NCBI GenBank assembly: GCA_017516965.1
Contig: JAFXAP010000015.1
Coordinates: 158,577 to 222,576 of the forward strand
Length of the DNA stretch: 64,000 nt
Reading direction: 5' to 3'
DNA from: Clostridia bacterium
Lineage (GTDB): Bacteria; Bacillota; Clostridia; Oscillospirales; Acutalibacteraceae
A program made the translations under genes and the position numbers. Below are positions 1-64,000 of the stretch, one piece after another (the stretch's first letter is position 1; every line of letters begins with the position of its first letter). Below the pieces are notes generated by a model. It did no database searches and was not told where the DNA came from. It saw nothing but the letters and a program-made list of their open reading frames with translations.

Positions 1-1033
1 GGGTAAACATACCTGAACCGTGAACGCGTGGAAGAAGGTCAATCTGAGCATCGAGCGGACGAATGTCATCAATGCCACGACCGTCAACACGTTTGCCTTC
101 ATCTTTAAGCCAAGCGCGAACAACGTGCTTTTGAACAAGATACATAATCTCGTCAAGTTTTGCTTCGCAACCCTCAAAACGCTCATCAAACTTAGCGTGA
201 ACAGCATCATAAATAGGAAGTAAAGCCGCATCGCGAACATTTTTATCATCAGTATCAAGCGCTTTCTTTACATCTTCAATGCAGAAAGCCTCAATCTCTG
301 CCATAATTTCAGGATCAGGATCGCTTGATTCAAATGTGAATTTTTCTTTGCCGATTTCAGCAACTATGCCGTTAATAAACTTAACAATTTCTTTGTTTAC
401 CTCGTGACCTGCCATAATGCAGTCAAACATAAGGTCATCAGGAATTTCGTTACCGCCGGCTTCAATCATAGCAACAAGGTCTGCGGTTGAAGATACGGTA
501 AGGTTAAGTTCGGTAGCAGCGCGCTGTTCAAGAGTTGGGTTGATTACGATTTCACCGTCAATAAGACCAACGCTTGTAGAAGCAATTGGGCCATCCCAAG
601 GAATATCAGATACTGCAATAGCCGCTGATACACCGATAGCTGCTGTAATTTCGGGTGAGCAATCGGGGTCAACCGACATAACGGTAGCAACAACCGAACA
701 ATCGTTGCGCATATCTTTTGGGAAAAGAGGACGAATAGGTCTGTCAATGCAACGTGAAGAAAGAATTGCCTTTTCACTAGCCTTACCTTCACGGCGCTGG
801 AAAGAACCGGGAATTCGACCTACTGCATACATTTTTTCTTCAAAATCAACTGAAAGTGGGAAAAAGTCAACGCCCTCGCGTGGTTTTGAAGATGCTGTTA
901 CGGTACAAAGTACACTTGTGTCACCGTATCTTGCCATAAAAGCGGCATTTGCAAGACCAGCCATTTTACCTGTTTCAAGACTAAATGGTCTGCCTGCAAT
1001 GGTGGTTTCATAAACCTTAAAGTTTTCAAACAT
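1..1033 (-). CDS. pnp: Polyribonucleotide nucleotidyltransferase (PNPase), C-terminal part outside window
   Basis: The minus strand from the ATG at 1031-1033 reads without a stop to the left edge, giving about 344 of the roughly 700 residues usual for PNPase. The N-terminus begins MFENFKVYETTIAGRPFSLE and then carries the first RNase PH core hallmarks: AFMARYGDTSVL, SSKPREGVDFFPL, GRIPGSFQRREG and CIDRPIRPLFP. The enzyme degrades RNA 3'-to-5' phosphorolytically in the cytoplasm, usually as a trimer in the RNA degradosome. The second RNase PH domain and the KH and S1 domains lie outside the window. A GGAG Shine-Dalgarno sits about 10 bases upstream. It follows rpsO on the same strand, the classic rpsO-pnp order. 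Confidence 0.97.
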   Translation of the reverse strand, partial: MFENFKVYETTIAGRPFSLETGKMAGLANAAFMARYGDTSVLCTVTASSKPREGVDFFPLSVDFEEKMYAVGRIPGSFQRREGKASEKAILSSRCIDRPIRPLFPKDMRNDCSVVATVMSVDPDCSPEITAAIGVSAAIAVSDIPWDGPIASTSVGLIDGEIVINPTLEQRAATELNLTVSSTADLVAMIEAGGNEIPDDLMFDCIMAGHEVNKEIVKFINGIVAEIGKEKFTFESSDPDPEIMAEIEAFCIEDVKKALDTDDKNVRDAALLPIYDAVHAKFDERFEGCEAKLDEIMYLVQKHVVRAWLKDEGKRVDGRGIDDIRPLDAQIDLLPRVHGSGMFT

Positions 1034-1068
1034 TGTTTTAATCTCCTTATTTTTTATGTTTTTATGTT

Positions 1069-1148
1069 AAGAGATCTTCCGTTTAGCAATAAAATCAATA
1101 CCCGATTTTCAGGCACTCATTTTACCGCTAAACAACAAAAAATCTCTT
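1069..1148 (-). other. Imperfect stem-loop between rpsO and pnp
   Basis: Two complementary arm pairs, AAGAGAT/ATCTCTT at 1069-1075 and 1142-1148 and GTTTAGC/GCTAAAC at 1081-1087 and 1127-1133, would fold the pnp leader into a long interrupted hairpin. In other bacteria an rpsO-pnp intergenic hairpin is an RNase III processing site that autoregulates pnp. The same role here is inference. Confidence 0.5.
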
Positions 1149-1174
1149 TAAAACCGTGCGCCTTTAACAAAATC

Positions 1175-1204
1175 AAACCGAGCAAATAGCGCTTTGCTCG
1201 GTTT
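1175..1204 (-). terminator. Intrinsic terminator downstream of rpsO
   Basis: A perfect 12-bp stem (AAACCGAGCAAA/TTTGCTCGGTTT) with a 6-base loop is followed on the minus strand by GATTTTGTT. It lies just past the rpsO stop, so pnp may be read only by leakage or from its own promoter. Confidence 0.75.
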
Positions 1205-1217
1205 GTTTGTTACATAA

Positions 1218-1481
1218 TTACTTACGCAAGCCGAGCTTCTTAACGATAGCACGGTATCTTTCGATGTCTTTCTTCTGAAGGTATGCAAGAAGGTTTCTTC
1301 TGTGACCTACCATCTTAAGAAGACCGCGGCGTGAGTGGTGGTCCTTCTTGTGAATATCAAGGTGAGCGTTGAGCTCATTGATACGGAAAGTAAGAACAGC
1401 AATCTGTACTTCAGGAGAACCGGTGTCACCCTCGTGAACAGCGTACTCAGCCATAATCTGCTGCTTTTGTTCGTTAGTCAT
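1218..1481 (-). CDS. rpsO: 30S ribosomal protein S15
   Basis: This 87-residue protein matches bacterial S15 along its whole length, including the diagnostic [11 protein letters not shown] near the N-terminus, [12 protein letters not shown] in the middle and the terminal [10 protein letters not shown]15 binds 16S rRNA at the central domain three-way junction during 30S assembly. A longer reading frame continues upstream, but the chosen ATG gives the family length (87-89) and is preceded by GGAGTGAAAAGA, a good Shine-Dalgarno at normal spacing. It has its own promoter and a hairpin-rich leader, and pnp lies downstream. Confidence 0.98.
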
Positions 1482-1597
1482 TCTTTTCACTCCTTTTTTA
1501 TAATATTGTCCGCCCTGCTCCAAGCCAAAGGCCTTGAGTGTTCCGCATAAACGGCAGTCGCCAAAAGCATAGAACAAGGTATCTGACCATAGTCAGC
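1482..1597 (-). promoter_or_regulatory. Structured rpsO mRNA leader, possible S15 autoregulatory site
   Basis: Between the predicted transcript start and the start codon are about 116 bases with three hairpins on the minus strand: CTGAC/GTCAG, CCG/CGG around TTTATG, and a nine-pair stem CTCAAGGCC/GGCTTGGAG with a TTT loop and one mismatch. S15 represses its own translation in several bacteria through leader structures that mimic its rRNA site. That this leader does so is inference. Confidence 0.45.
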
Positions 1598-1603
1598 CAT
1601 AGC

Positions 1604-1632
1604 ATTATATCACAACTCTTTTAAAAAGTAAA
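1604..1632 (-). promoter_or_regulatory. Sigma-A promoter of rpsO
   Basis: On the minus strand TTTACT (1632-1627), a 17-base spacer and TATAAT (1609-1604). The predicted transcript starts near 1597. Confidence 0.8.
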
Positions 1633-1753
1633 GGGTTTTTTATTTTTATTTTTTGTGGTAGAATATTAACGAATAATTCACACATTAAAAACATAAATGT
1701 AATAAACTTATTTTAGTATTCTAATAATATATTTGCTTGGAGTTGATTTTTTA

Positions 1754-3007
1754 GTGAGCGAATTTGAAAACAACAATCAAAATTATGAAAATTTTGAAGA
1801 TAACCAACCGCCCTCCTATACTACCCCCTATCAAAACTATGCTGTACCGCAAAGGGCTAAAAAGACCAAGAAAAGTCACAGCACCGCTGTTGTGATTGTT
1901 TCGTCTTTACTTGCGGCTGTTATAGGTCTTACGGGCGGTGTGATTGCAATGGTTTCTGTTTTTGGAATAAATCACTTGTTTGGCAATCAAAAACAAACCG
2001 AAATTACCGAAAGTTCTAACAATTCAAAAAGCAACGTAACCATAAACGTTGATGAAAACGCCTCGTCAACAGCCGAAGCAGTAGCCGCTAAATGCACCGA
2101 AAGTGTGGTAGGTATTCGCACCACAACATCGGTTATGAGCTTTTTTGGCGGCGCTCAAGAGCAAACGGGCGACGGTTCGGGTGTTGTTTATACCGCTGAC
2201 GGTTATATCATAACCAACTATCACGTAATTAGTTCTGCAGTAAACGGACAAAATTCAAAAATTGATGTGTTTATTGGTGACAGCAACTCAAAATCATACC
2301 CTGCAACTGTGGTAGGTTACAACATTTCTTGCGATCTTGCAGTGTTAAAAATTGATGCAAACGGTCTTACCCCTATAGAAATTGGTGACAGCAGCAAACT
2401 TAAAGTAGGTCAAGTTGTTGTAACAATCGGCGCTTCGGGCGGTCTTGAATTTATGGGTAGCGTTACCTATGGTATTATAAGCGGTCTTGACAGAACGGTA
2501 TCTACCAATTCACAGCTTAAGCTGATTCAGACCGATGCTGCCATAAACCCAGGTAACTCAGGTGGCGCATTGCTTGACTCAAGCGGAAAACTGGTTGGCA
2601 TAAACAGTTCTAAAATTGCATCGGTAGAGTTTGAGGGTATGGGATTTGCAATACCTGTAAATACCGTAAAAGAAAAATGCGACAAGATTATATCACACGA
2701 CGGAAGTTCACAGGTTTATTTTGGTGTAAGCGTCAGCAGCACCTACACAAGTGATGTTCTTGAATTTTACGGTTTCCCCGTAGGAGCAGTTGTATCAAGT
2801 GTAGCCGATGGCAGTCCTGCCGCCAATGCAGGTATTGAACGCGGGGACATTATAACTGAGTTTAACGGCACACAAATTACCGAATACACCGTTTTAGGTG
2901 ATGCGCTTTATGATTGTGAGCCTGACCAAACTGTTAAGGTTACAATTTATCGTAGCGGCAGACTATATGACGTAGATGTAAAACTTACATCAGACACTTC
3001 CAATTAA
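1754..3007 (+). CDS. HtrA/DegP-like membrane-anchored serine protease with PDZ domain
   Basis: A 417-residue S1C-family protease. A low-complexity cytoplasmic N-terminus rich in Asn, Gln and Tyr is followed by one membrane segment (about residues 45-70), then a trypsin-like domain with catalytic His in TNYHVI (~156), Asp in DLAVLKID (~193) and Ser in GNSGGAL (~267), and one C-terminal PDZ domain (~315-410). Such proteins degrade or refold misfolded proteins outside the membrane. A TTG 21 bases upstream is in frame, but the GTG at 1754 has GGAG at 1739-1742 upstream and is preferred. It is a single-gene unit ended by a strong hairpin. The family is certain; the choice among htrA, htrB and degP symbols is not. 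Confidence 0.93.
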   Translation: MSEFENNNQNYENFEDNQPPSYTTPYQNYAVPQRAKKTKKSHSTAVVIVSSLLAAVIGLTGGVIAMVSVFGINHLFGNQKQTEITESSNNSKSNVTINVDENASSTAEAVAAKCTESVVGIRTTTSVMSFFGGAQEQTGDGSGVVYTADGYIITNYHVISSAVNGQNSKIDVFIGDSNSKSYPATVVGYNISCDLAVLKIDANGLTPIEIGDSSKLKVGQVVVTIGASGGLEFMGSVTYGIISGLDRTVSTNSQLKLIQTDAAINPGNSGGALLDSSGKLVGINSSKIASVEFEGMGFAIPVNTVKEKCDKIISHDGSSQVYFGVSVSSTYTSDVLEFYGFPVGAVVSSVADGSPAANAGIERGDIITEFNGTQITEYTVLGDALYDCEPDQTVKVTIYRSGRLYDVDVKLTSDTSN

Positions 3008-3013
3008 ATGACT

Positions 3014-3045
3014 AAAACACTCACTTGATGTCAAGTGAGTGTTTT
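3014..3045 (+). terminator. Intrinsic terminator after HtrA-like gene
   Basis: A perfect 15-bp stem, AAAACACTCACTTGA and its complement, with a 2-base loop, followed by TTTTTT. Confidence 0.85.
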
Positions 3046-3048
3046 TTA

Positions 3049-3077
3049 TTGAAAAATGCTTTTAAATTTGCTATAAT
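3049..3077 (+). promoter_or_regulatory. Sigma-A promoter of GH106-like gene
   Basis: TTGAAA (3049-3054), 17 bases, TATAAT (3072-3077). It begins within a few bases of the preceding terminator. Confidence 0.8.
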
Positions 3078-3111
3078 TAGATTTAATAAAATTAACAATT
3101 GAGGGTACATT

Positions 3112-6036
3112 ATGTTTTACAAAAATCTTAAAAATCCACCTAACAAATACCGTCCTGCGCCGTTTTGGTCTTGGAACGAAAAACTCTGCACAGAAGAGAC
3201 TGCCGCCCAGGTGCGCGAGATGGAAGCGGTTGGCATTGGCGGTTATTTTATGCACGCTCGCGGCGGGCTTCAAACCGAATATCTTTCGGACGAGTGGTTT
3301 GATAATGTAAAGGCAACACTTCGCCAAGGCAAAGCGCTTGATATGAAGTCTTGGGGTTATGATGAAAACGGTTGGCCCAGTGGCTTTGGTTCGGGTCTTG
3401 TTAACGGTCTTGGACTTAAATATCAGCAAAAATATTTGCGCTGTGAAGAGACGGATACTGCCGTTAACAGTGACAATACCATTATAAACCTGCCCTATAA
3501 CAATAAAAATTTGCATTTTTATTACACGGTTAATCCTTTTTACGTTGATACCCTCGACGGTGAAGTTATATCTGAATTCATACGTGTTACACACGATGCA
3601 TACAGCGAAAAACTTGGGTGTGAATTTGGCGATATGGCGGGTTTTTTTACCGATGAGCCACAGGTGTCGCGCAATGGTTACCCTTGGTCATTTGTTTTAG
3701 AAAAAGAATATATGAAGACTTACGGCGAAGCGCTTGCGCCAAACCTTACAGGACTTTTTTTTGACACCGAAAACAGCAGTGAAATTAAGTATAAATATTG
3801 GAAACTTATCACAAACTTGTTCTCGGAAAACTATATGAACAACATATATAAATGGTGCCAGGCAAACGGCAGCGCACTTACAGGTCACCTTGTAATCGAG
3901 GAGGGCTTGTGGGGTCAGGTAATTGCAAACGGCGCTTGTATGCCGCATTATGAATATATGACCGTGCCCGGTATGGATAACCTAGGTCGTATACTTAATC
4001 ATATCGAATGTCAGATGCAGCTTAGCTCGGTTGCTAATCAGCTTGGCAAAAAGCAAATACTTTCTGAAACGTATGCCGCATGTGGTTGGAATGTTAATTT
4101 TGAAGAGTTACTCCTTATATATGAGCATCAGATGGTGCACGGTATAAACTACCTTTGTCAGCACCTTGAGGGCTATACCCTGCGAGGCATCAGAAAACGT
4201 GACTACCCCGCAACACTCTTTAAACAGCAACCTTGGTGGAATGATTATCGCGCGTTTAATGACAAGGTAAGCCGCATAGGAATGCTTATTGCCGAAGGTG
4301 AAATAAACCACGAGATTTTGGTGCTTCACTCGGCTGACAGCGCCTGGGCAAATTTTAATATTGCTTCACCCGGCTACTCATTAAGTCTTTGCAACGATAT
4401 GGTAAACGTTATGGACCACCTCGAAAAAAATCAGTTGCAATATCATTTGGGTGACTCCACTATTATGGAGCGTCACGCAAAGGTTAAAAACGGCAAACTT
4501 ATCATAGGCACTCAAAGTTATAGCGTTGTGGTGGTTCCGCCCGCCGACTGTCTGGCGCAAAACACCGTAAAACTGCTTAAAGAGTTTAAAGCTCAAGGCG
4601 GACTTGTAATTTTTGCAGGTCGTGTTCCTACTATGATAGACGGCAAAAACACCGACGAGGTAGTAGTATTTGCAAAGGACTGCGTTTGTGTAGAGCCGCA
4701 AAATCTTGTAAGCGCTATACCCGACTCTTTACGCAAAATAGAACTTACATATAATGCAGATAAGCTCGAAAATCCAATTTTAACTGCTGTGCGCCGATTT
4801 GAGAGCCAAAAGATGACTATGTATTACCTTGTGAACCCGTGTAATGTAACACACGATTTTACCGCTACGGTAAAGGGTGGCAGCGCTACTGCGTTTAACG
4901 CATTATCGGGCGAAGAAGAGGCAGTTGCATTTTTACAAAACGGTGACAGCCTAAACATCAAGAGCACCATTTTTGGCAACGGTTCGGTTGTGTTGTTTGT
5001 TTATGACGAGGCTATAAAGCAACCGCTTGATGATGCTAAAAAGCAGTTAACACCACTCGAGTTTTCAAACGCTTGGCAGATTAAATCAGACGACAACGCG
5101 CTGACACTTGACTACTGCGACGTTTATTTTGACGGAGTTCTTGCATATCAAAACCTACCTATCAGCGACGTGCAAGAAAAGGCGCTTAGCTTTGAGCGCA
5201 AGGTAAACACAAAACTTGTGTTTAGGTTTAACGTTAAGGATTTAGCATTTTCAAAGTGTGAGTTAGTTGTTGAAACACCCGAGATTTTTGACATAACGGT
5301 AAACGGCAAGGTTATTGAAAAGGCTGTTAAGGGTTATTATTTTGATAAATCTTTTAAGGTGATTGATATTTTCTCTTGCATTAAAAATGGCGAAAATGAA
5401 ATTACCCTTAGTTGTGATTTTGAGCAAAGCAAAGCGGTTTATGAAAATGTCAAGAAATCGCTTGAATTTGAGTCGGAAAGAAATAAGCTAAGTTATGATA
5501 TGGAGCTTGAGGCCATTTATCTTAAAGGTGATTTTGCAGTTAAAACCGACGACTGTTTTGAATGCCTTGAGCGTGAGGCGCTAAGGACCAAGGGCAATTT
5601 TTATTTAACAAAAGCGCCCGACACTCTATATAGCGGTGACATTGTAAAACAAGGCTACCCCTTCTTTGCAGGTAGTATGACCTTTAAGCAAAATATCACG
5701 CTAACGAAAGATGAATGTAACTGCCGCAGTATAAAGTTTGCCCGTTTAGGCTCTACGGTAATTAAAGTAAAGGTAAACGGCAAAGATGCCGACAAGGTTA
5801 TGTGGCAGCCGTATGAGGTTGATGTTTCCAGCCTTTTGTGTGAAGGCGAAAACGAAATAGAAATCACCATTACAGGAAGTTTGCGAAACCTGTTGGGACC
5901 TTTCCACTTAATTGAAGGAGAAAACCACTGGGTAGCACCAAATTGCTTTTTCCACGAGTCACCGATATGGTGCAAAGGAATCAACAAAAAATGGGTAGAC
6001 AGCTACTGCTTTATAGAGTTTGGATTGTTCTTATAA
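3112..6036 (+). CDS. Putative GH106-like glycoside hydrolase (alpha-L-rhamnosidase type)
   Basis: A 974-residue protein with no signal peptide, so probably cytoplasmic. The N-terminal half has the pattern I associate with GH106-type enzymes: PAPFWSWNEKL (~16-26), GIGGYFMHARGGL (~41-53), YDENGWPSG (~84-92) and FFTDEPQVS (~182-190). The last third looks like beta-sandwich, galactose-binding-like modules. GH106 members remove alpha-L-rhamnose from plant or bacterial polysaccharides; the substrate here cannot be read from sequence. GAGGGT precedes the ATG. It is monocistronic, with its own promoter and a shared bidirectional terminator. Confidence 0.62.
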   Translation: MFYKNLKNPPNKYRPAPFWSWNEKLCTEETAAQVREMEAVGIGGYFMHARGGLQTEYLSDEWFDNVKATLRQGKALDMKSWGYDENGWPSGFGSGLVNGLGLKYQQKYLRCEETDTAVNSDNTIINLPYNNKNLHFYYTVNPFYVDTLDGEVISEFIRVTHDAYSEKLGCEFGDMAGFFTDEPQVSRNGYPWSFVLEKEYMKTYGEALAPNLTGLFFDTENSSEIKYKYWKLITNLFSENYMNNIYKWCQANGSALTGHLVIEEGLWGQVIANGACMPHYEYMTVPGMDNLGRILNHIECQMQLSSVANQLGKKQILSETYAACGWNVNFEELLLIYEHQMVHGINYLCQHLEGYTLRGIRKRDYPATLFKQQPWWNDYRAFNDKVSRIGMLIAEGEINHEILVLHSADSAWANFNIASPGYSLSLCNDMVNVMDHLEKNQLQYHLGDSTIMERHAKVKNGKLIIGTQSYSVVVVPPADCLAQNTVKLLKEFKAQGGLVIFAGRVPTMIDGKNTDEVVVFAKDCVCVEPQNLVSAIPDSLRKIELTYNADKLENPILTAVRRFESQKMTMYYLVNPCNVTHDFTATVKGGSATAFNALSGEEEAVAFLQNGDSLNIKSTIFGNGSVVLFVYDEAIKQPLDDAKKQLTPLEFSNAWQIKSDDNALTLDYCDVYFDGVLAYQNLPISDVQEKALSFERKVNTKLVFRFNVKDLAFSKCELVVETPEIFDITVNGKVIEKAVKGYYFDKSFKVIDIFSCIKNGENEITLSCDFEQSKAVYENVKKSLEFESERNKLSYDMELEAIYLKGDFAVKTDDCFECLEREALRTKGNFYLTKAPDTLYSGDIVKQGYPFFAGSMTFKQNITLTKDECNCRSIKFARLGSTVIKVKVNGKDADKVMWQPYEVDVSSLLCEGENEIEITITGSLRNLLGPFHLIEGENHWVAPNCFFHESPIWCKGINKKWVDSYCFIEFGLFL

Positions 6037-6043
6037 TTAAAGC

Positions 6044-6077
6044 AAAAAGCAACGATGTGAAAACATCGTTGCTTTTT
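6044..6077. terminator. Bidirectional terminator between convergent genes
   Basis: A perfect 15-bp stem, AAAAAGCAACGATGT with loop GAAA and complementary arm, flanked by A and T runs. It serves the plus gene ending at 6036 and the minus gene ending at 6086. Confidence 0.85.
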
Positions 6078-6085
6078 TTGTGTCA

Positions 6086-8206
6086 TTAATACGGTTTAAT
6101 GGTGATTTTCCATTTGATTTCTCGAGTAGTGTCCACCTTAATTGTTCCGTTTTTAATTGGTCCTTCAAAAGGATCATCCTCTGTACTTGACCATCCATAA
6201 AAAGGTACCGAAACCGTAACGCCTGCATATGCCGTTGTGTATCCTGAAACACCGTCATAAAGATACACAAAACAATTTTCAATAACGTCTTCATTTAAAC
6301 CAGTTGCAACCACTTCTAATATAAAGTCACCATTGGGGATATTTATATTACTAACCTTACCAATACCTGTTCCTGTGTAGGTAAGTTGTGTAAATATAGT
6401 TTTACCACATCTTGTACAGTTTACAGAAGTGTTTGTATGTCCTAAAGGCTTACCGTTTTTAACCTTACATATTTTGCAAACTTTTGCCTTGGTGCAGGTA
6501 GCTTTAGTATATGAGTGGGTGTGAGCTGTGCACTTGGTTTTTACACTTGACCACTTTGAATAATAGGTTTTACCACTCACTTTTTTATAAGTTCTAACAC
6601 GAACATAATATATTTTTTTAGCTTTTAGTCCGCTTAGTATTACGCTAGTTTTCTTATAACTTGAAATGGTTTTTGTCTTTGCAGATGTGAACTTTTTGCT
6701 TGTTGAGTACTGTACTTGATAACCGCTTACCTGTGTAGACTTTTTAGAAAGTTTTACGGTAATACTTGTCTTACCTGCAGTAAGTTTTGATACAGAAGTC
6801 TTGGGTGGATTAATCTTAAAGGTAAGGGTTTTAGTGCCCTTATACTTACCCTTCATTTTAACGGTAACCTTATAGGTACCAACTTTTTTTCTACCCTTTG
6901 AATATGTTACAGTATAATCTGTGCCCTTTTTAAGTTTTTTACCTGCAGAATCCTTTACAACAACACCTGGAGTTTTCACCTTGCCGTTATATGTATAGCT
7001 TGTGGTTGTAAGTTTAAATGATTTTGCATATTTAATTGTACTCTTGCTTGTAGCGCCGCATGCCGTACATTTTTTTACTGTACTACCGTTCTTTTTAAGG
7101 GTTGCTTTGTTGGTAGTTGTTTTATATTTGTGGGCTACAGTTCTTGTAGCCTTACACACATTACAAGACTTATCACAATTATTTGAATATGTGTGCTTGG
7201 TAGTACGGCTTAAATTACAATTATTACATTTTGTATCGCAAGAATTGCTATATTTGTGACTAGATGCACAATCAGGATTTGTGTATATGTATGCGCCATT
7301 ATCTAATTTTAAAAATGGTATACCCTGTTTTTTAAACAAATAAAAACCAAACCACGCCTCTTTTGTTTCGCCCGGTTCTATTTTTGTACTATAATTAGGT
7401 CTATCGCCAAAAGTGCATGTGTCAATAACAGTAGCCATTTGTCCGGTTGGTAAATATGCATTTGTCCACTCAAGTACGTCAGCGGCTTCTAAGCTGGTAC
7501 TACCGTTATTTTTTATTTCAAATTTTGTTAACACCCATTGACAATTACTATTGTTTTTAGGATTGTACATATTTTCTGAAACAGCAATACTCTCTGCCTC
7601 TGATCCAATGTACATTTCTGTCATTTGAATTTGGTAAGGAACCGAAACATTTGTTACTTTTAATTTTTGCCATGCATTATAAGCACTTTTTACACTAGTT
7701 TTAGATGCAGTAACAGCTGACTTGTTATTTCTAACCTCAAAATGTGTTTTACTGCCCTTATATGAGTTATTTAAACTAATCTTGCTAGTGGGCTTAACCA
7801 AGGTAACAAACGAGGTTGAGTTCTTGGGAGCAGTATTCCATTGATAAAGACTATAAAACTCTTTAACTACCTCTATGTTGTATTTACCGGGTTCGTAGCC
7901 TGTTGTATCCCATGTTGATGTTATGCTACCATAATTTGAATATTTATTATTGATATCATATTCTGCATTAGCCACCTTTTTCCCGGATGGACTATATATA
8001 TTCACAGTTATTCTTTCATTGTTATATGCCGGAAAATAAGTAAAAATCAATGGAATTGTATCTCCGACATATCCTACCATTCCCATTGATTTGTGCATTA
8101 CAGTAGGATAAGTTGCCGCGCTTGTAGGTACTGCGCAAACTGACAGCATACTAACAACCATAACAAGTGTCAGCGCAAATGATAAAAGTCTTTTAAGTTT
8201 TTTCAT
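6086..8206 (-). CDS. Large secreted protein with Cys-rich ribbons, Ig-like and FnIII domains
   Basis: A 706-residue exported protein. A signal peptide (about 1-31, ending in PTSAA) is followed by an unrecognised region (~32-320) with Ig-like character, then Cys-pair ribbon repeats (CDTKCNNC, CDKSCNVC, CTACG; ~320-395). After these come a bacterial Ig-like module (YTYNGKVKTPGV to LTFKI; ~400-470), a fibronectin type III domain (~475-560, with YYVRVRTYKK), another ribbon (CKICK, CTRCG) and a short C-terminal domain. No LPXTG or dockerin is visible. It is probably a cell-surface or matrix-binding protein. It is transcribed divergently from the XRE regulator with twin operator-like repeats in between, so it is a likely target of that regulator. 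Confidence 0.75.
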   Translation of the reverse strand: MKKLKRLLSFALTLVMVVSMLSVCAVPTSAATYPTVMHKSMGMVGYVGDTIPLIFTYFPAYNNERITVNIYSPSGKKVANAEYDINNKYSNYGSITSTWDTTGYEPGKYNIEVVKEFYSLYQWNTAPKNSTSFVTLVKPTSKISLNNSYKGSKTHFEVRNNKSAVTASKTSVKSAYNAWQKLKVTNVSVPYQIQMTEMYIGSEAESIAVSENMYNPKNNSNCQWVLTKFEIKNNGSTSLEAADVLEWTNAYLPTGQMATVIDTCTFGDRPNYSTKIEPGETKEAWFGFYLFKKQGIPFLKLDNGAYIYTNPDCASSHKYSNSCDTKCNNCNLSRTTKHTYSNNCDKSCNVCKATRTVAHKYKTTTNKATLKKNGSTVKKCTACGATSKSTIKYAKSFKLTTTSYTYNGKVKTPGVVVKDSAGKKLKKGTDYTVTYSKGRKKVGTYKVTVKMKGKYKGTKTLTFKINPPKTSVSKLTAGKTSITVKLSKKSTQVSGYQVQYSTSKKFTSAKTKTISSYKKTSVILSGLKAKKIYYVRVRTYKKVSGKTYYSKWSSVKTKCTAHTHSYTKATCTKAKVCKICKVKNGKPLGHTNTSVNCTRCGKTIFTQLTYTGTGIGKVSNINIPNGDFILEVVATGLNEDVIENCFVYLYDGVSGYTTAYAGVTVSVPFYGWSSTEDDPFEGPIKNGTIKVDTTREIKWKITIKPY

Positions 8207-8228
8207 TTTTCAAACCTCCAATTTAATA

Positions 8229-8250
8229 TATACTCTATTTGTTGAGCATA
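8229..8250. promoter_or_regulatory. Operator-like inverted repeat O1
   Basis: TATACTC-N8-GAGCATA, an imperfect palindrome just downstream of the minus-strand -10 box. It matches O2 in both arms and spacing. Confidence 0.55.
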
Positions 8251-8255
8251 ATAAA

Positions 8256-8284
8256 ATTATACTCGTTTTATAGAGCATTGTCAA
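8256..8284 (-). promoter_or_regulatory. Consensus sigma-A promoter of the secreted protein gene
   Basis: A perfect TTGACA (8284-8279), 17 bases and TATAAT (8261-8256) on the minus strand. O2 fills the spacer, which fits direct repression. Confidence 0.88.
8258..8279. promoter_or_regulatory. Operator-like inverted repeat O2
   Basis: TATACTC-N8-GAGCATT, 29 bases from O1 start to start, lying between the -35 and -10 of the minus promoter. A third half-site, GAGTATA, is at 8291-8297. Confidence 0.55.
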
Positions 8285-8306
8285 GAAAAAGAGTATAAAT
8301 TATCAT
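8278..8306 (+). promoter_or_regulatory. Sigma-A promoter of the XRE regulator
   Basis: TTGTCA (8278-8283), 17 bases, TATCAT (8301-8306). Its -35 overlaps that of the divergent promoter by five bases. Confidence 0.75.
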
Positions 8307-8323
8307 TGTATTGAGGTGGAAAT

Positions 8324-8527
8324 ATGATTTCTTATGAGCCTTTTTACAAAACATTAAAATGCAGGAATATATCTACGTATAGGCTGATAAATGAGTATGG
8401 TATCAGCCGCAGTTTGCTTGACCGCCTGAAACACAACAAACCCATAAGCACGGTAACGCTAAACGACCTGTGCAACATTTTAAAATGCAAGGTAGAAGAT
8501 GTTTTGCTCTTTACCGAAGATAATTAA
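8324..8527 (+). CDS. Small XRE-family (Cro/CI-type) DNA-binding regulator
   Basis: A 67-residue protein that is almost entirely a Cro/CI helix-turn-helix: helix 2 to 3 spans ISTYRLINEYGISRSLLDRL and the family-typical TVTLNDLCNILKCKVEDVL follows. It has no effector domain, like YozG-type single-domain repressors. GAGGTGG lies about 8 bases before the ATG. Its promoter overlaps the divergent promoter of the large secreted protein, and repeated TATACTC...GAGCAT sites lie between them. Autoregulation together with control of the neighbour is the natural inference. Confidence 0.9.
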   Translation: MISYEPFYKTLKCRNISTYRLINEYGISRSLLDRLKHNKPISTVTLNDLCNILKCKVEDVLLFTEDN

Positions 8528-8557
8528 AAAATCTCCGCAAATTTTGCGGAGATTTTT
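8526..8557. terminator. Bidirectional terminator
   Basis: AAAAATCTCCGC paired with GCGGAGATTTTT around a 7-base loop, between convergent genes ending at 8527 and 8563. Confidence 0.85.
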
Positions 8558-8562
8558 TTGCT

Positions 8563-9693
8563 TTAAATTTTAACATCAACAATATTTAAGTTGTTATCAA
8601 ACACGGTAAATTGCGCGTCGTAGCCTGAGGCAATTTTACCCTTTTTATCAAGACCCATAACCTTAGCCGGTGTCTCGGTCATCATTTTAACAGCGTCAGC
8701 AACAGTGCAACCCGCCCTTACCGCCGTTTTTAGCAGTATGTCGCTTGTGGCAATACTACCTGCAAATGCGCTTCGATCCAACAGCTTTGCAACGCCGTCT
8801 TCAATTACAAAGGGCACGGGACAATCGGTATATTCCTCGCCCTCTTGCGCCACACCACCGGGACGTAACGCGTCGGTTATAAGACACACGCGGTCGGTGC
8901 CTTTTAATTTGATAATCATTTTTAGCAAATCAAGTGGCAGATGACAACCGTCAGCAATAGCCTCGACATACATATCATCAAGCAAATATGCACTTTCAAC
9001 GATACCTAAATGTCTGAAACCTTTATGACGGGTGATAGTCGACGTGCATGAGTAAAGATGGGTAACCAGGTGATTACCGCCCTCAAACGCGCGTAAGACA
9101 TCGTCATATTCAGCCGATGAATGAGCCGTTGCGGCAAGTATGCCCTTTGCCGTTACACTTTTTAAAAAGGCGTTGTCCTTATCTTTTTCGGGAGCATAAT
9201 CCCAACGGGCAATTACATCGCTATATTCACTAAGCAGTAACTCATATTCCTGCGCGTCAACGTCGCGCACTATTCCCGGCGCTTGACCGCCGCACATTTC
9301 AAGCGCAAAATACGGACCTTCAAGGTGAATACCGGGTATTTCTAAAGCGCAGTCGTTTTTCACAGCGCGAGCAGTTTGCAACACACGCACCATTGTGTCA
9401 TAATCGGTGGCGCTTATTGTGGGGTAGATAACGCGTGTACCGTGAGCGGCATGGGTTTCACACACCTTTTTAAATGCTTCGGGTGTAGCTTCAATAAACT
9501 CATACCCCCCACCGCCGTGACAGTGAAGCTCTATAAAACCGGGGGCAATATAATTACCGCCAAGGTCAAGCTTTTCACCGACGGTTTCGGCTGTAGGCTT
9601 TAATTCAATGATTTTACCGTCATCAATGATAATATCATAGCCTTGAAGCACTTTGCCGTCTGATACAATTTTGCCGTTTGTCAGTATCTTCAT
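8563..9693 (-). CDS. nagA: N-acetylglucosamine-6-phosphate deacetylase
   Basis: A 376-residue amidohydrolase-fold enzyme that removes acetate from GlcNAc-6-P to give glucosamine-6-P. Visible motifs are the metal-site ELHCHGGGG (~57-65; the family usually has H-x-H followed by G), HLEGPYF with the metal-binding Glu, TAHSSAEYDD, THLYSC, and the catalytic Asp in LITDALRPGG. Length is normal for NagA. It is the last gene of a minus-strand operon and overlaps the upstream oxidoreductase by 4 bases (ATGA). Its product feeds nagB, the first gene of the same operon. Confidence 0.93.
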   Translation of the reverse strand: MKILTNGKIVSDGKVLQGYDIIIDDGKIIELKPTAETVGEKLDLGGNYIAPGFIELHCHGGGGYEFIEATPEAFKKVCETHAAHGTRVIYPTISATDYDTMVRVLQTARAVKNDCALEIPGIHLEGPYFALEMCGGQAPGIVRDVDAQEYELLLSEYSDVIARWDYAPEKDKDNAFLKSVTAKGILAATAHSSAEYDDVLRAFEGGNHLVTHLYSCTSTITRHKGFRHLGIVESAYLLDDMYVEAIADGCHLPLDLLKMIIKLKGTDRVCLITDALRPGGVAQEGEEYTDCPVPFVIEDGVAKLLDRSAFAGSIATSDILLKTAVRAGCTVADAVKMMTETPAKVMGLDKKGKIASGYDAQFTVFDNNLNIVDVKI

Positions 9694-10547
9694 TCTACAA
9701 CAATTTCTTTCTTCTCTTTGTATGAGCGTTCAATGGCATCGAGTATTTTAACAGGATATACAAGCTCGTCATAACTGTTATGCATAACACCGTTTTTCAC
9801 CATTTCAACAAATTCGTCAAATTCGTTAATATATGTATATGCAACGTTATCGCAGAAAGTGTTATAGGTCTGATTATCAAGGGTATTAACTGTTGCTGTG
9901 TATCTGAATTCACCTGTATAGCAACCGCAAACGTCAAACTCGCCCATATTAAATATAACTGTAAGACGGTTTTTCTTTTCATCGGGGCAGTATGCTATAA
10001 CCGATTTTACATTGCGACCATAGATGGTAATAAGCATCTCGATAAGATGTTGGGTGTAAAACCAGAATCCGCCGTATGGGTTATCCATATTAACTGGGCA
10101 ACAAATGTTACCACTTGCAACCTTTTTCTCTTTAGCAATACGGGCAAGGGGTTTTAGTTCATCAATAAATTTAAGACAAGAACCACCGCAAAGTAAAGTG
10201 CCGTTTTCCTTTGCGGTTTGCGCCAACTCTTTTGCGAGTTCTAAATCAGCACAAAAAGGCTTATCAATAAAGCAAGGCACACCTGCTTTTACATAAGGCA
10301 TTGCATATTTATAGTGGTTATTGCCGTGACGGGCAGTAACCATAATGCCGTCAACCTTGCCTAAAAACTCGTCGGGAGTCTTTGCCGCATAGGTAGCATA
10401 ACCTGCGTCTATTATGCGCTTTACAGCGTCTTCGTCTTCGCTGTAAATACCAACGATTTCAATATCTTTATATTTTTCGTTTTCTTTTACCAATTGGCCA
10501 AAGGCATCTGCATGAGAATTTTCTACACCAAGAATTGCAATTTTCAT
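9690..10547 (-). CDS. Gfo/Idh/MocA-family oxidoreductase, short form
   Basis: A 285-residue putative NAD(P)-dependent sugar dehydrogenase. The N-terminal Rossmann segment reads MKIAILGVENSHADAFG, and the family EKP-type motif appears as FIDKPFCADLE (~93-103) with the preceding VTARHGNNHYKYA. It is shorter than the usual 330-390 residues because the C-terminal beta-sheet domain is reduced. It overlaps nagA by 4 bases and follows a second Gfo/Idh/MocA gene, indicating co-translation. The substrate is unknown; in this operon an amino-sugar or keto-sugar derivative is a reasonable inference. Confidence 0.82.
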   Translation of the reverse strand: MKIAILGVENSHADAFGQLVKENEKYKDIEIVGIYSEDEDAVKRIIDAGYATYAAKTPDEFLGKVDGIMVTARHGNNHYKYAMPYVKAGVPCFIDKPFCADLELAKELAQTAKENGTLLCGGSCLKFIDELKPLARIAKEKKVASGNICCPVNMDNPYGGFWFYTQHLIEMLITIYGRNVKSVIAYCPDEKKNRLTVIFNMGEFDVCGCYTGEFRYTATVNTLDNQTYNTFCDNVAYTYINEFDEFVEMVKNGVMHNSYDELVYPVKILDAIERSYKEKKEIVVE

Positions 10548-10563
10548 AAATTTTCTCCCCCGA

Positions 10564-11631
10564 TTATACGGTCTTTGTATCTAATGGATTCTGTGCGCGA
10601 ATTGTATCAATTACCTTGAATTGCTTAAGCACCTGATAAGGTGTGATTTCCATTTCTTTACCGTCTACAAGATTAGCGTAAATCATATCATAGTATTTTT
10701 TAACACCAACTGTAAATACAGTACCCTCAACGTCAACGTGTTCTTCGGTCCAGTCAAGAGTTTCACTGCAGTAATTAGGTGTGCGATCTTCAGTAAAGAG
10801 TGGCTCTAATGTAAGCTTTTGCTCAGGAGCAGTTTCAGGATTATAATACTTATAGTCAATAGCGCTCATTGTAGCCTTAAGTGAGCCGTACTGACAGTGA
10901 ACAACATATATAGGACCGGCATAAGCGTTGCACTTTGAAAGGTCAACGTCAACAAGTGGTTTGCCCGGCGCTGTAAGAATAATCTTTGCATAGTCCTCAG
11001 CATCACCAAAGGTGTTAACGCGGTCAAGTTTTGAGAAAACGTTAATGTTATCATCAAAACCTAAAATGTCAAGCGCCTGGTCAAGAGGATGAGGGCCTGT
11101 GTTGCGAACCTCGCCACCGTTATAGCCTTGATATGTCTGCCAGTCCCAACGACGAGCAAAGCCTGAAAAAGCAATGCTGTACTGAACGGGGCGACCAAGT
11201 TTACCGCTATCAATAATCTTTCTGATTTCGGTATAATATGGCGCAAAACGTGACTGCTGGAACACGTTAAGCATTTTACCGCTTTTTTCGTAAGCTTTTA
11301 CGACACGGTCACATTCTTCATAGTTTTTACCAAATGGTTTTTCACATACAACGTTAAAACCGTGATTTAAAAGATCGATTGAAATGTCAGCGTGCATATG
11401 TGAATATGAGCTGTTTACAACAAGGTCAATGTCGGTTCTGCCAAAAAGTTCGCGGTAGTCGGCGTAAACATCACAACCCCATTCTTCTTTGGCGCGAATG
11501 CGACGCTCTTCGAGTAATTCTACAACTGCTATAACATTAAATTTTTCATTATATTCACTTTTAAAAAATGCGCCGTGAATATCTCGGCCACTACGACCCT
11601 GTCCTATAATTGCAACGTTTAACTTTTTCAT
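10564..11631 (-). CDS. Gfo/Idh/MocA-family oxidoreductase, full length
   Basis: A 355-residue oxidoreductase with an N-terminal Rossmann fold (NVAIIGQGRSGRDIHGAFF), the DLVVNSSYSHMHADI strand-loop, and the diagnostic EKP motif in NVVCEKPFGKNYEE (~95-105). The C-terminal half has the expected alpha/beta substrate domain (GEVRNTGPHPLDQALDIL; ~170-190). These enzymes oxidise or reduce sugar hydroxyls with NAD(P). It overlaps the upstream isomerase-like gene by 4 bases and is 16 bases from the downstream paralogue, so all are one operon. The exact sugar is not deducible. Confidence 0.88.
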   Translation of the reverse strand: MKKLNVAIIGQGRSGRDIHGAFFKSEYNEKFNVIAVVELLEERRIRAKEEWGCDVYADYRELFGRTDIDLVVNSSYSHMHADISIDLLNHGFNVVCEKPFGKNYEECDRVVKAYEKSGKMLNVFQQSRFAPYYTEIRKIIDSGKLGRPVQYSIAFSGFARRWDWQTYQGYNGGEVRNTGPHPLDQALDILGFDDNINVFSKLDRVNTFGDAEDYAKIILTAPGKPLVDVDLSKCNAYAGPIYVVHCQYGSLKATMSAIDYKYYNPETAPEQKLTLEPLFTEDRTPNYCSETLDWTEEHVDVEGTVFTVGVKKYYDMIYANLVDGKEMEITPYQVLKQFKVIDTIRAQNPLDTKTV

Positions 11632-12506
11632 AAGCTCAATTCCTCCTGTGCTTGTTTGATTATTTCTTTAAGAGCGATTATGCTCTCTTCACTTGCTTCA
11701 TAAGCGCCGTCTGAAAATGCATCGCCACCCGGTCTTTTTAACTGCTCTTCGTCAAGTTCAGAATTTTTACGGTAGTGTGTTTCAAGCATTACGCCGCCTG
11801 AATAACCGTCACGGATAAGTTTTTTGAAAATGCCAACAAAATCTGCGACACCTGTACCCGGCATTACTGCGGGTGGCCACGGAGTACCGTTTGGAACAGC
11901 ATCTTTAACGTGCATATTAACTATGCCGCAAGGTTTAAGTTTGTCATATGCATCTTCACTTGTCTTACTTGTAACCCAAATTTCGTTACCCGGGTCAAAA
12001 AGCGCTTTGATGCGGGGATGATTTATAGCAGTAAGCAATTCTGCCAACTTGTGCGGTGTGCTTGAGTGAATAGCGGGGTCAGATTCAAGCGCGCAGTAAA
12101 CGTCATACTTTTCGCAAAGCGCGATAATATCGCCATACATAGTAGCGCGAACCTCTACAGGTACCCCTTTGTTCCAAAAGTCAAAACCGCGTATGTATTT
12201 AGCGCCCAATTTGTTTGCCATAATTGCGCATTTTTCAAATCCTGCTATGTTAGCCTTTATTGCCTCTTGGTCGTTATATTCACACTTGAAAACAGGTGAA
12301 GAAATTGCTGCAACCTGGAGGTCATATTTTTTTGCTGCTGCAATAATCTGCTCAACGTCTTCGTCGGTATAATCAAAAGGTGAGCGTCCGTTTACCGAAC
12401 GAACCTCCATACACTCAAGACCGTGCTTGTGACAAAATTCAGCCGCCTTAAAAATATCTTGTGTTACTTCATCAGTAATAACACCAAGTTTGAATTTTAT
12501 TTCCAT
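11628..12506 (-). CDS. Sugar phosphate isomerase/epimerase-like TIM-barrel protein
   Basis: A 292-residue AP-endonuclease-2/xylose-isomerase-like barrel. It begins MEIKFKLGVITDEVTQDI and has likely metal-ligand segments CALESDP, ALFDPGNEIW, NMHVKDAVP and MLETHY on successive strands. Members isomerise or epimerise sugars, often partnered with Gfo/Idh/MocA dehydrogenases as here. A frame 45 bases longer exists, but the ATG at 12506 has AAAGGA at good spacing. It sits second in the nagB operon, 114 bases after nagB, and overlaps the next gene by 4 bases. Confidence 0.85.
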   Translation of the reverse strand: MEIKFKLGVITDEVTQDIFKAAEFCHKHGLECMEVRSVNGRSPFDYTDEDVEQIIAAAKKYDLQVAAISSPVFKCEYNDQEAIKANIAGFEKCAIMANKLGAKYIRGFDFWNKGVPVEVRATMYGDIIALCEKYDVYCALESDPAIHSSTPHKLAELLTAINHPRIKALFDPGNEIWVTSKTSEDAYDKLKPCGIVNMHVKDAVPNGTPWPPAVMPGTGVADFVGIFKKLIRDGYSGGVMLETHYRKNSELDEEQLKRPGGDAFSDGAYEASEESIIALKEIIKQAQEELSL

Positions 12507-12620
12507 ATTGTTTATTCCTTTCATTATCTGCTTTAAAAGAAAATTGTTCACAGTTCTCTTTTGCAGTGAGTAAGCCCGTCTGCTTTATACTGCTACTCAC
12601 AAAAAATAGTGCTGTGGGGG

Positions 12621-13361
12621 TTATAGCAACTTTGCACCGCTGTCGGCATCACAATACATTATGGCATTGTCGTGACGACGCAAAATGGTTGCGGGACACA
12701 TATCGTTGATTTCCTCGTTTACAGTATTGTAAACCGCATCTGCCTTTGTTGCGGCAGGCACAACGCAAAACATATAGTCAGCGCTTGTCATTTGAGGAAT
12801 TGTGAGTGTGTAGGCATATTCGGGCACATCATCAAAGCTTGGGAAACAACCGTCATGCACCTGTTGCATACGGCAAACATCATCAAGTTTTGCACGCTTT
12901 ATACGAACAGGATCATTAAAATCTGCAACGCCCGGGTCATTAAATGCAATATGAGCATTCTCGCCTATACCTAAGCATACTATATCAATATGGTTTTTTG
13001 CAAGTAAATTTTCATAATCAAGACCGTAATCTGCAACATAATAAATATTTGCAAAAGGCACTTTTTTGAATATATGTTCATTAAGATAATTACCAAAGCT
13101 TTGAGCGTCTTCTTTTTTAAGACCTACATACTCATCCATATGGAAAGCATTTACCCTGTTCCAATCGAGTGATTTTTTTAGCAAACTTTCAAGCACGTCA
13201 TTTTGCGATGGCGCTGCTGCAAACACCATATTGATATGGTCTTTTTCACTCAGTAGCTTCTCCATACAAGCGGCAATGTCATTTGCTGCAGCCTCACCCA
13301 TAAGGGTGCGGTTTTCGTAAATATTTACCGTTAATTTGTCTTTTTTAAGACCCTTTAACAT
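12621..13361 (-). CDS. nagB: Glucosamine-6-phosphate deaminase (NagB family)
   Basis: A 246-residue protein of the glucosamine-6-P isomerase/6-phosphogluconolactonase fold. The phosphate and active-site segments are visible: AAAPSQNDVL, NAFHMDEYVGL with the catalytic Asp, and GIGENAHIAFNDPG. NagB converts glucosamine-6-P to fructose-6-P and ammonia, completing the pathway started by NagA at the end of the operon. In the last motif the usual Gly before HIAF is Ala. The start has GGTGG about 8 bases upstream. It is the first gene of the operon and divergent from an AraC regulator across a palindrome-containing promoter region. Confidence 0.87.
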   Translation of the reverse strand: MLKGLKKDKLTVNIYENRTLMGEAAANDIAACMEKLLSEKDHINMVFAAAPSQNDVLESLLKKSLDWNRVNAFHMDEYVGLKKEDAQSFGNYLNEHIFKKVPFANIYYVADYGLDYENLLAKNHIDIVCLGIGENAHIAFNDPGVADFNDPVRIKRAKLDDVCRMQQVHDGCFPSFDDVPEYAYTLTIPQMTSADYMFCVVPAATKADAVYNTVNEEINDMCPATILRRHDNAIMYCDADSGAKLL

Positions 13362-13397
13362 AAGGATACCACCTTTACTGAATTTTTTCTACACTTA

Positions 13398-13435
13398 ATT
13401 ATACAACTTTTATTTTTGCAATTAAATTGCAAAAA
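13398..13435. promoter_or_regulatory. nagB operon -10 box and adjoining 23-bp perfect palindrome
   Basis: TATAAT lies on the minus strand (13403-13398) without a good -35 at 17 bases. Where the -35 should be sits a perfect palindrome, TTTTTGCAATT-A-AATTGCAAAAA (13413-13435). This suits an activator-dependent nagB promoter, with the divergent AraC protein as the obvious candidate (inference). Confidence 0.55.
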
Positions 13436-13447
13436 GGCGCAAATATA

Positions 13448-13476
13448 TTGCAAAAAAGAACACATTATGTTATAAT
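13448..13476 (+). promoter_or_regulatory. Sigma-A promoter of the AraC gene
   Basis: TTGCAA (13448-13453), 17 bases, TATAAT (13471-13476). The -35 repeats the TTGCAAAAA half of the neighbouring palindrome. Predicted transcript start is only about 9 bases before the ATG at 13492. Confidence 0.75.
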
Positions 13477-13491
13477 CCACTTGGTGATAAT

Positions 13492-14313
13492 ATGAAAAAG
13501 AAAAAGTTGTTTGTTTATCGTGATAATAACGTCCATTTGCACCACACATTGACACTTGACCCCGATACCGATGATTTTTCTTTTAAAAGTCATTCGCACA
13601 ATATGGTTGAGGTATATTATTTTTTGCGTGGCAATGCACGTTTTGTGGTAGAAGGTAATATTTTCACGCTTGAGCGCGGTAGTGTTTTGGTTATGGCAAG
13701 CGGTCAGACACACCACCTGCTTTTAGAGCCATCTGCCGTTTATGAGCGTATGGCATTACTTATTGACAGCACCATCACACCGCCCGAATATGAAAACTTG
13801 AGCGAACAAATCTATAGCGGCGCTAACCTGTTTGTGCTTGACAAGCGCGAACAAATATGGTTTGAGGAAAGCTTTGCTACAATTACAAAAGCGCCCGAAG
13901 ATATGCAAAAGCATCTTGTTTTTTCGTTTGCCTCAATGGTGTTCGGACTTCTTTCAAACAAACTTTCACGCACCGAAAATTTGCGCATTGAAGATGACAT
14001 TATAAAAAAGACGATAAATTATATCAATAAAAACCTTTCCAGCGAACTAAGTCTTGAAATAATTGCAAATGCGCTTTATTGCAGTAAGGTGTCCCTTAAC
14101 CGAAAATTTCGCGAAATAATGGGTTGCACCGTTTGGGAATATGTTATTCGTCGCCGCATATACAGCGCACGTCAACGACTTTTTTTGGGCGGCAACATAA
14201 CCAATGCTTACCAAAAAAGCGGTTTTAGTGATTACTCATCATTTTTCAGAGCCTACAAAAAGGTGGTTGGCATAAGCCCTAGCGAAGATTTAAAAAAAGC
14301 AAAAGCAGACTGA
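13492..14313 (+). CDS. AraC-family transcriptional regulator
   Basis: A 273-residue regulator with an N-terminal cupin-like sensing domain (SHSHNMVEVYYFLRGNARF, GSVLVMASGQTHH) and a C-terminal double helix-turn-helix (~170-270; LEIIANALYCSKVSLNRKF and AYQKSGFSDYSSFFRAYKK). It is transcribed divergently from the nagB-nagA operon across a shared palindrome, so it is probably its sugar-responsive activator. The mRNA leader is unusually short. The terminator hairpin begins before the TGA stop. Confidence 0.92.
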   Translation: MKKKKLFVYRDNNVHLHHTLTLDPDTDDFSFKSHSHNMVEVYYFLRGNARFVVEGNIFTLERGSVLVMASGQTHHLLLEPSAVYERMALLIDSTITPPEYENLSEQIYSGANLFVLDKREQIWFEESFATITKAPEDMQKHLVFSFASMVFGLLSNKLSRTENLRIEDDIIKKTINYINKNLSSELSLEIIANALYCSKVSLNRKFREIMGCTVWEYVIRRRIYSARQRLFLGGNITNAYQKSGFSDYSSFFRAYKKVVGISPSEDLKKAKAD

Positions 14314-14328
14314 TTGCAGTCTGCTTTT
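14301..14328. terminator. Terminator overlapping the AraC stop codon
   Basis: A perfect 12-bp stem, AAAAGCAGACTG with loop ATTG. The TGA at 14311-14313 lies inside the hairpin. It also faces the minus-strand degV gene ending at 14343. Confidence 0.8.
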
Positions 14329-14342
14329 AATATTTCAATATT

Positions 14343-15170
14343 TTATTTTTCTACAAACAGCACCGCATAACCTCCGGGACCCACGTGAGCGCCTATTGTG
14401 GCTCCTACCTGTAGTCGCTCTGCGACCTTGATGTCTAAAGATTTTAACTTTTCTTCCAAAAGTTCGCAGTTTTCGGTGCCGTAGGTATATAAAGAGAACA
14501 CAGGAAAATCCGTATTAATCTGATGATTTTTCACCTTTTCAATCAATGCGCTTACAGCGCGTGATTTGCCAAGAGCCTTACCAGACATTTCCACTCTGCC
14601 GTCAGACACGGTAATAAGCGGCTTCACGCCGGTAATCTCACCAACCGTGGCGCTTGCACGACTTACCCTACCGCCTTTATAAAGATATTCGAGTGTGTCA
14701 ATCCCTGCATAAAGCTTAACCTTGTGTTTCAGTTCTTCACACATATCAACTATTTCACCTGCAGAATAACCCTTTTGTATAAGGCCACGGGCATAACGCG
14801 CCAACACGTCTATGATATGGGTAGCACCCAAAGTATCAATAACATAAATATCGTCATATCCGACCATATCTTTTATCATAAGAGCGCTTTGATAGGTACC
14901 GCTAAGACGCGATGACAAGCACAAGTAGATAATCTGGTCTTTGTCGTTTTGAGCTTTTTCAAACAAATCTATAAAATCTTGAGGGGAAGGCTGTGAGGTG
15001 CGCGGAAATTCTTTTGCGCTTTTTAAAAGTTCATAAAACTTATCATTTGTAAGCTCTGTGCCCGATTTATATTCTACATTGTCAATACTTACCAAAATCG
15101 GCACAATAACATCCACGATACCATCTTGTAAATTACAGTCTGCGGATGAGTCTACAACAATTTTTATCAT
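14343..15170 (-). CDS. DegV family fatty-acid-binding protein
   Basis: A 275-residue DegV-fold protein. The family signatures are all present: VVDSSADC at the N-terminus, RTSQPSPQDF (~57-66), CLSSRLSGTYQSA (~82-94) and KGGRVSRASA (~167-176). DegV/FakB proteins bind a fatty acid and present it to FakA kinase for phospholipid synthesis. No fakA homologue is in this window. It is monocistronic, with its own promoter. Confidence 0.93.
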   Translation of the reverse strand: MIKIVVDSSADCNLQDGIVDVIVPILVSIDNVEYKSGTELTNDKFYELLKSAKEFPRTSQPSPQDFIDLFEKAQNDKDQIIYLCLSSRLSGTYQSALMIKDMVGYDDIYVIDTLGATHIIDVLARYARGLIQKGYSAGEIVDMCEELKHKVKLYAGIDTLEYLYKGGRVSRASATVGEITGVKPLITVSDGRVEMSGKALGKSRAVSALIEKVKNHQINTDFPVFSLYTYGTENCELLEEKLKSLDIKVAERLQVGATIGAHVGPGGYAVLFVEK

Positions 15171-15210
15171 ATGTTTCCCCTTTTGTTCTTAAGGCATAAT
15201 CATTTTAAGT

Positions 15211-15239
15211 AGTATATCACAAATACGCAAAAATATCAA
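15211..15239 (-). promoter_or_regulatory. Sigma-A promoter of degV-family gene
   Basis: TTGATA (15239-15234), 17 bases, TATACT (15216-15211) on the minus strand. Confidence 0.75.
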
Positions 15240-15247
15240 TAAAAACC

Positions 15248-15279
15248 AAAAGCCACCCTCAACATAAAGGATGGCTTTT
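15248..15279 (-). terminator. Terminator after beta-propeller gene
   Basis: AAAAGCCA-C-CCT paired with AGG-A-TGGCTTTT, followed on the minus strand by a GG then TTTTT tract. Confidence 0.75.
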
Positions 15280-15288
15280 GCATTAATT

Positions 15289-17361
15289 TTAGAAATTTAT
15301 ATTTGCTATTTGCTTAAAGGTGTTGATATCAAATACCTGCAAGGCTTCATTTGAAATTACGTAGAACTGATTTTCTATAAATAAACCTCTTACATCAACC
15401 ATAGCATTTTTGTAATCGCCTTTTATATCAAGTTCTGCTTTACGGTTAAAGCCTTTACCTGTATATTCGTAAAGCATATATTTAACGTTGTAATAATCTT
15501 CAGTAGCCGCAAAGCCAATAAGGTTTTTGCCCACATGCACAAGCATTGCTTTATGGTTTGAAAGCGCCGGAGAATAGCTACAATCTTTGATTATTGTCTT
15601 ATCGTCTTCGGTAACGTTTTTAGGGTCGTTTATGTTAAACATAGAAAGTTTTAAATCCCCTGTTATGCCTGTTTTTTCGTCAGCATCCATACCAAAGCCC
15701 AATAGCAATCCTTTGCCATAAGGATACATATATTCTGAAAATCCGGGTATCTTAAGTTCTCCTAAAATTTTTGGATTTTTAGGATCGGATAAATCCGCGC
15801 TAAAGAGCGGATCGGTTTGACGGAAGGTTACAAAATAGGCTGTATCGCCCATAAAACGAACCGAATAAACCCTTTCGCCTTTGGCTAAATCTTTTATCTC
15901 GCCCACTTTTTCAAGTTCGCTGTCAAGCACGGTAAGACGCGCTGTGGTGTCGTCAACTTCCTCTATAATATATACCACTTCAGAATCATCATTTTCAAAA
16001 TCTCTTTTGATATTTTTGACTGTGGTAACCGTAGTAACGAAACGGAAATATCCGTTGTGCTCATCAATATAAAACTGATTTTCCAAAACTCCTTCTACAC
16101 TGCCGGTGGTTTTATATTCTATCTGACCCTTGTTTATAGTAAGACGTGACACAGTTGTATTGTTTTGTGAAAATTCATCAACATCCTGTGGCAAATCTTC
16201 GCCGTCATTAAACTCAGTTTTAGTCAAAATAATGTTGCCCTGACTGCAATACACGTTTTCGGTACCGCCAAGCAGGTTAGCAGTGTCACTCATAGCGCCA
16301 TCTTTATAATTGTAAGCGCCTATTACGGTGTATCGGTTTTCATAACTATCTTGGTCATAACGATATATGCTGTCTGCAGGGACAGGCTCGAAGATGCCAT
16401 TTATTCCAATAACAGGAACAAAGGTTGATGGGTCATCTTTTTTAGCTTCTGATATATTTATTCTGCAATCTGATATAAGATAGATGTAGTCGCCTACCAT
16501 ACGCGAAGAGTTATACCAACCTTCTTGTCTGGTAGTAGAAATTTTTTGAGGTGAACCCGGATTTGTTACATCATAAATTACAACCGATACATAATTAGTG
16601 TTGTCGACAGTAAAGTTAGGCTGCAAAAGAATTAACCTATTATCTTTTAAAAACATATCGCCATACAAATCGTATTTTTCACCGTCAAGGGTGCTCTTGC
16701 TGACTAGTGTTGATTTTTCACCCTCGGCTTTAAAAATTGAAAGTTCATTACCTGAAAGATAATAAATATGTTCACCGTCGGTTTTAACAATGTCGGCTTC
16801 ACTAACACCCTCTACCTGTTCGGTGGTATTTGAAAAGTTTTTATCTGATGTTGTAGCGCCTGGTTTTGCTGAACCGTTAACATTGGCGGCATTGTCATTA
16901 GTTGTAGCCCCTGGTCTTGCCGCCCCGTTATTAATGCTGGCATTGCCATTAAGCGCGCCGTCATTTGTTATTGCGCTTTCTTCTTCAATAATATAATATT
17001 CTTCATCATCGGCAATCTTATCAGTAAACAACGTCACACCACGTTTGATAACCTTTTTAACCTTATAGCCAAATCTTTCTTCAGGTTTTATTATCTTGTA
17101 AATTTCGCCATATGATTTTGACACGCTAAGCGTTTGCGGGGCATTGGCAGTTTTGCCATTAAATATATCTTTAGGAACAAAAACTATACCTAAAATTAAT
17201 GCCACACATGCCACACATGCAACTGCTATACGCCAAGTTGGTGTAAAACTTGTATGTTTTTTAAGTTCTTCTTTAAGTATAATACTATCTAAAATCTTTT
17301 CACGGGTATCGTTATCGGGGGTTATGCTGTCCATAGCATTTTTATATTTTTTATCAAACAT
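15289..17361 (-). CDS. Membrane-anchored beta-propeller domain protein, putative partner of ECF sigma factor
   Basis: A 690-residue protein. A cytoplasmic N-terminus of about 45 residues precedes one membrane segment (VACVACVALILGIVFVP). A linker with a near-repeat (ARPGATTND, AKPGATTSD) leads into a large extracellular domain matching the secreted beta-propeller family (Pfam Beta_propel type): EQVEGVSEADIVKTDGEHIYYL opens it, and repeated YLISD/YFVTF/GFAATED blades follow. The gene overlaps the end of an ECF sigma factor, the position of an anti-sigma factor, but the N-terminus lacks a clear zinc anti-sigma motif. I prefer the ATG at 17361 over 17370 because GGGAG then lies 9 bases upstream. 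Confidence 0.8.
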   Translation of the reverse strand: MFDKKYKNAMDSITPDNDTREKILDSIILKEELKKHTSFTPTWRIAVACVACVALILGIVFVPKDIFNGKTANAPQTLSVSKSYGEIYKIIKPEERFGYKVKKVIKRGVTLFTDKIADDEEYYIIEEESAITNDGALNGNASINNGAARPGATTNDNAANVNGSAKPGATTSDKNFSNTTEQVEGVSEADIVKTDGEHIYYLSGNELSIFKAEGEKSTLVSKSTLDGEKYDLYGDMFLKDNRLILLQPNFTVDNTNYVSVVIYDVTNPGSPQKISTTRQEGWYNSSRMVGDYIYLISDCRINISEAKKDDPSTFVPVIGINGIFEPVPADSIYRYDQDSYENRYTVIGAYNYKDGAMSDTANLLGGTENVYCSQGNIILTKTEFNDGEDLPQDVDEFSQNNTTVSRLTINKGQIEYKTTGSVEGVLENQFYIDEHNGYFRFVTTVTTVKNIKRDFENDDSEVVYIIEEVDDTTARLTVLDSELEKVGEIKDLAKGERVYSVRFMGDTAYFVTFRQTDPLFSADLSDPKNPKILGELKIPGFSEYMYPYGKGLLLGFGMDADEKTGITGDLKLSMFNINDPKNVTEDDKTIIKDCSYSPALSNHKAMLVHVGKNLIGFAATEDYYNVKYMLYEYTGKGFNRKAELDIKGDYKNAMVDVRGLFIENQFYVISNEALQVFDINTFKQIANINF

Positions 17362-17827
17362 TAACTTCATCTCCCTTTAAGTCAATTTTTAGTTTTTGTC
17401 GCGCTCGGTAAAGCCAGGATTTTACCGTAGAGGGTTTTGATTTTAAAAACTTTGCAATTTCATCTACGCTATAGCCCATATAGTAATGCATATGTATTAC
17501 GGTACGGTACTTTTGAGGTAGACGCAACACCGCATCAAGCGTATCGGAATACTCATCCCGCACACTTAAACTTTCACTTAAAGGCTCGGTACGTTTAAAC
17601 CAACTGCTAGTCATCAAACTCTTTGAGCAGTTGATTGTAATGCGTATAAGCAACGCCTTTAAATGCTCTTCATTTCCTACTTTATCTTTATACTTTATAA
17701 AGCGCAAAAAAACTTCCTGTAATATGTCGTCCGCATCATATTTGTTTTTTACTCTTGCAATGGCAAGACGGTACACCATATCGGAATATTTTTCAAACGC
17801 TTGTGTTGCAGAAATTTTGTATTCCAT
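17354..17827 (-). CDS. ECF-family RNA polymerase sigma factor
   Basis: A 157-residue sigma-70 with region 2 (YSDMVYRLAIARVKNKYDADDILQEVFLRF; ~14-43) and region 4 (LPQKYRTVIHMHYYMGYSVDEIAKFLKSKPSTVKSWLYRARQKL; ~103-146), and no region 1 or 3, as in ECF sigmas. It directs RNA polymerase to a small envelope-type regulon. GGAGGG precedes the ATG. The downstream membrane beta-propeller gene overlaps its 3' end and probably controls it. The upstream TGCAACCTTTT element may be its own ECF promoter. Confidence 0.93.
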   Translation of the reverse strand: MEYKISATQAFEKYSDMVYRLAIARVKNKYDADDILQEVFLRFIKYKDKVGNEEHLKALLIRITINCSKSLMTSSWFKRTEPLSESLSVRDEYSDTLDAVLRLPQKYRTVIHMHYYMGYSVDEIAKFLKSKPSTVKSWLYRARQKLKIDLKGDEVNV

Positions 17828-17841
17828 TGTTTTCCCTCCTT

Positions 17842-17876
17842 GACTATAAAACTTTTCAAAGACTCAAAAGGTTGCA
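17842..17876 (-). promoter_or_regulatory. Possible autoregulated ECF promoter
   Basis: The minus strand has TGCAACCTTTT (17876-17866), resembling the AAC-containing -35 of ECF sigma factors. TATAGTC (17848-17842) lies one helical spacing on, just before the sigma gene. Assignment is by pattern only. Confidence 0.35.
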
Positions 17877-17909
17877 AAAATCGCCCAAAAAATTTTTTGG
17901 GCGATTTTT
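17876..17909 (-). terminator. Terminator after glutamine synthetase
   Basis: A perfect 17-bp A/T-flanked stem centred on TCGCCC/GGGCGA, a few bases past the glnN stop on the minus strand. Confidence 0.8.
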
Positions 17910-17918
17910 TGTTATTTA

Positions 17919-20009
17919 TTAGATTTTAAATAAAATATCGCCGTATGTAGGATATGGCCAATATTCACGCGCAACAATTGTTTCGGCTTCATCGGTAATA
18001 TGACGTATGTTGTCCATTATAAACAAGACCTTATTGCAATAAAGTTGCGCACGTGCAAGTAAATCAGAGGTTGCTTGTGACTTATCAACAGCGGTTTCAA
18101 GTTCTTTAATAAGTCGGTTAAGATGCTCGTTAAATGCCGCAAGTTTTTCAATAACCTCGATTTCCGCATCGCAGTTTATATCACTGTTTATCATACGTTT
18201 TTTAGAAACAGTGCCGCAAAGCGCACCTTCATATTCGCTGATTGCAGGAATAACGTCGCGTTTAACCATTTCAAGCAAGGTAAGAGCTTCAATGTGAATT
18301 GTCTTGCTGTAATTCTCAAGGCTTATATCTGCACGGCAGTTAATCTCGGCGCAGTTATAAACTCCGTGGCGCTCAAAGAGTTCGATGTTTTCCTTTTTTC
18401 TCCAATAAGGCAAAGCGTCAACTGTAGAGCGTAAATTGAGAAGTCCGCGTTTTGCAGCCTCTTCCTCCCAGGCTTTTGAATAACCGTCGCCATTAAATAT
18501 AATGCGTTTATGCTCTTTTATAGTGGCGCGTATAAGCTCTAAAACATCGCTTTTAAGGTCAGTCGACTTTTCGAGCTTGTCCGCAAAGTCACAAAAAACA
18601 TCGGCAACAATTGTGTTAAGAACAACGTTTGTTTCTGAAATAGATGAAGCAGAGCCTAACATTCTAAATTCAAACTTATTGCCCGTAAATGCAAACGGAG
18701 ATGTGCGATTGCGGTCGGTGTTGTCCTTTCTTATATAAGGAATAATATCGGTACCAACAGTCATTTTAACCTTGTCGGCATCGGTATGATGTTCGCCACG
18801 TTCAATAGACTCTAAAATTTCATTAAGGTCATCGCCCAAATACATCGAAACAATCGCAGGTGGCGCTTCTGCGCCGCCAAGACGATGGTCATTGCCTGCA
18901 GTGGCAACCGAAATGCGAAGCAAATCCTGATGCTCATCAACCGCGCGAATAACTGCCGCAAGGGTGAGCAAAAACAGTAGATTGTCACTGGGGTTTTTAC
19001 CGGCTTTCAAGAAATTAACGCCTGTATCGGTAGAAAGCGACCAGTTATTGTGCTTACCGCTACCGCTTACATCTTTAAATGGTTTTTCGTGCAGCAAACA
19101 CAAAAGTCCGTGTCTTTCCGCAATCTTTTTCATCATTTCCATTGTAAGCTGATTATGGTCAGCGGCGATATTAGTGGTAGTGAAAATTGGCGCTAACTCG
19201 TGCTGTGCGGGAGCTGCCTCGTTGTGCTCGGTTTTTGCAAATACGCCCAACTTCCAAAGTTCGTTATCAAGGTCACGCATAAATTCTTTTATGCGCGGTT
19301 TTATAACACCAAAATAGTGGTCATACATCTCTTGACCCTTAGGCGGTGTAGCACCCAAAAGAGTTCTGCCGCAGAACATAAGGTCAGGACGTTTTTTTGC
19401 CATTTCACTATCAATTAAAAAGTATTCCTGTTCAGGACCTACGGTTGTGTTGATGCTTTTAACGCCATCAAGTCCAAACAGTTTTGCAATGCGAAACGCT
19501 TGTTTGCTAACCGCCTCCATAGAACGAAGCAACGGCGTTTTTTGGTCAAGCGCTTCACCGTTATAAGAGCAAAACGCAGTAGGAATACAAAGGGTATTAT
19601 CTTTTACAAAAGCATATGAACTTGGGTCCCAAGCGGTATAGCCACGCGCTTCAAAGGTAGCGCGCAGTCCACCCGAAGGGAAGGATGACGCATCGGACTC
19701 ACCCTTTATAAGCTCCTTACCGGAAAACTCCATTATTACGTTGCCTTCCCCATCAGGAGCTATGAAACCATCATGCTTTTCAGCGGTAATACCTGTCATT
19801 GGTTGGAACCAATGGGTGTAGTGAGTGGCTCCATTTTCAATTGCCCACTCTTTCATAGCATTTGCTACAATATCGGCTATTTTTCGGTCAATGCTTTTGC
19901 CCTGTGATATCGCAGTTTTAAGCTCATTATATGCATTTTCAGGCAAACGCTCCTTCATAACAGCGTCGCCAAAAACGTTACTTGCAAAAAATTCATCTAC
20001 TCTGTTCAA
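17919..20009 (-). CDS. glnN: Glutamine synthetase type III
   Basis: A 696-residue enzyme, the length expected of GSIII (~700) and far longer than type I. Diagnostic segments include [12 protein letters not shown] (~61-72), [22 protein letters not shown] (~108-129), the ATP/glutamate site [15 protein letters not shown] and [12 protein letters not shown], and [17 protein letters not shown]. It makes glutamine from glutamate, ammonia and ATP. The start is a TTG with GGGGGG before it; the first in-frame ATG is 17 codons in and would lose conserved sequence. It has a consensus promoter and is monocistronic. Confidence 0.96.
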
Positions 20010-20046
20010 AACGGTCCCCCCTATTACGAAGAGTATAATTATAGTA

Positions 20047-20075
20047 ATTATATATTATGGTTTCAAAAATGTCAA
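20047..20075 (-). promoter_or_regulatory. Consensus sigma-A promoter of glnN
   Basis: TTGACA (20075-20070), 17 bases, TATAAT (20052-20047) on the minus strand. A second TTGACA lies six bases further upstream. Confidence 0.88.
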
Positions 20076-20099
20076 TGTCAACGCAAATATTCCCCCACT

Positions 20100-21416
20100 T
20101 TACCAACAAACCACAAGACTGCTTCCAAGATAGGAATAATCATTAAGCCAGACCTTAGAACCGCTATTTGCGAGAGCTACGTTAATTTCATTAAGAAACT
20201 CAACATAGTCGTCACCTGAATAGTAAACCTCTAAATTATTTCTCCCACTTTTTGCCGCTTGTTTAATCATTTTGGCATTTGTAAGATAATCAGAAGTGAA
20301 AATAAGTTTTGTTTTAACAAAATAATTATAATTATCAAGTTCGCACTTATAATTGTAAATATTAAACTCGTCACCGCTAAAATAATTTTCATCGGGGTCT
20401 ACCTGTTCAAATATTTCGTGGTCTTTAAAAAATTCACTGTCATTAACATTAAAGTATGCGTGTCTTATGTAATTGTACTTTTCATCATCGTCCCAGGTAA
20501 CATCAAGATGATACCAGCCATCCCCCGGATTAATTATGTTCCACATATGACTATTGCCAAATGAAGAACCATATACAACCATACAGGGTATATTAACACG
20601 GCGACAAAGAATTTGCATTGCGCGTGAATAACCCTCGCACACTGCTGAACGTTCAATAAAAGCGCCGTAAACGGTATGGTCACTTTCCTTTTTGCTGTCG
20701 ACGTATTTTATACTTTTACAAAGCCAGTCGTGAAAAAACAGTTCCTTTTCAAAGTTGTTTGAAAGTGTGTTTGCATATGACACGATTTTGTCTATAATGC
20801 TTTCAATTTCACCCTGAGCTGCATTTTTTTGTTCAGGTGTCATTATGTAGTCAATATCTTCGTCGGCATATGAAAAAGCTATGGCGCTGCCGTCGGTTGA
20901 CACCACGTAAGACGAGGACAACCAAAACATTTCAGGACAGTCACAAAGCAATGCCCTATATGATATTGCTATATCGGAAAAACGCTCGTCTTCAGAACTT
21001 GACGCCCCTATAGAAAAATATCCCTCTATCATTTTATCGGCTGCAGTTTTCATATAGCGATAGATTTGTTTTTGCTCATCTGTAAGATGCGTGTAATAAA
21101 GCGGTTGGTTGTCATCCGTCTTTATTTCAGCCTGCTTTACATTTTGAATTTCTATATTTTGAGCATCTTCATCAACGCTGTCATTCGGTTTGTCCGATTG
21201 CTCTGCATTTGTGTTTTGACTTTCATTTTCAAAAACACTTGATGTGTTCTCTTTATTTTCTTCGCTCTGATTTATATCGCTTTCAAGCTGTATAAGCAAA
21301 CTATTTACCGCAGCGGTATCATCATATAAATTATTTTCCGGCTGTTTTAAAAAAGTGGTGCAACCGCTCAAACAAATCATTGATATCGCCACTATTAACG
21401 ACATTATTTTTTTCAT
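20100..21416 (-). CDS. Transglutaminase-like lipoprotein
   Basis: A 438-residue protein with a lipoprotein signal (MKKIMSLIVAISMICLSGC; lipobox LSGC) and an acidic Asn/Ser/Glu-rich linker to about residue 105. A transglutaminase/protease-like core follows, with Cys in SAVCEGYSRAMQ (~255), His in NSHMWNII (~290) and Asp in YHLDVTWDDD (~305). The intact Cys-His-Asp triad suggests an active peptidase or cross-linking enzyme on the outer membrane face. It follows an LCP-like gene on the same strand by 22 bases of non-coding sequence, so the two are probably one transcript. Confidence 0.85.
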   Translation of the reverse strand: MKKIMSLIVAISMICLSGCTTFLKQPENNLYDDTAAVNSLLIQLESDINQSEENKENTSSVFENESQNTNAEQSDKPNDSVDEDAQNIEIQNVKQAEIKTDDNQPLYYTHLTDEQKQIYRYMKTAADKMIEGYFSIGASSSEDERFSDIAISYRALLCDCPEMFWLSSSYVVSTDGSAIAFSYADEDIDYIMTPEQKNAAQGEIESIIDKIVSYANTLSNNFEKELFFHDWLCKSIKYVDSKKESDHTVYGAFIERSAVCEGYSRAMQILCRRVNIPCMVVYGSSFGNSHMWNIINPGDGWYHLDVTWDDDEKYNYIRHAYFNVNDSEFFKDHEIFEQVDPDENYFSGDEFNIYNYKCELDNYNYFVKTKLIFTSDYLTNAKMIKQAAKSGRNNLEVYYSGDDYVEFLNEINVALANSGSKVWLNDYSYLGSSLVVCW

Positions 21417-21438
21417 ATATGCCCTTCATCCTGTTCCG

Positions 21439-22047
21439 TCAAAAGTTTTCAAAATTAACATTTTGACTCATATCTTTTAAATAATCAATCCAGTAAATTC
21501 CATCTATAAAATCAAGGTTACTTTCACTGTTTTCTATTATATATACAAAATCATCTTTTGAAAAGTCATTTTTTGAAAATTTTTTAAAAATCTGAGAAAT
21601 AACTTCCTGCCTTGTGTTCATTGTAGTATCATTCTCTAAATAATCAATCACTTGCGAACCTGTATAGCGCAGTGTTTGGTCCTTATTTGTTAAATCAATT
21701 CCTCCAATGTGGTCTATAATACCTTCAACAAATCCTGAATCTACATACATTTGAAAATCGTTAGTATAGCCATTATAGCTTTGTAACTTTTCATCAAAAT
21801 CAGGTATAGCGACAACATTTATACATAAATTTTTAAAATCAAGATAAAAAAGATATGCGTAACCTTTTGGAAAAATAAACGTAATTCCGCAATTTGAGGA
21901 GGTTTTTTGATACGGCACATAATCTGCCTTTTGGTTTATTTGAGCAGTTTTAATACCGAAATTGTACTTTAAATAACCAAACGAAACCCCCAAAAATACC
22001 AGTACGCATATAATTGACGATAAAACCGTCTTTATTATTTTTTTCAA
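21439..22047 (-). CDS. Small membrane protein with an LCP-like (LytR-CpsA-Psr) domain, degenerate
   Basis: About 202 residues from the TTG at 22045-22047, which has GGGTGA five bases upstream and gives a natural signal/anchor sequence (KKIIKTVLSSIICVLVFLG). A longer frame starts upstream but lacks a ribosome site. The extracellular part has VEGIIDHIGGIDLTNKDQTLRYTGSQVIDYL, resembling the GGV...G.qaL.y portion of LCP phosphotransferases. It is shorter than the usual LCP domain, and the conserved Arg pattern is not evident, so it may be inactive or divergent. A hairpin CCCAT/ATGGG covers part of the ribosome site. Confidence 0.55.
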   Translation of the reverse strand: MKKIIKTVLSSIICVLVFLGVSFGYLKYNFGIKTAQINQKADYVPYQKTSSNCGITFIFPKGYAYLFYLDFKNLCINVVAIPDFDEKLQSYNGYTNDFQMYVDSGFVEGIIDHIGGIDLTNKDQTLRYTGSQVIDYLENDTTMNTRQEVISQIFKKFSKNDFSKDDFVYIIENSESNLDFIDGIYWIDYLKDMSQNVNFENF

Positions 22048-22114
22048 AAAAATCACCCATAGTATTATGGGTATATTTACAATTAACAATACCTTGTTTT
22101 ACGAAAAATTTTTC

Positions 22115-22143
22115 TTGAATATCACCACGTTTTAATGTATAAT
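22115..22143 (+). promoter_or_regulatory. Sigma-A promoter of the ABC exporter operon
   Basis: TTGAAT (22115-22120), 17 bases, TATAAT (22138-22143). Confidence 0.75.
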
Positions 22144-22151
22144 ACACTATG

Positions 22152-22182
22152 ATTGTTATATATATTATATAATTATAACAAT
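22152..22182. repeat. AT-only inverted repeat in the ABC operon leader
   Basis: ATTGTTATA and TATAACAAT arms around a 13-base AT core, just downstream of the promoter. It could be an operator or simply AT-rich sequence. Confidence 0.35.
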
Positions 22183-22261
22183 GTTTTACATTTTATTTAC
22201 AAATTTTTTATATTTGTTTGTTAAGATGGATTGAAAACTTTGTTACAAAGGAGCAGTAAAA

Positions 22262-23301
<1,040 letters not shown>

Positions 23302-23302
<1 letters not shown>

Positions 23303-24057
23303 TGATTGCAGTATTTAAAAGAGAGTTTAAATCTTATTTTACAAATCCGTTAGGTTTTATCATTCTTGCAGCCTTTTACTTCTTTTTAGGTCTTGGCTTC
23401 TTATTCATTTTTTCAGATGGTAATCCCAACATAGGCGAAACCGTATTTTTCACAGCGCAAATAGGTATTTTATATTTTATAATTCCGGTTATAACAATGC
23501 GACTGTTTAGTGACGAACGCCGTCAAAAAACCGACCAGGCATTATTTACAGCTCCCGTAAAACTAATAAACATTGTGTTGGGAAAATTCTTTGCGGCATT
23601 CGTGCTTTACGCTATGGGATTTATTCCTACCGTAATTTTCCAGATTATTGTTTCGGGTTATGTTGCAACAAACGTTTTTTATTATGTTTATGCGCTTTTG
23701 GGAATTATGCTTTTCGGCGCGGCGCTTATTGCCGTTGGTATGTTTATATCTTCCCTTACCGAAAGCCCCATAATTTCAATCATATTCACACTTATTGTTA
23801 ACCTGTTTATTATGTTTTCGGGCGCGTTTGCAAGTATGATAACAATACCGACAACTACAAACAACATTTTTGAAACTTTCGGTTCCTGGATTTTAAAACT
23901 CGTTTCGTCATTCCTTAACGGAATGAATTTCCTTGCTGTTCTTGAAAGTTTTGGTCAACAGACATTTGCTATAAAAGATATTGTTTTCTTCTTAAGTATA
24001 GTAGCTGCATTTATCTTCTTAACCGAGCGTTCGCTCGAAAAGAGAAGATGGTCATAA
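23302..24057 (+). CDS. ABC-2 type transporter permease (GldF-like)
   Basis: A 251-residue integral membrane protein with six predicted helices, beginning MIAVFKREFKSYFTNPLGFII, the standard start of ABC-2 permeases. The MRLFSDERRQKTDQALFTAPV loop after helix 2 is typical of the GldF/NosY-like group. It forms the membrane channel with the preceding ATPase. Its start codon overlaps the ATPase stop by one base and the next gene begins 15 bases on. The substrate is unknown. Confidence 0.9.
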
Positions 24058-24071
24058 GGAGGTAAAAAATT

Positions 24072-25727
24072 ATGGAAAACAAAAATGATATTGAAATAAT
24101 TGAAACCTCTGAAGTTGTAAAAGAGGAACCAAAAAAACAACCTAAAGCAAAGAAACAACCTACCAAGATTAAAAATCAGGCTTTGTTCAAACGCGGCGGT
24201 TATTCACTTGCTATTACCGCGCTTGTTCTTGCCGCGCTTATAATTTTTAACTGGTTGGTTTCTTCACTTGCAAGTCGTTTCCATCTTGAGTTTGATATGA
24301 CAACCGTTAAAAAGAACTCTATCTCTCAGGATAATATTGACTATTTAAAAAATCTCAATACCGATGTCGACATCATTGTTTGCAGCACCGAGGAGGACTA
24401 CCCCTCTTATATGTTACAATTTGCTCAGGCATATTATATGATCGCAACAGATAGCAATACTATAGAATACTTCCAACAAACAACAAAACTTATATCAAAA
24501 TATACTGAATATAACGATCGTATTAAGGTAGAATATATTGATCCACAGTCGACACGATTTACTGCAATATCTTCTATTTATTCAAACTACCAACCAACAT
24601 ACGGCGATATGATTATAACCAGTAAAGTTGGCGATAAAGAACGTACAAAACTTTTACGTTTTGAAGATATTTATTTCATTAAAGAAAATACAGACAGTTC
24701 TTACACCAGTTATTCGCCAACACGCACCATTGAATCTAATAAACTCGAAACCGCTCTTACAAGCGCTATCGCATATGTAACAAGCACCGATTCAAAAAAG
24801 GTTGCTATACTTTCAGGTCACAGCAACAATAATTTTACCGACGCATATAAATCACTGCTTGAAATCAACAACTATTCTATGATTGAAGTCTCTGATAAAA
24901 TCATCACATCTATTCCAAGCGAATGTGACGCTATCGTAATTTCAGCGCCAACTACCGACTTTATTGGCGAAGAACTTGATTTGATTTCAGAGTTTCTTGA
25001 TAACAATGGTAAAAAAGGCAAAGGTTTAATCTATTTTGCGGATGCCACATGCCCCTCACTTCCCAATTTAAATTCTTATTTAAAACAATGGGGTATTGAA
25101 GTAAGTGAAGGCGTTGTATTTGAGACCGACGGTAACAGATACATTAGCGGCGAACCCACTACAATAGTTATCGAGCCTGTACTTCTTGAAGACGATGACA
25201 TTACCGCAGATTTGGGCGCATATTCAATTGCTAACTATAATGTTCCTATGAAGGCTTGTGATGCTTCTTCATACGAGCGTACAGCTACCGTGCTTATGCA
25301 AACAAGTGAAAGTGCAGTTATAGCTCCGGTTGGTTCAGGCGAAGAATGGGCAGATTTTAAAAACGAAGACAAACAGCAGTTTGGCTGTGTTATTCAGTCA
25401 TTAGAGGAAGATATTGACCCCAACAACAATGAATCACTTACAAGTTATGTAATGGCATTTTCAAGTGTGGAATTTGTTCAGTCACAATGGGCATCTTATG
25501 GTGAACTTAGCAACCAAGACATTGTTATGGCTTGTTCTGACCGCGCTACACACGTTGGCGACACCTCTATGAAGTTTGTTGCAAAGGTAATTGATAACGA
25601 AAGTTTTTCAAATCAGGTTACTCAAAACAGCATTAAAGTAGTCAATGCCGTATTTGTATTTATAATACCTCTTGTAATTATTGCGCTCGGCATTGTAATA
25701 TTTATAAGGAGAAGAAACGCACGATGA
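24072..25727 (+). CDS. GldG-like ABC accessory protein
   Basis: A 551-residue protein with a Lys-rich N-terminus, a membrane segment (~49-70, LAITALVLAALIIFNWLV), a long extracytoplasmic region and a C-terminal membrane helix followed by RRRNAR. The region after helix 1 (DMTTVKKNSISQDNIDYLKNL) and KVAILSGHSNNNFTD are typical of the GldG/ABC-type uncharacterised domain. Such proteins accompany GldAF-like transporters in many bacteria, and only some act in gliding. A GGAGG lies 8 bases before the ATG. It overlaps the next gene by 4 bases. Confidence 0.85.
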   Translation: MENKNDIEIIETSEVVKEEPKKQPKAKKQPTKIKNQALFKRGGYSLAITALVLAALIIFNWLVSSLASRFHLEFDMTTVKKNSISQDNIDYLKNLNTDVDIIVCSTEEDYPSYMLQFAQAYYMIATDSNTIEYFQQTTKLISKYTEYNDRIKVEYIDPQSTRFTAISSIYSNYQPTYGDMIITSKVGDKERTKLLRFEDIYFIKENTDSSYTSYSPTRTIESNKLETALTSAIAYVTSTDSKKVAILSGHSNNNFTDAYKSLLEINNYSMIEVSDKIITSIPSECDAIVISAPTTDFIGEELDLISEFLDNNGKKGKGLIYFADATCPSLPNLNSYLKQWGIEVSEGVVFETDGNRYISGEPTTIVIEPVLLEDDDITADLGAYSIANYNVPMKACDASSYERTATVLMQTSESAVIAPVGSGEEWADFKNEDKQQFGCVIQSLEEDIDPNNNESLTSYVMAFSSVEFVQSQWASYGELSNQDIVMACSDRATHVGDTSMKFVAKVIDNESFSNQVTQNSIKVVNAVFVFIIPLVIIALGIVIFIRRRNAR

Positions 25728-27367
25728 GTGATTCTTTTGATAAAAACCAAAACGAATTTGAAGAGCAACCGACTGTTGACAACACAGCAACTGACGAGGT
25801 TAACACAGCAGAAGAACCCGATGAATTAAGCACTGTTTTTTCAGCCCCGCCGGAACACGAAAAGGAAAAAACAAAAAAGCCGTTTGTTTTAACCCTTCCG
25901 ATTATTGGTTCGGTTAAAATTTCAAGTAGCATTATGACCATCATTTCTGCTTGCCTTGCTGTAGCAATATTGGTTGGCGGTACCATTGCAGTAATAAAAC
26001 TTATACCCGAAATGAACGATGAAGAAACCTCAAGTTCAGTATTTGAAGATATTCCTGTAGTAGATAAAGATTCAAATTCATTTGAAACCGTTACCGTAAA
26101 AAACAAAAACGGTGAGTTTAAGTTTGTTGTTCATAGTGAAGCTTCGGAAGGCCAAACAAATAAAAATTGGACAGTTGAAGGCGTTGAATACTCAAAACTC
26201 AGCGTAGCATCGGTAAATTCTATTATCTCGTCAGCAGCAGGATTTGACGCGATGCGAGAGATAACAAAAGATCCAAAAGAGTGCGGATTTGATACTCCTA
26301 CCGTTTCTGTTTCGGTTAAACCAAGCAAAGACGCACCCTATACCATTTTGGTAGGTAAAAAATCTCCCGACGGTTTCGGGTATTATATGATGCTTGAAGG
26401 CAGCAATAAGGTATATATCGCAAATGAAACAGAGTTTTCTGACTTTGAGTTTTCTTTGTTAGATATTTCGGATAGAACAGAGATACCGACAACTATGTTC
26501 TCTACCGACACCTCCGAAAATAAAGTAGAAGGTTCTTACGCTTACTTTGATTCACTAACCTTGTCCGGCAAACTTTTCCCCGATACTATTACAATTGTAC
26601 CAAACAAGGGTGACAGAGAAACCGACGGCGCTACACCATATCTTATTACCACACCGGTAAAACGAATTGCGCAATCTGAAAGCCTTTCATCTCCTGTTGC
26701 ATTGTTCTCAAGTACTACTCAGGTTGCGGGCAACTATGCGCTTGACGTAACCGACGAATCAATCAAAAAATTCGGTCTTGACGATCCTGATGCAATTGTT
26801 ACAATGACAATTAACGGTGAAGCAAAGGCATTTAAATTTGCATTGGTTGATGATGGCGGTTGCGCAGTTGTATATGACGGCGCAACAATGATAAGAAAGG
26901 TAGATCCTTCCGCATTGGCATTTTTGTCACTCAAGCTGGAAGATTATTATTACAAGAGCATCTTTATGAATGTTATATCAGACATTAAATCCCTTACCAT
27001 CAAAAGTGATGACGAAGACATTAAATTTGATATAACTACTACCGGTGACGAAAACACTTCAAAAACAGTAAAAGTGAAAGCCAACGGAAAAGATATAGCC
27101 GCTAAAAACTTCACAGATTATTACAAAGATTTTGTTAATATTGAATGTAGCGATTTCACCATAGGTGAAGTTGGTAACACACCTGATTGCACCGTTACCT
27201 TCACATATAATGATGGTGCAAAGCAGATAATCAAACTGTATAAGTTTGGTGAAACTCAATACCAATACAGTATTGATGATATTTATATGGGCAAGATAAC
27301 ATCGGCTGCATATAACAAAATGATTAAAAACCTAAAAACTGTTGCCGAAGGCGGTTCAGTATATTAA
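25724..27367 (+). CDS. DUF4340 domain protein of the ABC exporter operon
   Basis: A 547-residue protein with an acidic cytoplasmic N-terminus (~1-60), one membrane helix (~70-90, IISACLAVAILVGGTIAVI) and a long extracytoplasmic region with repeated beta-rich segments such as FKFVVHSEASEG, YTILVGKKSPDGFGYYMML and VYIANETEF. DUF4340 proteins typically close GldG-type transporter operons, as here. The function of the domain is not established. The gene ends before a bidirectional terminator. Confidence 0.85.
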   Translation: MSDSFDKNQNEFEEQPTVDNTATDEVNTAEEPDELSTVFSAPPEHEKEKTKKPFVLTLPIIGSVKISSSIMTIISACLAVAILVGGTIAVIKLIPEMNDEETSSSVFEDIPVVDKDSNSFETVTVKNKNGEFKFVVHSEASEGQTNKNWTVEGVEYSKLSVASVNSIISSAAGFDAMREITKDPKECGFDTPTVSVSVKPSKDAPYTILVGKKSPDGFGYYMMLEGSNKVYIANETEFSDFEFSLLDISDRTEIPTTMFSTDTSENKVEGSYAYFDSLTLSGKLFPDTITIVPNKGDRETDGATPYLITTPVKRIAQSESLSSPVALFSSTTQVAGNYALDVTDESIKKFGLDDPDAIVTMTINGEAKAFKFALVDDGGCAVVYDGATMIRKVDPSALAFLSLKLEDYYYKSIFMNVISDIKSLTIKSDDEDIKFDITTTGDENTSKTVKVKANGKDIAAKNFTDYYKDFVNIECSDFTIGEVGNTPDCTVTFTYNDGAKQIIKLYKFGETQYQYSIDDIYMGKITSAAYNKMIKNLKTVAEGGSVY

Positions 27368-27376
27368 GCAAATAAT

Positions 27377-27409
27377 AAAAAATCAGCATCTTTAAGATGC
27401 TGATTTTTT
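27377..27409. terminator. Bidirectional terminator
   Basis: A perfect 16-bp stem, AAAAAATCAGCATCTT and its complement, around a single T, between convergent genes. Confidence 0.85.
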
Positions 27410-27424
27410 TGTTTATAATTATCA

Positions 27425-30034
27425 TTATAGCTTTTTGTTGTTAACTTTAAAGCGGAATTCATATCGTTCCTGTTCTAATTGTGATGCAGGATGCATAGTA
27501 GCAAGTACGCCATTAGTTGCTGAATTATAGTTTTCTTCACAAATAACTACCTTATATGTTAAACGTTCACGATTAGTTTTTGTGTAATCGCAGTCTAAAA
27601 ATTCGTCATTTTGTGTTTGCCCTAACAACTCATAATCACTGTCATTTTGTCTCGCTCTATATATCGCGCAGTTTTTACCGTTTGAATTCCACTTTAGTGC
27701 TACGCCGCTTTCAGTCCAAACCGATGATAAATCACTCGGGATTTCACATTTTGCTACTGTAGCGAAATTTTCTATTATATAGATTTCATCGCTTACGGTA
27801 TCAAATTCTAAGTATATATCGTTAATTTTAAAATCAACTATACTTCCGTCTAACCTTTTAACAACCGTTTTAGAATTTATGCCCTCATAGCGCAAAACAA
27901 GCGGTACACCGGAGCCTGATTTTACCTTTAAAAGATTTATCTTACCATCTTGGTAATCGCAGTCAACAGTAAAATTACCGCGCGCCTTAATTCCCTTAAA
28001 GCAAACATTTTTCCACGCTTCAGGAAGCGCCGGGAAAAGTGAAATATAACCTTCGTGGCTTTGCAGTACCATTTCGGTCATACCTGCGGTCGCGCCAAAG
28101 TTTCCGTCAATCTGGAATGGTGGATGAACATCCCAAAGGTTTGGATAGGTGCGTTCTTTTAAAAGATTTTGCAACAATAAATATGAGTGGTTTCCGTCGC
28201 CGACACGCGCCCACGCATTAAGCCTGTGAGCAAGCGCCCATCCTGTAGAGCGGTCTCCTCGCATCTCAAGTGTCAGCCGCGCCGCATCAAGCCATGCGGG
28301 TGTGCTATGGGTTATGGTGCTACCTGGAGCAATCGCCACAAGTTGCGAAATGTGGCGATGCTGCGCCTCGCCAATTTCACCATAAAAATGCTCTTCATCA
28401 TATTCTTTTATTTGACCGCTATAGCCTATCTGCACAGGACCATAACTGTCAAGCTGTTGCTTTTCAAGTTGAGTTATAGCATCCGACTCACCAAGAAGTT
28501 TGGAACACTTAATGTCATCAATAGCATTTTCATAAATAAACTGTTGGTCGAATCCGCAACCTACTGTAAGACAATACTGTTGCTTTGCGTGTTGTGTTAC
28601 CCACGTTCCCGAAAGAATTTGTTCGGGAGAAGCTGAAAAGGCACAAAGATATCTTCCGTCATAATTTTTGACGCATTTGGTTAGTAACTTTGACATACCG
28701 TGAATTGCAGGATATGAATATTCACGCAAAATATCTTGGTCGCGAGTAAAGTCATAATAATCCCAAAACATTTTACTTGTCATACCGCCGGTACCGGGAC
28801 CTGAATGAGTGTATTTTCCCACACCCTCAATTTCATACATAAAAGCTCCTGTGCCTATTATCCAGCCACATTCACCCTCGCCATCGACATAGTTTTCGGG
28901 AGCGATTTCTTTTATAAACTTAGACGCATTAATACCTGCCTGTTTAGAGTAATTTTTCCAATAATCAGCATATGCTTTAAAGCATTCGGTGAGATTGGTG
29001 CTAAAGCAGGGCCAATAGTTCATTTGAACATTTATGTTATGCCAAATACCGCTACCCCACGGTGATTTGTCGTGAACGGTCCAAACGCCCTGAAGCGATG
29101 CAGGGGGCGTACCCTCACGCGAAGACGACACAAGCAAATGTCTGCCATATGTATAATAAAGTTCTTCTAAATAAAGCTCACTGTTACCACTTTGATAAGA
29201 TGTGAGCAACTCTTCGGTACCGCGTCCGTCATCAATACCGCCAAGGTCAAATTCTACTCTATCCATTAAATTGCAATAATCTTTTTTATGGTTGGCAAAA
29301 AGCTCATCCCAACCGAGATTTACTGCGTTGTTAAGGCAATTCACTACCTTGTCGTGCGGGTCTTCGCCCAGCGCTTTATGACACCCGTCTAAAAACACCT
29401 CGGGACAAAGTTTGTATGAAGTGTCAAGGGTGTAATACAGTTTTGTATCGGTAGAATTTTTAACAGTAATGCTGGCACCGTCTGATACCATATCGCCATC
29501 GGTAACAACCGCCAGTCTTGCTTCATAAATAAGCTCACGTGAAGGCAGTGTGCCTCGCATTATAATCTCGTTGTTTTCCACCCATATCTCGCCTGTTCTA
29601 CCACCCTCTTCTACAGGACGTTCATTAAGATATGGAATTAAAAGGCGAACGTTAAAGTCAATTTTACCGTTTTCGGTGCAAATTTTATATGCAAAAACCT
29701 TATCAGGATAACTTGTAAAACACTCACGAAAAACTTTGGTGCCGTTTAGTTCATAGTTTGAATATGCTACACCTGTGTTAAGGTTTAAACCACGCTCATA
29801 ATTTTCTACTAACGTATGGTTAAAATCAATAAACATTTCGCCAAAATTTGAAACGCCACCGTTTGCAAATTTATTTGCAAACGTGTTGGTTGTAAACTGG
29901 ATTCTTTCGCTATCAGTGCCACCAAACACACTTGCGCCAAAGTGCCCGTTACCTATGGGTAAAGAATATTTTTCCCAACCCTCGTTACTGCTTTCTGCCG
30001 GGGAAAAATATCTCATAATAAGTTGTTTTTTCAT
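27425..30034 (-). CDS. GH95-family alpha-L-fucosidase
   Basis: An 869-residue enzyme without signal peptide. The N-terminal GH95/GH65-type beta domain begins RYFSPAESSNEGWEKYSLPIGNGHFGASVFGG, and the (alpha/alpha)6 barrel carries the family hallmarks SREGTPPASLQGVWT, WHNINVQMNYWP and FQIDGNFGATAGMTEMVLQS. GH95 inverts alpha-1,2-linked fucose on host glycans and milk or plant oligosaccharides. The last ~120 residues form an additional FnIII-like tail. GGAGTG precedes the ATG. It has its own promoter. L-fucose isomerase lies 3.3 kb away on the same strand. Confidence 0.92.
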   Translation of the reverse strand: MKKQLIMRYFSPAESSNEGWEKYSLPIGNGHFGASVFGGTDSERIQFTTNTFANKFANGGVSNFGEMFIDFNHTLVENYERGLNLNTGVAYSNYELNGTKVFRECFTSYPDKVFAYKICTENGKIDFNVRLLIPYLNERPVEEGGRTGEIWVENNEIIMRGTLPSRELIYEARLAVVTDGDMVSDGASITVKNSTDTKLYYTLDTSYKLCPEVFLDGCHKALGEDPHDKVVNCLNNAVNLGWDELFANHKKDYCNLMDRVEFDLGGIDDGRGTEELLTSYQSGNSELYLEELYYTYGRHLLVSSSREGTPPASLQGVWTVHDKSPWGSGIWHNINVQMNYWPCFSTNLTECFKAYADYWKNYSKQAGINASKFIKEIAPENYVDGEGECGWIIGTGAFMYEIEGVGKYTHSGPGTGGMTSKMFWDYYDFTRDQDILREYSYPAIHGMSKLLTKCVKNYDGRYLCAFSASPEQILSGTWVTQHAKQQYCLTVGCGFDQQFIYENAIDDIKCSKLLGESDAITQLEKQQLDSYGPVQIGYSGQIKEYDEEHFYGEIGEAQHRHISQLVAIAPGSTITHSTPAWLDAARLTLEMRGDRSTGWALAHRLNAWARVGDGNHSYLLLQNLLKERTYPNLWDVHPPFQIDGNFGATAGMTEMVLQSHEGYISLFPALPEAWKNVCFKGIKARGNFTVDCDYQDGKINLLKVKSGSGVPLVLRYEGINSKTVVKRLDGSIVDFKINDIYLEFDTVSDEIYIIENFATVAKCEIPSDLSSVWTESGVALKWNSNGKNCAIYRARQNDSDYELLGQTQNDEFLDCDYTKTNRERLTYKVVICEENYNSATNGVLATMHPASQLEQERYEFRFKVNNKKL

Positions 30035-30065
30035 ATAAACACTCCTATTTGCTAACTATATTTTT

Positions 30066-30094
30066 ATTATATAATTATTAAACCGAATTTTCAA
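30066..30094 (-). promoter_or_regulatory. Sigma-A promoter of GH95 gene
   Basis: TTGAAA (30094-30089), 17 bases, TATAAT (30071-30066) on the minus strand. Confidence 0.8.
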
Positions 30095-30103
30095 CAATAA
30101 AAA

Positions 30104-30129
30104 AAGAAGATGCCCTAAAGCATCTTCTT
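30104..30129 (-). terminator. Terminator after the sorted surface protein gene
   Basis: A perfect 10-bp stem, AAGAAGATGC with 6-base loop, followed on the minus strand by TTTTT. Confidence 0.8.
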
Positions 30130-30146
30130 AAAAATTTTATTTAAAA

Positions 30147-30704
30147 TTATTTTGAATAAACTTTTTTAATACCAAAGCAGAATGCTGCAGCTGCAAGCAA
30201 AACGATTGCGATATAGTAAACAGATGTGTCACCTGTTGGATCGCTCTTGTCTGAATCGTCAACGTTGCTCTGCTCGTTAGGATCGGTGATCTTATCATCA
30301 TAGTTACCGCAAACAACAACCGAATTTAAAACCTTGATTGTCATTTCAGTTGATGTAAGGCTACCTTTTACGATTTCATAATCGGTGCCCTCTACTGCCT
30401 TAACAGTTTTTGAAGTAGCAAGGTTAAGAACGCTTAAAGTAACCATACCTGTTGCAGGTGCATTTTTGCCTGTTTTGTAAACGCTCCAGCTCTTAAATGT
30501 ACCATACTTAGGATCAGCCTTAACTGTAATTGTATCGCCTGCATCAAGTGTAATTTCTTTATCGATATCACCTTCTACAAAATCAGCCTTTCTTACAGTC
30601 ACTGTAACCTTTTCTGTAGCTACAGGGCTTTTTGCCGCAAACGCTGTTACAGAAAAACAGCAAATCATAACTATGCTAAGAACTAATGCAACTATCTTTT
30701 TCAT
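30147..30704 (-). CDS. Small secreted surface protein with PTGD-type sorting tail
   Basis: A 185-residue protein with a signal peptide (about 1-24, ending VTAFAA), a single beta-rich domain (~25-135; TITVKADPKYGTFKSWSVYK), an acidic linker and a C-terminal DPTGD motif followed by a hydrophobic helix and KKVYSK. That tail is a variant of the LPXTG-like cell-wall sorting signal common in Ruminococcaceae. No sortase is in the window. The ectodomain is not recognised. It has its own promoter and terminator. Confidence 0.75.
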   Translation of the reverse strand: MKKIVALVLSIVMICCFSVTAFAAKSPVATEKVTVTVRKADFVEGDIDKEITLDAGDTITVKADPKYGTFKSWSVYKTGKNAPATGMVTLSVLNLATSKTVKAVEGTDYEIVKGSLTSTEMTIKVLNSVVVCGNYDDKITDPNEQSNVDDSDKSDPTGDTSVYYIAIVLLAAAAFCFGIKKVYSK

Positions 30705-30751
30705 TTTTACAAACCTCCGTAAAAAATATAAAATACAACTATACGACTAAT

Positions 30752-30780
30752 ATTATAAACCATTAAATTCAAAAAGTAAA
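30752..30780 (-). promoter_or_regulatory. Sigma-A promoter of the sorted surface protein
   Basis: TTTACT (30780-30775), 17 bases, TATAAT (30757-30752) on the minus strand. Confidence 0.75.
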
Positions 30781-30868
30781 GTCTTTTTTTAAAAAATTTT
30801 ATTTTTTCTTGATACCTCGCATATTTTGTGGTAAACTTTATGAGATATAATATATAAGGAGTAATACC

Positions 30869-32458
30869 GTGGATTTAAAGCAAGAAATAAACCGTCGTCG
30901 CACCTTTGCAATCATTTCGCATCCTGACGCCGGTAAAACAACACTTACTGAAAAACTACTGCTTTACGGAGGCGCTATTCAAACCGCGGGTTCGGTTAAA
31001 GGTAAAGCTACCGCAAAACATGCCGTTTCCGACTGGATGGAGCTTGAAAAACAACGTGGTATTTCTATCACCTCGTCGGTAATGCAGTTTGAATACGATG
31101 GCTACTGTATAAATATTCTCGATACCCCCGGACACCAAGACTTCTCTGAAGATACCTACCGCACACTTATGGCGGCTGACAGCGTTGTTATGGTTATTGA
31201 CGCGGCAAAGGGGATAGAACCGCAAACCCGTAAACTCTTTAAGGTAACGGCTATGCGCAATATTCCGATTTTTACCTTTATAAACAAACTTGACCGCGAT
31301 GCGCGTGACCCGTTTGAATTGCTCGACCAGCTTGAAAAGGAATTTGGCATAGGCACCTATCCTATAAACTGGCCTATTGGTTGCGGTGTTGATTTTAAGG
31401 GCGTATTTGACCGTGACCGACGTCAGATTATGACCTTTAATGACTTTCATCGAGGTCAGGACAAATTAAAAGCAATTGAATGTGACATAACCGATACCGA
31501 AAAACTTGACGAACTTATCGGCGAATACTCGCGTCGCGACCTTGTTGACCAGATAGAACTGCTTGACGGTGCAAGTTATGATTTTGACCTTGAACAAGTC
31601 CGTTGCGGCAAACTGACCCCTGTTTTCTTTGGCTCAGCCCTTACAAACTTTGGTGTTGAACCTTTTCTTGAAAACTTTTTAAAAATGACCACCGCTCCCC
31701 TTGCACGTAACACAAAAGAGGGCAAGGTTACACCTGAAAGTGAAAATTTTTCAGCATTTGTATTTAAAATTCAAGCAAATATGAACAAGGCTCATCGTGA
31801 CCGTATGACCTTTATGCGCATTTGCTCGGGTAAATTTGAGCGCGATAAAGAATACTATCACGTTCAAGGCAAAAAGAGTCTTCGCCTAAGTCAACCGCAA
31901 CAACTTATGGCTGATAGCCGACAAATTGTAAATGAAGCGTATGCCGGTGATATTATAGGTGTTTTTGATCCGGGTATTTTCTCTATTGGCGATACAGTTT
32001 GTGAGTCAAAGCACAAGGTCGAGTTTGAAGGCATACCCACCTTTGCGCCCGAACACTTTGCTATTATTGAACACAAAGACAGCCTTAAACGTAAGCAGTT
32101 TGTAAAAGGTGTTGAGCAAATAGCCCAAGAAGGCGCTATTCAAATCTTCCACGAACCAAATACGGGTATGGAACGCGTTATTGTAGGTGTTGTTGGTGTG
32201 CTTCAGTTTGAAGTGCTTGAACACCGCCTTAAAAATGAATATAACGTTGATGTTATTCGTAGCAATTTGCCATATCAATTTATTCGTTGGATTGGCAATG
32301 ATGATATCGACGTATCAAAACTAAACCTCACATCTGATACAAAATGGGTACAGGATTTCAAGGGTAACAACCTGCTCGTTTTCACAAGCGAATGGAATAT
32401 AAACTGGGCGCTTGAAAAGAACGAGGGCTTAATTCTTGAAGATTTCAGTAAAAACTAA
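30869..32458 (+). CDS. prfC: Peptide chain release factor 3
   Basis: A 529-residue translational GTPase, normal RF3 length. G1 is ISHPDAGKTTLTEKLL (~16-31), G3 DTPGHQDFSEDTYRTL, and G4 NKLDRDARDP. The RF3-specific stretches WPIGCGVDFKGVFDR and GNNLLVFTSEWN confirm RF3 rather than EF-G. RF3 recycles RF1/RF2 from the ribosome after peptide release. The start is GTG with AAGGAG 7 bases upstream. A TATAAT lies at about 30847, but I see no good -35. The SDR gene begins 10 bases after the stop. Confidence 0.97.
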   Translation: MDLKQEINRRRTFAIISHPDAGKTTLTEKLLLYGGAIQTAGSVKGKATAKHAVSDWMELEKQRGISITSSVMQFEYDGYCINILDTPGHQDFSEDTYRTLMAADSVVMVIDAAKGIEPQTRKLFKVTAMRNIPIFTFINKLDRDARDPFELLDQLEKEFGIGTYPINWPIGCGVDFKGVFDRDRRQIMTFNDFHRGQDKLKAIECDITDTEKLDELIGEYSRRDLVDQIELLDGASYDFDLEQVRCGKLTPVFFGSALTNFGVEPFLENFLKMTTAPLARNTKEGKVTPESENFSAFVFKIQANMNKAHRDRMTFMRICSGKFERDKEYYHVQGKKSLRLSQPQQLMADSRQIVNEAYAGDIIGVFDPGIFSIGDTVCESKHKVEFEGIPTFAPEHFAIIEHKDSLKRKQFVKGVEQIAQEGAIQIFHEPNTGMERVIVGVVGVLQFEVLEHRLKNEYNVDVIRSNLPYQFIRWIGNDDIDVSKLNLTSDTKWVQDFKGNNLLVFTSEWNINWALEKNEGLILEDFSKN

Positions 32459-32468
32459 GGGTGATATT

Positions 32469-33227
32469 ATGAATATAGCTGTAATAACAGGCGCATCCTC
32501 CGGTCTTGGATGGGAATTTGCCAAAGCGGTTTACAACAACCGACCCGACCTTGATGAAGTTTGGGTAATAGCGCGACGTCAAGAACGTTTGCAAGAATTA
32601 CAAGCAGAGCTTGGAAACACAATAATCCCCCTTGCTTTCGACATAACCGACCCGCAAGCAGTCCTAGACTACAGCAACCTTTTAAAAGAAAAGGGTGTTG
32701 ATGTAAAATTGCTTATAAATAATGCAGGTTTTGGTAAGCTTGGCAGTTTTGATAAACTCTCACTGGAAGAAAACACGCGTATGGTCCGTCTTAATTGCGA
32801 AGCGCTTACCGCAATAACTGCGGCAACACTACCCCATATGCCCGAAAAAAGCGAAATTATCAATAGTTGCTCTATTGCGTCTTTTGCTCCCAACACACGT
32901 ATGGCGGTATATTCTTCTACCAAAGCGTATGTTATGAGCCTTTCACGCGCGTTGCGTGAGGAATTAAAGAGTCGCAAAATAAACGTGTTGGCTGTTTGCC
33001 CCGGTCCTATGGACACCGAATTTTTATCGGTTGCAAACATTCAAAAGGGCGCAAGTCGTACCTTCGACACGCTACCTCGCGTTAATGCGCACACAATAGC
33101 GGTAAAGTCACTGGGTGCATCCCGCCGCGGTCGCGCAGTTTACACCAATCGTATATTTTATAAATTTTATCGTTTACTTGCAAAGATACTGCCTCACTCA
33201 TTAGTTATGAAACTGTGTGGCACCTGA
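32469..33227 (+). CDS. Short-chain dehydrogenase/reductase
   Basis: A 252-residue classical SDR. The NAD(P)-binding TGASSGLG is at residues 8-15, NNAG at ~86-89, the catalytic Ser in SCSIAS (~137) and YSSTKAY with catalytic Tyr and Lys (~151-155), then PGPMDTEF. It reduces or oxidises an unknown small substrate. An in-frame start exists 33 bases upstream, but the ATG at 32469 follows GGGTGAT and begins the conserved beta-1 strand. It shares a transcript with prfC, and a terminator follows. Confidence 0.93.
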   Translation: MNIAVITGASSGLGWEFAKAVYNNRPDLDEVWVIARRQERLQELQAELGNTIIPLAFDITDPQAVLDYSNLLKEKGVDVKLLINNAGFGKLGSFDKLSLEENTRMVRLNCEALTAITAATLPHMPEKSEIINSCSIASFAPNTRMAVYSSTKAYVMSLSRALREELKSRKINVLAVCPGPMDTEFLSVANIQKGASRTFDTLPRVNAHTIAVKSLGASRRGRAVYTNRIFYKFYRLLAKILPHSLVMKLCGT

Positions 33228-33243
33228 TTAAAAAGCAAAATTA

Positions 33244-33280
33244 AACCCCGACTGTCTTTTGACAATCGGGGTTGTTTTTT
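33244..33280 (+). terminator. Terminator after prfC-SDR
   Basis: AACCCCGA-C-TGTC paired with GACA-A-TCGGGGTT around TTTT, followed by GTTTTTT. Confidence 0.8.
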
Positions 33281-33288
33281 ACACCATA

Positions 33289-35124
33289 TTAGTATTTTTT
33301 ATAAAGTGGGCCGTAGGCTTTACATGCGCGGTAGTCCTGACCCTCTTTGTCCATACCAAATGCATTCCAAGCAGCAGGACGATAAATTTCATCCTCAGGT
33401 ACGTTGTGCATACAAACAGGGATGCGGAGCATTGAGCACATTGTGATAAGGTCTGCGCCAATATGACCATAGCTGATAGCGCCGTGGTTAGCGCCCCAGT
33501 TCATCATTACCTCATAAGCGGTCTTAAACGGTGAGCCCTCTTTACCGTCGCAACGGGGAGCAAACCATGTGCAAGGCCAGGTTGGGTTGGTGCGTTCCAT
33601 AAGTGTGTCAGAAACTTCATCAGGAAGTTTAACAGTCCAACCTTCAGCAATCTGAAGCACAGGACCCAAGCCTTTTACAAGGTTAAGTCTTATCATTGTG
33701 CAAGGCATTTCTGCGCGGGTTGTATAATGGCTTGAGAAACCGCCGCCACGGAAGTTATCAAAACCTGCTTCGCACCAAACGGTAGCATCTGTCATCTTCT
33801 TGATATCTTCATCGGTAACTTCCCACCATTTTTTCATAACAGCGTTGCCGTTTTCGTCGGTGCATTCACCACAAGCATCAAGACAAGCAGCGCCCGAATT
33901 CAGAAGGTGTATAATACCATTAGACTCAGCAGCCTTGCCCTCAAGTTTATAGCCTGTAACTCGCTCGGTTGCTTCACCTGACCAATATGTACGAACGTCA
34001 GCAAAAATTTGTGCGCGGTGTGTAAGCAAACGCATCATAAGCATACCCATACCGTTTAAAATGTCGTTTTCGGTAGCAAGGGTAAATGGTTCGCGTGCGC
34101 CGTCATAGTCAAAGGTTGAAGAAAGAAGCGCTTCAGGATAGTCACAGTTTGGCCAATGGTCAGTCCACTGACGCTGACCCTGGAAACCGCCCGCAATAGC
34201 GTTATGACCAACCTTTTCTTCCTCGAATGCATCGGGAAGATTTGGGTTGCCTGCCATAAGGTCTTTTATAATGCAGTACATTTTAACGGTGAATTCCCAC
34301 TGTTTTTCTTTTTCTTCAGGGGTAAATTTAATACGACGTTCTTCGCCTAAAAACTCAACTGATTCGGGGTTATCGTCTCTACCCTCTTTGCAGTGTTCCT
34401 TGGTCCAGGCAAGAGCCTTTTGGTATTCTTCTTCGTTGTAGATGCCCTCTTCCATTCGGCGAAGGATTTCAACCTCGTCAACCGATTCAATACGCATACC
34501 AAAATATGCTTCCATCATATCTTGGTCCATAATTGAACCTGCAATACCCATACACTGTGAACCAATTTGCAAATATGACTTGCCACGCATTGTAGCAACT
34601 GCTACAGCCGCGCGACCAAAGCGCAAGAGCTTTTCCTTTACGTCTTCGGGAATTTCAGATACTTGGTCACGGTCTTGAACCTCGTGACCGTAGATGCCAA
34701 ATGCGGGAAGACCCTTTTGAGCGTGACCTGCCAAAACTGCGGCAAGGTAAACAGCGCCCGGACGCTCGGTGCCGTTAAAGCCCCAAACACCCTTAATTGT
34801 ATTGGGGTCCATATCCATAGTTTCTGAACCATAGCACCAACAAGGTGTTACAGAAAGGGTGATGTCTACGCCCTCTTTTTTAAACTTTTTAGCGCAAGCG
34901 GCTGCCTCTGGCACACGACCGATACTGGTATCAGCCATAACAACCTTAACAGGATCACCGTTTGAATAAAAAAGATTTTCCTCAAAAAGTTTTTTTGCAG
35001 CGTTTGCCATAGCCATAACCTGTGCTTCAAGGCTTTCACGCAACTGCATAGGTCCTCTGCGGCCATCTACGACAGGACGAATACCAATTACAGGGTAACC
35101 GCCTACGTATCTTGATTTGCTCAT
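33289..35124 (-). CDS. fucI: L-fucose isomerase
   Basis: A 611-residue protein matching FucI along its length: GIRPVVDGRRGPMQLRESLE near the N-terminus, TPCWCYGSETMDMDP (~95-109), GFNGTERPGAVYLA and GRAAVAVATMRGKSYLQIG. Near the C-terminus are SSHYTTRAEMPCTMIRLNL and WGANHGAISYGHIGADL. The Mn-dependent enzyme converts L-fucose to L-fuculose in the cytoplasm, and can also take D-arabinose. It is slightly longer than the E. coli form (591). AAGGAG precedes the ATG. No fuculokinase or aldolase is nearby. Confidence 0.95.
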   Translation of the reverse strand: MSKSRYVGGYPVIGIRPVVDGRRGPMQLRESLEAQVMAMANAAKKLFEENLFYSNGDPVKVVMADTSIGRVPEAAACAKKFKKEGVDITLSVTPCWCYGSETMDMDPNTIKGVWGFNGTERPGAVYLAAVLAGHAQKGLPAFGIYGHEVQDRDQVSEIPEDVKEKLLRFGRAAVAVATMRGKSYLQIGSQCMGIAGSIMDQDMMEAYFGMRIESVDEVEILRRMEEGIYNEEEYQKALAWTKEHCKEGRDDNPESVEFLGEERRIKFTPEEKEKQWEFTVKMYCIIKDLMAGNPNLPDAFEEEKVGHNAIAGGFQGQRQWTDHWPNCDYPEALLSSTFDYDGAREPFTLATENDILNGMGMLMMRLLTHRAQIFADVRTYWSGEATERVTGYKLEGKAAESNGIIHLLNSGAACLDACGECTDENGNAVMKKWWEVTDEDIKKMTDATVWCEAGFDNFRGGGFSSHYTTRAEMPCTMIRLNLVKGLGPVLQIAEGWTVKLPDEVSDTLMERTNPTWPCTWFAPRCDGKEGSPFKTAYEVMMNWGANHGAISYGHIGADLITMCSMLRIPVCMHNVPEDEIYRPAAWNAFGMDKEGQDYRACKAYGPLYKKY

Positions 35125-35165
35125 AGTGTTACAACTCCTTTATGTAAAATATAAATAATAAAACA

Positions 35166-35183
35166 AAATCTGAATTACAGATT
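35166..35183 (-). terminator. Weak hairpin after gtrA-like gene
   Basis: AATCTG/CAGATT stem of 6 bp with loop of 5, followed on the minus strand by TTGTTTT. It may only partly end transcription before fucI. Confidence 0.4.
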
Positions 35184-35184
35184 A

Positions 35185-35595
35185 TTATTTTCTACCAAAT
35201 GTATATACCTTCATTATAATATATGTAAGTGGTCCGCCAACCATTGCGGCAAGAATTGTGCCCCAAAACTGCGGTAACTTTAACGTGTTAATTGTAATAA
35301 AGGTAACCAAAAAACCAATAATTAAACAGGGTATATATGAAACAATAAATTTTGTATATCTTTTAAGTGTAGGACTTTTTTTGAATATAAAGTAACTGTT
35401 TAAAAAGAAAGCGATAAAATTTGAAAAGAAAAAGCCCACAACGTATGCCGCATTTGCCTGCATAAAATGGCTGAAAAGTTTTGAAAAAAGACCGTGGGTA
35501 ATGGTATTAACGAGTCCAAAAACGCAAAACTCTAAAAACTTTTTACTTACAAAGGTTCTTTTAAGTTTTAAAAAAAATTCACGAATGGCTCTCAC
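35185..35595 (-). CDS. GtrA-family membrane protein
   Basis: A 136-residue protein with four membrane helices, the GtrA pattern: FCVFGLVNTITHGLFSKLF, AAYVVGFFFSNFIAFFLNSYFIF, the third helix around YIPCLIIGFLVTF and the last around LAAMVGGPLTYII. GtrA proteins are thought to help flip lipid-linked sugars for cell-surface polysaccharide. The start is GTG. TATAAT lies only about 15 bases upstream and there is no clear Shine-Dalgarno, so the leader is very short. Confidence 0.85.
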   Translation of the reverse strand: MRAIREFFLKLKRTFVSKKFLEFCVFGLVNTITHGLFSKLFSHFMQANAAYVVGFFFSNFIAFFLNSYFIFKKSPTLKRYTKFIVSYIPCLIIGFLVTFITINTLKLPQFWGTILAAMVGGPLTYIIMKVYTFGRK

Positions 35596-35660
35596 CCCAT
35601 TTGCACGAATATTATATCAAAATAATTATAACAAATACTTAATAAAAAAGCAAGATTATG

Positions 35661-35689
35661 TTGACATTACCACGTGTTTAGGCTAAAAT
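35661..35689 (+). promoter_or_regulatory. Promoter of tRNA-Arg
   Basis: TTGACA (35661-35666), 17 bases, TAAAAT (35684-35689). Confidence 0.8.
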
Positions 35690-35709
35690 TAACAAGCAGT
35701 TAAAAATAT

Positions 35710-35784
35710 GCCCCCTTAGTTAAATGGATATAATGGACCCCTCCTAAGGGTCAGTTGTGCGTTCGATTCGCGCAGGGGGTGCCA
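35710..35784 (+). tRNA. tRNA-Arg (anticodon CCU)
   Basis: A complete cloverleaf including encoded CCA. The acceptor stem GCCCCCT/AGGGGGT has one G-T closing pair; the anticodon stem GACCC/GGGTC holds the loop CTCCTAA with anticodon CCT, and the T-arm has TTCGATT. It reads AGG codons. Promoter and terminator flank it closely. Confidence 0.95.
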
Positions 35785-35812
35785 AAAACGCAAGTCAAAC
35801 GACTTGCGTTTT
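35785..35812 (+). terminator. Terminator of tRNA-Arg
   Basis: A perfect 12-bp stem, AAAACGCAAGTC with loop AAAC, ending in TTTT. Confidence 0.8.
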
Positions 35813-35994
35813 ATCCAATCCAACAGGATTGGTATGTCATCACGGCAAAGCCGTGTATGTTATCCGTCACACAGTGACGGTATGTCATCAGCCGTAAGGC
35901 TGTATTAAAATATCCTGTCGCATTGATGACATACAACACTTCGTGTTGATTACATACCGCTGATGGCGAATTACATACAATGCTTTGCATTGAT
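35813..35994 (+). repeat. Array of seven short hairpins with inverted linker motif
   Basis: Seven short inverted repeats follow one another: CCAATCC/GGATTGG, CACGGC/GCCGTG, CCGTCAC/GTGACGG, CAGCC/GGCTG, CAACAC/GTGTTG, a weak CGC/GCG, and CAATGC/GCATTG. All except the weak one have 3-4-base loops. Arm sequences differ but stay paired. Linkers in the left half read TATGTCAT, TATGTTAT, TATGTCAT; those in the right half read the complement (ATGACATA, ATTACATA, ATTACATA). The whole could fold as a tree with three hairpins on each side of a central stem and one at the apex. The last hairpin ends 4 bases before the Shine-Dalgarno of the four-helix-bundle gene. Confidence 0.7.
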
Positions 35995-36008
35995 TTGGAG
36001 GCGATTTA

Positions 36009-36362
36009 TTGAAAGAAAATCTACTTATGAAATATTCCGAGCAGTTAGCTGTAGGTATTGAGTTTATTTGTAAGGAAATTAAACACAATTCAAATACAGT
36101 TTATCAAATCAAAAAATCTTCTTCAAGTGTTTATGCAAACATAAGCGAGGCACAATATGCACAAAGTCTTGCTGATATGCTTTCTAAATTCAAAATTGCG
36201 CGTAAAGAATGTATTGAAACTGAAAGTTGGCTAAAACTTTTGTTTGCAAATCAAGGTATTGATGAACCTACGTACAAAAAACATAGAAATCTTTGTGGCA
36301 GAATCCGTAGAATGTTAACCTCATCCTGTATCACTATAGAAAACAAAATTAATCAAAATTGA
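36009..36362 (+). CDS. Four-helix-bundle protein (23S rRNA intervening-sequence protein / S23 family)
   Basis: A 117-residue all-helical protein. The family pattern is visible: YSEQLAVGIEFICKEI (helix 1), VYQIKKSSSSVYANISEAQYAQS (helix 2 with the conserved SxxSxxANIxE), LADMLSKFKIARKECIETESWLKLL (helix 3) and a last Arg-rich helix. The fold is shared with rRNA intervening-sequence proteins and with Avd of diversity-generating retroelements, but there is no reverse transcriptase or rRNA here. The start is TTG at 36009 with GGAGG 7 bases upstream. Directly upstream lies the hairpin array. Function unknown. Confidence 0.85.
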   Translation: MKENLLMKYSEQLAVGIEFICKEIKHNSNTVYQIKKSSSSVYANISEAQYAQSLADMLSKFKIARKECIETESWLKLLFANQGIDEPTYKKHRNLCGRIRRMLTSSCITIENKINQN

Positions 36363-36365
36363 TTT

Positions 36366-36396
36366 AACTCGACCTCTTGGATCGGGTTTTTCTTTT
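36366..36396 (+). terminator. Terminator after four-helix-bundle gene
   Basis: AACTCGA-CC paired with GG-A-TCGGGTT (one bulge, one G-T), followed by TTTTCTTTTTC. Confidence 0.7.
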
Positions 36397-36398
36397 TC

Positions 36399-36427
36399 TT
36401 GTAATTTATAAGCACATATGTTAAAAT
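36399..36427 (+). promoter_or_regulatory. Promoter of the acyl-CoA ligase transcript
   Basis: TTGTAA (36399-36404), 17 bases, TAAAAT (36422-36427). The expected transcript start near 36434 coincides with the left arm of the following structure. Confidence 0.65.
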
Positions 36428-36435
36428 ATATCTAT

Positions 36436-36605
36436 GCCAAACTAATTAAATATGCAAAGTGGTATTTTAATTCTTTAGGGATGTTATACCCTTTTATACT
36501 TTTTACCAAACCCAATGAATTTGATAAAAACGCAAATTCTATTATGGGTTTGGTTAATACCATTTTGCATAATTAGTTTGGCGACTATCGGGGTTTGCGT
36601 TTTTT
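36436..36605 (+). promoter_or_regulatory. Structured 5' leader, candidate unknown cis-regulatory RNA
   Basis: Long arms at 36436-36466 and 36556-36582 pair over about 26 positions (both start GCCAAACTAATT when read inward; one 4-base insertion, one G-T-type difference). Inside are AGGG/CCCT (36477-36480 with 36489-36492) and ACCAAACCCA/TGGGTTTGGT (36505-36514 with 36545-36554, extended by GAATTT/AAATTC), giving a three-way junction. AAAAACGCAAA (36526-36536), inside the last stem, can instead pair with TTTGCGTTTTT (36594-36604). No known riboswitch motif was recognised. A palindromic MITE-like insertion is the alternative reading. Confidence 0.5.
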
Positions 36606-36641
36606 GTGCGGTTACTTCGGTAGCCGCACTTTTTATTTTTA
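36606..36641 (+). terminator. Intrinsic terminator/attenuator just before the ligase gene
   Basis: A perfect 10-bp GTGCGGTTAC stem (one G-T) capped by the stable TTCG tetraloop, followed by TTTTTATTTTT and immediately AAGGAG of the next gene. There is no gene between the upstream promoter and this hairpin, so it would attenuate the ligase. Confidence 0.7.
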
Positions 36642-36654
36642 AGGAGAAATGAAA

Positions 36655-38436
36655 ATGAGTGAAGAAAAGGAACTGACGGGTTATCCGTCTATTGATAAAC
36701 CTTGGTTGAAATACTACACGGAGGAGCAAATTAATCTTGCTTTGCCTAAAAACACAGCCTATCAGTATATGCGAGAGTGTAATAAAAACAATTTGGATGC
36801 TTGTGCTCTTGAGTATTTAGGCAAAAAAATTACATATCGTGAACTTTTTAAAAACATAGATATTGTTGCTAATTGCTTGTTGAGTATGGGTGTAAAGAAA
36901 GGCGATATTATTACCTCTTGTCTTGCCAACATGCCCGAATCTGCATATTTGATTTATGCCGCAAATAAGTTGGGCGTAATTATAGATTTGATCGACCCGT
37001 TTACTGTAAATGAAACAATGGCGAATTACTGCAACAATACACAAAGTAAAATCGTCTTCACACTTGATATAGCATACAAAAATGTTGAAAAATTACCCGA
37101 AAACACAAACATTGAAAGAATTGTGCTTGTTTCTCCTACACAGTCTATTAAATTGCTGAAAACGTTGTTGAGAATTAAAGACTCTGAAACTAAAAAAGCA
37201 TATAAGGGCAAAAATGCTATTTCGTGGGATGATTTTATTAAAAATAACATTGTCGACTCCAAAAAGTTGGCAGTAGATTATGAACAAAATCTACCTTTTG
37301 CAATTTTACATACGGGCGGTACAACTGGCATTCCTAAAGGGGCTTTGCTTTCGGTGGACAATGTAAATTCACTTGCATCGCAGTTTAAAAATTCTCCGTT
37401 AGAAATGAATAATGGCGAAACCGCCTTGAATCTTATGCCTCCTTTTGCAGCCTATGGGTTATGCAATGGTTTGCATTTGCATTTGTGCTGCGGTATGAAG
37501 GTTATAATGATTCCGACCTATGAGCCGAACAAAATTGTTGAGCAAATATTAAAACACAAGCCTAACCGTATTGCTTGTGCTCCTGCCCATTATGTTCATA
37601 TTGCAGAAAGCGAAAAGATAAAATCTGCGGATTTGTCATTTTTAAAAAGACCGATTGTGGGCGGTGATACGCTTAATACCAAATTAGAGGAAGAACTTAA
37701 CGAGCTGTTTGCTAAAGCCGGATGCAAAGATAAAATTACAAAAGGCTACGGATTAACTGAAACCGCATCGGGAATCTGTGTTTGTGTGAACAAGGCAGTA
37801 AACAAAATCGGTTCCGTTGGCATACCTATGGCAAAAAATATTGTTGCTGCATTTAGTCTTTCAGGGGAAGAAACCGAGTGCAAATATAACGAAGAAGGAG
37901 AGATTTGCATTTGCAGTCCTAACAATATGCTCGGATATTATAATAAACCAGAAGAAACTGAAAAAGTATTGAAAACACATAAAGATGGCAAGGTTTGGTT
38001 GCATACTGGCGATTTAGGTTATGTAGATGAAGACGGTAATGTTTTTATCAAAGGACGCCTAAAAAGAATGATAATTCAGTATTCAGGATTAAAGGCAAAT
38101 CCTTTTGAAGCGGAACGGGAAATATTAAAGAATGTCAATGTTAATAGTGTTGTGGTGGTTGGCATTAAAGATCCAAATCACAATCAAGGACAGTTGCCCG
38201 TAGCTTTTGTAAAAACAGAAGAAGGTGTTTCAGTTAATGAGCAAGATTTGATAGCGGAATTACATAAAAGTTGCGAAGATAATATCACATATTACTCTGT
38301 TCCTGTTGATTATATCATTATTGATACATACCCTAGAACACCTATTGGAAAAATTGACTTTAAGGAACTTACCAATATTTACGAGCGAGATTATAAAGAC
38401 AGAAAGATATTAAAACAGAAAGAATTAAAATTCTAA
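36655..38436 (+). CDS. AMP-binding acyl-CoA synthetase/ligase-like enzyme
   Basis: A 593-residue adenylate-forming enzyme. Core motifs are in order: ILHTGGTTGIPKGALLS (A3, ~218-234), KGYGLTETASGICV (A5), HTGDLGYVDEDGNVFIKGRLKRMI (A7-A8) and the catalytic Lys in RTPIGKIDF (A10) near the C-terminus. It activates a carboxylic acid, probably a fatty or aryl acid, to an acyl-AMP and then a thioester. I choose the ATG at 36655 because AAGGAG lies 8 bases upstream; the ATG at 36649 is too close. It is a lone gene with a structured leader, and no carrier protein or thioesterase is nearby. Confidence 0.9.
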   Translation: MSEEKELTGYPSIDKPWLKYYTEEQINLALPKNTAYQYMRECNKNNLDACALEYLGKKITYRELFKNIDIVANCLLSMGVKKGDIITSCLANMPESAYLIYAANKLGVIIDLIDPFTVNETMANYCNNTQSKIVFTLDIAYKNVEKLPENTNIERIVLVSPTQSIKLLKTLLRIKDSETKKAYKGKNAISWDDFIKNNIVDSKKLAVDYEQNLPFAILHTGGTTGIPKGALLSVDNVNSLASQFKNSPLEMNNGETALNLMPPFAAYGLCNGLHLHLCCGMKVIMIPTYEPNKIVEQILKHKPNRIACAPAHYVHIAESEKIKSADLSFLKRPIVGGDTLNTKLEEELNELFAKAGCKDKITKGYGLTETASGICVCVNKAVNKIGSVGIPMAKNIVAAFSLSGEETECKYNEEGEICICSPNNMLGYYNKPEETEKVLKTHKDGKVWLHTGDLGYVDEDGNVFIKGRLKRMIIQYSGLKANPFEAEREILKNVNVNSVVVVGIKDPNHNQGQLPVAFVKTEEGVSVNEQDLIAELHKSCEDNITYYSVPVDYIIIDTYPRTPIGKIDFKELTNIYERDYKDRKILKQKELKF

Positions 38437-38659
38437 TGTATTTATTTCTCTTTATCGTTCTATGGCTAGAACAACTATCGGTAGCTTGAAAAAAAGCAGA
38501 GAAGTTACAATAAAGTATTAGTGATAACGTCGAAACAAAGCGTAAACATATTACCTCTACCCTAAAATCACTGTTCTTGCTAATTACCTGCTAATCAAAC
38601 ACAGTAAAATAACATAAAATCAGCAGTAACGGCGTAACACAAGATAACACTTTAACCTT

Positions 38660-38687
38660 AAAAATCCCTTGACAACAAGGGATTTTT
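38660..38687 (+). terminator. Terminator, probably of the ligase transcript
   Basis: A perfect 12-bp stem, AAAAATCCCTTG with loop ACAA, ending in TTTTT, 223 bases past the ligase stop. Confidence 0.7.
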
Positions 38688-38731
38688 AAGTATTATGAGG
38701 GACACGAAAGTCCTTTCCCTCCATTATCTAA

Positions 38732-38764
38732 AAAACTCCCAACTCTTTACAAGTTGGGAGTTTT
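38732..38764. terminator. Terminator after first GH130 gene
   Basis: A perfect 13-bp stem, AAAACTCCCAACT and its complement, with a 7-base loop; A and T tracts on both sides. Confidence 0.8.
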
Positions 38765-38768
38765 AGTT

Positions 38769-39758
38769 TTAGATTGAATTTTCTTTTGTGAATTTGATAA
38801 GCTCGTCAACGGTGGTGAAGGCAAGGCCTACCACGGTGTCTGCCGCACCGTAGTAGATTGCAATTCTGCCGGTGTCGGCATCGCAAAGAGCAGATACGGG
38901 GAACACAACGTTTGGCACGTCGCCCGCAAGCTCATATATTTCACGAGGATTTAAAATATAATACTTTGTGCGGTAAAGAACTTTTGTGGGGTCATCACGG
39001 TCTAGTATTGCCGCGCCTGCATAATAACAAAGTCCGTTACAAGTACCTCTTACACCGTGATAAATAAGTAGCCATCCTTCATCGGTTTCAATCGGAGTGG
39101 GGCCGCCGCCAATCTTATAGTTTTGCCAACCGCGTGCCGGCTCCATAACAAGACGGTGCTTACCCCAATAGGTCATATCAGGACTCTCGCTGTAGTAAAT
39201 GCTACCGTTACCCGGGGTTCCGTGAGCGGGGTCAGAAGGGCGAGAAAACATAACATATTTATTGTTTATCTTACGTGGAAACAACACACCGTTGCGGTTA
39301 TATGGCAAAAATGCATTTTCCATATGATAGAATTTTTCAAAATCATCGGTATATGCCATACCAATTGTGGGTTCCCAGTTTTTCATACCGGTGCACCATA
39401 CTATGTAATATCTGCCGTCAATTTCGCAAACGCGTGGGTCATAGCCGTATTCATATGGCACACCCTCGATTGTGTTTTCAAATTTAATAGGCTCGTCATT
39501 TATTTCCCAATGAAGACCGTCTTTACTTTTACCTGTGTGAAGCAGTGGCAAAAAATCTCTGCGGTCACAACGGAAAACACCGCGAAACTCGTTGCCAAAA
39601 GGCACTACCGAGCTGTTAAACAAACTGTTAGCGCCCTTAATATCTTTGTATGAAAGTATTGGATTCTCACTATATCTCCAAACAGGCTCGTCACAGCCCT
39701 CGGGTCTGTCTTGCCAAGGCATATTGGGCAATGATTTTCCGTTAATTACTTTTGCCAT
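38769..39758 (-). CDS. GH130-family beta-mannoside phosphorylase
   Basis: A 329-residue five-bladed propeller enzyme. GH130 signatures include NSSVVPFGNEFRGVFRCD (~42-59), the putative catalytic Asp in YGYDPRVCEIDGRYYIVWC, FLPYNRNGVLFPRK and GGGPTPIETDEGWLLIYHG. Such enzymes phosphorolyse beta-1,4-mannosyl-glucose, mannobiose or Man-GlcNAc to mannose-1-P. The ATG at 39758 has GGAG 9 bases upstream; a GTG nine bases earlier overlaps that site. It is a close paralogue of the next gene, but has its own promoter. Confidence 0.93.
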   Translation of the reverse strand: MAKVINGKSLPNMPWQDRPEGCDEPVWRYSENPILSYKDIKGANSLFNSSVVPFGNEFRGVFRCDRRDFLPLLHTGKSKDGLHWEINDEPIKFENTIEGVPYEYGYDPRVCEIDGRYYIVWCTGMKNWEPTIGMAYTDDFEKFYHMENAFLPYNRNGVLFPRKINNKYVMFSRPSDPAHGTPGNGSIYYSESPDMTYWGKHRLVMEPARGWQNYKIGGGPTPIETDEGWLLIYHGVRGTCNGLCYYAGAAILDRDDPTKVLYRTKYYILNPREIYELAGDVPNVVFPVSALCDADTGRIAIYYGAADTVVGLAFTTVDELIKFTKENSI

Positions 39759-39790
39759 AATAAACACTCCTTAATAATATTGTTATTTTA

Positions 39791-39819
39791 ATTATATACC
39801 AAGACCTTACAAAAGGCAA
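39791..39819 (-). promoter_or_regulatory. Promoter of first GH130 gene
   Basis: TTGCCT (39819-39814), 17 bases, TATAAT (39796-39791) on the minus strand. Confidence 0.7.
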
Positions 39820-39820
39820 C

Positions 39821-39856
39821 AAAAAACACTTGACCGATTAGGTCAAGTGTTTTTTA
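39821..39856 (-). terminator. Terminator between the GH130 paralogues
   Basis: A perfect 15-bp stem, AAAAAACACTTGACC with loop GATTA, between the stop of the second copy and the promoter of the first. Confidence 0.85.
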
Positions 39857-39857
39857 C

Positions 39858-40847
39858 TTAAAATGAATTTTTCTTAACAAAATCAATAAGCTCGTCAACG
39901 GTGGTGTGCGCCATACCAACAACAGTATCTGCCGCGCCGTAGTAGATTGTAATTCTGCCTGTGTCGGCATCGCAAAGAGCCGCACACGGAAAGACAACGT
40001 TTGGCACATCGCCAACCTGCTCATAAATTTCGCGAGGACTAAGTATGTATTTTTTTGAGCGATAAAGCACTTTTGTTGGGTCGTCTAAGTCAAGCAATGC
40101 CGCGCCCGCATAATAGCAAAGTCCGTTACAGGTTTTCTTTACGCCGTGGTAGATAAGAAGCCAACCCTCATCAGTTTCGATAGGGGTGGGACCGCTACCA
40201 ATCTTGCAAGACTGCCAACCGCCTTTAGGCCCCATAACAAAGCTATGCTGTCCCCAAAATTCCAAATCTTTACTTTTACTTGCGTAAATGCTACCAACTG
40301 TTGGTAGATTTGGCGCCATAGGACGACTGAGCATTAAATAGTAACCGTTTATCTTACGCGGAAAGAGTGAGCCGTTGCGGTTGTATGGCAAAAATGGATT
40401 TTGCATAAGATAGAATTTTTCAAAATCCTCGGTCCAAGCCATACCTAAAGTTGGGTCCCAGTTGCCTGTGGCTGAATTTCTGCACCATATGATATAATAT
40501 TTACCCTCTAATTCGCAAATGCGTGGGTCATAGCCATATTCATATCTCTGACCGTCAATTTCATTTTCGAATTTAAGTGGCTCGTCATCTATTTCCCAAT
40601 TAATGCCATCCTTACTTTTGCCCTTGTGCAAAAGAGGCAGCATATCGGTTTTGTCACAACGAAAAACTCCTCTAAATTCACCCTTAAACGCTACAACAGA
40701 ACTGTTAAAAAGACTGTTTGCATCCTCGATATCATCGCGGGTGAGTATTGGGTTAAGAGAGCTACGCCAACAAACGTCTTTACAGTTTGCGGGTCTTTCT
40801 TCCCAAGGGATGTTTGGTATTGACCTGCCGTTTAGTACCTTTGCCAT
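39858..40847 (-). CDS. GH130-family beta-mannoside phosphorylase, paralogue
   Basis: A 329-residue paralogue of the preceding protein, alike through nearly its whole length (NSSVVAFKGEFRGVFRCDKTD, YGYDPRICELEGKYYIIWC, FLPYNRNGSLFPRK, GSGPTPIETDEGWLLIYHG). Differences cluster in the loops after the third and fourth blades (GTPGNGSIYYSES versus LPTVGSIYASKS), which line the substrate pocket in this family, so specificity may differ. GGAG precedes the ATG. It is 79 bases downstream of an AraC regulator and has its own promoter. Confidence 0.93.
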   Translation of the reverse strand: MAKVLNGRSIPNIPWEERPANCKDVCWRSSLNPILTRDDIEDANSLFNSSVVAFKGEFRGVFRCDKTDMLPLLHKGKSKDGINWEIDDEPLKFENEIDGQRYEYGYDPRICELEGKYYIIWCRNSATGNWDPTLGMAWTEDFEKFYLMQNPFLPYNRNGSLFPRKINGYYLMLSRPMAPNLPTVGSIYASKSKDLEFWGQHSFVMGPKGGWQSCKIGSGPTPIETDEGWLLIYHGVKKTCNGLCYYAGAALLDLDDPTKVLYRSKKYILSPREIYEQVGDVPNVVFPCAALCDADTGRITIYYGAADTVVGMAHTTVDELIDFVKKNSF

Positions 40848-40880
40848 AAAATCAACTCCTGATTTAATTTTTGCAAAATC

Positions 40881-40909
40881 AATATAACATTTGTCGCCAA
40901 AATAAACAA
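40881..40909 (-). promoter_or_regulatory. Promoter of second GH130 gene
   Basis: TTGTTT (40909-40904), 17 bases, TATATT (40886-40881) on the minus strand. Confidence 0.6.
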
Positions 40910-40926
40910 GAAGTTTTTAAACTTTT

Positions 40927-41736
40927 TTAGGAATTATTTTTACCATTTGCATATTCTTTTGGCGTGACACCATATTTTTCTTTAAAACGGCGGCTAAAGT
41001 TTCGCACGGTGCCAAAACCGCTTTCATAACAGGCGTCTATTACGCGGTTGCCGTTAAGCAATAATTTTTTAGCGTAATCAAAACGCTTTTCGGCAAGGTA
41101 ATCATTAAAGCACATACCCGTGCGTCGTTTAAATTCACGGCTAAAATATGCGGGCGAAACGCTAAACTTTTCCCTAATTATGTTAAGGGTGATTTCATTT
41201 CTGAAATTTATGTTTATAAAACCGATTGCTTGTGAAACGGCGTCTGACGCATATTTCTTTTCGTAATTTATTGCCTTTGTGCCAAAAAGGTCAAGAACAA
41301 TTATTTCTATAACGTTTTTAAGCTGTAAAATGGCATAATCGCGGTTTGATTTAAAAACTCCTACCAGATATTTTAAATCTGCTACCGTTTTTTCACCTGC
41401 CCCACGCACAATGTCGGCATTTAGGTAACTTAGCATCTGGGCAATCTCGGGCGACATATCTTTGGCATAGAAGTGAACGGTTATGGTTTTTATGTTGGCG
41501 GTTTCAAAACCGTGAAAATCCATAGGGGTAATAAACAGCAAATCCCCCTTTTGCACGGTATATGACTTGCCATTTATAAGATGGGTGCCGCTACCCTCGG
41601 TTATGTATTCTATCTCATAAAAATCGTGTTGATGTAACGGATGATTTTGATTAAGCACATTTTCACAAACCAAAAAATCCCCTATTTTTCTACGATGCCG
41701 TTGGTTATATATTAAAGGAATTTCTTTTGCTTTCAT
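40927..41736 (-). CDS. AraC-family transcriptional regulator (GH130 neighbour)
   Basis: A 269-residue regulator with a cupin N-domain (HPLHQHDFYEIEYITEGSGTHLING, KGDLLFITPMDFHGFE) and a C-terminal AraC double HTH (~170-265; LNIIREKFSVSPAYFSREFKRRTG and VIDACYESGFGTVRNFSRRFKEKYG). GAGGTAAG precedes the ATG. It lies 9 bases after a DUF4097 gene, so it may be transcribed with the PadR module, and just upstream of two GH130 genes, its likely targets. Confidence 0.92.
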   Translation of the reverse strand: MKAKEIPLIYNQRHRRKIGDFLVCENVLNQNHPLHQHDFYEIEYITEGSGTHLINGKSYTVQKGDLLFITPMDFHGFETANIKTITVHFYAKDMSPEIAQMLSYLNADIVRGAGEKTVADLKYLVGVFKSNRDYAILQLKNVIEIIVLDLFGTKAINYEKKYASDAVSQAIGFININFRNEITLNIIREKFSVSPAYFSREFKRRTGMCFNDYLAEKRFDYAKKLLLNGNRVIDACYESGFGTVRNFSRRFKEKYGVTPKEYANGKNNS

Positions 41737-41745
41737 AACTTACCT

Positions 41746-42615
41746 CTATTTTACCACTTTGAAATAAATGTCGCCCGTGTTGGTATCAATTTCAAAAACA
41801 CCGTCATTTTTAGTTGGTGGCACCTTTACGCTACCCGTGTCGGTATTGGTTTTAAAGGTTGGTGCGTGATACAAATTACCCTCAACATCACCTGTATTAG
41901 TCTTAACCTTAACATACGGCGCCTTAACCACATGAAACCAAACGTCGCCTGTGGCGGTTTGCACAGTGATTGTATCACTTACCATTGTTCGTAACAGCTT
42001 TACGTCGCCAGTATCACTTTCTACTTTTATATTTTTGCACTTGATAACGTTAACATTTCTATCTATATTGCCTATTTCTATCTTTCCTGTATCGGTAGAT
42101 ATATCAAGCAAATCTGACACTGATGACAGCAGCGTAACGTCACCCGTGTCGGTTTCGATTTTGATGTTAGTAAAGGCAAAATCCTTTGGTATGGTTATAT
42201 CGCTTGTGTCACTCTCTATGCTAAGTGAGTTATAAGTTTCTTTGGGCAGATAGACGGTAAGCGACCACTTACCAAAAGAAATACCAATATGCTCATACCA
42301 CTTACGACTATCTTGTATAGATATAAAAAGCGTATCATTATCGACGTTTACTGTGTGTTTTAAATTTGGGGTATCAATAAACACAACTTTGCACCTATTG
42401 TCATTTGATGGCGCAAATTTTATATCAGAAGTGTTTACGTCTATTTTTATATTGCTGAAATCCTGGTCAATTTGCTGTTCGCTTTCAATAAATTTTTCGG
42501 TTGAGAGGCCAGTAAAATCAAAATTTAACGATGCGAGCGCCAAAGCGCTTATTATAGCGCCTGATATAATCAGGCAAACGGCTAGTATAATCCAGACTTT
42601 TTTAAACTTTTTCAT
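41746..42615 (-). CDS. DUF4097-family beta-repeat membrane protein
   Basis: A 289-residue protein with an N-terminal membrane segment (VWIILAVCLIISGAIISALAL) and a long right-handed beta-repeat ectodomain. Repeats of the type S/T-D-T-G-D-V recur about every 20 residues (ETDTGDVTLL, STDTGKIEIG, ESDTGDVKLL, KTNTGDVEGN, TNTGDIYF), the hallmark of DUF4097. The start at 42615 follows GGAGGGG; a longer frame does not. It overlaps DUF1700 by 14 bases in the common PadR-DUF1700-DUF4097 order. Biochemical role unknown. Confidence 0.9.
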   Translation of the reverse strand: MKKFKKVWIILAVCLIISGAIISALALASLNFDFTGLSTEKFIESEQQIDQDFSNIKIDVNTSDIKFAPSNDNRCKVVFIDTPNLKHTVNVDNDTLFISIQDSRKWYEHIGISFGKWSLTVYLPKETYNSLSIESDTSDITIPKDFAFTNIKIETDTGDVTLLSSVSDLLDISTDTGKIEIGNIDRNVNVIKCKNIKVESDTGDVKLLRTMVSDTITVQTATGDVWFHVVKAPYVKVKTNTGDVEGNLYHAPTFKTNTDTGSVKVPPTKNDGVFEIDTNTGDIYFKVVK

Positions 42616-43213
42616 TGCCACCCCTCCTTTTTGCAAAACAACGCTTGATAAGGAACCATATCTTACGGCTCAACCATAAAATTCCTTTTGTTGCGAGGTT
42701 TGACACCATAAACATAAGTATTGCAAGTCCTACGCAAACAAGACCGCATCCTATCAGGAATACGCCCTGAACAGTATTGCCCATAAAAGCGAAAACAGGA
42801 AAAACAAACACCCCCGCAATGCCGCAAACCGCAAGTGAAAAGAAAACGGCATAAAGGCTGATTATTACCGACCACAAGACTACATAAACCGAAAGCACTA
42901 CGGCAATTGCGGCGATAATCAATGAAAGCCATATTGGAGATCCCAATATAAGCAACACTATCTCCCACGCACTAAGCGCACGGCTGTTTTTTGCCGCCTG
43001 CTTAACAAGTTTAGGCATCGGTATATCTTTTAAAATTTCATTTGATATATCATGTATATTTCCTATTGCCGCTACTGCGTCTTCTTCTGAAAGTCCGTCA
43101 TCTATACGGTCGTCTATCATTTCGGCATAAAAATCAAGTGTTTTTTGCGCATCTTCACTCGGCAGTCCGCAAAGTTTAACTTCAAGCGCATTTAAAAACT
43201 GTTGTTTATTCAC
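42602..43213 (-). CDS. DUF1700 (HAAS-type) membrane protein
   Basis: About 203 residues. The N-terminal helical HAAS-type domain (FLNALEVKLCGLPSEDAQKTLDFYAEMIDDRIDDGLSEEDAVAAIG) is followed by several membrane helices. Such proteins pair with PadR regulators and DUF4097 partners and appear to sense envelope state. GTG at 43213 has GGGGTG at good spacing, whereas GTG at 43222 sits on that site, so the shorter form is preferred. It overlaps both neighbours by a few bases. Confidence 0.9.
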   Translation of the reverse strand: MNKQQFLNALEVKLCGLPSEDAQKTLDFYAEMIDDRIDDGLSEEDAVAAIGNIHDISNEILKDIPMPKLVKQAAKNSRALSAWEIVLLILGSPIWLSLIIAAIAVVLSVYVVLWSVIISLYAVFFSLAVCGIAGVFVFPVFAFMGNTVQGVFLIGCGLVCVGLAILMFMVSNLATKGILWLSRKIWFLIKRCFAKRRGGNEKV

Positions 43214-43523
43214 TCTCTTCACCCCTGTTTACAAAATTATAAATCGACACAATCTCTTGCCACTCTAATTTGAAATCTTCTATTCGTTTTAGTCCGAGTT
43301 TGGTTATGCGATAATATTTTCTAAGTCGTCCGTTATGTTCGGCTGTGCGAACAGTAAGCAGATTAGCAACTTCAAGTCGGCGCAAAATTGGGTAAAGCGT
43401 TGATTCGGAAATTTCTACGTGTGGCTTTATATCTTTTATTATTTTATAACCGTAAGAGTCCTCGCTCTTTATTGCAGAAAGCACACAAACGTCTAAAAGT
43501 CCGCGTTTTAGCTGAATATCCAT
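43206..43523 (-). CDS. PadR-family transcriptional regulator
   Basis: A 105-residue winged-helix repressor beginning MDIQLKRGLLDVCVLSAIKSEDSYGYKI, with ISESTLYPILRRLEVANLLTV as recognition helix and wing. The start codon at 43523 has GGGAGGT; a longer frame has none. It heads the DUF1700-DUF4097 operon and probably represses it through the inverted repeat over its own -10. Confidence 0.95.
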   Translation of the reverse strand: MDIQLKRGLLDVCVLSAIKSEDSYGYKIIKDIKPHVEISESTLYPILRRLEVANLLTVRTAEHNGRLRKYYRITKLGLKRIEDFKLEWQEIVSIYNFVNRGEESE

Positions 43524-43542
43524 AACATACCTCCCTTTACAT

Positions 43543-43574
43543 AATACTATACTACACACAGTATTGCTTGTCAA
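43543..43574 (-). promoter_or_regulatory. PadR operon promoter with operator-like repeat
   Basis: TTGACA (43574-43569), 17 bases, TATAGT (43551-43546) on the minus strand. AATACT (43543-43548) and AGTATT (43560-43565) form an inverted repeat across the -10 and spacer. Confidence 0.75.
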
Positions 43575-43600
43575 TAGACATTTTTTGCTCAAAAAAACAC

Positions 43601-43625
43601 AAAGCACCGATAAAATCGATGCTTT
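43601..43625 (-). terminator. Terminator after heparinase-like gene
   Basis: AAAGCA-C-CGAT paired with ATCG-A-TGCTTT around AAA, then GTGTTTTTTT on the minus strand. Confidence 0.65.
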
Positions 43626-43642
43626 ATGTTTATTAGTAATCT

Positions 43643-45589
43643 TTATATTTTGCGGTCCTTAATTTCCATTACCACCTTAAATTTATGTGTTTTTGCCTTG
43701 GTAGTAGGTGAAATTATAACCTTGCCCCAACCGCACTCGCGGTTTTCAGTTTTGTCACTGGGTACCGGAATACCAACGGTGGTAAAGCGGTTATCACCGC
43801 CGCCTATTGCCGTAATACTTGCATTTTGAGGTTCTAAAACCTTACAGCAAAGTGTTCCGCCCTTGTGTGTTATTGTAATCTCATTGCCATTTATCACGGG
43901 TTCTTCCATCATATGAAGGTGGAAACACTTGATAAACTCCTCACTTTTAGCGGTTACTTCATCTTCGACAGTAAATGTACCGTTTTGACCGACAGTAGCA
44001 TCATAACTCATCTTGCGAATAACCTTATCACAGGTGTGAGCATAGGCGATGGTTAAATCGCCCTCTATTTCTGCTTTTGTGTCGCTTTCATAATGCGACA
44101 GCACCTTTGCCATTTGACAGTCTCTTTCCCAAGCTGATGCTAAATCAGGTTCAAGATTATAGTCGGTAGTGGGTTTTGGTCTGCGTGTGCCGCCGTCGTT
44201 TATAAGATCAAATTCTTTGCCCCACTCTTTTATATGACCTAACGTTTTTACCTCGGGGTCGCGGATGGTCAAACAGTTGTGAGACGAGGTGCAGGTGTCA
44301 TAGTTGTAAAAATGCTCACAACCGTACCAATAATATGCGCCCGAACTTGATACCAAAATACCGTTATGATATATCTGGAAATCGCCTGTGTCATAATGCT
44401 CATGACCCTCGCACCACAATTCACCTATCTTCATATAAACGGTGGTATTCTTTTCTTCATCCTTGTGAATTATGGTACCTGCAGGGTATTTAAAATATTT
44501 TGTCTTTTCATATGGCTCAGGTGTAAATTCTGGGGTAATAAGGTTAAACACCAAGTGCGCAATCGGTGAATAAAGACCTTCGCCAAAGGTTGTGTCTTTA
44601 TAAAGGTCGTTGCTGTAATGTGTAGGCATTATAACCTCATCACGATAATTTTCTAAAAAGTATTTTTTATAATGCGCATTACCCGTAAGCGCTGCGGCAA
44701 AAAAGTTTACAATAGTAAACGGGTGTTTTACAGCGTGACCGCCACCCTTATCATCATTGCAGTCGTTACCTATTCTAAGGCTCTCGCCATCGGCACGGGT
44801 TAAATAGTGATAGCTATCGGCATTTTCAACGCACCTGTCAAAAATTCTTTGCCCGCTCATCTGGTAAAAGAGTAGTTGCGCCCAAAGAGCCGATACGTGA
44901 CGGTAACTGCCGTAAGACGGCCCCTGATTATGAAGACCGCAAGAAAAACTAAACTTATACAAAGGAACAAGGTCGTTAATTATTCTGCCAACAATAAAAT
45001 CATATATATCGGGGCGCTCATCATAGGTAGCAATTGCAAAGCAAAGCATATCGCGTAAATATTGCGCCTCGTGCGAATGAGAGTGTGTGTCACGTTGCTT
45101 TACAGGTGGGTAACCTACCTCCATAGCCGCCTCTAAAAACTGCTCACATTTTGTAATAAAAAACGTTTTCTCTTCTTCTGACAAATATTTATAAAGCCAG
45201 TCATAAAGGCAAGATACCGAAAACACAATATGCCCTGTATGGCGGCACAGCATAAGGTTTACATTGCGGTCAATGCTGTACTTCTCTACTACCTTTTTTG
45301 CATTATCGATAACGTCACGCGCTTTTTGTGGGTCGTCATATATCCACGCTTCAAAGGCCTTTGACTCTATCATAAAGCAAACCATAAGGTTGTATTTACC
45401 TATAGCTATATCATCATAAAACTGACGAAAATCTTTTTTACAAATGTGTTGCCACAGCTCATACGCACGGCGATTTTCGATGTGTGTAAAATTGTTTACA
45501 ATTCTTTGCTTATCTGACTCTCTGAACATAACGCGGGGATGCTCAGCAGGCGGGGTTATGTATGGCTTTTTATATGGTGAATTAAGCAT
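43643..45589 (-). CDS. Heparinase II/III-family protein
   Basis: A 648-residue protein without signal peptide. The N-terminal (alpha/alpha) toroid spans roughly residues 40-330 (RHTGHIVFSVSCLYDWLYKYLSEEEKTFF, QRDTHSHSHEAQYLRDML). The C-terminal beta-sheet domain begins near FKYPAGTIIHKDEEKNTTVYMKIG and contains the family GHEHYDTGDFQIYHNGILVSSSGAYYW segment. Relatives are polysaccharide lyases cleaving uronic-acid glycans. It is preceded by a 2-hydroxyacid dehydrogenase on the same transcript, and an AraC gene is divergent. Exact substrate unknown. Confidence 0.8.
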   Translation of the reverse strand: MLNSPYKKPYITPPAEHPRVMFRESDKQRIVNNFTHIENRRAYELWQHICKKDFRQFYDDIAIGKYNLMVCFMIESKAFEAWIYDDPQKARDVIDNAKKVVEKYSIDRNVNLMLCRHTGHIVFSVSCLYDWLYKYLSEEEKTFFITKCEQFLEAAMEVGYPPVKQRDTHSHSHEAQYLRDMLCFAIATYDERPDIYDFIVGRIINDLVPLYKFSFSCGLHNQGPSYGSYRHVSALWAQLLFYQMSGQRIFDRCVENADSYHYLTRADGESLRIGNDCNDDKGGGHAVKHPFTIVNFFAAALTGNAHYKKYFLENYRDEVIMPTHYSNDLYKDTTFGEGLYSPIAHLVFNLITPEFTPEPYEKTKYFKYPAGTIIHKDEEKNTTVYMKIGELWCEGHEHYDTGDFQIYHNGILVSSSGAYYWYGCEHFYNYDTCTSSHNCLTIRDPEVKTLGHIKEWGKEFDLINDGGTRRPKPTTDYNLEPDLASAWERDCQMAKVLSHYESDTKAEIEGDLTIAYAHTCDKVIRKMSYDATVGQNGTFTVEDEVTAKSEEFIKCFHLHMMEEPVINGNEITITHKGGTLCCKVLEPQNASITAIGGGDNRFTTVGIPVPSDKTENRECGWGKVIISPTTKAKTHKFKVVMEIKDRKI

Positions 45590-45600
45590 AAATTCTCTCC

Positions 45601-46605
45601 TTAAAACTTTGACATGCTTACGGCTTTAGAAGCTAGTATTTCATTTTTTACAGGAATGCCGTTATCAATAAAATCTACGCTTTCTTTTATTAGGTCACGT
45701 GTTAATACTGCACGCAAATTTACCGTAACGCCCGCCTGATGCGGAAGCATCAAAACGTTGGGAAGTGAAAGCATTGGATTGTCAAGATTAATGGGTTCCT
45801 GCTCATAAACATCAAGCGCCGCTTTAAAGTGACCTTTCGCAAGATGTTTTATAAGAGCCTCTTCATCAATTACAGCGCCTCGCGCTGTGTTTACAAGTAG
45901 CGCCCCCGGCTTGATTTTTGACAATAATTCATCACCAATCATATGGTGGGTGCTGTTGTTGTATGCAAGGTGTATCGATATAATATCGCACGTTTCAAAA
46001 ATTTCTTCCATACTGCACTGTGTAAAGTTATAAAGCTTTTTATCTTCTTCGGGAAGTTCTCGGCGAGCGCTTATCTTCATATCGACATCAAATGTGCTAA
46101 GCATTTTTGCTACGTATTTACCAACACCGCCATAGCCTACCAGACCTACTTTTTTGTATATAACACTATCGGTGTAGTCATCAACTTCGCGCCATATTCT
46201 TTTATCTTTTAATCTGTCATTATAAAAAGGAATGTCACGCATAGCGGCTAACATATATGCTACCGTGCCTTCGGCAGTTGATTTTGAAAAATAATCAAAA
46301 CCACTTATTACCTTAATGCCAGACTCAAACACCTCGTCACAAACAACAGGCGCCACTGTAGAACCTAAATGGGTAAGCAATTTAAGTTTTGGCGCACACT
46401 CTAAAATTTCAGGCGTAAGCGGTGGCGAACCCCAACAGGTTATGTATGCATCGCAGTCTTTAATTTTTTCTTTTAATTCATCCTGTGAATAATTGGCAGT
46501 GTCAAGCCAAACTATATCAGCTATAGACTCGGCTAACTTGATATTTTCCTTATTAAAAAAGGTATCAAATGTTTTGTCTTTTTTTATAGCAACTAAAGCT
46601 TTCAT
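45601..46605 (-). CDS. D-isomer-specific 2-hydroxyacid dehydrogenase
   Basis: A 334-residue NAD-dependent dehydrogenase. The nucleotide-binding GLVGYGGVGKYVAKML is at ~155-170, the NTARGAVIDEEALIKHL segment carries the catalytic Arg region, and LPHQAGVT has the catalytic His. N-terminal substrate-domain residues GSPPLTPEIL are typical. It reduces a 2-keto acid reversibly; the true substrate is unknown. It lies 11 bases upstream of the heparinase-like gene, suggesting a role in uronate or sugar-acid catabolism (inference). Confidence 0.9.
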   Translation of the reverse strand: MKALVAIKKDKTFDTFFNKENIKLAESIADIVWLDTANYSQDELKEKIKDCDAYITCWGSPPLTPEILECAPKLKLLTHLGSTVAPVVCDEVFESGIKVISGFDYFSKSTAEGTVAYMLAAMRDIPFYNDRLKDKRIWREVDDYTDSVIYKKVGLVGYGGVGKYVAKMLSTFDVDMKISARRELPEEDKKLYNFTQCSMEEIFETCDIISIHLAYNNSTHHMIGDELLSKIKPGALLVNTARGAVIDEEALIKHLAKGHFKAALDVYEQEPINLDNPMLSLPNVLMLPHQAGVTVNLRAVLTRDLIKESVDFIDNGIPVKNEILASKAVSMSKF

Positions 46606-46636
46606 ATTTAACTCCCTTAATATAGTTATTTATATT

Positions 46637-46665
46637 ATAATATAACAAAAAATCACATTTTTCAA
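46637..46665 (-). promoter_or_regulatory. Promoter of the dehydrogenase-heparinase operon
   Basis: TTGAAA (46665-46660), 17 bases, TATTAT (46642-46637) on the minus strand. Confidence 0.65.
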
Positions 46666-46707
46666 TACTATTGACGCTCTATTTATATAACAATTCGCTC
46701 ATTTGTG

Positions 46708-46736
46708 TTGACAACTTGAATTTCTTTTTATAAAAT
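46708..46736 (+). promoter_or_regulatory. Promoter of the divergent AraC gene
   Basis: TTGACA (46708-46713), 17 bases, TAAAAT (46731-46736). Confidence 0.75.
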
Positions 46737-46764
46737 AAAAATATATTTTAAAAGGAAAATGCTT

Positions 46765-47556
46765 ATGAAGAATATAAACGATTTTGATAATTTTAGCGCT
46801 AATCCGATTATTAGTTTTAAAAATGCGGGTTATTATAAACATCGCGTCGGTTGGAGCTGTACTCAAACAGCGGACCACGCCGCATTTTTTTGCGTTGAGT
46901 CGGGGAAAATGCAGATCACAGCAAAAGAACACACCAGCATCTGCAGCGCAGGAGATACTGTTTTTATTAAATGCTTTGAAACTGTCACACTTAAAAACGC
47001 TTCAAGTGAAGACCTTTCATATTATTTTGTTTCTTTCTTTTGCGAGAGTGACTTCGACTTTCAAATTAACACAGTAACCAAAGATTCAAATGCTTTAAGG
47101 CTGTTTAAATCCATTAGTGAAACTCACCGTTCGGGCGCGTATCTTTCCAAGATAAAAATTGCCGAGTTGTTTTTACGGCTTTTACATCTACTTTGTTCAC
47201 AAAGGTTAGAAAAGAGTAAAGACTATGCCGACACTCACAAGCTTTTATCAACGGTTGAATATATAAACATTAACTACTACAAAAAAATAACCCCTGCCTT
47301 TCTTTCGCAAATTTCAGGGTATTCACCCGCTCATCTTAGGCGGTTGTTTGTTAAAAACTTTGGAGTTCCACCAATGGAATATATCTTAAACAAAAAAATA
47401 GATATGGTAAAAGAAATACTGCTTGAAGCACCCGAAAAAACTACCCAGGAAATTGCCGAGTTAGTCGGTTTTTGTTCAGCGTCGTATTTATGTAAGACAT
47501 TTAAAAGCAAGGTCGGTATATCACCGCTTGAATATAAAAAAACTACCCATTGTTAA
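46765..47556 (+). CDS. AraC-family transcriptional regulator (heparinase operon neighbour)
   Basis: A 263-residue regulator with a cupin-like N-domain (AAFFCVESGKMQITAKEHTSICSAGDTVFIK) and a C-terminal AraC double HTH (~165-262; PAFLSQISGYSPAHLRRLFVKNFGVP and TQEIAELVGFCSASYLCKTFKSKVG). AAGGA lies 8 bases before the ATG at 46765; the ATG at 46759 is too near it. It is divergent from the dehydrogenase-heparinase operon, the probable target. Confidence 0.92.
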   Translation: MKNINDFDNFSANPIISFKNAGYYKHRVGWSCTQTADHAAFFCVESGKMQITAKEHTSICSAGDTVFIKCFETVTLKNASSEDLSYYFVSFFCESDFDFQINTVTKDSNALRLFKSISETHRSGAYLSKIKIAELFLRLLHLLCSQRLEKSKDYADTHKLLSTVEYININYYKKITPAFLSQISGYSPAHLRRLFVKNFGVPPMEYILNKKIDMVKEILLEAPEKTTQEIAELVGFCSASYLCKTFKSKVGISPLEYKKTTHC

Positions 47557-47572
47557 AATGGGTAGTTTTTTA
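47537..47572. terminator. Terminator overlapping the AraC stop codon
   Basis: AAAAACTACCCATT and its complement around GTTA; the TAA at 47554-47556 is in the loop region. It also faces the minus-strand GH16 gene ending at 47575. Confidence 0.8.
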
Positions 47573-47574
47573 AA

Positions 47575-50500
47575 TTAATAACCAAAGTGGTTTCCGTTAT
47601 TAAAATCTTCGGTTTCGCGAGTGATAATATCACGTCTGCCGTCATACTGATAAACCCTTATATAATCTATTTCAAGATCAATTTTATCAGGCGCTGCAGC
47701 TGTACCCTCATCGGTAAGCATATCGGTATGCATAGCCGCATTGTCGGTAGTAGAACTTTTGTGCTTTGGATTTGAAGAGTAAAGCACGTTGTCAAACAAG
47801 AAATACATATATTGGTTTGCAACCTCGGCATCGTCTACACAGTCATAATCTTGCGGGTTTTTACCATTGTCTTTATTATATGTCATGTCGCTTGTGCCAA
47901 GAATCATAGTATCATCTTCGTTGCCGTCACCGTTAGCATCGTAGATATAAAGTGTTAGATTAAACTTGTCTACACCGTTTGTTTCCCAATAGAAGCCGTA
48001 ACGACGAGGCGCAGTGAGTTGCTTTTGAAGTGATTCAATGTAATTTGCTGACACGCCTGTTTTAGTTGAGAAACCGGATTTATATTCGTCATAAGTAAAT
48101 CTTGTGTTAGTACCATCCGTAAAATCGTGGTACGCCGCGCTTGTGCTAAAGTAATACTCTTTAGAACCAAACCACTCTTTTTGCATAACTGCGCGTGGGT
48201 TGCCCGGATTGTTCCAATCAATAACGTTAACTACATCCTTACCTCTTGCGCCCACAGAATAGAATTTATGTACGTTCAGATAAAGTCTATAATCATAAAA
48301 ACCTGTTGTCTTATTTTGTTGGAAATAACTAGCCGCGATGCCATTGCTTTGCATAAGCTCCCAAATATCTATTTCAAAATAATTTGTAGGCACTTGGTAT
48401 TTATATGTTTTAGGGTCGGTAGATTCAGCCCAGGTCGATTTACCATCATAAGCGTATTCGCCGGTATTATTAAGCTTATACACCTTGCCGTAGAGTGTTT
48501 CATCCATAGCGTAGTTGTTATAAAGCCCATGCCCCAACATCCACCAAGATGCAAAGGTATGACCATCGGAAGGCAAACTACCGTACATTTCGGCATAACC
48601 CTGTTTCCAAAGCATTGAGTGATTTGTCTTTATAAGACCGGGGTTAGCAATAACATCATCGTCATCAATGATATCACTAAACGCGGTTGAATCATTTTGA
48701 TTATAAAGTCTTACATAGTTTAGTTTATCAGTTTCGGATGTGGCATGCTCTGCCTTAACACCGCGTGTTATTGTAAGCTTACCGTCCTCCACCCAGTAAA
48801 GATTGCTGAGTTCTTTCTCATTTACAGATTCAACGTTATTATAGTTACCGGACTTTCCAACCTCGGTTTCGGTACGCATTCTTGAGTGATTCCAGGTATC
48901 TATTAAAATCTCGGCATTCTGGTTAGCGTCTGCTTCTTTAACACCGTCAAACTCGTCGCCCCAAGCGTAATAAAGCACCTTGTTTGCGTCGGCTTTGCCA
49001 TCATAGTTGGTGTCTACCATAACGGTTTTTGCTCTCTTTTCAGGAGCAAGTGTTGCTTTGTCTACCGTATATACAAAGCTTGTGTTTTCATCAGATTTAT
49101 TAATAAAGTCAATTACCGCCTGTTCAACACCGGTAAAGCTACCGCCATTAAGCCACAATACACAATTAGCATCATCAAAAGTTATTGAATAATCATTTAT
49201 ATCTAATATGTTATCTTTGTATTTGTCATAGTTTGCAATATTACCAACTATAATTTCAAGCGAACCTTTAGGGGTACCTGTGCTATCGTTTGCGTGAACG
49301 TAAACGGCATCTTTATTACTTTCGGTACCCGAAACGGTTTTATCTGCGCTGACAACCTTTTTAATGTCAACACCGCGAAGTTGGGTTTCAAGATAAATTT
49401 CTAAACGACGAGCGGCATCATAGTTATCATTTTCACCGTAATAAATGCTAATTTCACCAAGCTCTGCATTGCGCCAGAAACCGTCGTAAAGTTTATCGTA
49501 ATCGCCAACAATGCTTCGGTTAAGCACTGCCAGGTCAGATATATTTACCTTTCCGTCACGGTTAACGTCGCAATCGGCATACTCATAACCTTCCGCCAAA
49601 AGCAGTCTGCGTCTAATAGCTACAAGATCGGTTGCGCTGTATGCGCCAACAATGCCATCGCCGTCAATATCGGCATAGCCTTTGCCGAGAGTATAGTTTT
49701 TAAGTTTGGGTGTGCTGCCGTCTTTGCCACCCTTGTACCAAATATCACCGTTTTGCGAAAGGTCAATTTCAGCCTTTTTGCCACTATCGTTATAATGTGC
49801 AATTTCTTCTGAAACAGAGGAGCCCTCTTTGGCTATGTAATAGCTGTTTTCGATTTTTCCAAATTTCTCGCCTGCGATATGCAAATCTGCTTTTTTGCTT
49901 CCCACAAGACAATCTTCTACCGAACAGCCTGTGATAACTGCGCCCTCTTTAAACTCGCCGGCTATTGCGCCTGCATATTCAGAACCAGATAAAAAGTAAC
50001 AGTCGCGTATGTGCAAATTCTTTACAACACCGTTTGCGTCAAGCATCGGTATAAGACCTACTGTTTTGTCGTCACCTGCAAAAATGCCTGTAACTGTGTG
50101 TCCGTCACCGTCTAAAACACCATTAAAAGGAACATACTGATACAAATCAGTAGTACCCGAAGCTTTAATGGCATCTTTCGTAATCCATGATGCTCCGGAG
50201 GCATCAATATCACAAGCAAGTTTATAATAAAGCTTGTTATAAACATTCATACCGCCCGAAGCAATTGCACGGGCAAGTTCAAATGCGTTGGTTATAAGAT
50301 ATGGGTCTGCGGCTGTTCCCGAACCGTAAAGGTCGTGATACATACCGTACGTGCCGCGGTTATATGCGCCGCCAAATACACTGTATGCGCCACCGCCGTT
50401 GTTTTGTTTAGATATTAACAAAGAGTATGAAACTATTTCAGTATCAATATTTTTGTTGACCTTTGGCATTGGAATTGTGCGACCAGATTGACCGTCTACC

Positions 50501-51699
50501 GTAACAAGTTCCCAATTAGCTCGCCAATCGAGTTCCGGCATATCGTACATATTGTAAACGTTTTTGACATCTACACATTTTATATCTAAAAGTTTATCGT
50601 ATTTGTTATGATAAATTTGGGGAATCGGATGAGAAAGGTCAGTATAGCTGCCATAAAAGAACACCTGGAAACCAACGTTTTTATCATAGCGGCTGTAAAA
50701 AACTTCCTCCCCCGGAACAATAACCTCATCCACTGCAGGCGCACCCAATGATACGCATCCGTTAAGGGTAACGTTATTCATAGTATTTCCGCCGCTTATA
50801 ATAGCGCCCATCATATCAGCTGTTGCTTCAGAGCCGTTTCCAATAATTCGTTCGCAAGAATAACCATCATAAAGGCAGTTAATAATGATAAGATCTTCTG
50901 CAGTGCTGTTGGTTGAAACTATACCTGCCGCGCCAGGATTGTGATTATAGTAAACGTTATCTTCTCTCTGCTTAACGTCGATGTTACGGGTAGTACGCAT
51001 AAAGCTGTTGCGCACGGAAATGTTCGCTACAGTGTGAATGGTTGAGTCATTGATATAACTGCCAAGCTGCGTGGTAAGCAGCGCAACATTTCCCGAACCC
51101 GTAGAATAACAACTGTCAAAGTTAATGTTTTTAACTGTTGCAGAGCCGTCAAGCTTATAAATTAAACCTTGACCTACAGGAGAATACATACCGTAAATCT
51201 TAACACCGTTGCCGTCAAGATTACCTACAAAGCTCTTGCCCGGTTTCCATTCTTGTTTGGTAGAATTTTCAACAAAAGACTTGATACCCTCAAGAGATTC
51301 ATAACCTCTAATATCATTAAGATAAAAAGCCTGCACGCCATCAGCTACTTTGTAGTAATAGGGCGTGTAAACAGGAACATATTCGGTGGTTGAACTTTGT
51401 TTTAAAATTTCGCTTGTCTGCTTACCGCCAGCAACATTATTGGTGGTGTCGGTAATCTGAGTAAGCGCAAGATAAAGTTGATCGGCAGTTTCGATTATGT
51501 ATGGGTTATCAACAGTACCCGAACCGCCGGCAAAGTTACTTGCCGCACTGCCGCTCCAGATTGATATGCTGTCGACTGCCTTTTTACCTGTAGCCGACGC
51601 CTTAATATTAACACCGGTATTTGCGCTAAAAATCACACTCAAAACCAATATAATTGATAAAGCAAAACTAATATAACGTTTAAATTCTTTCTTGTTCAT
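47575..51699 (-). CDS. Secreted GH16-like glycosidase with internal type I dockerin
   Basis: A 1374-residue multidomain protein. A signal peptide (~1-38) is followed by two stretches starting GSGT..NPYII and GSGTAADPYLIT with beta-helix/GLUG-like repeats (~40-650). A type I dockerin (~675-740) has the two Ca loops DIDGDGIVGAYSATDL and DVNRDGKVNISDL. After a spacer, a concanavalin-like GH16 region (~910-1370) opens with DEFDG and contains the catalytic pattern in FEIDIWE (~1110). GH16 enzymes cut beta-1,3/1,4-glucans, galactans or mucin chains. The start at 51699 follows AAGGAG and gives a proper signal peptide. It has its own promoter. Confidence 0.82.
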   Translation of the reverse strand: MNKKEFKRYISFALSIILVLSVIFSANTGVNIKASATGKKAVDSISIWSGSAASNFAGGSGTVDNPYIIETADQLYLALTQITDTTNNVAGGKQTSEILKQSSTTEYVPVYTPYYYKVADGVQAFYLNDIRGYESLEGIKSFVENSTKQEWKPGKSFVGNLDGNGVKIYGMYSPVGQGLIYKLDGSATVKNINFDSCYSTGSGNVALLTTQLGSYINDSTIHTVANISVRNSFMRTTRNIDVKQREDNVYYNHNPGAAGIVSTNSTAEDLIIINCLYDGYSCERIIGNGSEATADMMGAIISGGNTMNNVTLNGCVSLGAPAVDEVIVPGEEVFYSRYDKNVGFQVFFYGSYTDLSHPIPQIYHNKYDKLLDIKCVDVKNVYNMYDMPELDWRANWELVTVDGQSGRTIPMPKVNKNIDTEIVSYSLLISKQNNGGGAYSVFGGAYNRGTYGMYHDLYGSGTAADPYLITNAFELARAIASGGMNVYNKLYYKLACDIDASGASWITKDAIKASGTTDLYQYVPFNGVLDGDGHTVTGIFAGDDKTVGLIPMLDANGVVKNLHIRDCYFLSGSEYAGAIAGEFKEGAVITGCSVEDCLVGSKKADLHIAGEKFGKIENSYYIAKEGSSVSEEIAHYNDSGKKAEIDLSQNGDIWYKGGKDGSTPKLKNYTLGKGYADIDGDGIVGAYSATDLVAIRRRLLLAEGYEYADCDVNRDGKVNISDLAVLNRSIVGDYDKLYDGFWRNAELGEISIYYGENDNYDAARRLEIYLETQLRGVDIKKVVSADKTVSGTESNKDAVYVHANDSTGTPKGSLEIIVGNIANYDKYKDNILDINDYSITFDDANCVLWLNGGSFTGVEQAVIDFINKSDENTSFVYTVDKATLAPEKRAKTVMVDTNYDGKADANKVLYYAWGDEFDGVKEADANQNAEILIDTWNHSRMRTETEVGKSGNYNNVESVNEKELSNLYWVEDGKLTITRGVKAEHATSETDKLNYVRLYNQNDSTAFSDIIDDDDVIANPGLIKTNHSMLWKQGYAEMYGSLPSDGHTFASWWMLGHGLYNNYAMDETLYGKVYKLNNTGEYAYDGKSTWAESTDPKTYKYQVPTNYFEIDIWELMQSNGIAASYFQQNKTTGFYDYRLYLNVHKFYSVGARGKDVVNVIDWNNPGNPRAVMQKEWFGSKEYYFSTSAAYHDFTDGTNTRFTYDEYKSGFSTKTGVSANYIESLQKQLTAPRRYGFYWETNGVDKFNLTLYIYDANGDGNEDDTMILGTSDMTYNKDNGKNPQDYDCVDDAEVANQYMYFLFDNVLYSSNPKHKSSTTDNAAMHTDMLTDEGTAAAPDKIDLEIDYIRVYQYDGRRDIITRETEDFNNGNHFGY

Positions 51700-51733
51700 C
51701 AAGTTTCTCCTTTTTGTATTATATACCATTTTG

Positions 51734-51762
51734 ATTATAGCATAAACCTTACCCCAATTCAA
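51734..51762 (-). promoter_or_regulatory. Promoter of the GH16-dockerin gene
   Basis: TTGAAT (51762-51757), 17 bases, TATAAT (51739-51734) on the minus strand. Confidence 0.8.
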
Positions 51763-51773
51763 GAAATATAAAT

Positions 51774-51805
51774 AAAAACCGCAAAGAAAATTCTTTGCGG
51801 TTTTT
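51774..51805 (-). terminator. Terminator of the MBOAT operon
   Basis: A perfect 15-bp stem, AAAAACCGCAAAGAA and its complement around AA, downstream of the DUF4358 gene. Confidence 0.85.
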
Positions 51806-51880
51806 ATGCTATTTTAATAAGGAAAAATCGGCTAAAAAGTGGCTTATCAGTAAATAAAAGCCCTTGCATTATAATTTATA

Positions 51881-52384
51881 TCATTTTAGCTTTTCTATCT
51901 CGTCGATTATAGCCTCATTATCGTTGGTTATCAGTAGTATTACAAAATCACCATCGGTTATAATTTTAGAGCTTTGCATTATCTTTTTAAAGTTTGGGTC
52001 ATACGCCGCCTGCGTGCCACCCTCTAATGTTTTCTTGCGTCTTTCAAAAAGTGACTCTAGCTTTGAAACGTCATCATTTGATTTTGCTTTTAATACCGAG
52101 ATTTCATAGGTGGTGTTATCATTGCTGTAACAAATAGCATAATCAGAAAGCAAATCAAATTCTTCGCACTCAACAAATACGCCATCCGACCACATAGACA
52201 TAAGATTTGCATTAAAATCAGATTTGCTTTTTATGTAATTCTTGGTATTATCATAAGACTCTACTTTAATAGCCGCATTTAAAATCTGCTCGCATGTGGT
52301 ATCAGATGAAAACTCTTTCTCTTCACCACACGCTACACAAAAAAGCAATACCACGCAAATTAAAATCGTTATTATCTTTTTCAT
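51881..52384 (-). CDS. DUF4358 lipoprotein
   Basis: A 167-residue lipoprotein (MKKIITILICVVLLFCVAC; lipobox CVAC) with a DUF4358-type domain: CEQILNAAIKVE, a central SDYAICYSN and the helical LESLFERRKKTLEGG segment. DUF4358 genes commonly sit beside MBOAT/DHHW acetylation genes, as here; their function is not established. It overlaps the DHHW gene by 4 bases (ATGA) and ends the operon. Confidence 0.82.
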   Translation of the reverse strand: MKKIITILICVVLLFCVACGEEKEFSSDTTCEQILNAAIKVESYDNTKNYIKSKSDFNANLMSMWSDGVFVECEEFDLLSDYAICYSNDNTTYEISVLKAKSNDDVSKLESLFERRKKTLEGGTQAAYDPNFKKIMQSSKIITDGDFVILLITNDNEAIIDEIEKLK

Positions 52385-53496
52385 TGATCTGTACCTCTTT
52401 TTAAATAAGAAATATTTTTTGTGGTGGCAAACTCGCTCATACTCTCAAGTATAAGCACCTGGCTTACATTTTCACGGGCTACAACTTGCTGAATACTGTC
52501 TGTAAAATACCGCAAATCAAGCATTATCAAATCGTAATGTATAGCCAAAAGCGGCGCTAAAGAATCAGCAAAACTATCGCGAACAACTAAAAGTTTTGGT
52601 CTGCCCTCGCCTTTGCTTATATCAACGCGGGCGTGATTACCGCCAAGAAACACTGCGTACTGATCGGTGGTGGAAAGCCTTGACATATCATACATTTGAA
52701 TTTGTTTGCCGTCGGCGGTGATGGTATAATCGTCATCACCATCGTAACGAAGCAGAGTAATCTCATCCTTTGGCGCCATATAAAATCCCGATGCGCGCAT
52801 CGAGGTGCCGCAAAAATCATTTGATACCTTTTTTGCTTTAAAATACGACAACTCTTTTGGCTTGTATGATAACACCGCGCCAAGCATATCATATACCTGA
52901 TAAGCTCCATAAACATTATAGTGATGGTCGGTGTGGTAATAATTGTTTTTCTCACACAACTCATCATATAAATTTGGCGCAGTAATATTGTTTTTCTTTG
53001 CAAATTCAAAATATTCCTGCCACAGTATGTTATCACTTTCGCTTGGATATGTATGTGGCAGATACTCTGCAAATACATCCAGCGCACGCGGGAGCACTGC
53101 GGCACAAACTTTAGCTCCGGTTACATTTTCAAATTCTTTTATTGCTTGTAGGTTTTCGTTTATACGATTATCTTTTATTGCATCGCGCGCGATGAGTATA
53201 TCATTTTGGGCATAGATAATTCCGTTATTTTCGCGCTTGCCAAGTGCCAACTCGCTATATGCTTTGACCGAAACAAACATATCGCGTGCAGGGAATTGAT
53301 CGCTTATATATGTGGCAAGTTCGGTGGTATATTCCCCCGAAAACAGACGCTCTATACTAAAGTGAGGTGTTTGAGTGAGTGTGCGATTTTCTTTTTGTGA
53401 CATAGCCTTATCAGGTGTTACAAAAAACATTATCGCAAGTATCACAATTACGAGCGAGCAAGAAATAATCGTTGCTATGTTAAATTTATTTTTCAT
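52381..53496 (-). CDS. DHHW-family protein (AlgJ/AlgX-like)
   Basis: A 371-residue protein with an N-terminal membrane anchor (ATIISCSLVIVILAIMFFV) and an SGNH-like extracellular domain. The name-giving YHTDHHYNVYGAYQVYDML is at about residue 192-210, and a KLLVVRDSFADSLAPLL segment provides the SGNH Ser region. Such proteins complete the transfer of acetyl groups to surface polysaccharides begun by an MBOAT protein. It starts just after the SGNH lipoprotein and overlaps DUF4358. Confidence 0.88.
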   Translation of the reverse strand: MKNKFNIATIISCSLVIVILAIMFFVTPDKAMSQKENRTLTQTPHFSIERLFSGEYTTELATYISDQFPARDMFVSVKAYSELALGKRENNGIIYAQNDILIARDAIKDNRINENLQAIKEFENVTGAKVCAAVLPRALDVFAEYLPHTYPSESDNILWQEYFEFAKKNNITAPNLYDELCEKNNYYHTDHHYNVYGAYQVYDMLGAVLSYKPKELSYFKAKKVSNDFCGTSMRASGFYMAPKDEITLLRYDGDDDYTITADGKQIQMYDMSRLSTTDQYAVFLGGNHARVDISKGEGRPKLLVVRDSFADSLAPLLAIHYDLIMLDLRYFTDSIQQVVARENVSQVLILESMSEFATTKNISYLKRGTDQ

Positions 53497-53497
53497 A

Positions 53498-55168
53498 TTA
53501 CCAGAAAAGATTTGTTAATCGAACATCTGCGTTCATCATAACCTTTAGAAGATTTCGTTCAGACACTATGTATATTACGTAGTTTGGTTTGTTTTCGTTG
53601 ATTGCGCTCACCGCGTTGGAATAATCATTTTCGGCAAGCCAGGTAACCTTGCTAAATCGATCGTTCACCATATCAAAAGCAGTTCTGCCAAACGAGTCAC
53701 GAACTATAACGGCGCTTGGTAATCCTGAGCCGTTTTTATTGGTGAACTCATAGTGTGATGCATTGTCTTTTGTAAGATATATACTCTTTTTGCCGCGGGT
53801 TATAGTGGTCAAGGTATCGGTAGGCATTTTAAAATTATACATAGTAGTAAGCTCCATAATACCCGTCACACTCGTCTTACCGTTTGTAGATGCCGCTTCG
53901 CTATAATTTTCAAAGCCATTATAATCGCCAAACGAGAATAGTGCATCGCCACCATAAAGCTCGGTAGTATAAAATCCCATTTCTTTTACGGTGCGCGGTT
54001 TTGCACTTGGGTATTTTGATGAGATTCTATTCATAAGACTGCTAACGCCAAGATATGCGCCGTATGTGGTCCAATGCGAGTCGGTATTGCTGTATATTTT
54101 ATAGCCTTCACCATCGTTTTTATGTGCTTTTAGCTCGTCAAGTGGGTACATAACGGTAGCGCCACTTTGCTCGGCAATATTTTTAAACGCTTTGTAGAGT
54201 GTTTCGCCCGATGCCGCTTTATATTCACTTGGCACTGATTCAGGGTAAATCGCCGTCGAGGACGGCACTACAAAATATATTACCTCGGCACCAACGGATT
54301 TTGCTGCCTGCATAGTATCAGATATATTTTGTTTTGCATAATTTTTTTCACCATCTGATAAAAAGTCAGATTTACTATGGGTTAAAATGGCGCTATAAAA
54401 ATGTATGCGGCTATCAAGACCAAAAACGGGCTGATAATCGCCTGTAGTCATCTGATTTTTCATGCCGACTTTGGTAATTACGTATCTTATTTCTGTCTTT
54501 GAAAGATCTTTTCCCGTTTCTTTGGCGCTAATATTAATATAGGTGCTGAAATCAATTTGAACCTGCGCAGTAAAATAACTTTTGTCTTTGCCCTTTGCAG
54601 GAATTATCTTTTGGGCCTTAACTCCCGAACCGTCAATTTGTATATACTCGGTAGTTTTAGAGCAACTGCCGCCTATTATATAGATATTATTAGCCACCGG
54701 CGCAAGCATAGTAATTGTAGGTTGCGCGCTGGCATTGGGGTTTGATTCCTCGCTCTGAGTATCAGACCCACTTGATACGACGCTGGAATTATCGTTAGAT
54801 GACGGTTGGTTACTGCTTGGTGTACCAAGTGATGAAGCAGTATTTTGATTATCGTTTTTACCATCAGTTATAACGTTTTCGATGATAGAAGATGCATCAC
54901 TGGTGTTCTCGTCAGAAGCAGTACTTGATATGACACCGGAATTATCAGCCGATGATGATATATTGTCGCCTGGTATATCAAGTGATACACCGATATTTTG
55001 ATTATCGGGCTTTTGTGTTTGGGTGGTAGTGCTTTGATTATCGTTCTTACCATCCGTTATAATGGTTTGGCTTTCTATGATTGATGATGTGTCATCAGTG
55101 TTACCCCTACAAGCAGTAAAAGTAAAGATTATAGCAAACGCAAGTAATAATGCAATATATTTTTTCAT
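53498..55168 (-). CDS. AlgX-like SGNH lipoprotein with repetitive linker
   Basis: A 556-residue lipoprotein (signal MKKYIALLLAFAIIFTFTAC). Residues ~25-160 are a Ser/Asn/Asp/Thr-rich linker that contains an approximate internal duplication (IITDGKNDNQ ... and VITDGKNDNQ ...). The C-terminal AlgX/SGNH-like domain has SDSHWTTYGA-type motif as NTDSHWTTYGAYLGV and AVIVRDSFGRTAFDM with the catalytic-type Asp-Ser. It is probably a second acetyltransferase of the MBOAT operon. It lies 12 bases after the MBOAT gene. Confidence 0.85.
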   Translation of the reverse strand: MKKYIALLLAFAIIFTFTACRGNTDDTSSIIESQTIITDGKNDNQSTTTQTQKPDNQNIGVSLDIPGDNISSSADNSGVISSTASDENTSDASSIIENVITDGKNDNQNTASSLGTPSSNQPSSNDNSSVVSSGSDTQSEESNPNASAQPTITMLAPVANNIYIIGGSCSKTTEYIQIDGSGVKAQKIIPAKGKDKSYFTAQVQIDFSTYINISAKETGKDLSKTEIRYVITKVGMKNQMTTGDYQPVFGLDSRIHFYSAILTHSKSDFLSDGEKNYAKQNISDTMQAAKSVGAEVIYFVVPSSTAIYPESVPSEYKAASGETLYKAFKNIAEQSGATVMYPLDELKAHKNDGEGYKIYSNTDSHWTTYGAYLGVSSLMNRISSKYPSAKPRTVKEMGFYTTELYGGDALFSFGDYNGFENYSEAASTNGKTSVTGIMELTTMYNFKMPTDTLTTITRGKKSIYLTKDNASHYEFTNKNGSGLPSAVIVRDSFGRTAFDMVNDRFSKVTWLAENDYSNAVSAINENKPNYVIYIVSERNLLKVMMNADVRLTNLFW

Positions 55169-55180
55169 ATTTACCTCTCC

Positions 55181-56587
55181 TTAAAATCTAAAATACAAAA
55201 ACGGATTGTATGATGAATCAACAAGATATGCAACACAAAGTAGCAGTACAATCGGTAACACTATGCACCACATTGTTTTAAAAATCAAATTTTCTTTTAA
55301 CTTGCAATAAATTTTATGCGGTAATTTTGTTGAACCAATTATTAAAATACCTAAGAATAATAATCCGCGCACCAAATCGTATATTGCTAAAGACGAAACA
55401 AGCTGACTGCCAAACATAGCCGATAGGTACTCACTTGGATTTTGTAGGTCACACCATATAAATATAAACCAACCAAATATTATAAATACAATGGCATATA
55501 TATGCGAAATAAATAATGGAATTTTTTGAAGCACCTTACCTAAAAATGCTTTTTCTATAATAAGGAGCACTGCGAAATAAAGTCCCCAAATCACAAAATT
55601 CCAACTGGCTCCATGCCAAAGGCCTGTTAAAAACCATACTATTAAAAGATTTAAAAATGTTCTGCCTTTGCCCTTGCGATTTCCACCAAGCGGTATGTAA
55701 ACATACTCACGAAACCACGTAGATAGCGTTATATGCCATCTGCGCCAAAAATCCGTAATACTCTTTGATGTGTATGGGTAGTTAAAGTTTTCCGGAAAAT
55801 CAAATCCCATTATACGACCCAAACCTATCGCCATATCGGAATAACCCGAAAAATCAAAATAGATTTGAAAGCCAAAGAAGATGACACCCATCCAAGAAGT
55901 TAATACACTTGGATTTTCACTAACTCCACTAACAAAACTTTCATAAAATGCGCCTGCCGTGTTTGCAAGCAACACCTTTTTGGCAAGTCCGCACAGGAAT
56001 CGTTTTATGCCTTCTGCCGCATTTTGTAAAGTGTGCGAGCGCTCTCGCAAGGCATCATCCACATCGCGATAACGAACTATAGGCCCTGCAATAAGCTGTG
56101 GAAACATGGTAACATACGAGCCAAACGTAGCAATATTTTTTTGAACCCTTGCCTCGCCTAAATACACATCTAACGTGTAAGACATTGTCTGGAAGGTATA
56201 AAAAGAAATTCCCACAGGTAACGATATTCCAAGTGGTTTTAGATTTGAAAACGCAGGTATCAACGCTATATTTTCTACTATAAAATCGGCATATTTAAAA
56301 AATCCTAATATGCTCAAATTTATAACAACGCTTGTAATAAGCGCCCCTTTTGCCTTTTGGGGCGAGGAATGCTTATACTTTCCTACAAGCCTGCCGCAAG
56401 TATAATCAACCGCAATTGAAAGCAACATTATCCATATGTACGTAGGCTCACTCCAACCGTAAAACAACAGGCTTACTATAAATAATGCAAAATTGCGCGC
56501 TGCCAAAAATTTTGAAGGTATTAAAAAATAAATAAGAAAGACAGCGGGCAGGTAAAAAAATAAAAACTCAAGAGATGAAAATACCAT
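55181..56587 (-). CDS. MBOAT-family O-acyltransferase (AlgI/DltB-like)
   Basis: A 468-residue multi-spanning membrane protein with about ten helices. It begins MVFSSLEFLFFYLPAVFLIYF, and it has FPQLIAGPIVRYRDV, the FDFSGYSDMAIGLGRIMGFDFPENFNYPY block and the catalytic His in WFLTGLWHGASWNF (~330). It moves acetyl groups across the membrane for O-acetylation of a surface polymer by the two SGNH-type proteins encoded next. GGAGG precedes the ATG. It is first in a four-gene operon. Confidence 0.95.
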   Translation of the reverse strand: MVFSSLEFLFFYLPAVFLIYFLIPSKFLAARNFALFIVSLLFYGWSEPTYIWIMLLSIAVDYTCGRLVGKYKHSSPQKAKGALITSVVINLSILGFFKYADFIVENIALIPAFSNLKPLGISLPVGISFYTFQTMSYTLDVYLGEARVQKNIATFGSYVTMFPQLIAGPIVRYRDVDDALRERSHTLQNAAEGIKRFLCGLAKKVLLANTAGAFYESFVSGVSENPSVLTSWMGVIFFGFQIYFDFSGYSDMAIGLGRIMGFDFPENFNYPYTSKSITDFWRRWHITLSTWFREYVYIPLGGNRKGKGRTFLNLLIVWFLTGLWHGASWNFVIWGLYFAVLLIIEKAFLGKVLQKIPLFISHIYAIVFIIFGWFIFIWCDLQNPSEYLSAMFGSQLVSSLAIYDLVRGLLFLGILIIGSTKLPHKIYCKLKENLIFKTMWCIVLPIVLLLCVAYLVDSSYNPFLYFRF

Positions 56588-56624
56588 ATCGCTATCCTCC
56601 TTTTTTAATTGTATCTTATAAAAT

Positions 56625-56654
56625 ATAATACCCTTTTTGCCTTATTTTTGTCAA
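56625..56654 (-). promoter_or_regulatory. Promoter of the MBOAT operon
   Basis: TTGACA (56654-56649), 18 bases, TATTAT (56630-56625) on the minus strand. Confidence 0.75.
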
Positions 56655-56666
56655 TACGGAAAGAGT

Positions 56667-56688
56667 ATTATTACAATATTGTAATAAT
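56667..56688. promoter_or_regulatory. 22-bp perfect palindrome upstream of the MBOAT promoter
   Basis: ATTATTACAAT and its exact complement without spacer, ending 12 bases upstream of the -35. A plausible operator; its binding protein is unknown. Confidence 0.5.
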
Positions 56689-56717
56689 TTAATTTTTTAG
56701 TCTGTGTGCAAAAAAAG

Positions 56718-56748
56718 AAAACCCTTCGCAAGCTAATGCGAAAGGTTT
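56718..56748 (-). terminator. Terminator after murF
   Basis: AAAACC-C-TTCGCA paired with TGCGAA-A-GGTTTT around a 5-base loop, then CTTTTTTT on the minus strand. Confidence 0.8.
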
Positions 56749-56769
56749 TTTGTGACTAATATAAAGCCA

Positions 56770-58140
56770 TTATAATTTGAGTTGTTGCAACATTTCAACA
56801 ATCTCAGAAAATGCCATTCCGTTAGATGCCTTCACAAGAACCGTATCGCCCCTATGCAACAGGTTTTGAGCCTCGGCTATAAAATCAGCCTTTTTTTCAA
56901 AATGAAGCGCATTGGCATTTTCGCTTTTTGCTCCAAGCGCCGTTTGGGCTGAATTGGCACCGATACAAATAACAAGGTCGATATTTTTATGGGCGGCATA
57001 CGCGCCTACCTCAAAATGAAGTTCTTTTTCATTCTCACCAAGTTCAAACATATCGCCCAAAACTGCAACCTTGCGACCATCGGCTAAACTTAGAACATCG
57101 AGGGATGCTTTGATTGAAACGGGATTTGCATTATAACAGTCGTCAATAATCATAAGACTGTCTGTTTCGATTAAATTGTTGCGCCCCGATACCGGAACCA
57201 ATGCTTCAATACCCGCTTTAATCTCATCATTTGTCAATCCTAATTCACGTCCTACAAGGGCGCCTGCCAAAGCGTTATAAACCATATGATGTCCCGGAAT
57301 TGGAATTATAGCGTTGAACGCTTTTTCGCCAAGATGAATGTTGCAAGCGGTTCCTTTAAGTGATAAACTACGTATATCATCTGCAAAGGCGTCTAATTTT
57401 GCAGAAAGTCCAAAAAATTTGGGTGCAACACCTTTTGCCTCTTTTACTGTAGTCAGTTTATCGTCATCACCGTTTAATATAATCTTAGCATCGGATTTAA
57501 TATAATCAAACATTTCGGTCTTTGCTTTTAAAATGCCATCTCTAGACCCGAGATTTTCCAGATGGCAAAGTCCTATATTTGTAATAACGCATATATCAGG
57601 TCTTGCAATCTTAGCAAGGCGACGCATTTCGCCAAAATCGCTGATTCCCATTTCCAACACAGCAACTTGGTGCTCGTCACGTATATTAAAGATGGTAAGC
57701 GGAAGACCGATTTCATTATTAAAATTACCGGCTGTTTTAAGCACATTATATTTTTGTGAAAGAACAGATGCTATCATCTCTTTAGTGCTTGTTTTTCCTA
57801 CACTTCCGGTAATTCCTACCACTTTGATATCAATAGCCTTGCGATAATGCTCGGCAAGGTCTTTTAATGCCTGCTTGCATGACTCTACCAAAATATAAGA
57901 AAAGTCCGCATCTTCCAAAGGTTGTTCACTAAATGTGCAAAGCGCTCCTTTTTCCATTACCTCGAAAATAAAGGTGTGCCCATCAACCTTTGCTCCTTTT
58001 ATGGGAACAAAAAGATAACCCTGTTCAATTTTGCGACTATCGATGGTAACACCCGTAACACACTGTGTCAGTTTCGATTCATCTCCGTAATAGTGACCGC
58101 CAACTGCTGTGGCAATTTCCATCAAAGACATGGATTTCAT
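56770..58140 (-). CDS. murF: UDP-N-acetylmuramoyl-tripeptide--D-alanyl-D-alanine ligase
   Basis: A 456-residue Mur ligase. The N-domain includes GVTIDSRKIEQGYLFVPIKG, the ATP loop is VVGITGSVGKTSTKEMI (~107-123), NFNNEIGLPLT and MGISDFGEMRRLA follow, and the C-domain has DDCYNANPVSIKASLDVL and AVLGDMFELGENE. It joins D-Ala-D-Ala to the UDP-MurNAc-tripeptide in the cytoplasm. It lies 15 bases downstream of ddl, which makes its substrate. GAGGAG precedes the ATG. Confidence 0.97.
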   Translation of the reverse strand: MKSMSLMEIATAVGGHYYGDESKLTQCVTGVTIDSRKIEQGYLFVPIKGAKVDGHTFIFEVMEKGALCTFSEQPLEDADFSYILVESCKQALKDLAEHYRKAIDIKVVGITGSVGKTSTKEMIASVLSQKYNVLKTAGNFNNEIGLPLTIFNIRDEHQVAVLEMGISDFGEMRRLAKIARPDICVITNIGLCHLENLGSRDGILKAKTEMFDYIKSDAKIILNGDDDKLTTVKEAKGVAPKFFGLSAKLDAFADDIRSLSLKGTACNIHLGEKAFNAIIPIPGHHMVYNALAGALVGRELGLTNDEIKAGIEALVPVSGRNNLIETDSLMIIDDCYNANPVSIKASLDVLSLADGRKVAVLGDMFELGENEKELHFEVGAYAAHKNIDLVICIGANSAQTALGAKSENANALHFEKKADFIAEAQNLLHRGDTVLVKASNGMAFSEIVEMLQQLKL

Positions 58141-58155
58141 ATGAAGTACTCCTCT

Positions 58156-59211
58156 TTAAACGTCATAACGCTCCAATGATTTTTGAATAATCAATTCACA
58201 AAGCTCACCATATTCAATGCCTGCAGCCTTTGCTTCCTGCGGCAATAGACTTGTAGCAGTCATACCGGGAAGTGTATTTACTTCCAGACAGAAAATGTCT
58301 CCCTTTTCATCAAGCAAGAAGTCCGCGCGGGAATAAACATCTAATTTCAGCGCTTTGAATGCGAGTTCTGTAGCGCGCTGCATTTTTTCTGAAGTTTCGT
58401 CATCAATTTGGGCGGGACAAATCTCTTGTGTTGCGCCGCTTTGATATTTGTTTGCATAATCAAAGAAACCTGTTTTTGGAATAATTTCAATAACGGGTAG
58501 CGCTTTACCGTCGATAATGCCGACAGCAAATTCACGCCCTTTGATATATGGTTCAATCACAATTTCGTCTTCATAACAAAACGATTTTTCAATCGCCTCA
58601 TCATATTGTTCCTGAGTGTGAGCTATAAACACACCAATGCTCGAACCACCGGCAGTTGGTTTTAACACCACGGGAAGCGAAAGCCCAAGTTTGCTAAGCG
58701 GTGTGTCTTTCATATTCTTTTTAATAGTTGTTCCCATAGGAGTAGGAACCCCCGACATTTTAAAAATCTTTTTGGCAATTCCCTTATCCATTGCAAGAGC
58801 GCTTCCAAGATAGTTTGGTCCTGTGTAGCGAATACCCAAAATATCAAAGGTTGCCTGTAATTTACCGTTTTCGCCCACATCTCCATGAAGCCCCATAAAG
58901 ACTATATCGGCAAGACGGCAGATTTCTATAACATTAGGTCCTAAAAAACAATCCGACTGATCCTCTCTTAAAGCTTTGATTGCCAAAAGATCAGGCTCGG
59001 TAGTTTTTATGCCCTCGGCAATCTCGAGCCCGGCACCCGGAAGTGTAAACACTTCTTCTAATTTATCCGGGGCATAAGGAAATCCAAGATACACGTCTAA
59101 TAAAAACGCATCGTGACCCCGTTCTCTCAATGTTTTGCAGATTCCGGCGCCGGAAGCCAGCGAAACATCACGCTCTGTGCTTAATCCACCCGCCAATACT
59201 ACAATCTTCAT
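58156..59211 (-). CDS. ddl: D-alanine--D-alanine ligase
   Basis: A 351-residue ATP-grasp enzyme, normal Ddl length. It starts MKIVVLAGGLSTERDVSLASG, and has MGLHGDVGENGKLQATFDILGIRYTGPNYLGSALAMDK (~110-147), LPVVLKPTAGGSSIGV, EPYIKGREFAVGII and CLEVNTLPGMTATSLLPQ. It condenses two D-alanines for peptidoglycan and is co-transcribed with murF. In the first binding loop the common VS/SS-EHE is ST-ERD, which occurs in clostridial Ddl. Confidence 0.96.
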   Translation of the reverse strand: MKIVVLAGGLSTERDVSLASGAGICKTLRERGHDAFLLDVYLGFPYAPDKLEEVFTLPGAGLEIAEGIKTTEPDLLAIKALREDQSDCFLGPNVIEICRLADIVFMGLHGDVGENGKLQATFDILGIRYTGPNYLGSALAMDKGIAKKIFKMSGVPTPMGTTIKKNMKDTPLSKLGLSLPVVLKPTAGGSSIGVFIAHTQEQYDEAIEKSFCYEDEIVIEPYIKGREFAVGIIDGKALPVIEIIPKTGFFDYANKYQSGATQEICPAQIDDETSEKMQRATELAFKALKLDVYSRADFLLDEKGDIFCLEVNTLPGMTATSLLPQEAKAAGIEYGELCELIIQKSLERYDV

Positions 59212-59307
59212 AATCTACACACCTTTTATTACGTTAAATTTATATGATAATAATTATATGTTACTTAAATTATATAATATCATAAAAACAATCAAATATC
59301 AATAACA

Positions 59308-59340
59308 AAAAGCCCTTTGCAAATCAATGCAAAAGGCTTT
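59308..59340 (-). terminator. Terminator after the FnIII/CAP gene
   Basis: AAAGCC-C-TTTGCA paired with TGCAAA-A-GGCTTT around 6 bases, followed on the minus strand by TTTTGTT. Confidence 0.75.
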
Positions 59341-59456
59341 CTTGGTTTTTAAAAAGTTGAGACGAGGTAAAACCCAATATTCTCAAAAGGGCAATTCCCC
59401 GTATTCTCCTTTTTTCTCTCGTTTTCTCAGAGTCCGTGCAGAGTGCTCTTTCTTTT

Positions 59457-60935
59457 TTAACCGTATATCATTTCCCATAACTCTGCAGACCAACCAGAAT
59501 CCCAAATTAACAAACAATTGTATACTGTACCATTGCTATCAACATAACGACCATATCCAAATTTTGCGCCTTTTTTATGAATCATAATGTCATGGTGCCC
59601 AGTTGATGCCTTCCATCCTTCAAACGATTGGTTAACCGTGTTACGTCCATAACTGATACACTCATAGGCGCCCGTGCGAGTTCCAGTATCATGGCTGTAG
59701 CTTGTTGATATTTCCTTGGCTCGAATATTAGCTAACTCTGTTAACTTTTCATCATAAACCAGTGTTACTTTGTCGGTTGCATGATAAAATCCAGGATTTG
59801 CTGCCTTATATTCTTTACGAAGGTTGTTAACGTAGCCAAGCATAATTTCACATGCTTCTTTGTTACTATATTTTGACCAGATGTCGCCTTCATTACCTTG
59901 CTTTATCTGATGACAGTCACTACAGATGTTACACATCCAGTCGGTCTTATGTTGATAAGAAGCAAGGTTTTGAGTGGTTGCAGATTCGCCCGTATTGACA
60001 ACTTCTTTGTAAGCTTCTGCACAGGTTTTAGCTACATAATTATGCTTGCCCGTCGCGGGAATAGTGGTAGTTTTAACAGTAGCGTTGCAAACGCCACAAA
60101 CTTCCTTTTTGCTACCATTTGTTCCACAAGTAGCGGCAATTATGTCAATTTTAATATTTTTATGCCCCGTTGCTGAGGTCTTTTTACTTTTATAAGAATA
60201 ATTGCATTTTTGGCAAGTGTATTTAGTGTAACCCGATTTCGCACAAGTAGGTTTAATAACTTTTTTAACATATTTATGTGTATGCTTTGTTTTAATAGAG
60301 GCTATTGCCGAATACGAACCGTAAACACGCTTACCGTTTGCAACTTTATAAGCACGAATCGCATAATAATATTTTTTAGACTCCTTAAGTTTTTTTACGG
60401 TATAGGATGTACTTTTAGCCGAAATATCAGCAACCTTAATGTATTTACTACCGCTTTTTCTATATAAAACATATCCATTGATACGCGAAACCTTTGACCA
60501 TTTTAATTTTATTGAGGTAGAAGTCGGTGATGTGATTGAAGAAATATTTGGTTTTGCGGGTTTAGTGTAAATATTTAACGAATTAGATTTTGTGCTATAA
60601 ATGTATTTACCTTTTTTTGACTTTGTATAACTTTTAATATAGTAAGTATATTTGGTGGCGGAAGTAAGAGAACCTTCTGTATAAGAAGTGGCTTTTTTTG
60701 ATACCGTGGCGACACGCTTAAATTTATTGTTCCCTTTTCTTTGGTATATAGCATAACCACTGATATTAGATTGCTTTTTCCATTTAATTGTAACCGAGGT
60801 GGTTTTTGAAGTAATATTAGTAAGTTTAGGTGTTTTAACGCTTGCCGCAAAAACAACCGAACTGTTAATCGTAAAAGTAGATACCAAAATTAAAACCGCC
60901 AATAAAAAAGAAACTATTTTTCTTGTTTTTCTCAT
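59457..60935 (-). CDS. Secreted FnIII-repeat protein with C-terminal CAP domain
   Basis: A 492-residue exported protein. A signal peptide (~1-32, ending VVFAA) is followed by two fibronectin type III repeats (~35-215; each with the W..V..SGY and YYY.IRAY pattern) and Cys-pair ribbon modules (HTHKYVKKVIKPTCAKSGY, CQKCN, CGVCN; ~220-300). A CAP/SCP-PR1-like domain (~345-492) shows YVNNLRKEYKAANPG, LANIRAKEISTSYSHD, ECISYG and IWDSGW. It is probably a surface protein. The ATG at 60935 has AGGAG 9 bases upstream. The ribbons match those of the 706-residue protein at 6086-8206. Confidence 0.85.
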   Translation of the reverse strand: MRKTRKIVSFLLAVLILVSTFTINSSVVFAASVKTPKLTNITSKTTSVTIKWKKQSNISGYAIYQRKGNNKFKRVATVSKKATSYTEGSLTSATKYTYYIKSYTKSKKGKYIYSTKSNSLNIYTKPAKPNISSITSPTSTSIKLKWSKVSRINGYVLYRKSGSKYIKVADISAKSTSYTVKKLKESKKYYYAIRAYKVANGKRVYGSYSAIASIKTKHTHKYVKKVIKPTCAKSGYTKYTCQKCNYSYKSKKTSATGHKNIKIDIIAATCGTNGSKKEVCGVCNATVKTTTIPATGKHNYVAKTCAEAYKEVVNTGESATTQNLASYQHKTDWMCNICSDCHQIKQGNEGDIWSKYSNKEACEIMLGYVNNLRKEYKAANPGFYHATDKVTLVYDEKLTELANIRAKEISTSYSHDTGTRTGAYECISYGRNTVNQSFEGWKASTGHHDIMIHKKGAKFGYGRYVDSNGTVYNCLLIWDSGWSAELWEMIYG

Positions 60936-60971
60936 CAAAGCCGTCTCCTACAAATTTTTTGGTTTTATATA

Positions 60972-61000
60972 ATTATAACATCAACTTATTTTAGTGTCAA
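60972..61000 (-). promoter_or_regulatory. Consensus promoter of the FnIII/CAP gene
   Basis: TTGACA (61000-60995), 17 bases, TATAAT (60977-60972) on the minus strand. Confidence 0.85.
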
Positions 61001-61083
61001 CTTAGTGTTTTATAACCATCTTTGTGATTAACGCAAAACAAAAACAGAAAGACTGAGATATAGCAAAGTAAAAAGTCAAAAGA

Positions 61084-61129
61084 AAACGACCTCATGTAAC
61101 ACGGATTTGTGTGTTACACAAGGTCGTTT
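61084..61129 (-). terminator. Long stem-loop, terminator of the HNH gene
   Basis: AAACGACCT/AGGTCGTTT and TGTAACAC/GTGTTACA stack with a symmetric CA/CA internal loop, followed on the minus strand by TCTTTTGACTTTTTAC. Confidence 0.65.
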
Positions 61130-61221
61130 GATTCGCAATTTTCTTAAGTTCTCTCAGGATATCAATTTTTACCCTTTTGGAAAAAACCCGCGATGAGAGG
61201 GGTTACCCTGAAATAGGTTGC

Positions 61222-61233
61222 TTATTCCCACTC
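61222..61233 (+). repeat. 12-bp direct repeat, left copy
   Basis: TTATTCCCACTC, repeated exactly at 62159-62170 on the same strand, the two flanking the HNH gene. Confidence 0.4.
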
Positions 61234-61346
61234 AATGTCGTATACACCGAAACCTACCTAAAAGTTCTCGTTTTCGACGATAACAGGAACTCTTTGTATA
61301 CGAATTATCTCTATTATCCGTACTATAAAAGGTTTTTGCTGTCAAA

Positions 61347-62084
61347 TCAAGGGGTCGTTTTCATCTTTCTGTTTGCTAAAACTGTTTTTTCAACTAAGTT
61401 GCTTTTTGTTACATCTTTTCCGTCGTATTCATCGTGGCAATCAGCGCAGAGAAAGAAAAACACATCTGCCAAAGGTTTATGCGCATCAATGAATTTCTGC
61501 TCAAAATCATAGAGGTCAACTTCGTAATTATCAGGTGATATCAAGAAATTGTCATCAAGAATTTTTTTAATCAAATCATTTCTTTCAAAACCGTTTCTAT
61601 GTGCTGCCTCAAGAATTTTCTTCTTGCCACAACACTCGCAGAATGTTACTAGTTTTTTCGGTGTTTTCGTAATTGCTTGAATTTTATTTCGCCATTTGGG
61701 ACCAGTAAAGTTCTTAAAATCATCAAAGGAACCTTTGAAAGCGCAAGCTGTGCCAGTTGGTGCAGGCGTTGAAGGAGTATATGTATCAAGATACTCAACA
61801 TAAAGGATAAGTGCTCTTTTAAGAGAACGCAAACCTTTAAGATAACTACCAGATATATTTATGCGAACATTAGGAATAATTCCGTTTTTAGCATCTTCTG
61901 TGGTATAAGTGAAATCCGACAAAAGTTCTGCACAACCATCTTTAATGTATTCGTATTCGATGGTATATTCTTCTTTAATTCTATTGATTCTCGAATTGAT
62001 AGAACCAGCCGTGTTTTCTTTGAGTTTTTTATTATTTACCAACCATTCTTGAAATGTGTCCCATGTATAATTGTTTGTACTCAT
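61347..62084 (-). CDS. HNH endonuclease-like protein, orphan
   Basis: A 245-residue protein. The first ~100 residues (WDTFQEWLVNNKKLKENTAGSINSRINRI ...) are helical and resemble DNA-binding SAM-like domains. The C-terminal half is HNH/zinc-ribbon-like: C149 and C152 (CECC), AH at 161-162, a long helical insert, and C213, C216 and H217 in LCADCHDEYDG. Such nucleases occur in restriction, homing and phage-defence systems. No methyltransferase or partner is adjacent. AAGGAG lies 8 bases before the ATG, preceded by an 11-bp leader stem. A 12-bp direct repeat flanks the gene. Confidence 0.72.
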   Translation of the reverse strand: MSTNNYTWDTFQEWLVNNKKLKENTAGSINSRINRIKEEYTIEYEYIKDGCAELLSDFTYTTEDAKNGIIPNVRINISGSYLKGLRSLKRALILYVEYLDTYTPSTPAPTGTACAFKGSFDDFKNFTGPKWRNKIQAITKTPKKLVTFCECCGKKKILEAAHRNGFERNDLIKKILDDNFLISPDNYEVDLYDFEQKFIDAHKPLADVFFFLCADCHDEYDGKDVTKSNLVEKTVLANRKMKTTP

Positions 62085-62104
62085 TTCATTTTCTCCTTAA
62101 ACAT

Positions 62105-62142
62105 ACTGCCCCGAAACCAGTTGTATTGGAATTCGGGACAGT
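62105..62142 (-). promoter_or_regulatory. Leader stem-loop of the HNH gene
   Basis: ACTG-T-CCCGAA paired with TTCGGG-G-CAGT, 11 pairs with one G-T, about 10 bases before the AAGGAG. It could act on mRNA stability or translation. Confidence 0.45.
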
Positions 62143-62158
62143 TAAAAGCCATTTAGTA

Positions 62159-62170
62159 TTATTCCCACTC
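62159..62170 (+). repeat. 12-bp direct repeat, right copy
   Basis: TTATTCCCACTC; see the left copy at 61222-61233. Confidence 0.4.
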
Positions 62171-62388
62171 GACCAAGACTAAACAATTCTGTTTATGTAT
62201 TTTTGCTTCTCGTTAGTCCTGATTTTTTTGATACACGATGTATCTGTATTATCCTGTGTTAAACCGCCCTTGTTATCATTTTGTTATCGATGTTGATAAC
62301 AAGAATAATTTTACTGTGGATAATGTGGACTTGGGTTTGAATATATTATAAGCTATTTTGCTTAGAAATTCAAGAGTTTTCAGAAAAA

Positions 62389-62419
62389 TGGCGGCAAGGA
62401 TTTCTACTCCTTACCGCCA
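62389..62419 (-). terminator. Terminator after the histidine kinase
   Basis: TGGCGG-C-AAGGA paired with TCCTT-A-CCGCCA around 7 bases, then TTTTTC on the minus strand. Confidence 0.75.
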
Positions 62420-62426
62420 CAATACA

Positions 62427-64000
62427 TTAAAATACAATCGTTACCGTTGTTCCTTTTCCAACTTCACTGTCAAGAGCTACCTTACCGCTATGATATTGCA
62501 CAGCGTGTTTTACGATAGAAAGTCCAAGACCCGTGCCTCCGGTTTCTTTAGAATGGCTCTTATCCACACGATAGAAGCGTTCAAAGATACGAGCTTGATG
62601 CTCGGCAGGGATACCAATGCCGGTATCGCTGACCGAGAGGATGATGTTTCCGTCATTGTTCTTGAGGTCAATCGTTACTTTGCCACCGTCCTTGTTATAG
62701 CGGATAGCGTTGTCGCAAAGATTATAGATAATCTCATAGAGGTATCGGCGGATACCGTTCATCACGCAGGGCTCACCGTTTAATTGAAGTTCTACTTGCT
62801 TTTTTGCCGCCGAAACAGTCAGCACCTCAATAACTTCGGTTGCCACATCGTAGAGGTCAACCGACTCGGTGGCAGGCTCGCTATCCTCGTCGAGCTGAGA
62901 AAGACGGATAATATCGTTAATAAGCGAAACAAGCCGTGTGGCTTCGTTTTTGATATTACCGACAAAACGCTTTGTATCCTCCGGCTTTACAAGATCGTTT
63001 TCAAGAAGCTCAGCGCTACCGATAATGGATTGAAGCGGTGTTTTTAGTTCGTGTGAAACGTTGGCGGTAAATTCCTTGCGGTTACGCTCAGCAAACGCTG
63101 TTTCGGTTACGTCAAAACAAAGAATAACAATACCTACCGTCTTGCCGTCCGACTCGGTACGGTTAATAACAAACTGATATTCGTTGCCGTTTCTTTCCTC
63201 ACGAAACTCAGCTCTCTTGCCGCCAAGTGCCTTTTCGATAGCACGGCTCATATCGATGCTACGGTCAAGGGTGAGAAAATCACGACCGACCGCCGTTTCA
63301 TCTGCAGAAAACAGCTTTTTAGCGGCGGCATTGATACTGAGCACCATACCTTTTTTATCAAGCAGAACAAGTCCCTCGTTCATTGAAGCGGTTATCTGCT
63401 CGAATTCATCGGACTTCTGACGTAGTTCTTGCATCTGACGTGTGATCTGCTTGTGCTGTTTGTTCAGCTTGGTAAGAATAGGCGCAAGTTCTTCATAGGT
63501 TTCATTTTCTGCTGGATTTTCAAGGTCAAGTTGATTCAGGGGCTTTACAATATCCTTTGCCATTTTATGCGATAGCACGAGAGCCACAACAGCAGAAATC
63601 AAGATGATAGCAACAATGGCAGGAAGCATCCCAAGAATCAAGGCTCCCACAGTTACCTGACTAACAGAAATACGAAGCACATTGCCATTTTCAAGACGAG
63701 TTGCCTCATAAAAAGTACGCTCTGTCAATGTAGAGGAATATCTTGCACTGCTACCGTTACCATTTTCAATAGCTTCAGTTATTTCCTCACGGTCAAGGTG
63801 ATTTTCCATATCCGTAGCATTAGCCTGTGAGTCATAGAGCACCTCGCCGTTAGCGGATACCAAGGTGAAGCGAAACATAGAGGAGTCGAAATTGTCGAAA
63901 TACTCTGCCCCTGATTCATCCACGTTAGCGGCAACAAGAGAAAGCTCCTCTTTAAGTTGCGATACCTGTGATTTGTTAAAATAATCGTACAAAAAGCTGC
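62427..64000 (-). CDS. PhoR-like sensor histidine kinase, N-terminus outside window
   Basis: At least 524 residues, open at the right edge; the first membrane helix and true start are outside. Visible in order: an extracellular sensor domain, a second membrane helix (LGMLPAIVAIILISAVVALVL), a short HAMP-like region, a PAS domain (ASMNEGLVLLDKKGMVLSINAAA), HisKA with the phospho-acceptor His in VSHELKTPLQSIIGSAELL, and the ATPase boxes YNLCDNAIRYN, SDTGIGIP, FERFYR and GGTGLGLSIVK. This is the PhoR/WalK-type layout. Its response regulator should lie just beyond the right edge. Confidence 0.95.
   Translation of the reverse strand, partial: SFLYDYFNKSQVSQLKEELSLVAANVDESGAEYFDNFDSSMFRFTLVSANGEVLYDSQANATDMENHLDREEITEAIENGNGSSARYSSTLTERTFYEATRLENGNVLRISVSQVTVGALILGMLPAIVAIILISAVVALVLSHKMAKDIVKPLNQLDLENPAENETYEELAPILTKLNKQHKQITRQMQELRQKSDEFEQITASMNEGLVLLDKKGMVLSINAAAKKLFSADETAVGRDFLTLDRSIDMSRAIEKALGGKRAEFREERNGNEYQFVINRTESDGKTVGIVILCFDVTETAFAERNRKEFTANVSHELKTPLQSIIGSAELLENDLVKPEDTKRFVGNIKNEATRLVSLINDIIRLSQLDEDSEPATESVDLYDVATEVIEVLTVSAAKKQVELQLNGEPCVMNGIRRYLYEIIYNLCDNAIRYNKDGGKVTIDLKNNDGNIILSVSDTGIGIPAEHQARIFERFYRVDKSHSKETGGTGLGLSIVKHAVQYHSGKVALDSEVGKGTTVTIVF

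Follow-up and report, generated by a model that had tools for sequence, protein, structure and literature searches.

A hairpin-spaced inverted linker array and its four-helix-bundle gene as a putative mobile module at tRNA gene ends

The locus in the window

In the 64-kb window (the whole 64,000-nt stretch of DNA analysed here), seven palindromes spanning positions 35815-35992 lie between the terminator of a tRNA-Arg gene and a gene encoding a four-helix-bundle (4HB) protein of the PF05635 family. The tRNA-Arg (CCT) gene (35710-35784, plus strand), located with ARAGORN and the sole match of an Rfam scan of the window, terminates in the CCA that forms the left boundary of the module proposed below; its 3′ end is a polymorphic insertion site in the genus. 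Directly behind it stands a terminator hairpin (AAAACGCAAGTC..GACTTGCGTTTT; 35785-35812, plus strand) with 100% complementary arms, which we read as belonging to the module because, in another clade, the same terminator occurs behind different tRNAs.

The array opens with palindrome H1 (CCAATCC-AACA-GGATTGG, 35815-35832), followed by three plus-strand linkers, TATGTCAT (35833-35840), TATGTTAT (35856-35863) and again TATGTCAT (35881-35888), each of which precedes a further palindrome: H2 (CACGGC-AAA-GCCGTG, 35841-35855), H3 (CCGTCAC-ACA-GTGACGG, 35864-35880) and H4 (CAGCC-GTAA-GGCTG, 35889-35902). Next comes a middle segment (35903-35925) at the H1′ position of relatives; H1 is largely complementary to this segment too, and its stretch ATCCTGTCGCATTG matches the complement of part of H1 at 86%. 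The right half carries the minus-strand linkers ATGACATA (35926-35933), the complement of TATGTCAT, and twice ATTACATA (35949-35956 and 35970-35977), in alternation with H5 (CAACAC-TTC-GTGTTG, 35934-35948), H6 (35957-35969; decayed, with three pairs left, and reading CCGCC-GAT-GGCGG in copy 1 of genome G021) and H7 (CAATGC-TTT-GCATTG, 35978-35992). Four bases after H7 follows the ribosome-binding site GGAGG (35997-36001, plus strand), the gap between array and gene being too short for a promoter.

A first-pass annotation had described a hairpin array whose left-half linkers are of the TATGTYAT type and whose right-half linkers are complementary to them, ending 4 bases before the ribosome site, and this is what the sequence contains. 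It had further proposed three hairpins per side and one at the apex; the array is indeed inverted, but its left half has four palindromes to three in the right half, and what lies between them is not a simple apex hairpin. As RNA, either strand of the array has a folding energy well under that of dinucleotide shuffles (z = −5.7 and −5.6); as DNA, z = −6.4 against shuffles. The motif GTATGTYAT, expected 1.4 times in the window, occurs seven times, of which four fall within the array. The two-linker pattern was found nowhere else in the host genome (assembly 85% complete), without the genome-wide, REP-like scatter that the annotation had named as refuting its reading. An imperfect long inverted repeat (ATGCCAAACTAATTA.. 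/ ..TAATTAGTTTGGCG) occupies 36421-36610, in the intergenic spacer behind the 4HB gene.

The 4HB gene (36009-36362, plus strand) starts with TTG and encodes 117 amino acids. Profile searches placed the protein in PF05635 (65.2 bits against a cut-off of 33.8; E = 7.2e-18) and TIGR02436 (68.2 bits against 24; E = 6.3e-19), and the sole convincing solved relative by sequence was 2rld, with five chains (E = 2.5e-12), which bears out the predicted membership in the fold family of 23S-IVS and Avd proteins. PADLOC returned no match, and PHROGs two weak ones, both of unknown function. Proteins of PF05635 are known from intervening sequences (IVS) of 23S rRNA, and Xcc0516 is a homopentamer, according to passages in PMC4990558; other papers note the family as CRISPR-associated or in cas loci (PMC3936711, PMC10910872), and Avd as a related four-helix bundle (PMC10053308), and such proteins have also been described from CPR rRNA inserts. 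Of the 70 genus genomes, 57 contain TIGR02436, versus 0 of 14 control genomes. The host has three 4HB genes: the second lies behind a tRNA and has an array with the linkers GTGAAAT/ATTTCAC; the third (L079, contig C7) is 5′-truncated, has flanking heptamers and sits between atpG and atpD.

Arrays upstream of related genes

To score arrays, we required a 6-mer to occur at least three times and then its complement at least three times upstream of the gene (3+3). The genus set comprised 74 loci from ~150 TIGR02436 matches, namely the highest-scoring ones together with the three of the host; a second set, drawn from genome contigs, retained 80 loci among at least 548 relatives, three of them on contigs already in the genus set. 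Five duplicate loci were removed before the final counts. A 3+3 array preceded the 4HB gene at 33 of 70 deduplicated genus loci (controls elsewhere in the same loci, 0/228) and at 40 of 72 deduplicated loci of the second set (80 kept of at least 548; controls, 1/324), in agreement with the expectation that homologues would have arrays upstream. On contigs labelled viral, 2 of 10 loci had the array (controls, 0/45) and 0 of 10 a tRNA; the modules at L186, L187 and L244 are on contigs with a viral or phage label. Before deduplication, 33 of 71 genus loci passed, as compared to 0 of 1051 windows taken from the 64-kb stretch and 0 of 355 shuffles.

Counting against a general association, a strict upstream array was lacking at 37 of the 70 loci in the genus and at 32 of the 72 in the second set, and arrays without a 4HB gene exist. 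At part of the array-less loci, repeats instead flank the gene on both sides (21 of 72 genus loci when two copies on each side, 2+2, are required), and some have none. A second form of array consists of tandem heptamers without palindromes, which either all precede the gene or flank it on both sides.

Reading by eye 26 loci picked for clear arrays gave a canonical order: tRNA CCA, terminator, four linker-palindrome units, middle segment, complementary linkers with three palindromes, often a promoter, and the 4HB gene. In relatives, again by eye, the middle segment is complementary to the first linker together with the 5′ arm that comes first. Among 61 arrays, exact linker copies numbered 4+4 in 21, 3+4 in 15, 4+3 in 12 and 3+3 in 11. 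Five of the 74 loci (L031, L007, L015, L064 and L073) have direct array repeats that enclose the 4HB gene, or this gene and a neighbour. At L031, read on the reverse-complement strand from a tRNA-Gln, two full arrays (186 bases, 94.6% identical) enclose the 4HB gene and small cargo open reading frames (ORFs).

Linkers, stems and loops

Each protein clade has its own linker sequence. The TATGTYAT linkers of the first-pass annotation are therefore present in the window, but are not general. For 50 of the 74 genus loci with a usable linker, we scored a pair as sharing when the two had a linker 6-mer in common. Below 65% protein identity, sharing was found in 0/53, 1/92, 10/634 and 8/266 pairs of successive identity bands (0-3%); above it, with rising identity, in 29/76, 47/71, 17/19 and, beyond 95%, 14/14 pairs. 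None of 2000 permutations reached the observed trend. Several modules with different linkers occur within one genome. The match between linker and protein could be plain co-inheritance.

The annotation had also inferred selection for pairing rather than for sequence, and this is supported, some of the arm pairs being covariant. In one clade, 12 of 54 pairs showed compensatory changes, with both sides altered and the pairing kept. In the ATGATGT clade, aligned with L050 left out, the count was 11 of 50, which mixes local and cross-array pairing, as the consensus fold paired linkers across the array more than local palindromes. On the other side, many stem pairs are invariant, and the RNAalifold covariation term was not favourable in either clade.

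The base pairs themselves distinguish DNA from RNA. Across 238 palindromes of 61 arrays, stems comprised 782 Watson-Crick pairs, 13 G-T, 19 A-C and 77 other mismatches. Terminators of the same loci (n = 57) had 31 G-T and 1 A-C pairs (Fisher p ~1e-6 versus arrays), and the acceptor stems of 98 distinct tRNAs 37 and 2 (p ~6e-7). G-U pairs would be tolerated in a structure maintained as RNA, but the array stems show no preference for them. Since they lack the G-U excess, the constraint acts on DNA rather than RNA, and the pairing bears a DNA mark. Of the substrates that the annotation had considered, this result speaks against RNA and its tree fold. Loops between C and G were TTC in 28, TGC in 9, TAC in 4 and TCC in 3 of 100 left-half cases, which in RNA would read UNCG, and GAA in 23, GTA in 9, GCA in 9 and GGA in 3 of 146 right-half cases. 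GNA triloops are very stable in DNA, and the right-half loops are of this type.

Insertion sites and mobility

For 57 of 146 sampled 4HB genes, a same-strand tRNA ended no more than 360 bases upstream, compared with 4 of 3401 control positions, and the adjoining tRNAs belong to 15 isotypes. Among 40 pairs of tRNA-adjacent loci with proteins at least 85% identical, 38 sat at different tRNAs. Within these 38, leaders aligned over at least 80% of their length in 26 pairs, partially in 7 and not at all in 5, while no alignment was seen in the 300 bases before the tRNA (36 of 37 pairs) or in the 600 bases behind the gene (37 of 38). Reading the ends in three clades showed the shared block to be delimited exactly, by the CCA on the left and the 4HB stop codon on the right.

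At the tRNA-Arg site of the window, other members of the genus have the native terminator only (e.g. L198, 97% identical over the tRNA region), a window-like array with a 4HB gene (the window and L206), heptamers with a 4HB gene (L199, L215 and L217) or, by eye, an array directly after the CCA with no profile-listed 4HB gene (L204, L205, L207, L208, L210, L211 and L222). Between atpG and atpD, 15 of 21 loci read (of 30) were empty; L077, L079, L082 and L090 had a 4HB gene or its end, and L083 and L076, the latter cut by the contig end, heptamer arrays with no 4HB gene seen. Comparison of two Nostoc plasmid inserts with uninterrupted relatives indicated that ~330 and ~190 bases had been replaced and revealed no target-site duplication at either, which is odd for classic transposition. 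In the Nostoc plasmids L246, L247 and L240, a heptamer-flanked 4HB insert splits a cytosine methyltransferase gene.

A direct repeat of the tRNA 3′ end was found downstream at 1 of 55 loci, where it is a complete tRNA; flanks were mostly 0.3 to 3 kb, so that a farther end would escape. Repeats of the tRNA 3′ half are therefore rejected as a general att site within the flanks examined. A clear repeat exists at the tRNA-Arg of genome G021, with part matches in G026, G031, G053 and G061. The G021 locus (L227, contig C39, 3894-5207), an ortholog of the window locus, has the tRNA-Arg 3′ half twice downstream. These repeats enclose the same terminator and array without a 4HB gene, plus a gene pair that by eye resembles nucleotidyltransferase/HEPN; the last 3′-half copy is followed by a different terminator.

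Two enzymes were weighed as helpers in trans, and neither was linked to the 4HB gene. A Y1 transposase is encoded in 49 of 70 genus genomes (9 of 13 without and 40 of 57 with a 4HB gene), and none was found in the host (85% complete). Reverse transcriptase (RVT_1) is found in 17 of 70 (2 of 13 and 15 of 57, respectively); the host matches lie on contigs C12 and C1, the window on C15.

Genes behind the 4HB gene

At 28 loci the 4HB stop codon and the start codon of the ORF behind it share the sequence ATGA, 27 of them with at least 45 residues; one of the 27, L109, lacks the usual ending. The ribosome site of the cargo then falls inside the last 4HB codons. Such coupling was seen at only 19 of 57 tRNA-adjacent loci, which counts against it as a general feature. 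Pfam scans of 20 of the 28 ORFs gave above-cut-off matches to GNAT (3), ASCH (2), SUKH, DUF218 and NUDIX and, once each, to nucleotidyltransferase, methyltransferase, pyrophosphatase, WapI-like and DUF6678 families; of the others, one had an AAA match below the cut-off, one weak DUF matches and five no match.

Plasmids and defence loci

Beyond the genus, we read 18 of 28 matched plasmid records. A 6-mer present at least twice before the 4HB gene, with its complement at least twice after it, was found in 15 of 18 cases, as compared to 3 of 78 annotated control genes from two control stretches. Inverted heptamer flanks occur in Nostoc, Aulosira, Euhalothece, Planktothrix, Dolichospermum, Treponema, Bernardetia and Monoglobus, and at 2+2 only on the Chlorohelix and Gloeocapsa plasmids; the 4HB genes on Anabaena, Pseudanabaena and Leptolyngbya plasmids had no flanking repeats at this threshold. 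Tandem inverted heptamers hence bracket plasmid 4HB genes in cyanobacteria, a spirochaete and Bacteroidota, a clear example being Nostoc C052 with (AATTCGT)x4 before and (ACGAATT)x4 after the gene.

Several 4HB genes are located inside defence operons: between hsdS and hsdR, between drmD and pglX, beside cas1, and between cas2 and cas1. In the last case (L250, a plasmid of Anabaena cylindrica, 106-1488), the gene lies on the opposite strand, with no 2+2 array, which fits an insertion rather than a CRISPR role. The CRISPR-linked IVP genes reported earlier may be such insertions.

Discussion

Terminator, array and 4HB gene form a block that is conserved at different sites, with linkers that vary by clade and arms that change while pairing is kept at part of the positions. 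Sequence comparison gives good support to the view that this module moves as a block and that array and protein form a cognate pair, as the two-part system suggested by the first-pass annotation would require; mobility and the siting at tRNA 3′ ends are additions to that reading. Our preferred explanation, which we hold to be probable though far from secure, is a mobile module without a recombinase of its own, in which an oligomer of the 4HB protein binds its own linker array. Such a module would span from the terminator hairpin at the tRNA CCA through the inverted array to the 4HB stop codon, with an ideal array of four linkers and the same number of complementary ones, palindromes serving as spacers. 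The 4HB protein, whose solved relative is a pentamer, would bind its own linker repeats and fold the array into a nucleoprotein complex with the palindromes extruded. This complex may mark the module end for host enzymes of replication, recombination or repair, which would transfer the module to gene ends, those of tRNA genes among them. Neighbouring genes may be carried or captured and expressed by translational coupling, as suggested by the ATGA fusion of the 4HB stop codon to unrelated genes. The window copy might then be a partly decayed member without coupled cargo.

The exact boundary at tRNA ends of 15 isotypes would also be expected if larger elements, integrated at tRNA 3′ ends by a tyrosine recombinase acting in trans, had the module as their conserved left end, the array serving as arm-site or regulator and the 4HB protein as passenger or directionality factor. 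The G021 locus, where the tRNA-Arg 3′ half recurs twice downstream, once with the same terminator and array, and the variety of downstream genes also favour such elements. Yet a downstream tRNA 3′ repeat turned up at 1 of 55 loci (flanks mostly 0.3 to 3 kb), many sites are not tRNA genes (atpG-atpD, hsdS-hsdR and cas2-cas1), and the shared block stops at the 4HB stop codon; we consider larger elements unlikely. Somewhat more doubtful appears a primarily regulatory role, with the array mainly an operator at which the 4HB protein controls its own promoter and mobility is incidental. By eye, a −35/−10 pair directly follows the last linker in many tRNA-class loci, and the matching of linkers to proteins would suit an operator. 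Arrays in the window and in operon-class loci, however, abut the ribosome site with no promoter between, heptamer-class elements carry half of the array downstream of the gene, and the terminator and array move together with the gene as a unit.

An array that is transcribed, folded into a tree and bound or processed as RNA, like the 23S rRNA IVS, would account for the strong RNA folding and for the commonest left loop, TTC flanked by C and G (28 of 100), which would read as a UUCG tetraloop; RNase III excises IVS RNAs, as a section of PMC4990558 describes. The 13 G-T against 19 A-C pairs in arrays, set beside the strong G-U excess in terminators and tRNAs, the equal folding of the opposite strand and the promoter that follows the array in many loci make this improbable. 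As for chance, or ordinary terminator or REP-type repeats beside an unrelated gene, short palindromes are common between genes; however, none of the 1051 windows or 355 shuffles reached 3+3, the association with 4HB genes extends across several phyla, and no second copy of the pattern was found in the host genome (85% complete). We regard this last explanation as refuted by the window and shuffle controls and the phyla-wide association, and assign it hardly any weight.

Among known systems, the mobile module most resembles the 23S rRNA IVS, a selfish insert with complementary ends and, likewise, a PF05635 protein. Passages in PMC4990558 report that the Coxiella IVS has three GACAGAT heptamers and a degenerate fourth just before the S23p ORF, cite the idea that this ORF serves mobility, and describe function and origin of IVS inserts and the S23p protein as unclear. 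Given the common protein family, the heptamers before the S23p ORF and the mobility idea, the IVS is the nearest known kind. It nonetheless resides inside 23S rRNA and is cut out by RNase III, whereas the module occupies tRNA and gene ends, has a hairpin-spaced 4+4 array and bears a DNA mark; that of the window follows tRNA-Arg, and not a 23S rRNA interior, and has 8-mer linkers with palindromes; heptamers flank its plasmid relatives. Cyanobacterial short tandemly repeated repetitive (STRR) heptamers are tandem 7-mers in Nostoc and relatives, a form that the inverted tandem 7-mers around Nostoc 4HB genes also take; a link between STRR and a protein was not found in the literature searched.

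REP/BIME elements are inverted palindromes tied to a cognate RAYT transposase. The module differs from them in conserving linkers and not stems, in that no Y1 enzyme was found in the host (85% complete) and in its unscattered array. Integron attC sites are DNA palindromes conserved in structure and not sequence, with exchangeable small cargo genes. The module's array, unlike theirs, precedes the gene, and the 4HB gene travels along; no integron integrase was noticed by eye among the ORFs of 30000-42000. Nor is there a reverse transcriptase beside the window 4HB gene, as a diversity-generating retroelement with Avd would have. The literature searched, largely without subscription journals, contained no account of a tRNA-end module or of array-protein matching.

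More broadly, we tentatively suggest, as possible but not yet probable, a class of mobile DNA that lacks a recombinase, forms cassettes and occurs in at least four phyla. Its mobility apparatus would consist of a pentameric 4HB protein and a matched 4+4 inverted array, and it would unite the 23S rRNA IVS, cyanobacterial heptamers and 'CRISPR-associated' IVP genes as insertions of a single kind of element. The matched pairs of linker and protein permit a direct test of own against foreign arrays. If the proposal is true, a common module that has been overlooked is moving from one tRNA end to another in gut bacteria, varied genes come under its control, and heptamer repeats as well as stray genes in defence operons find an explanation. 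The hairpin array and its 4HB gene may thereby tie together bacterial repeats and insertions that have hitherto seemed separate.
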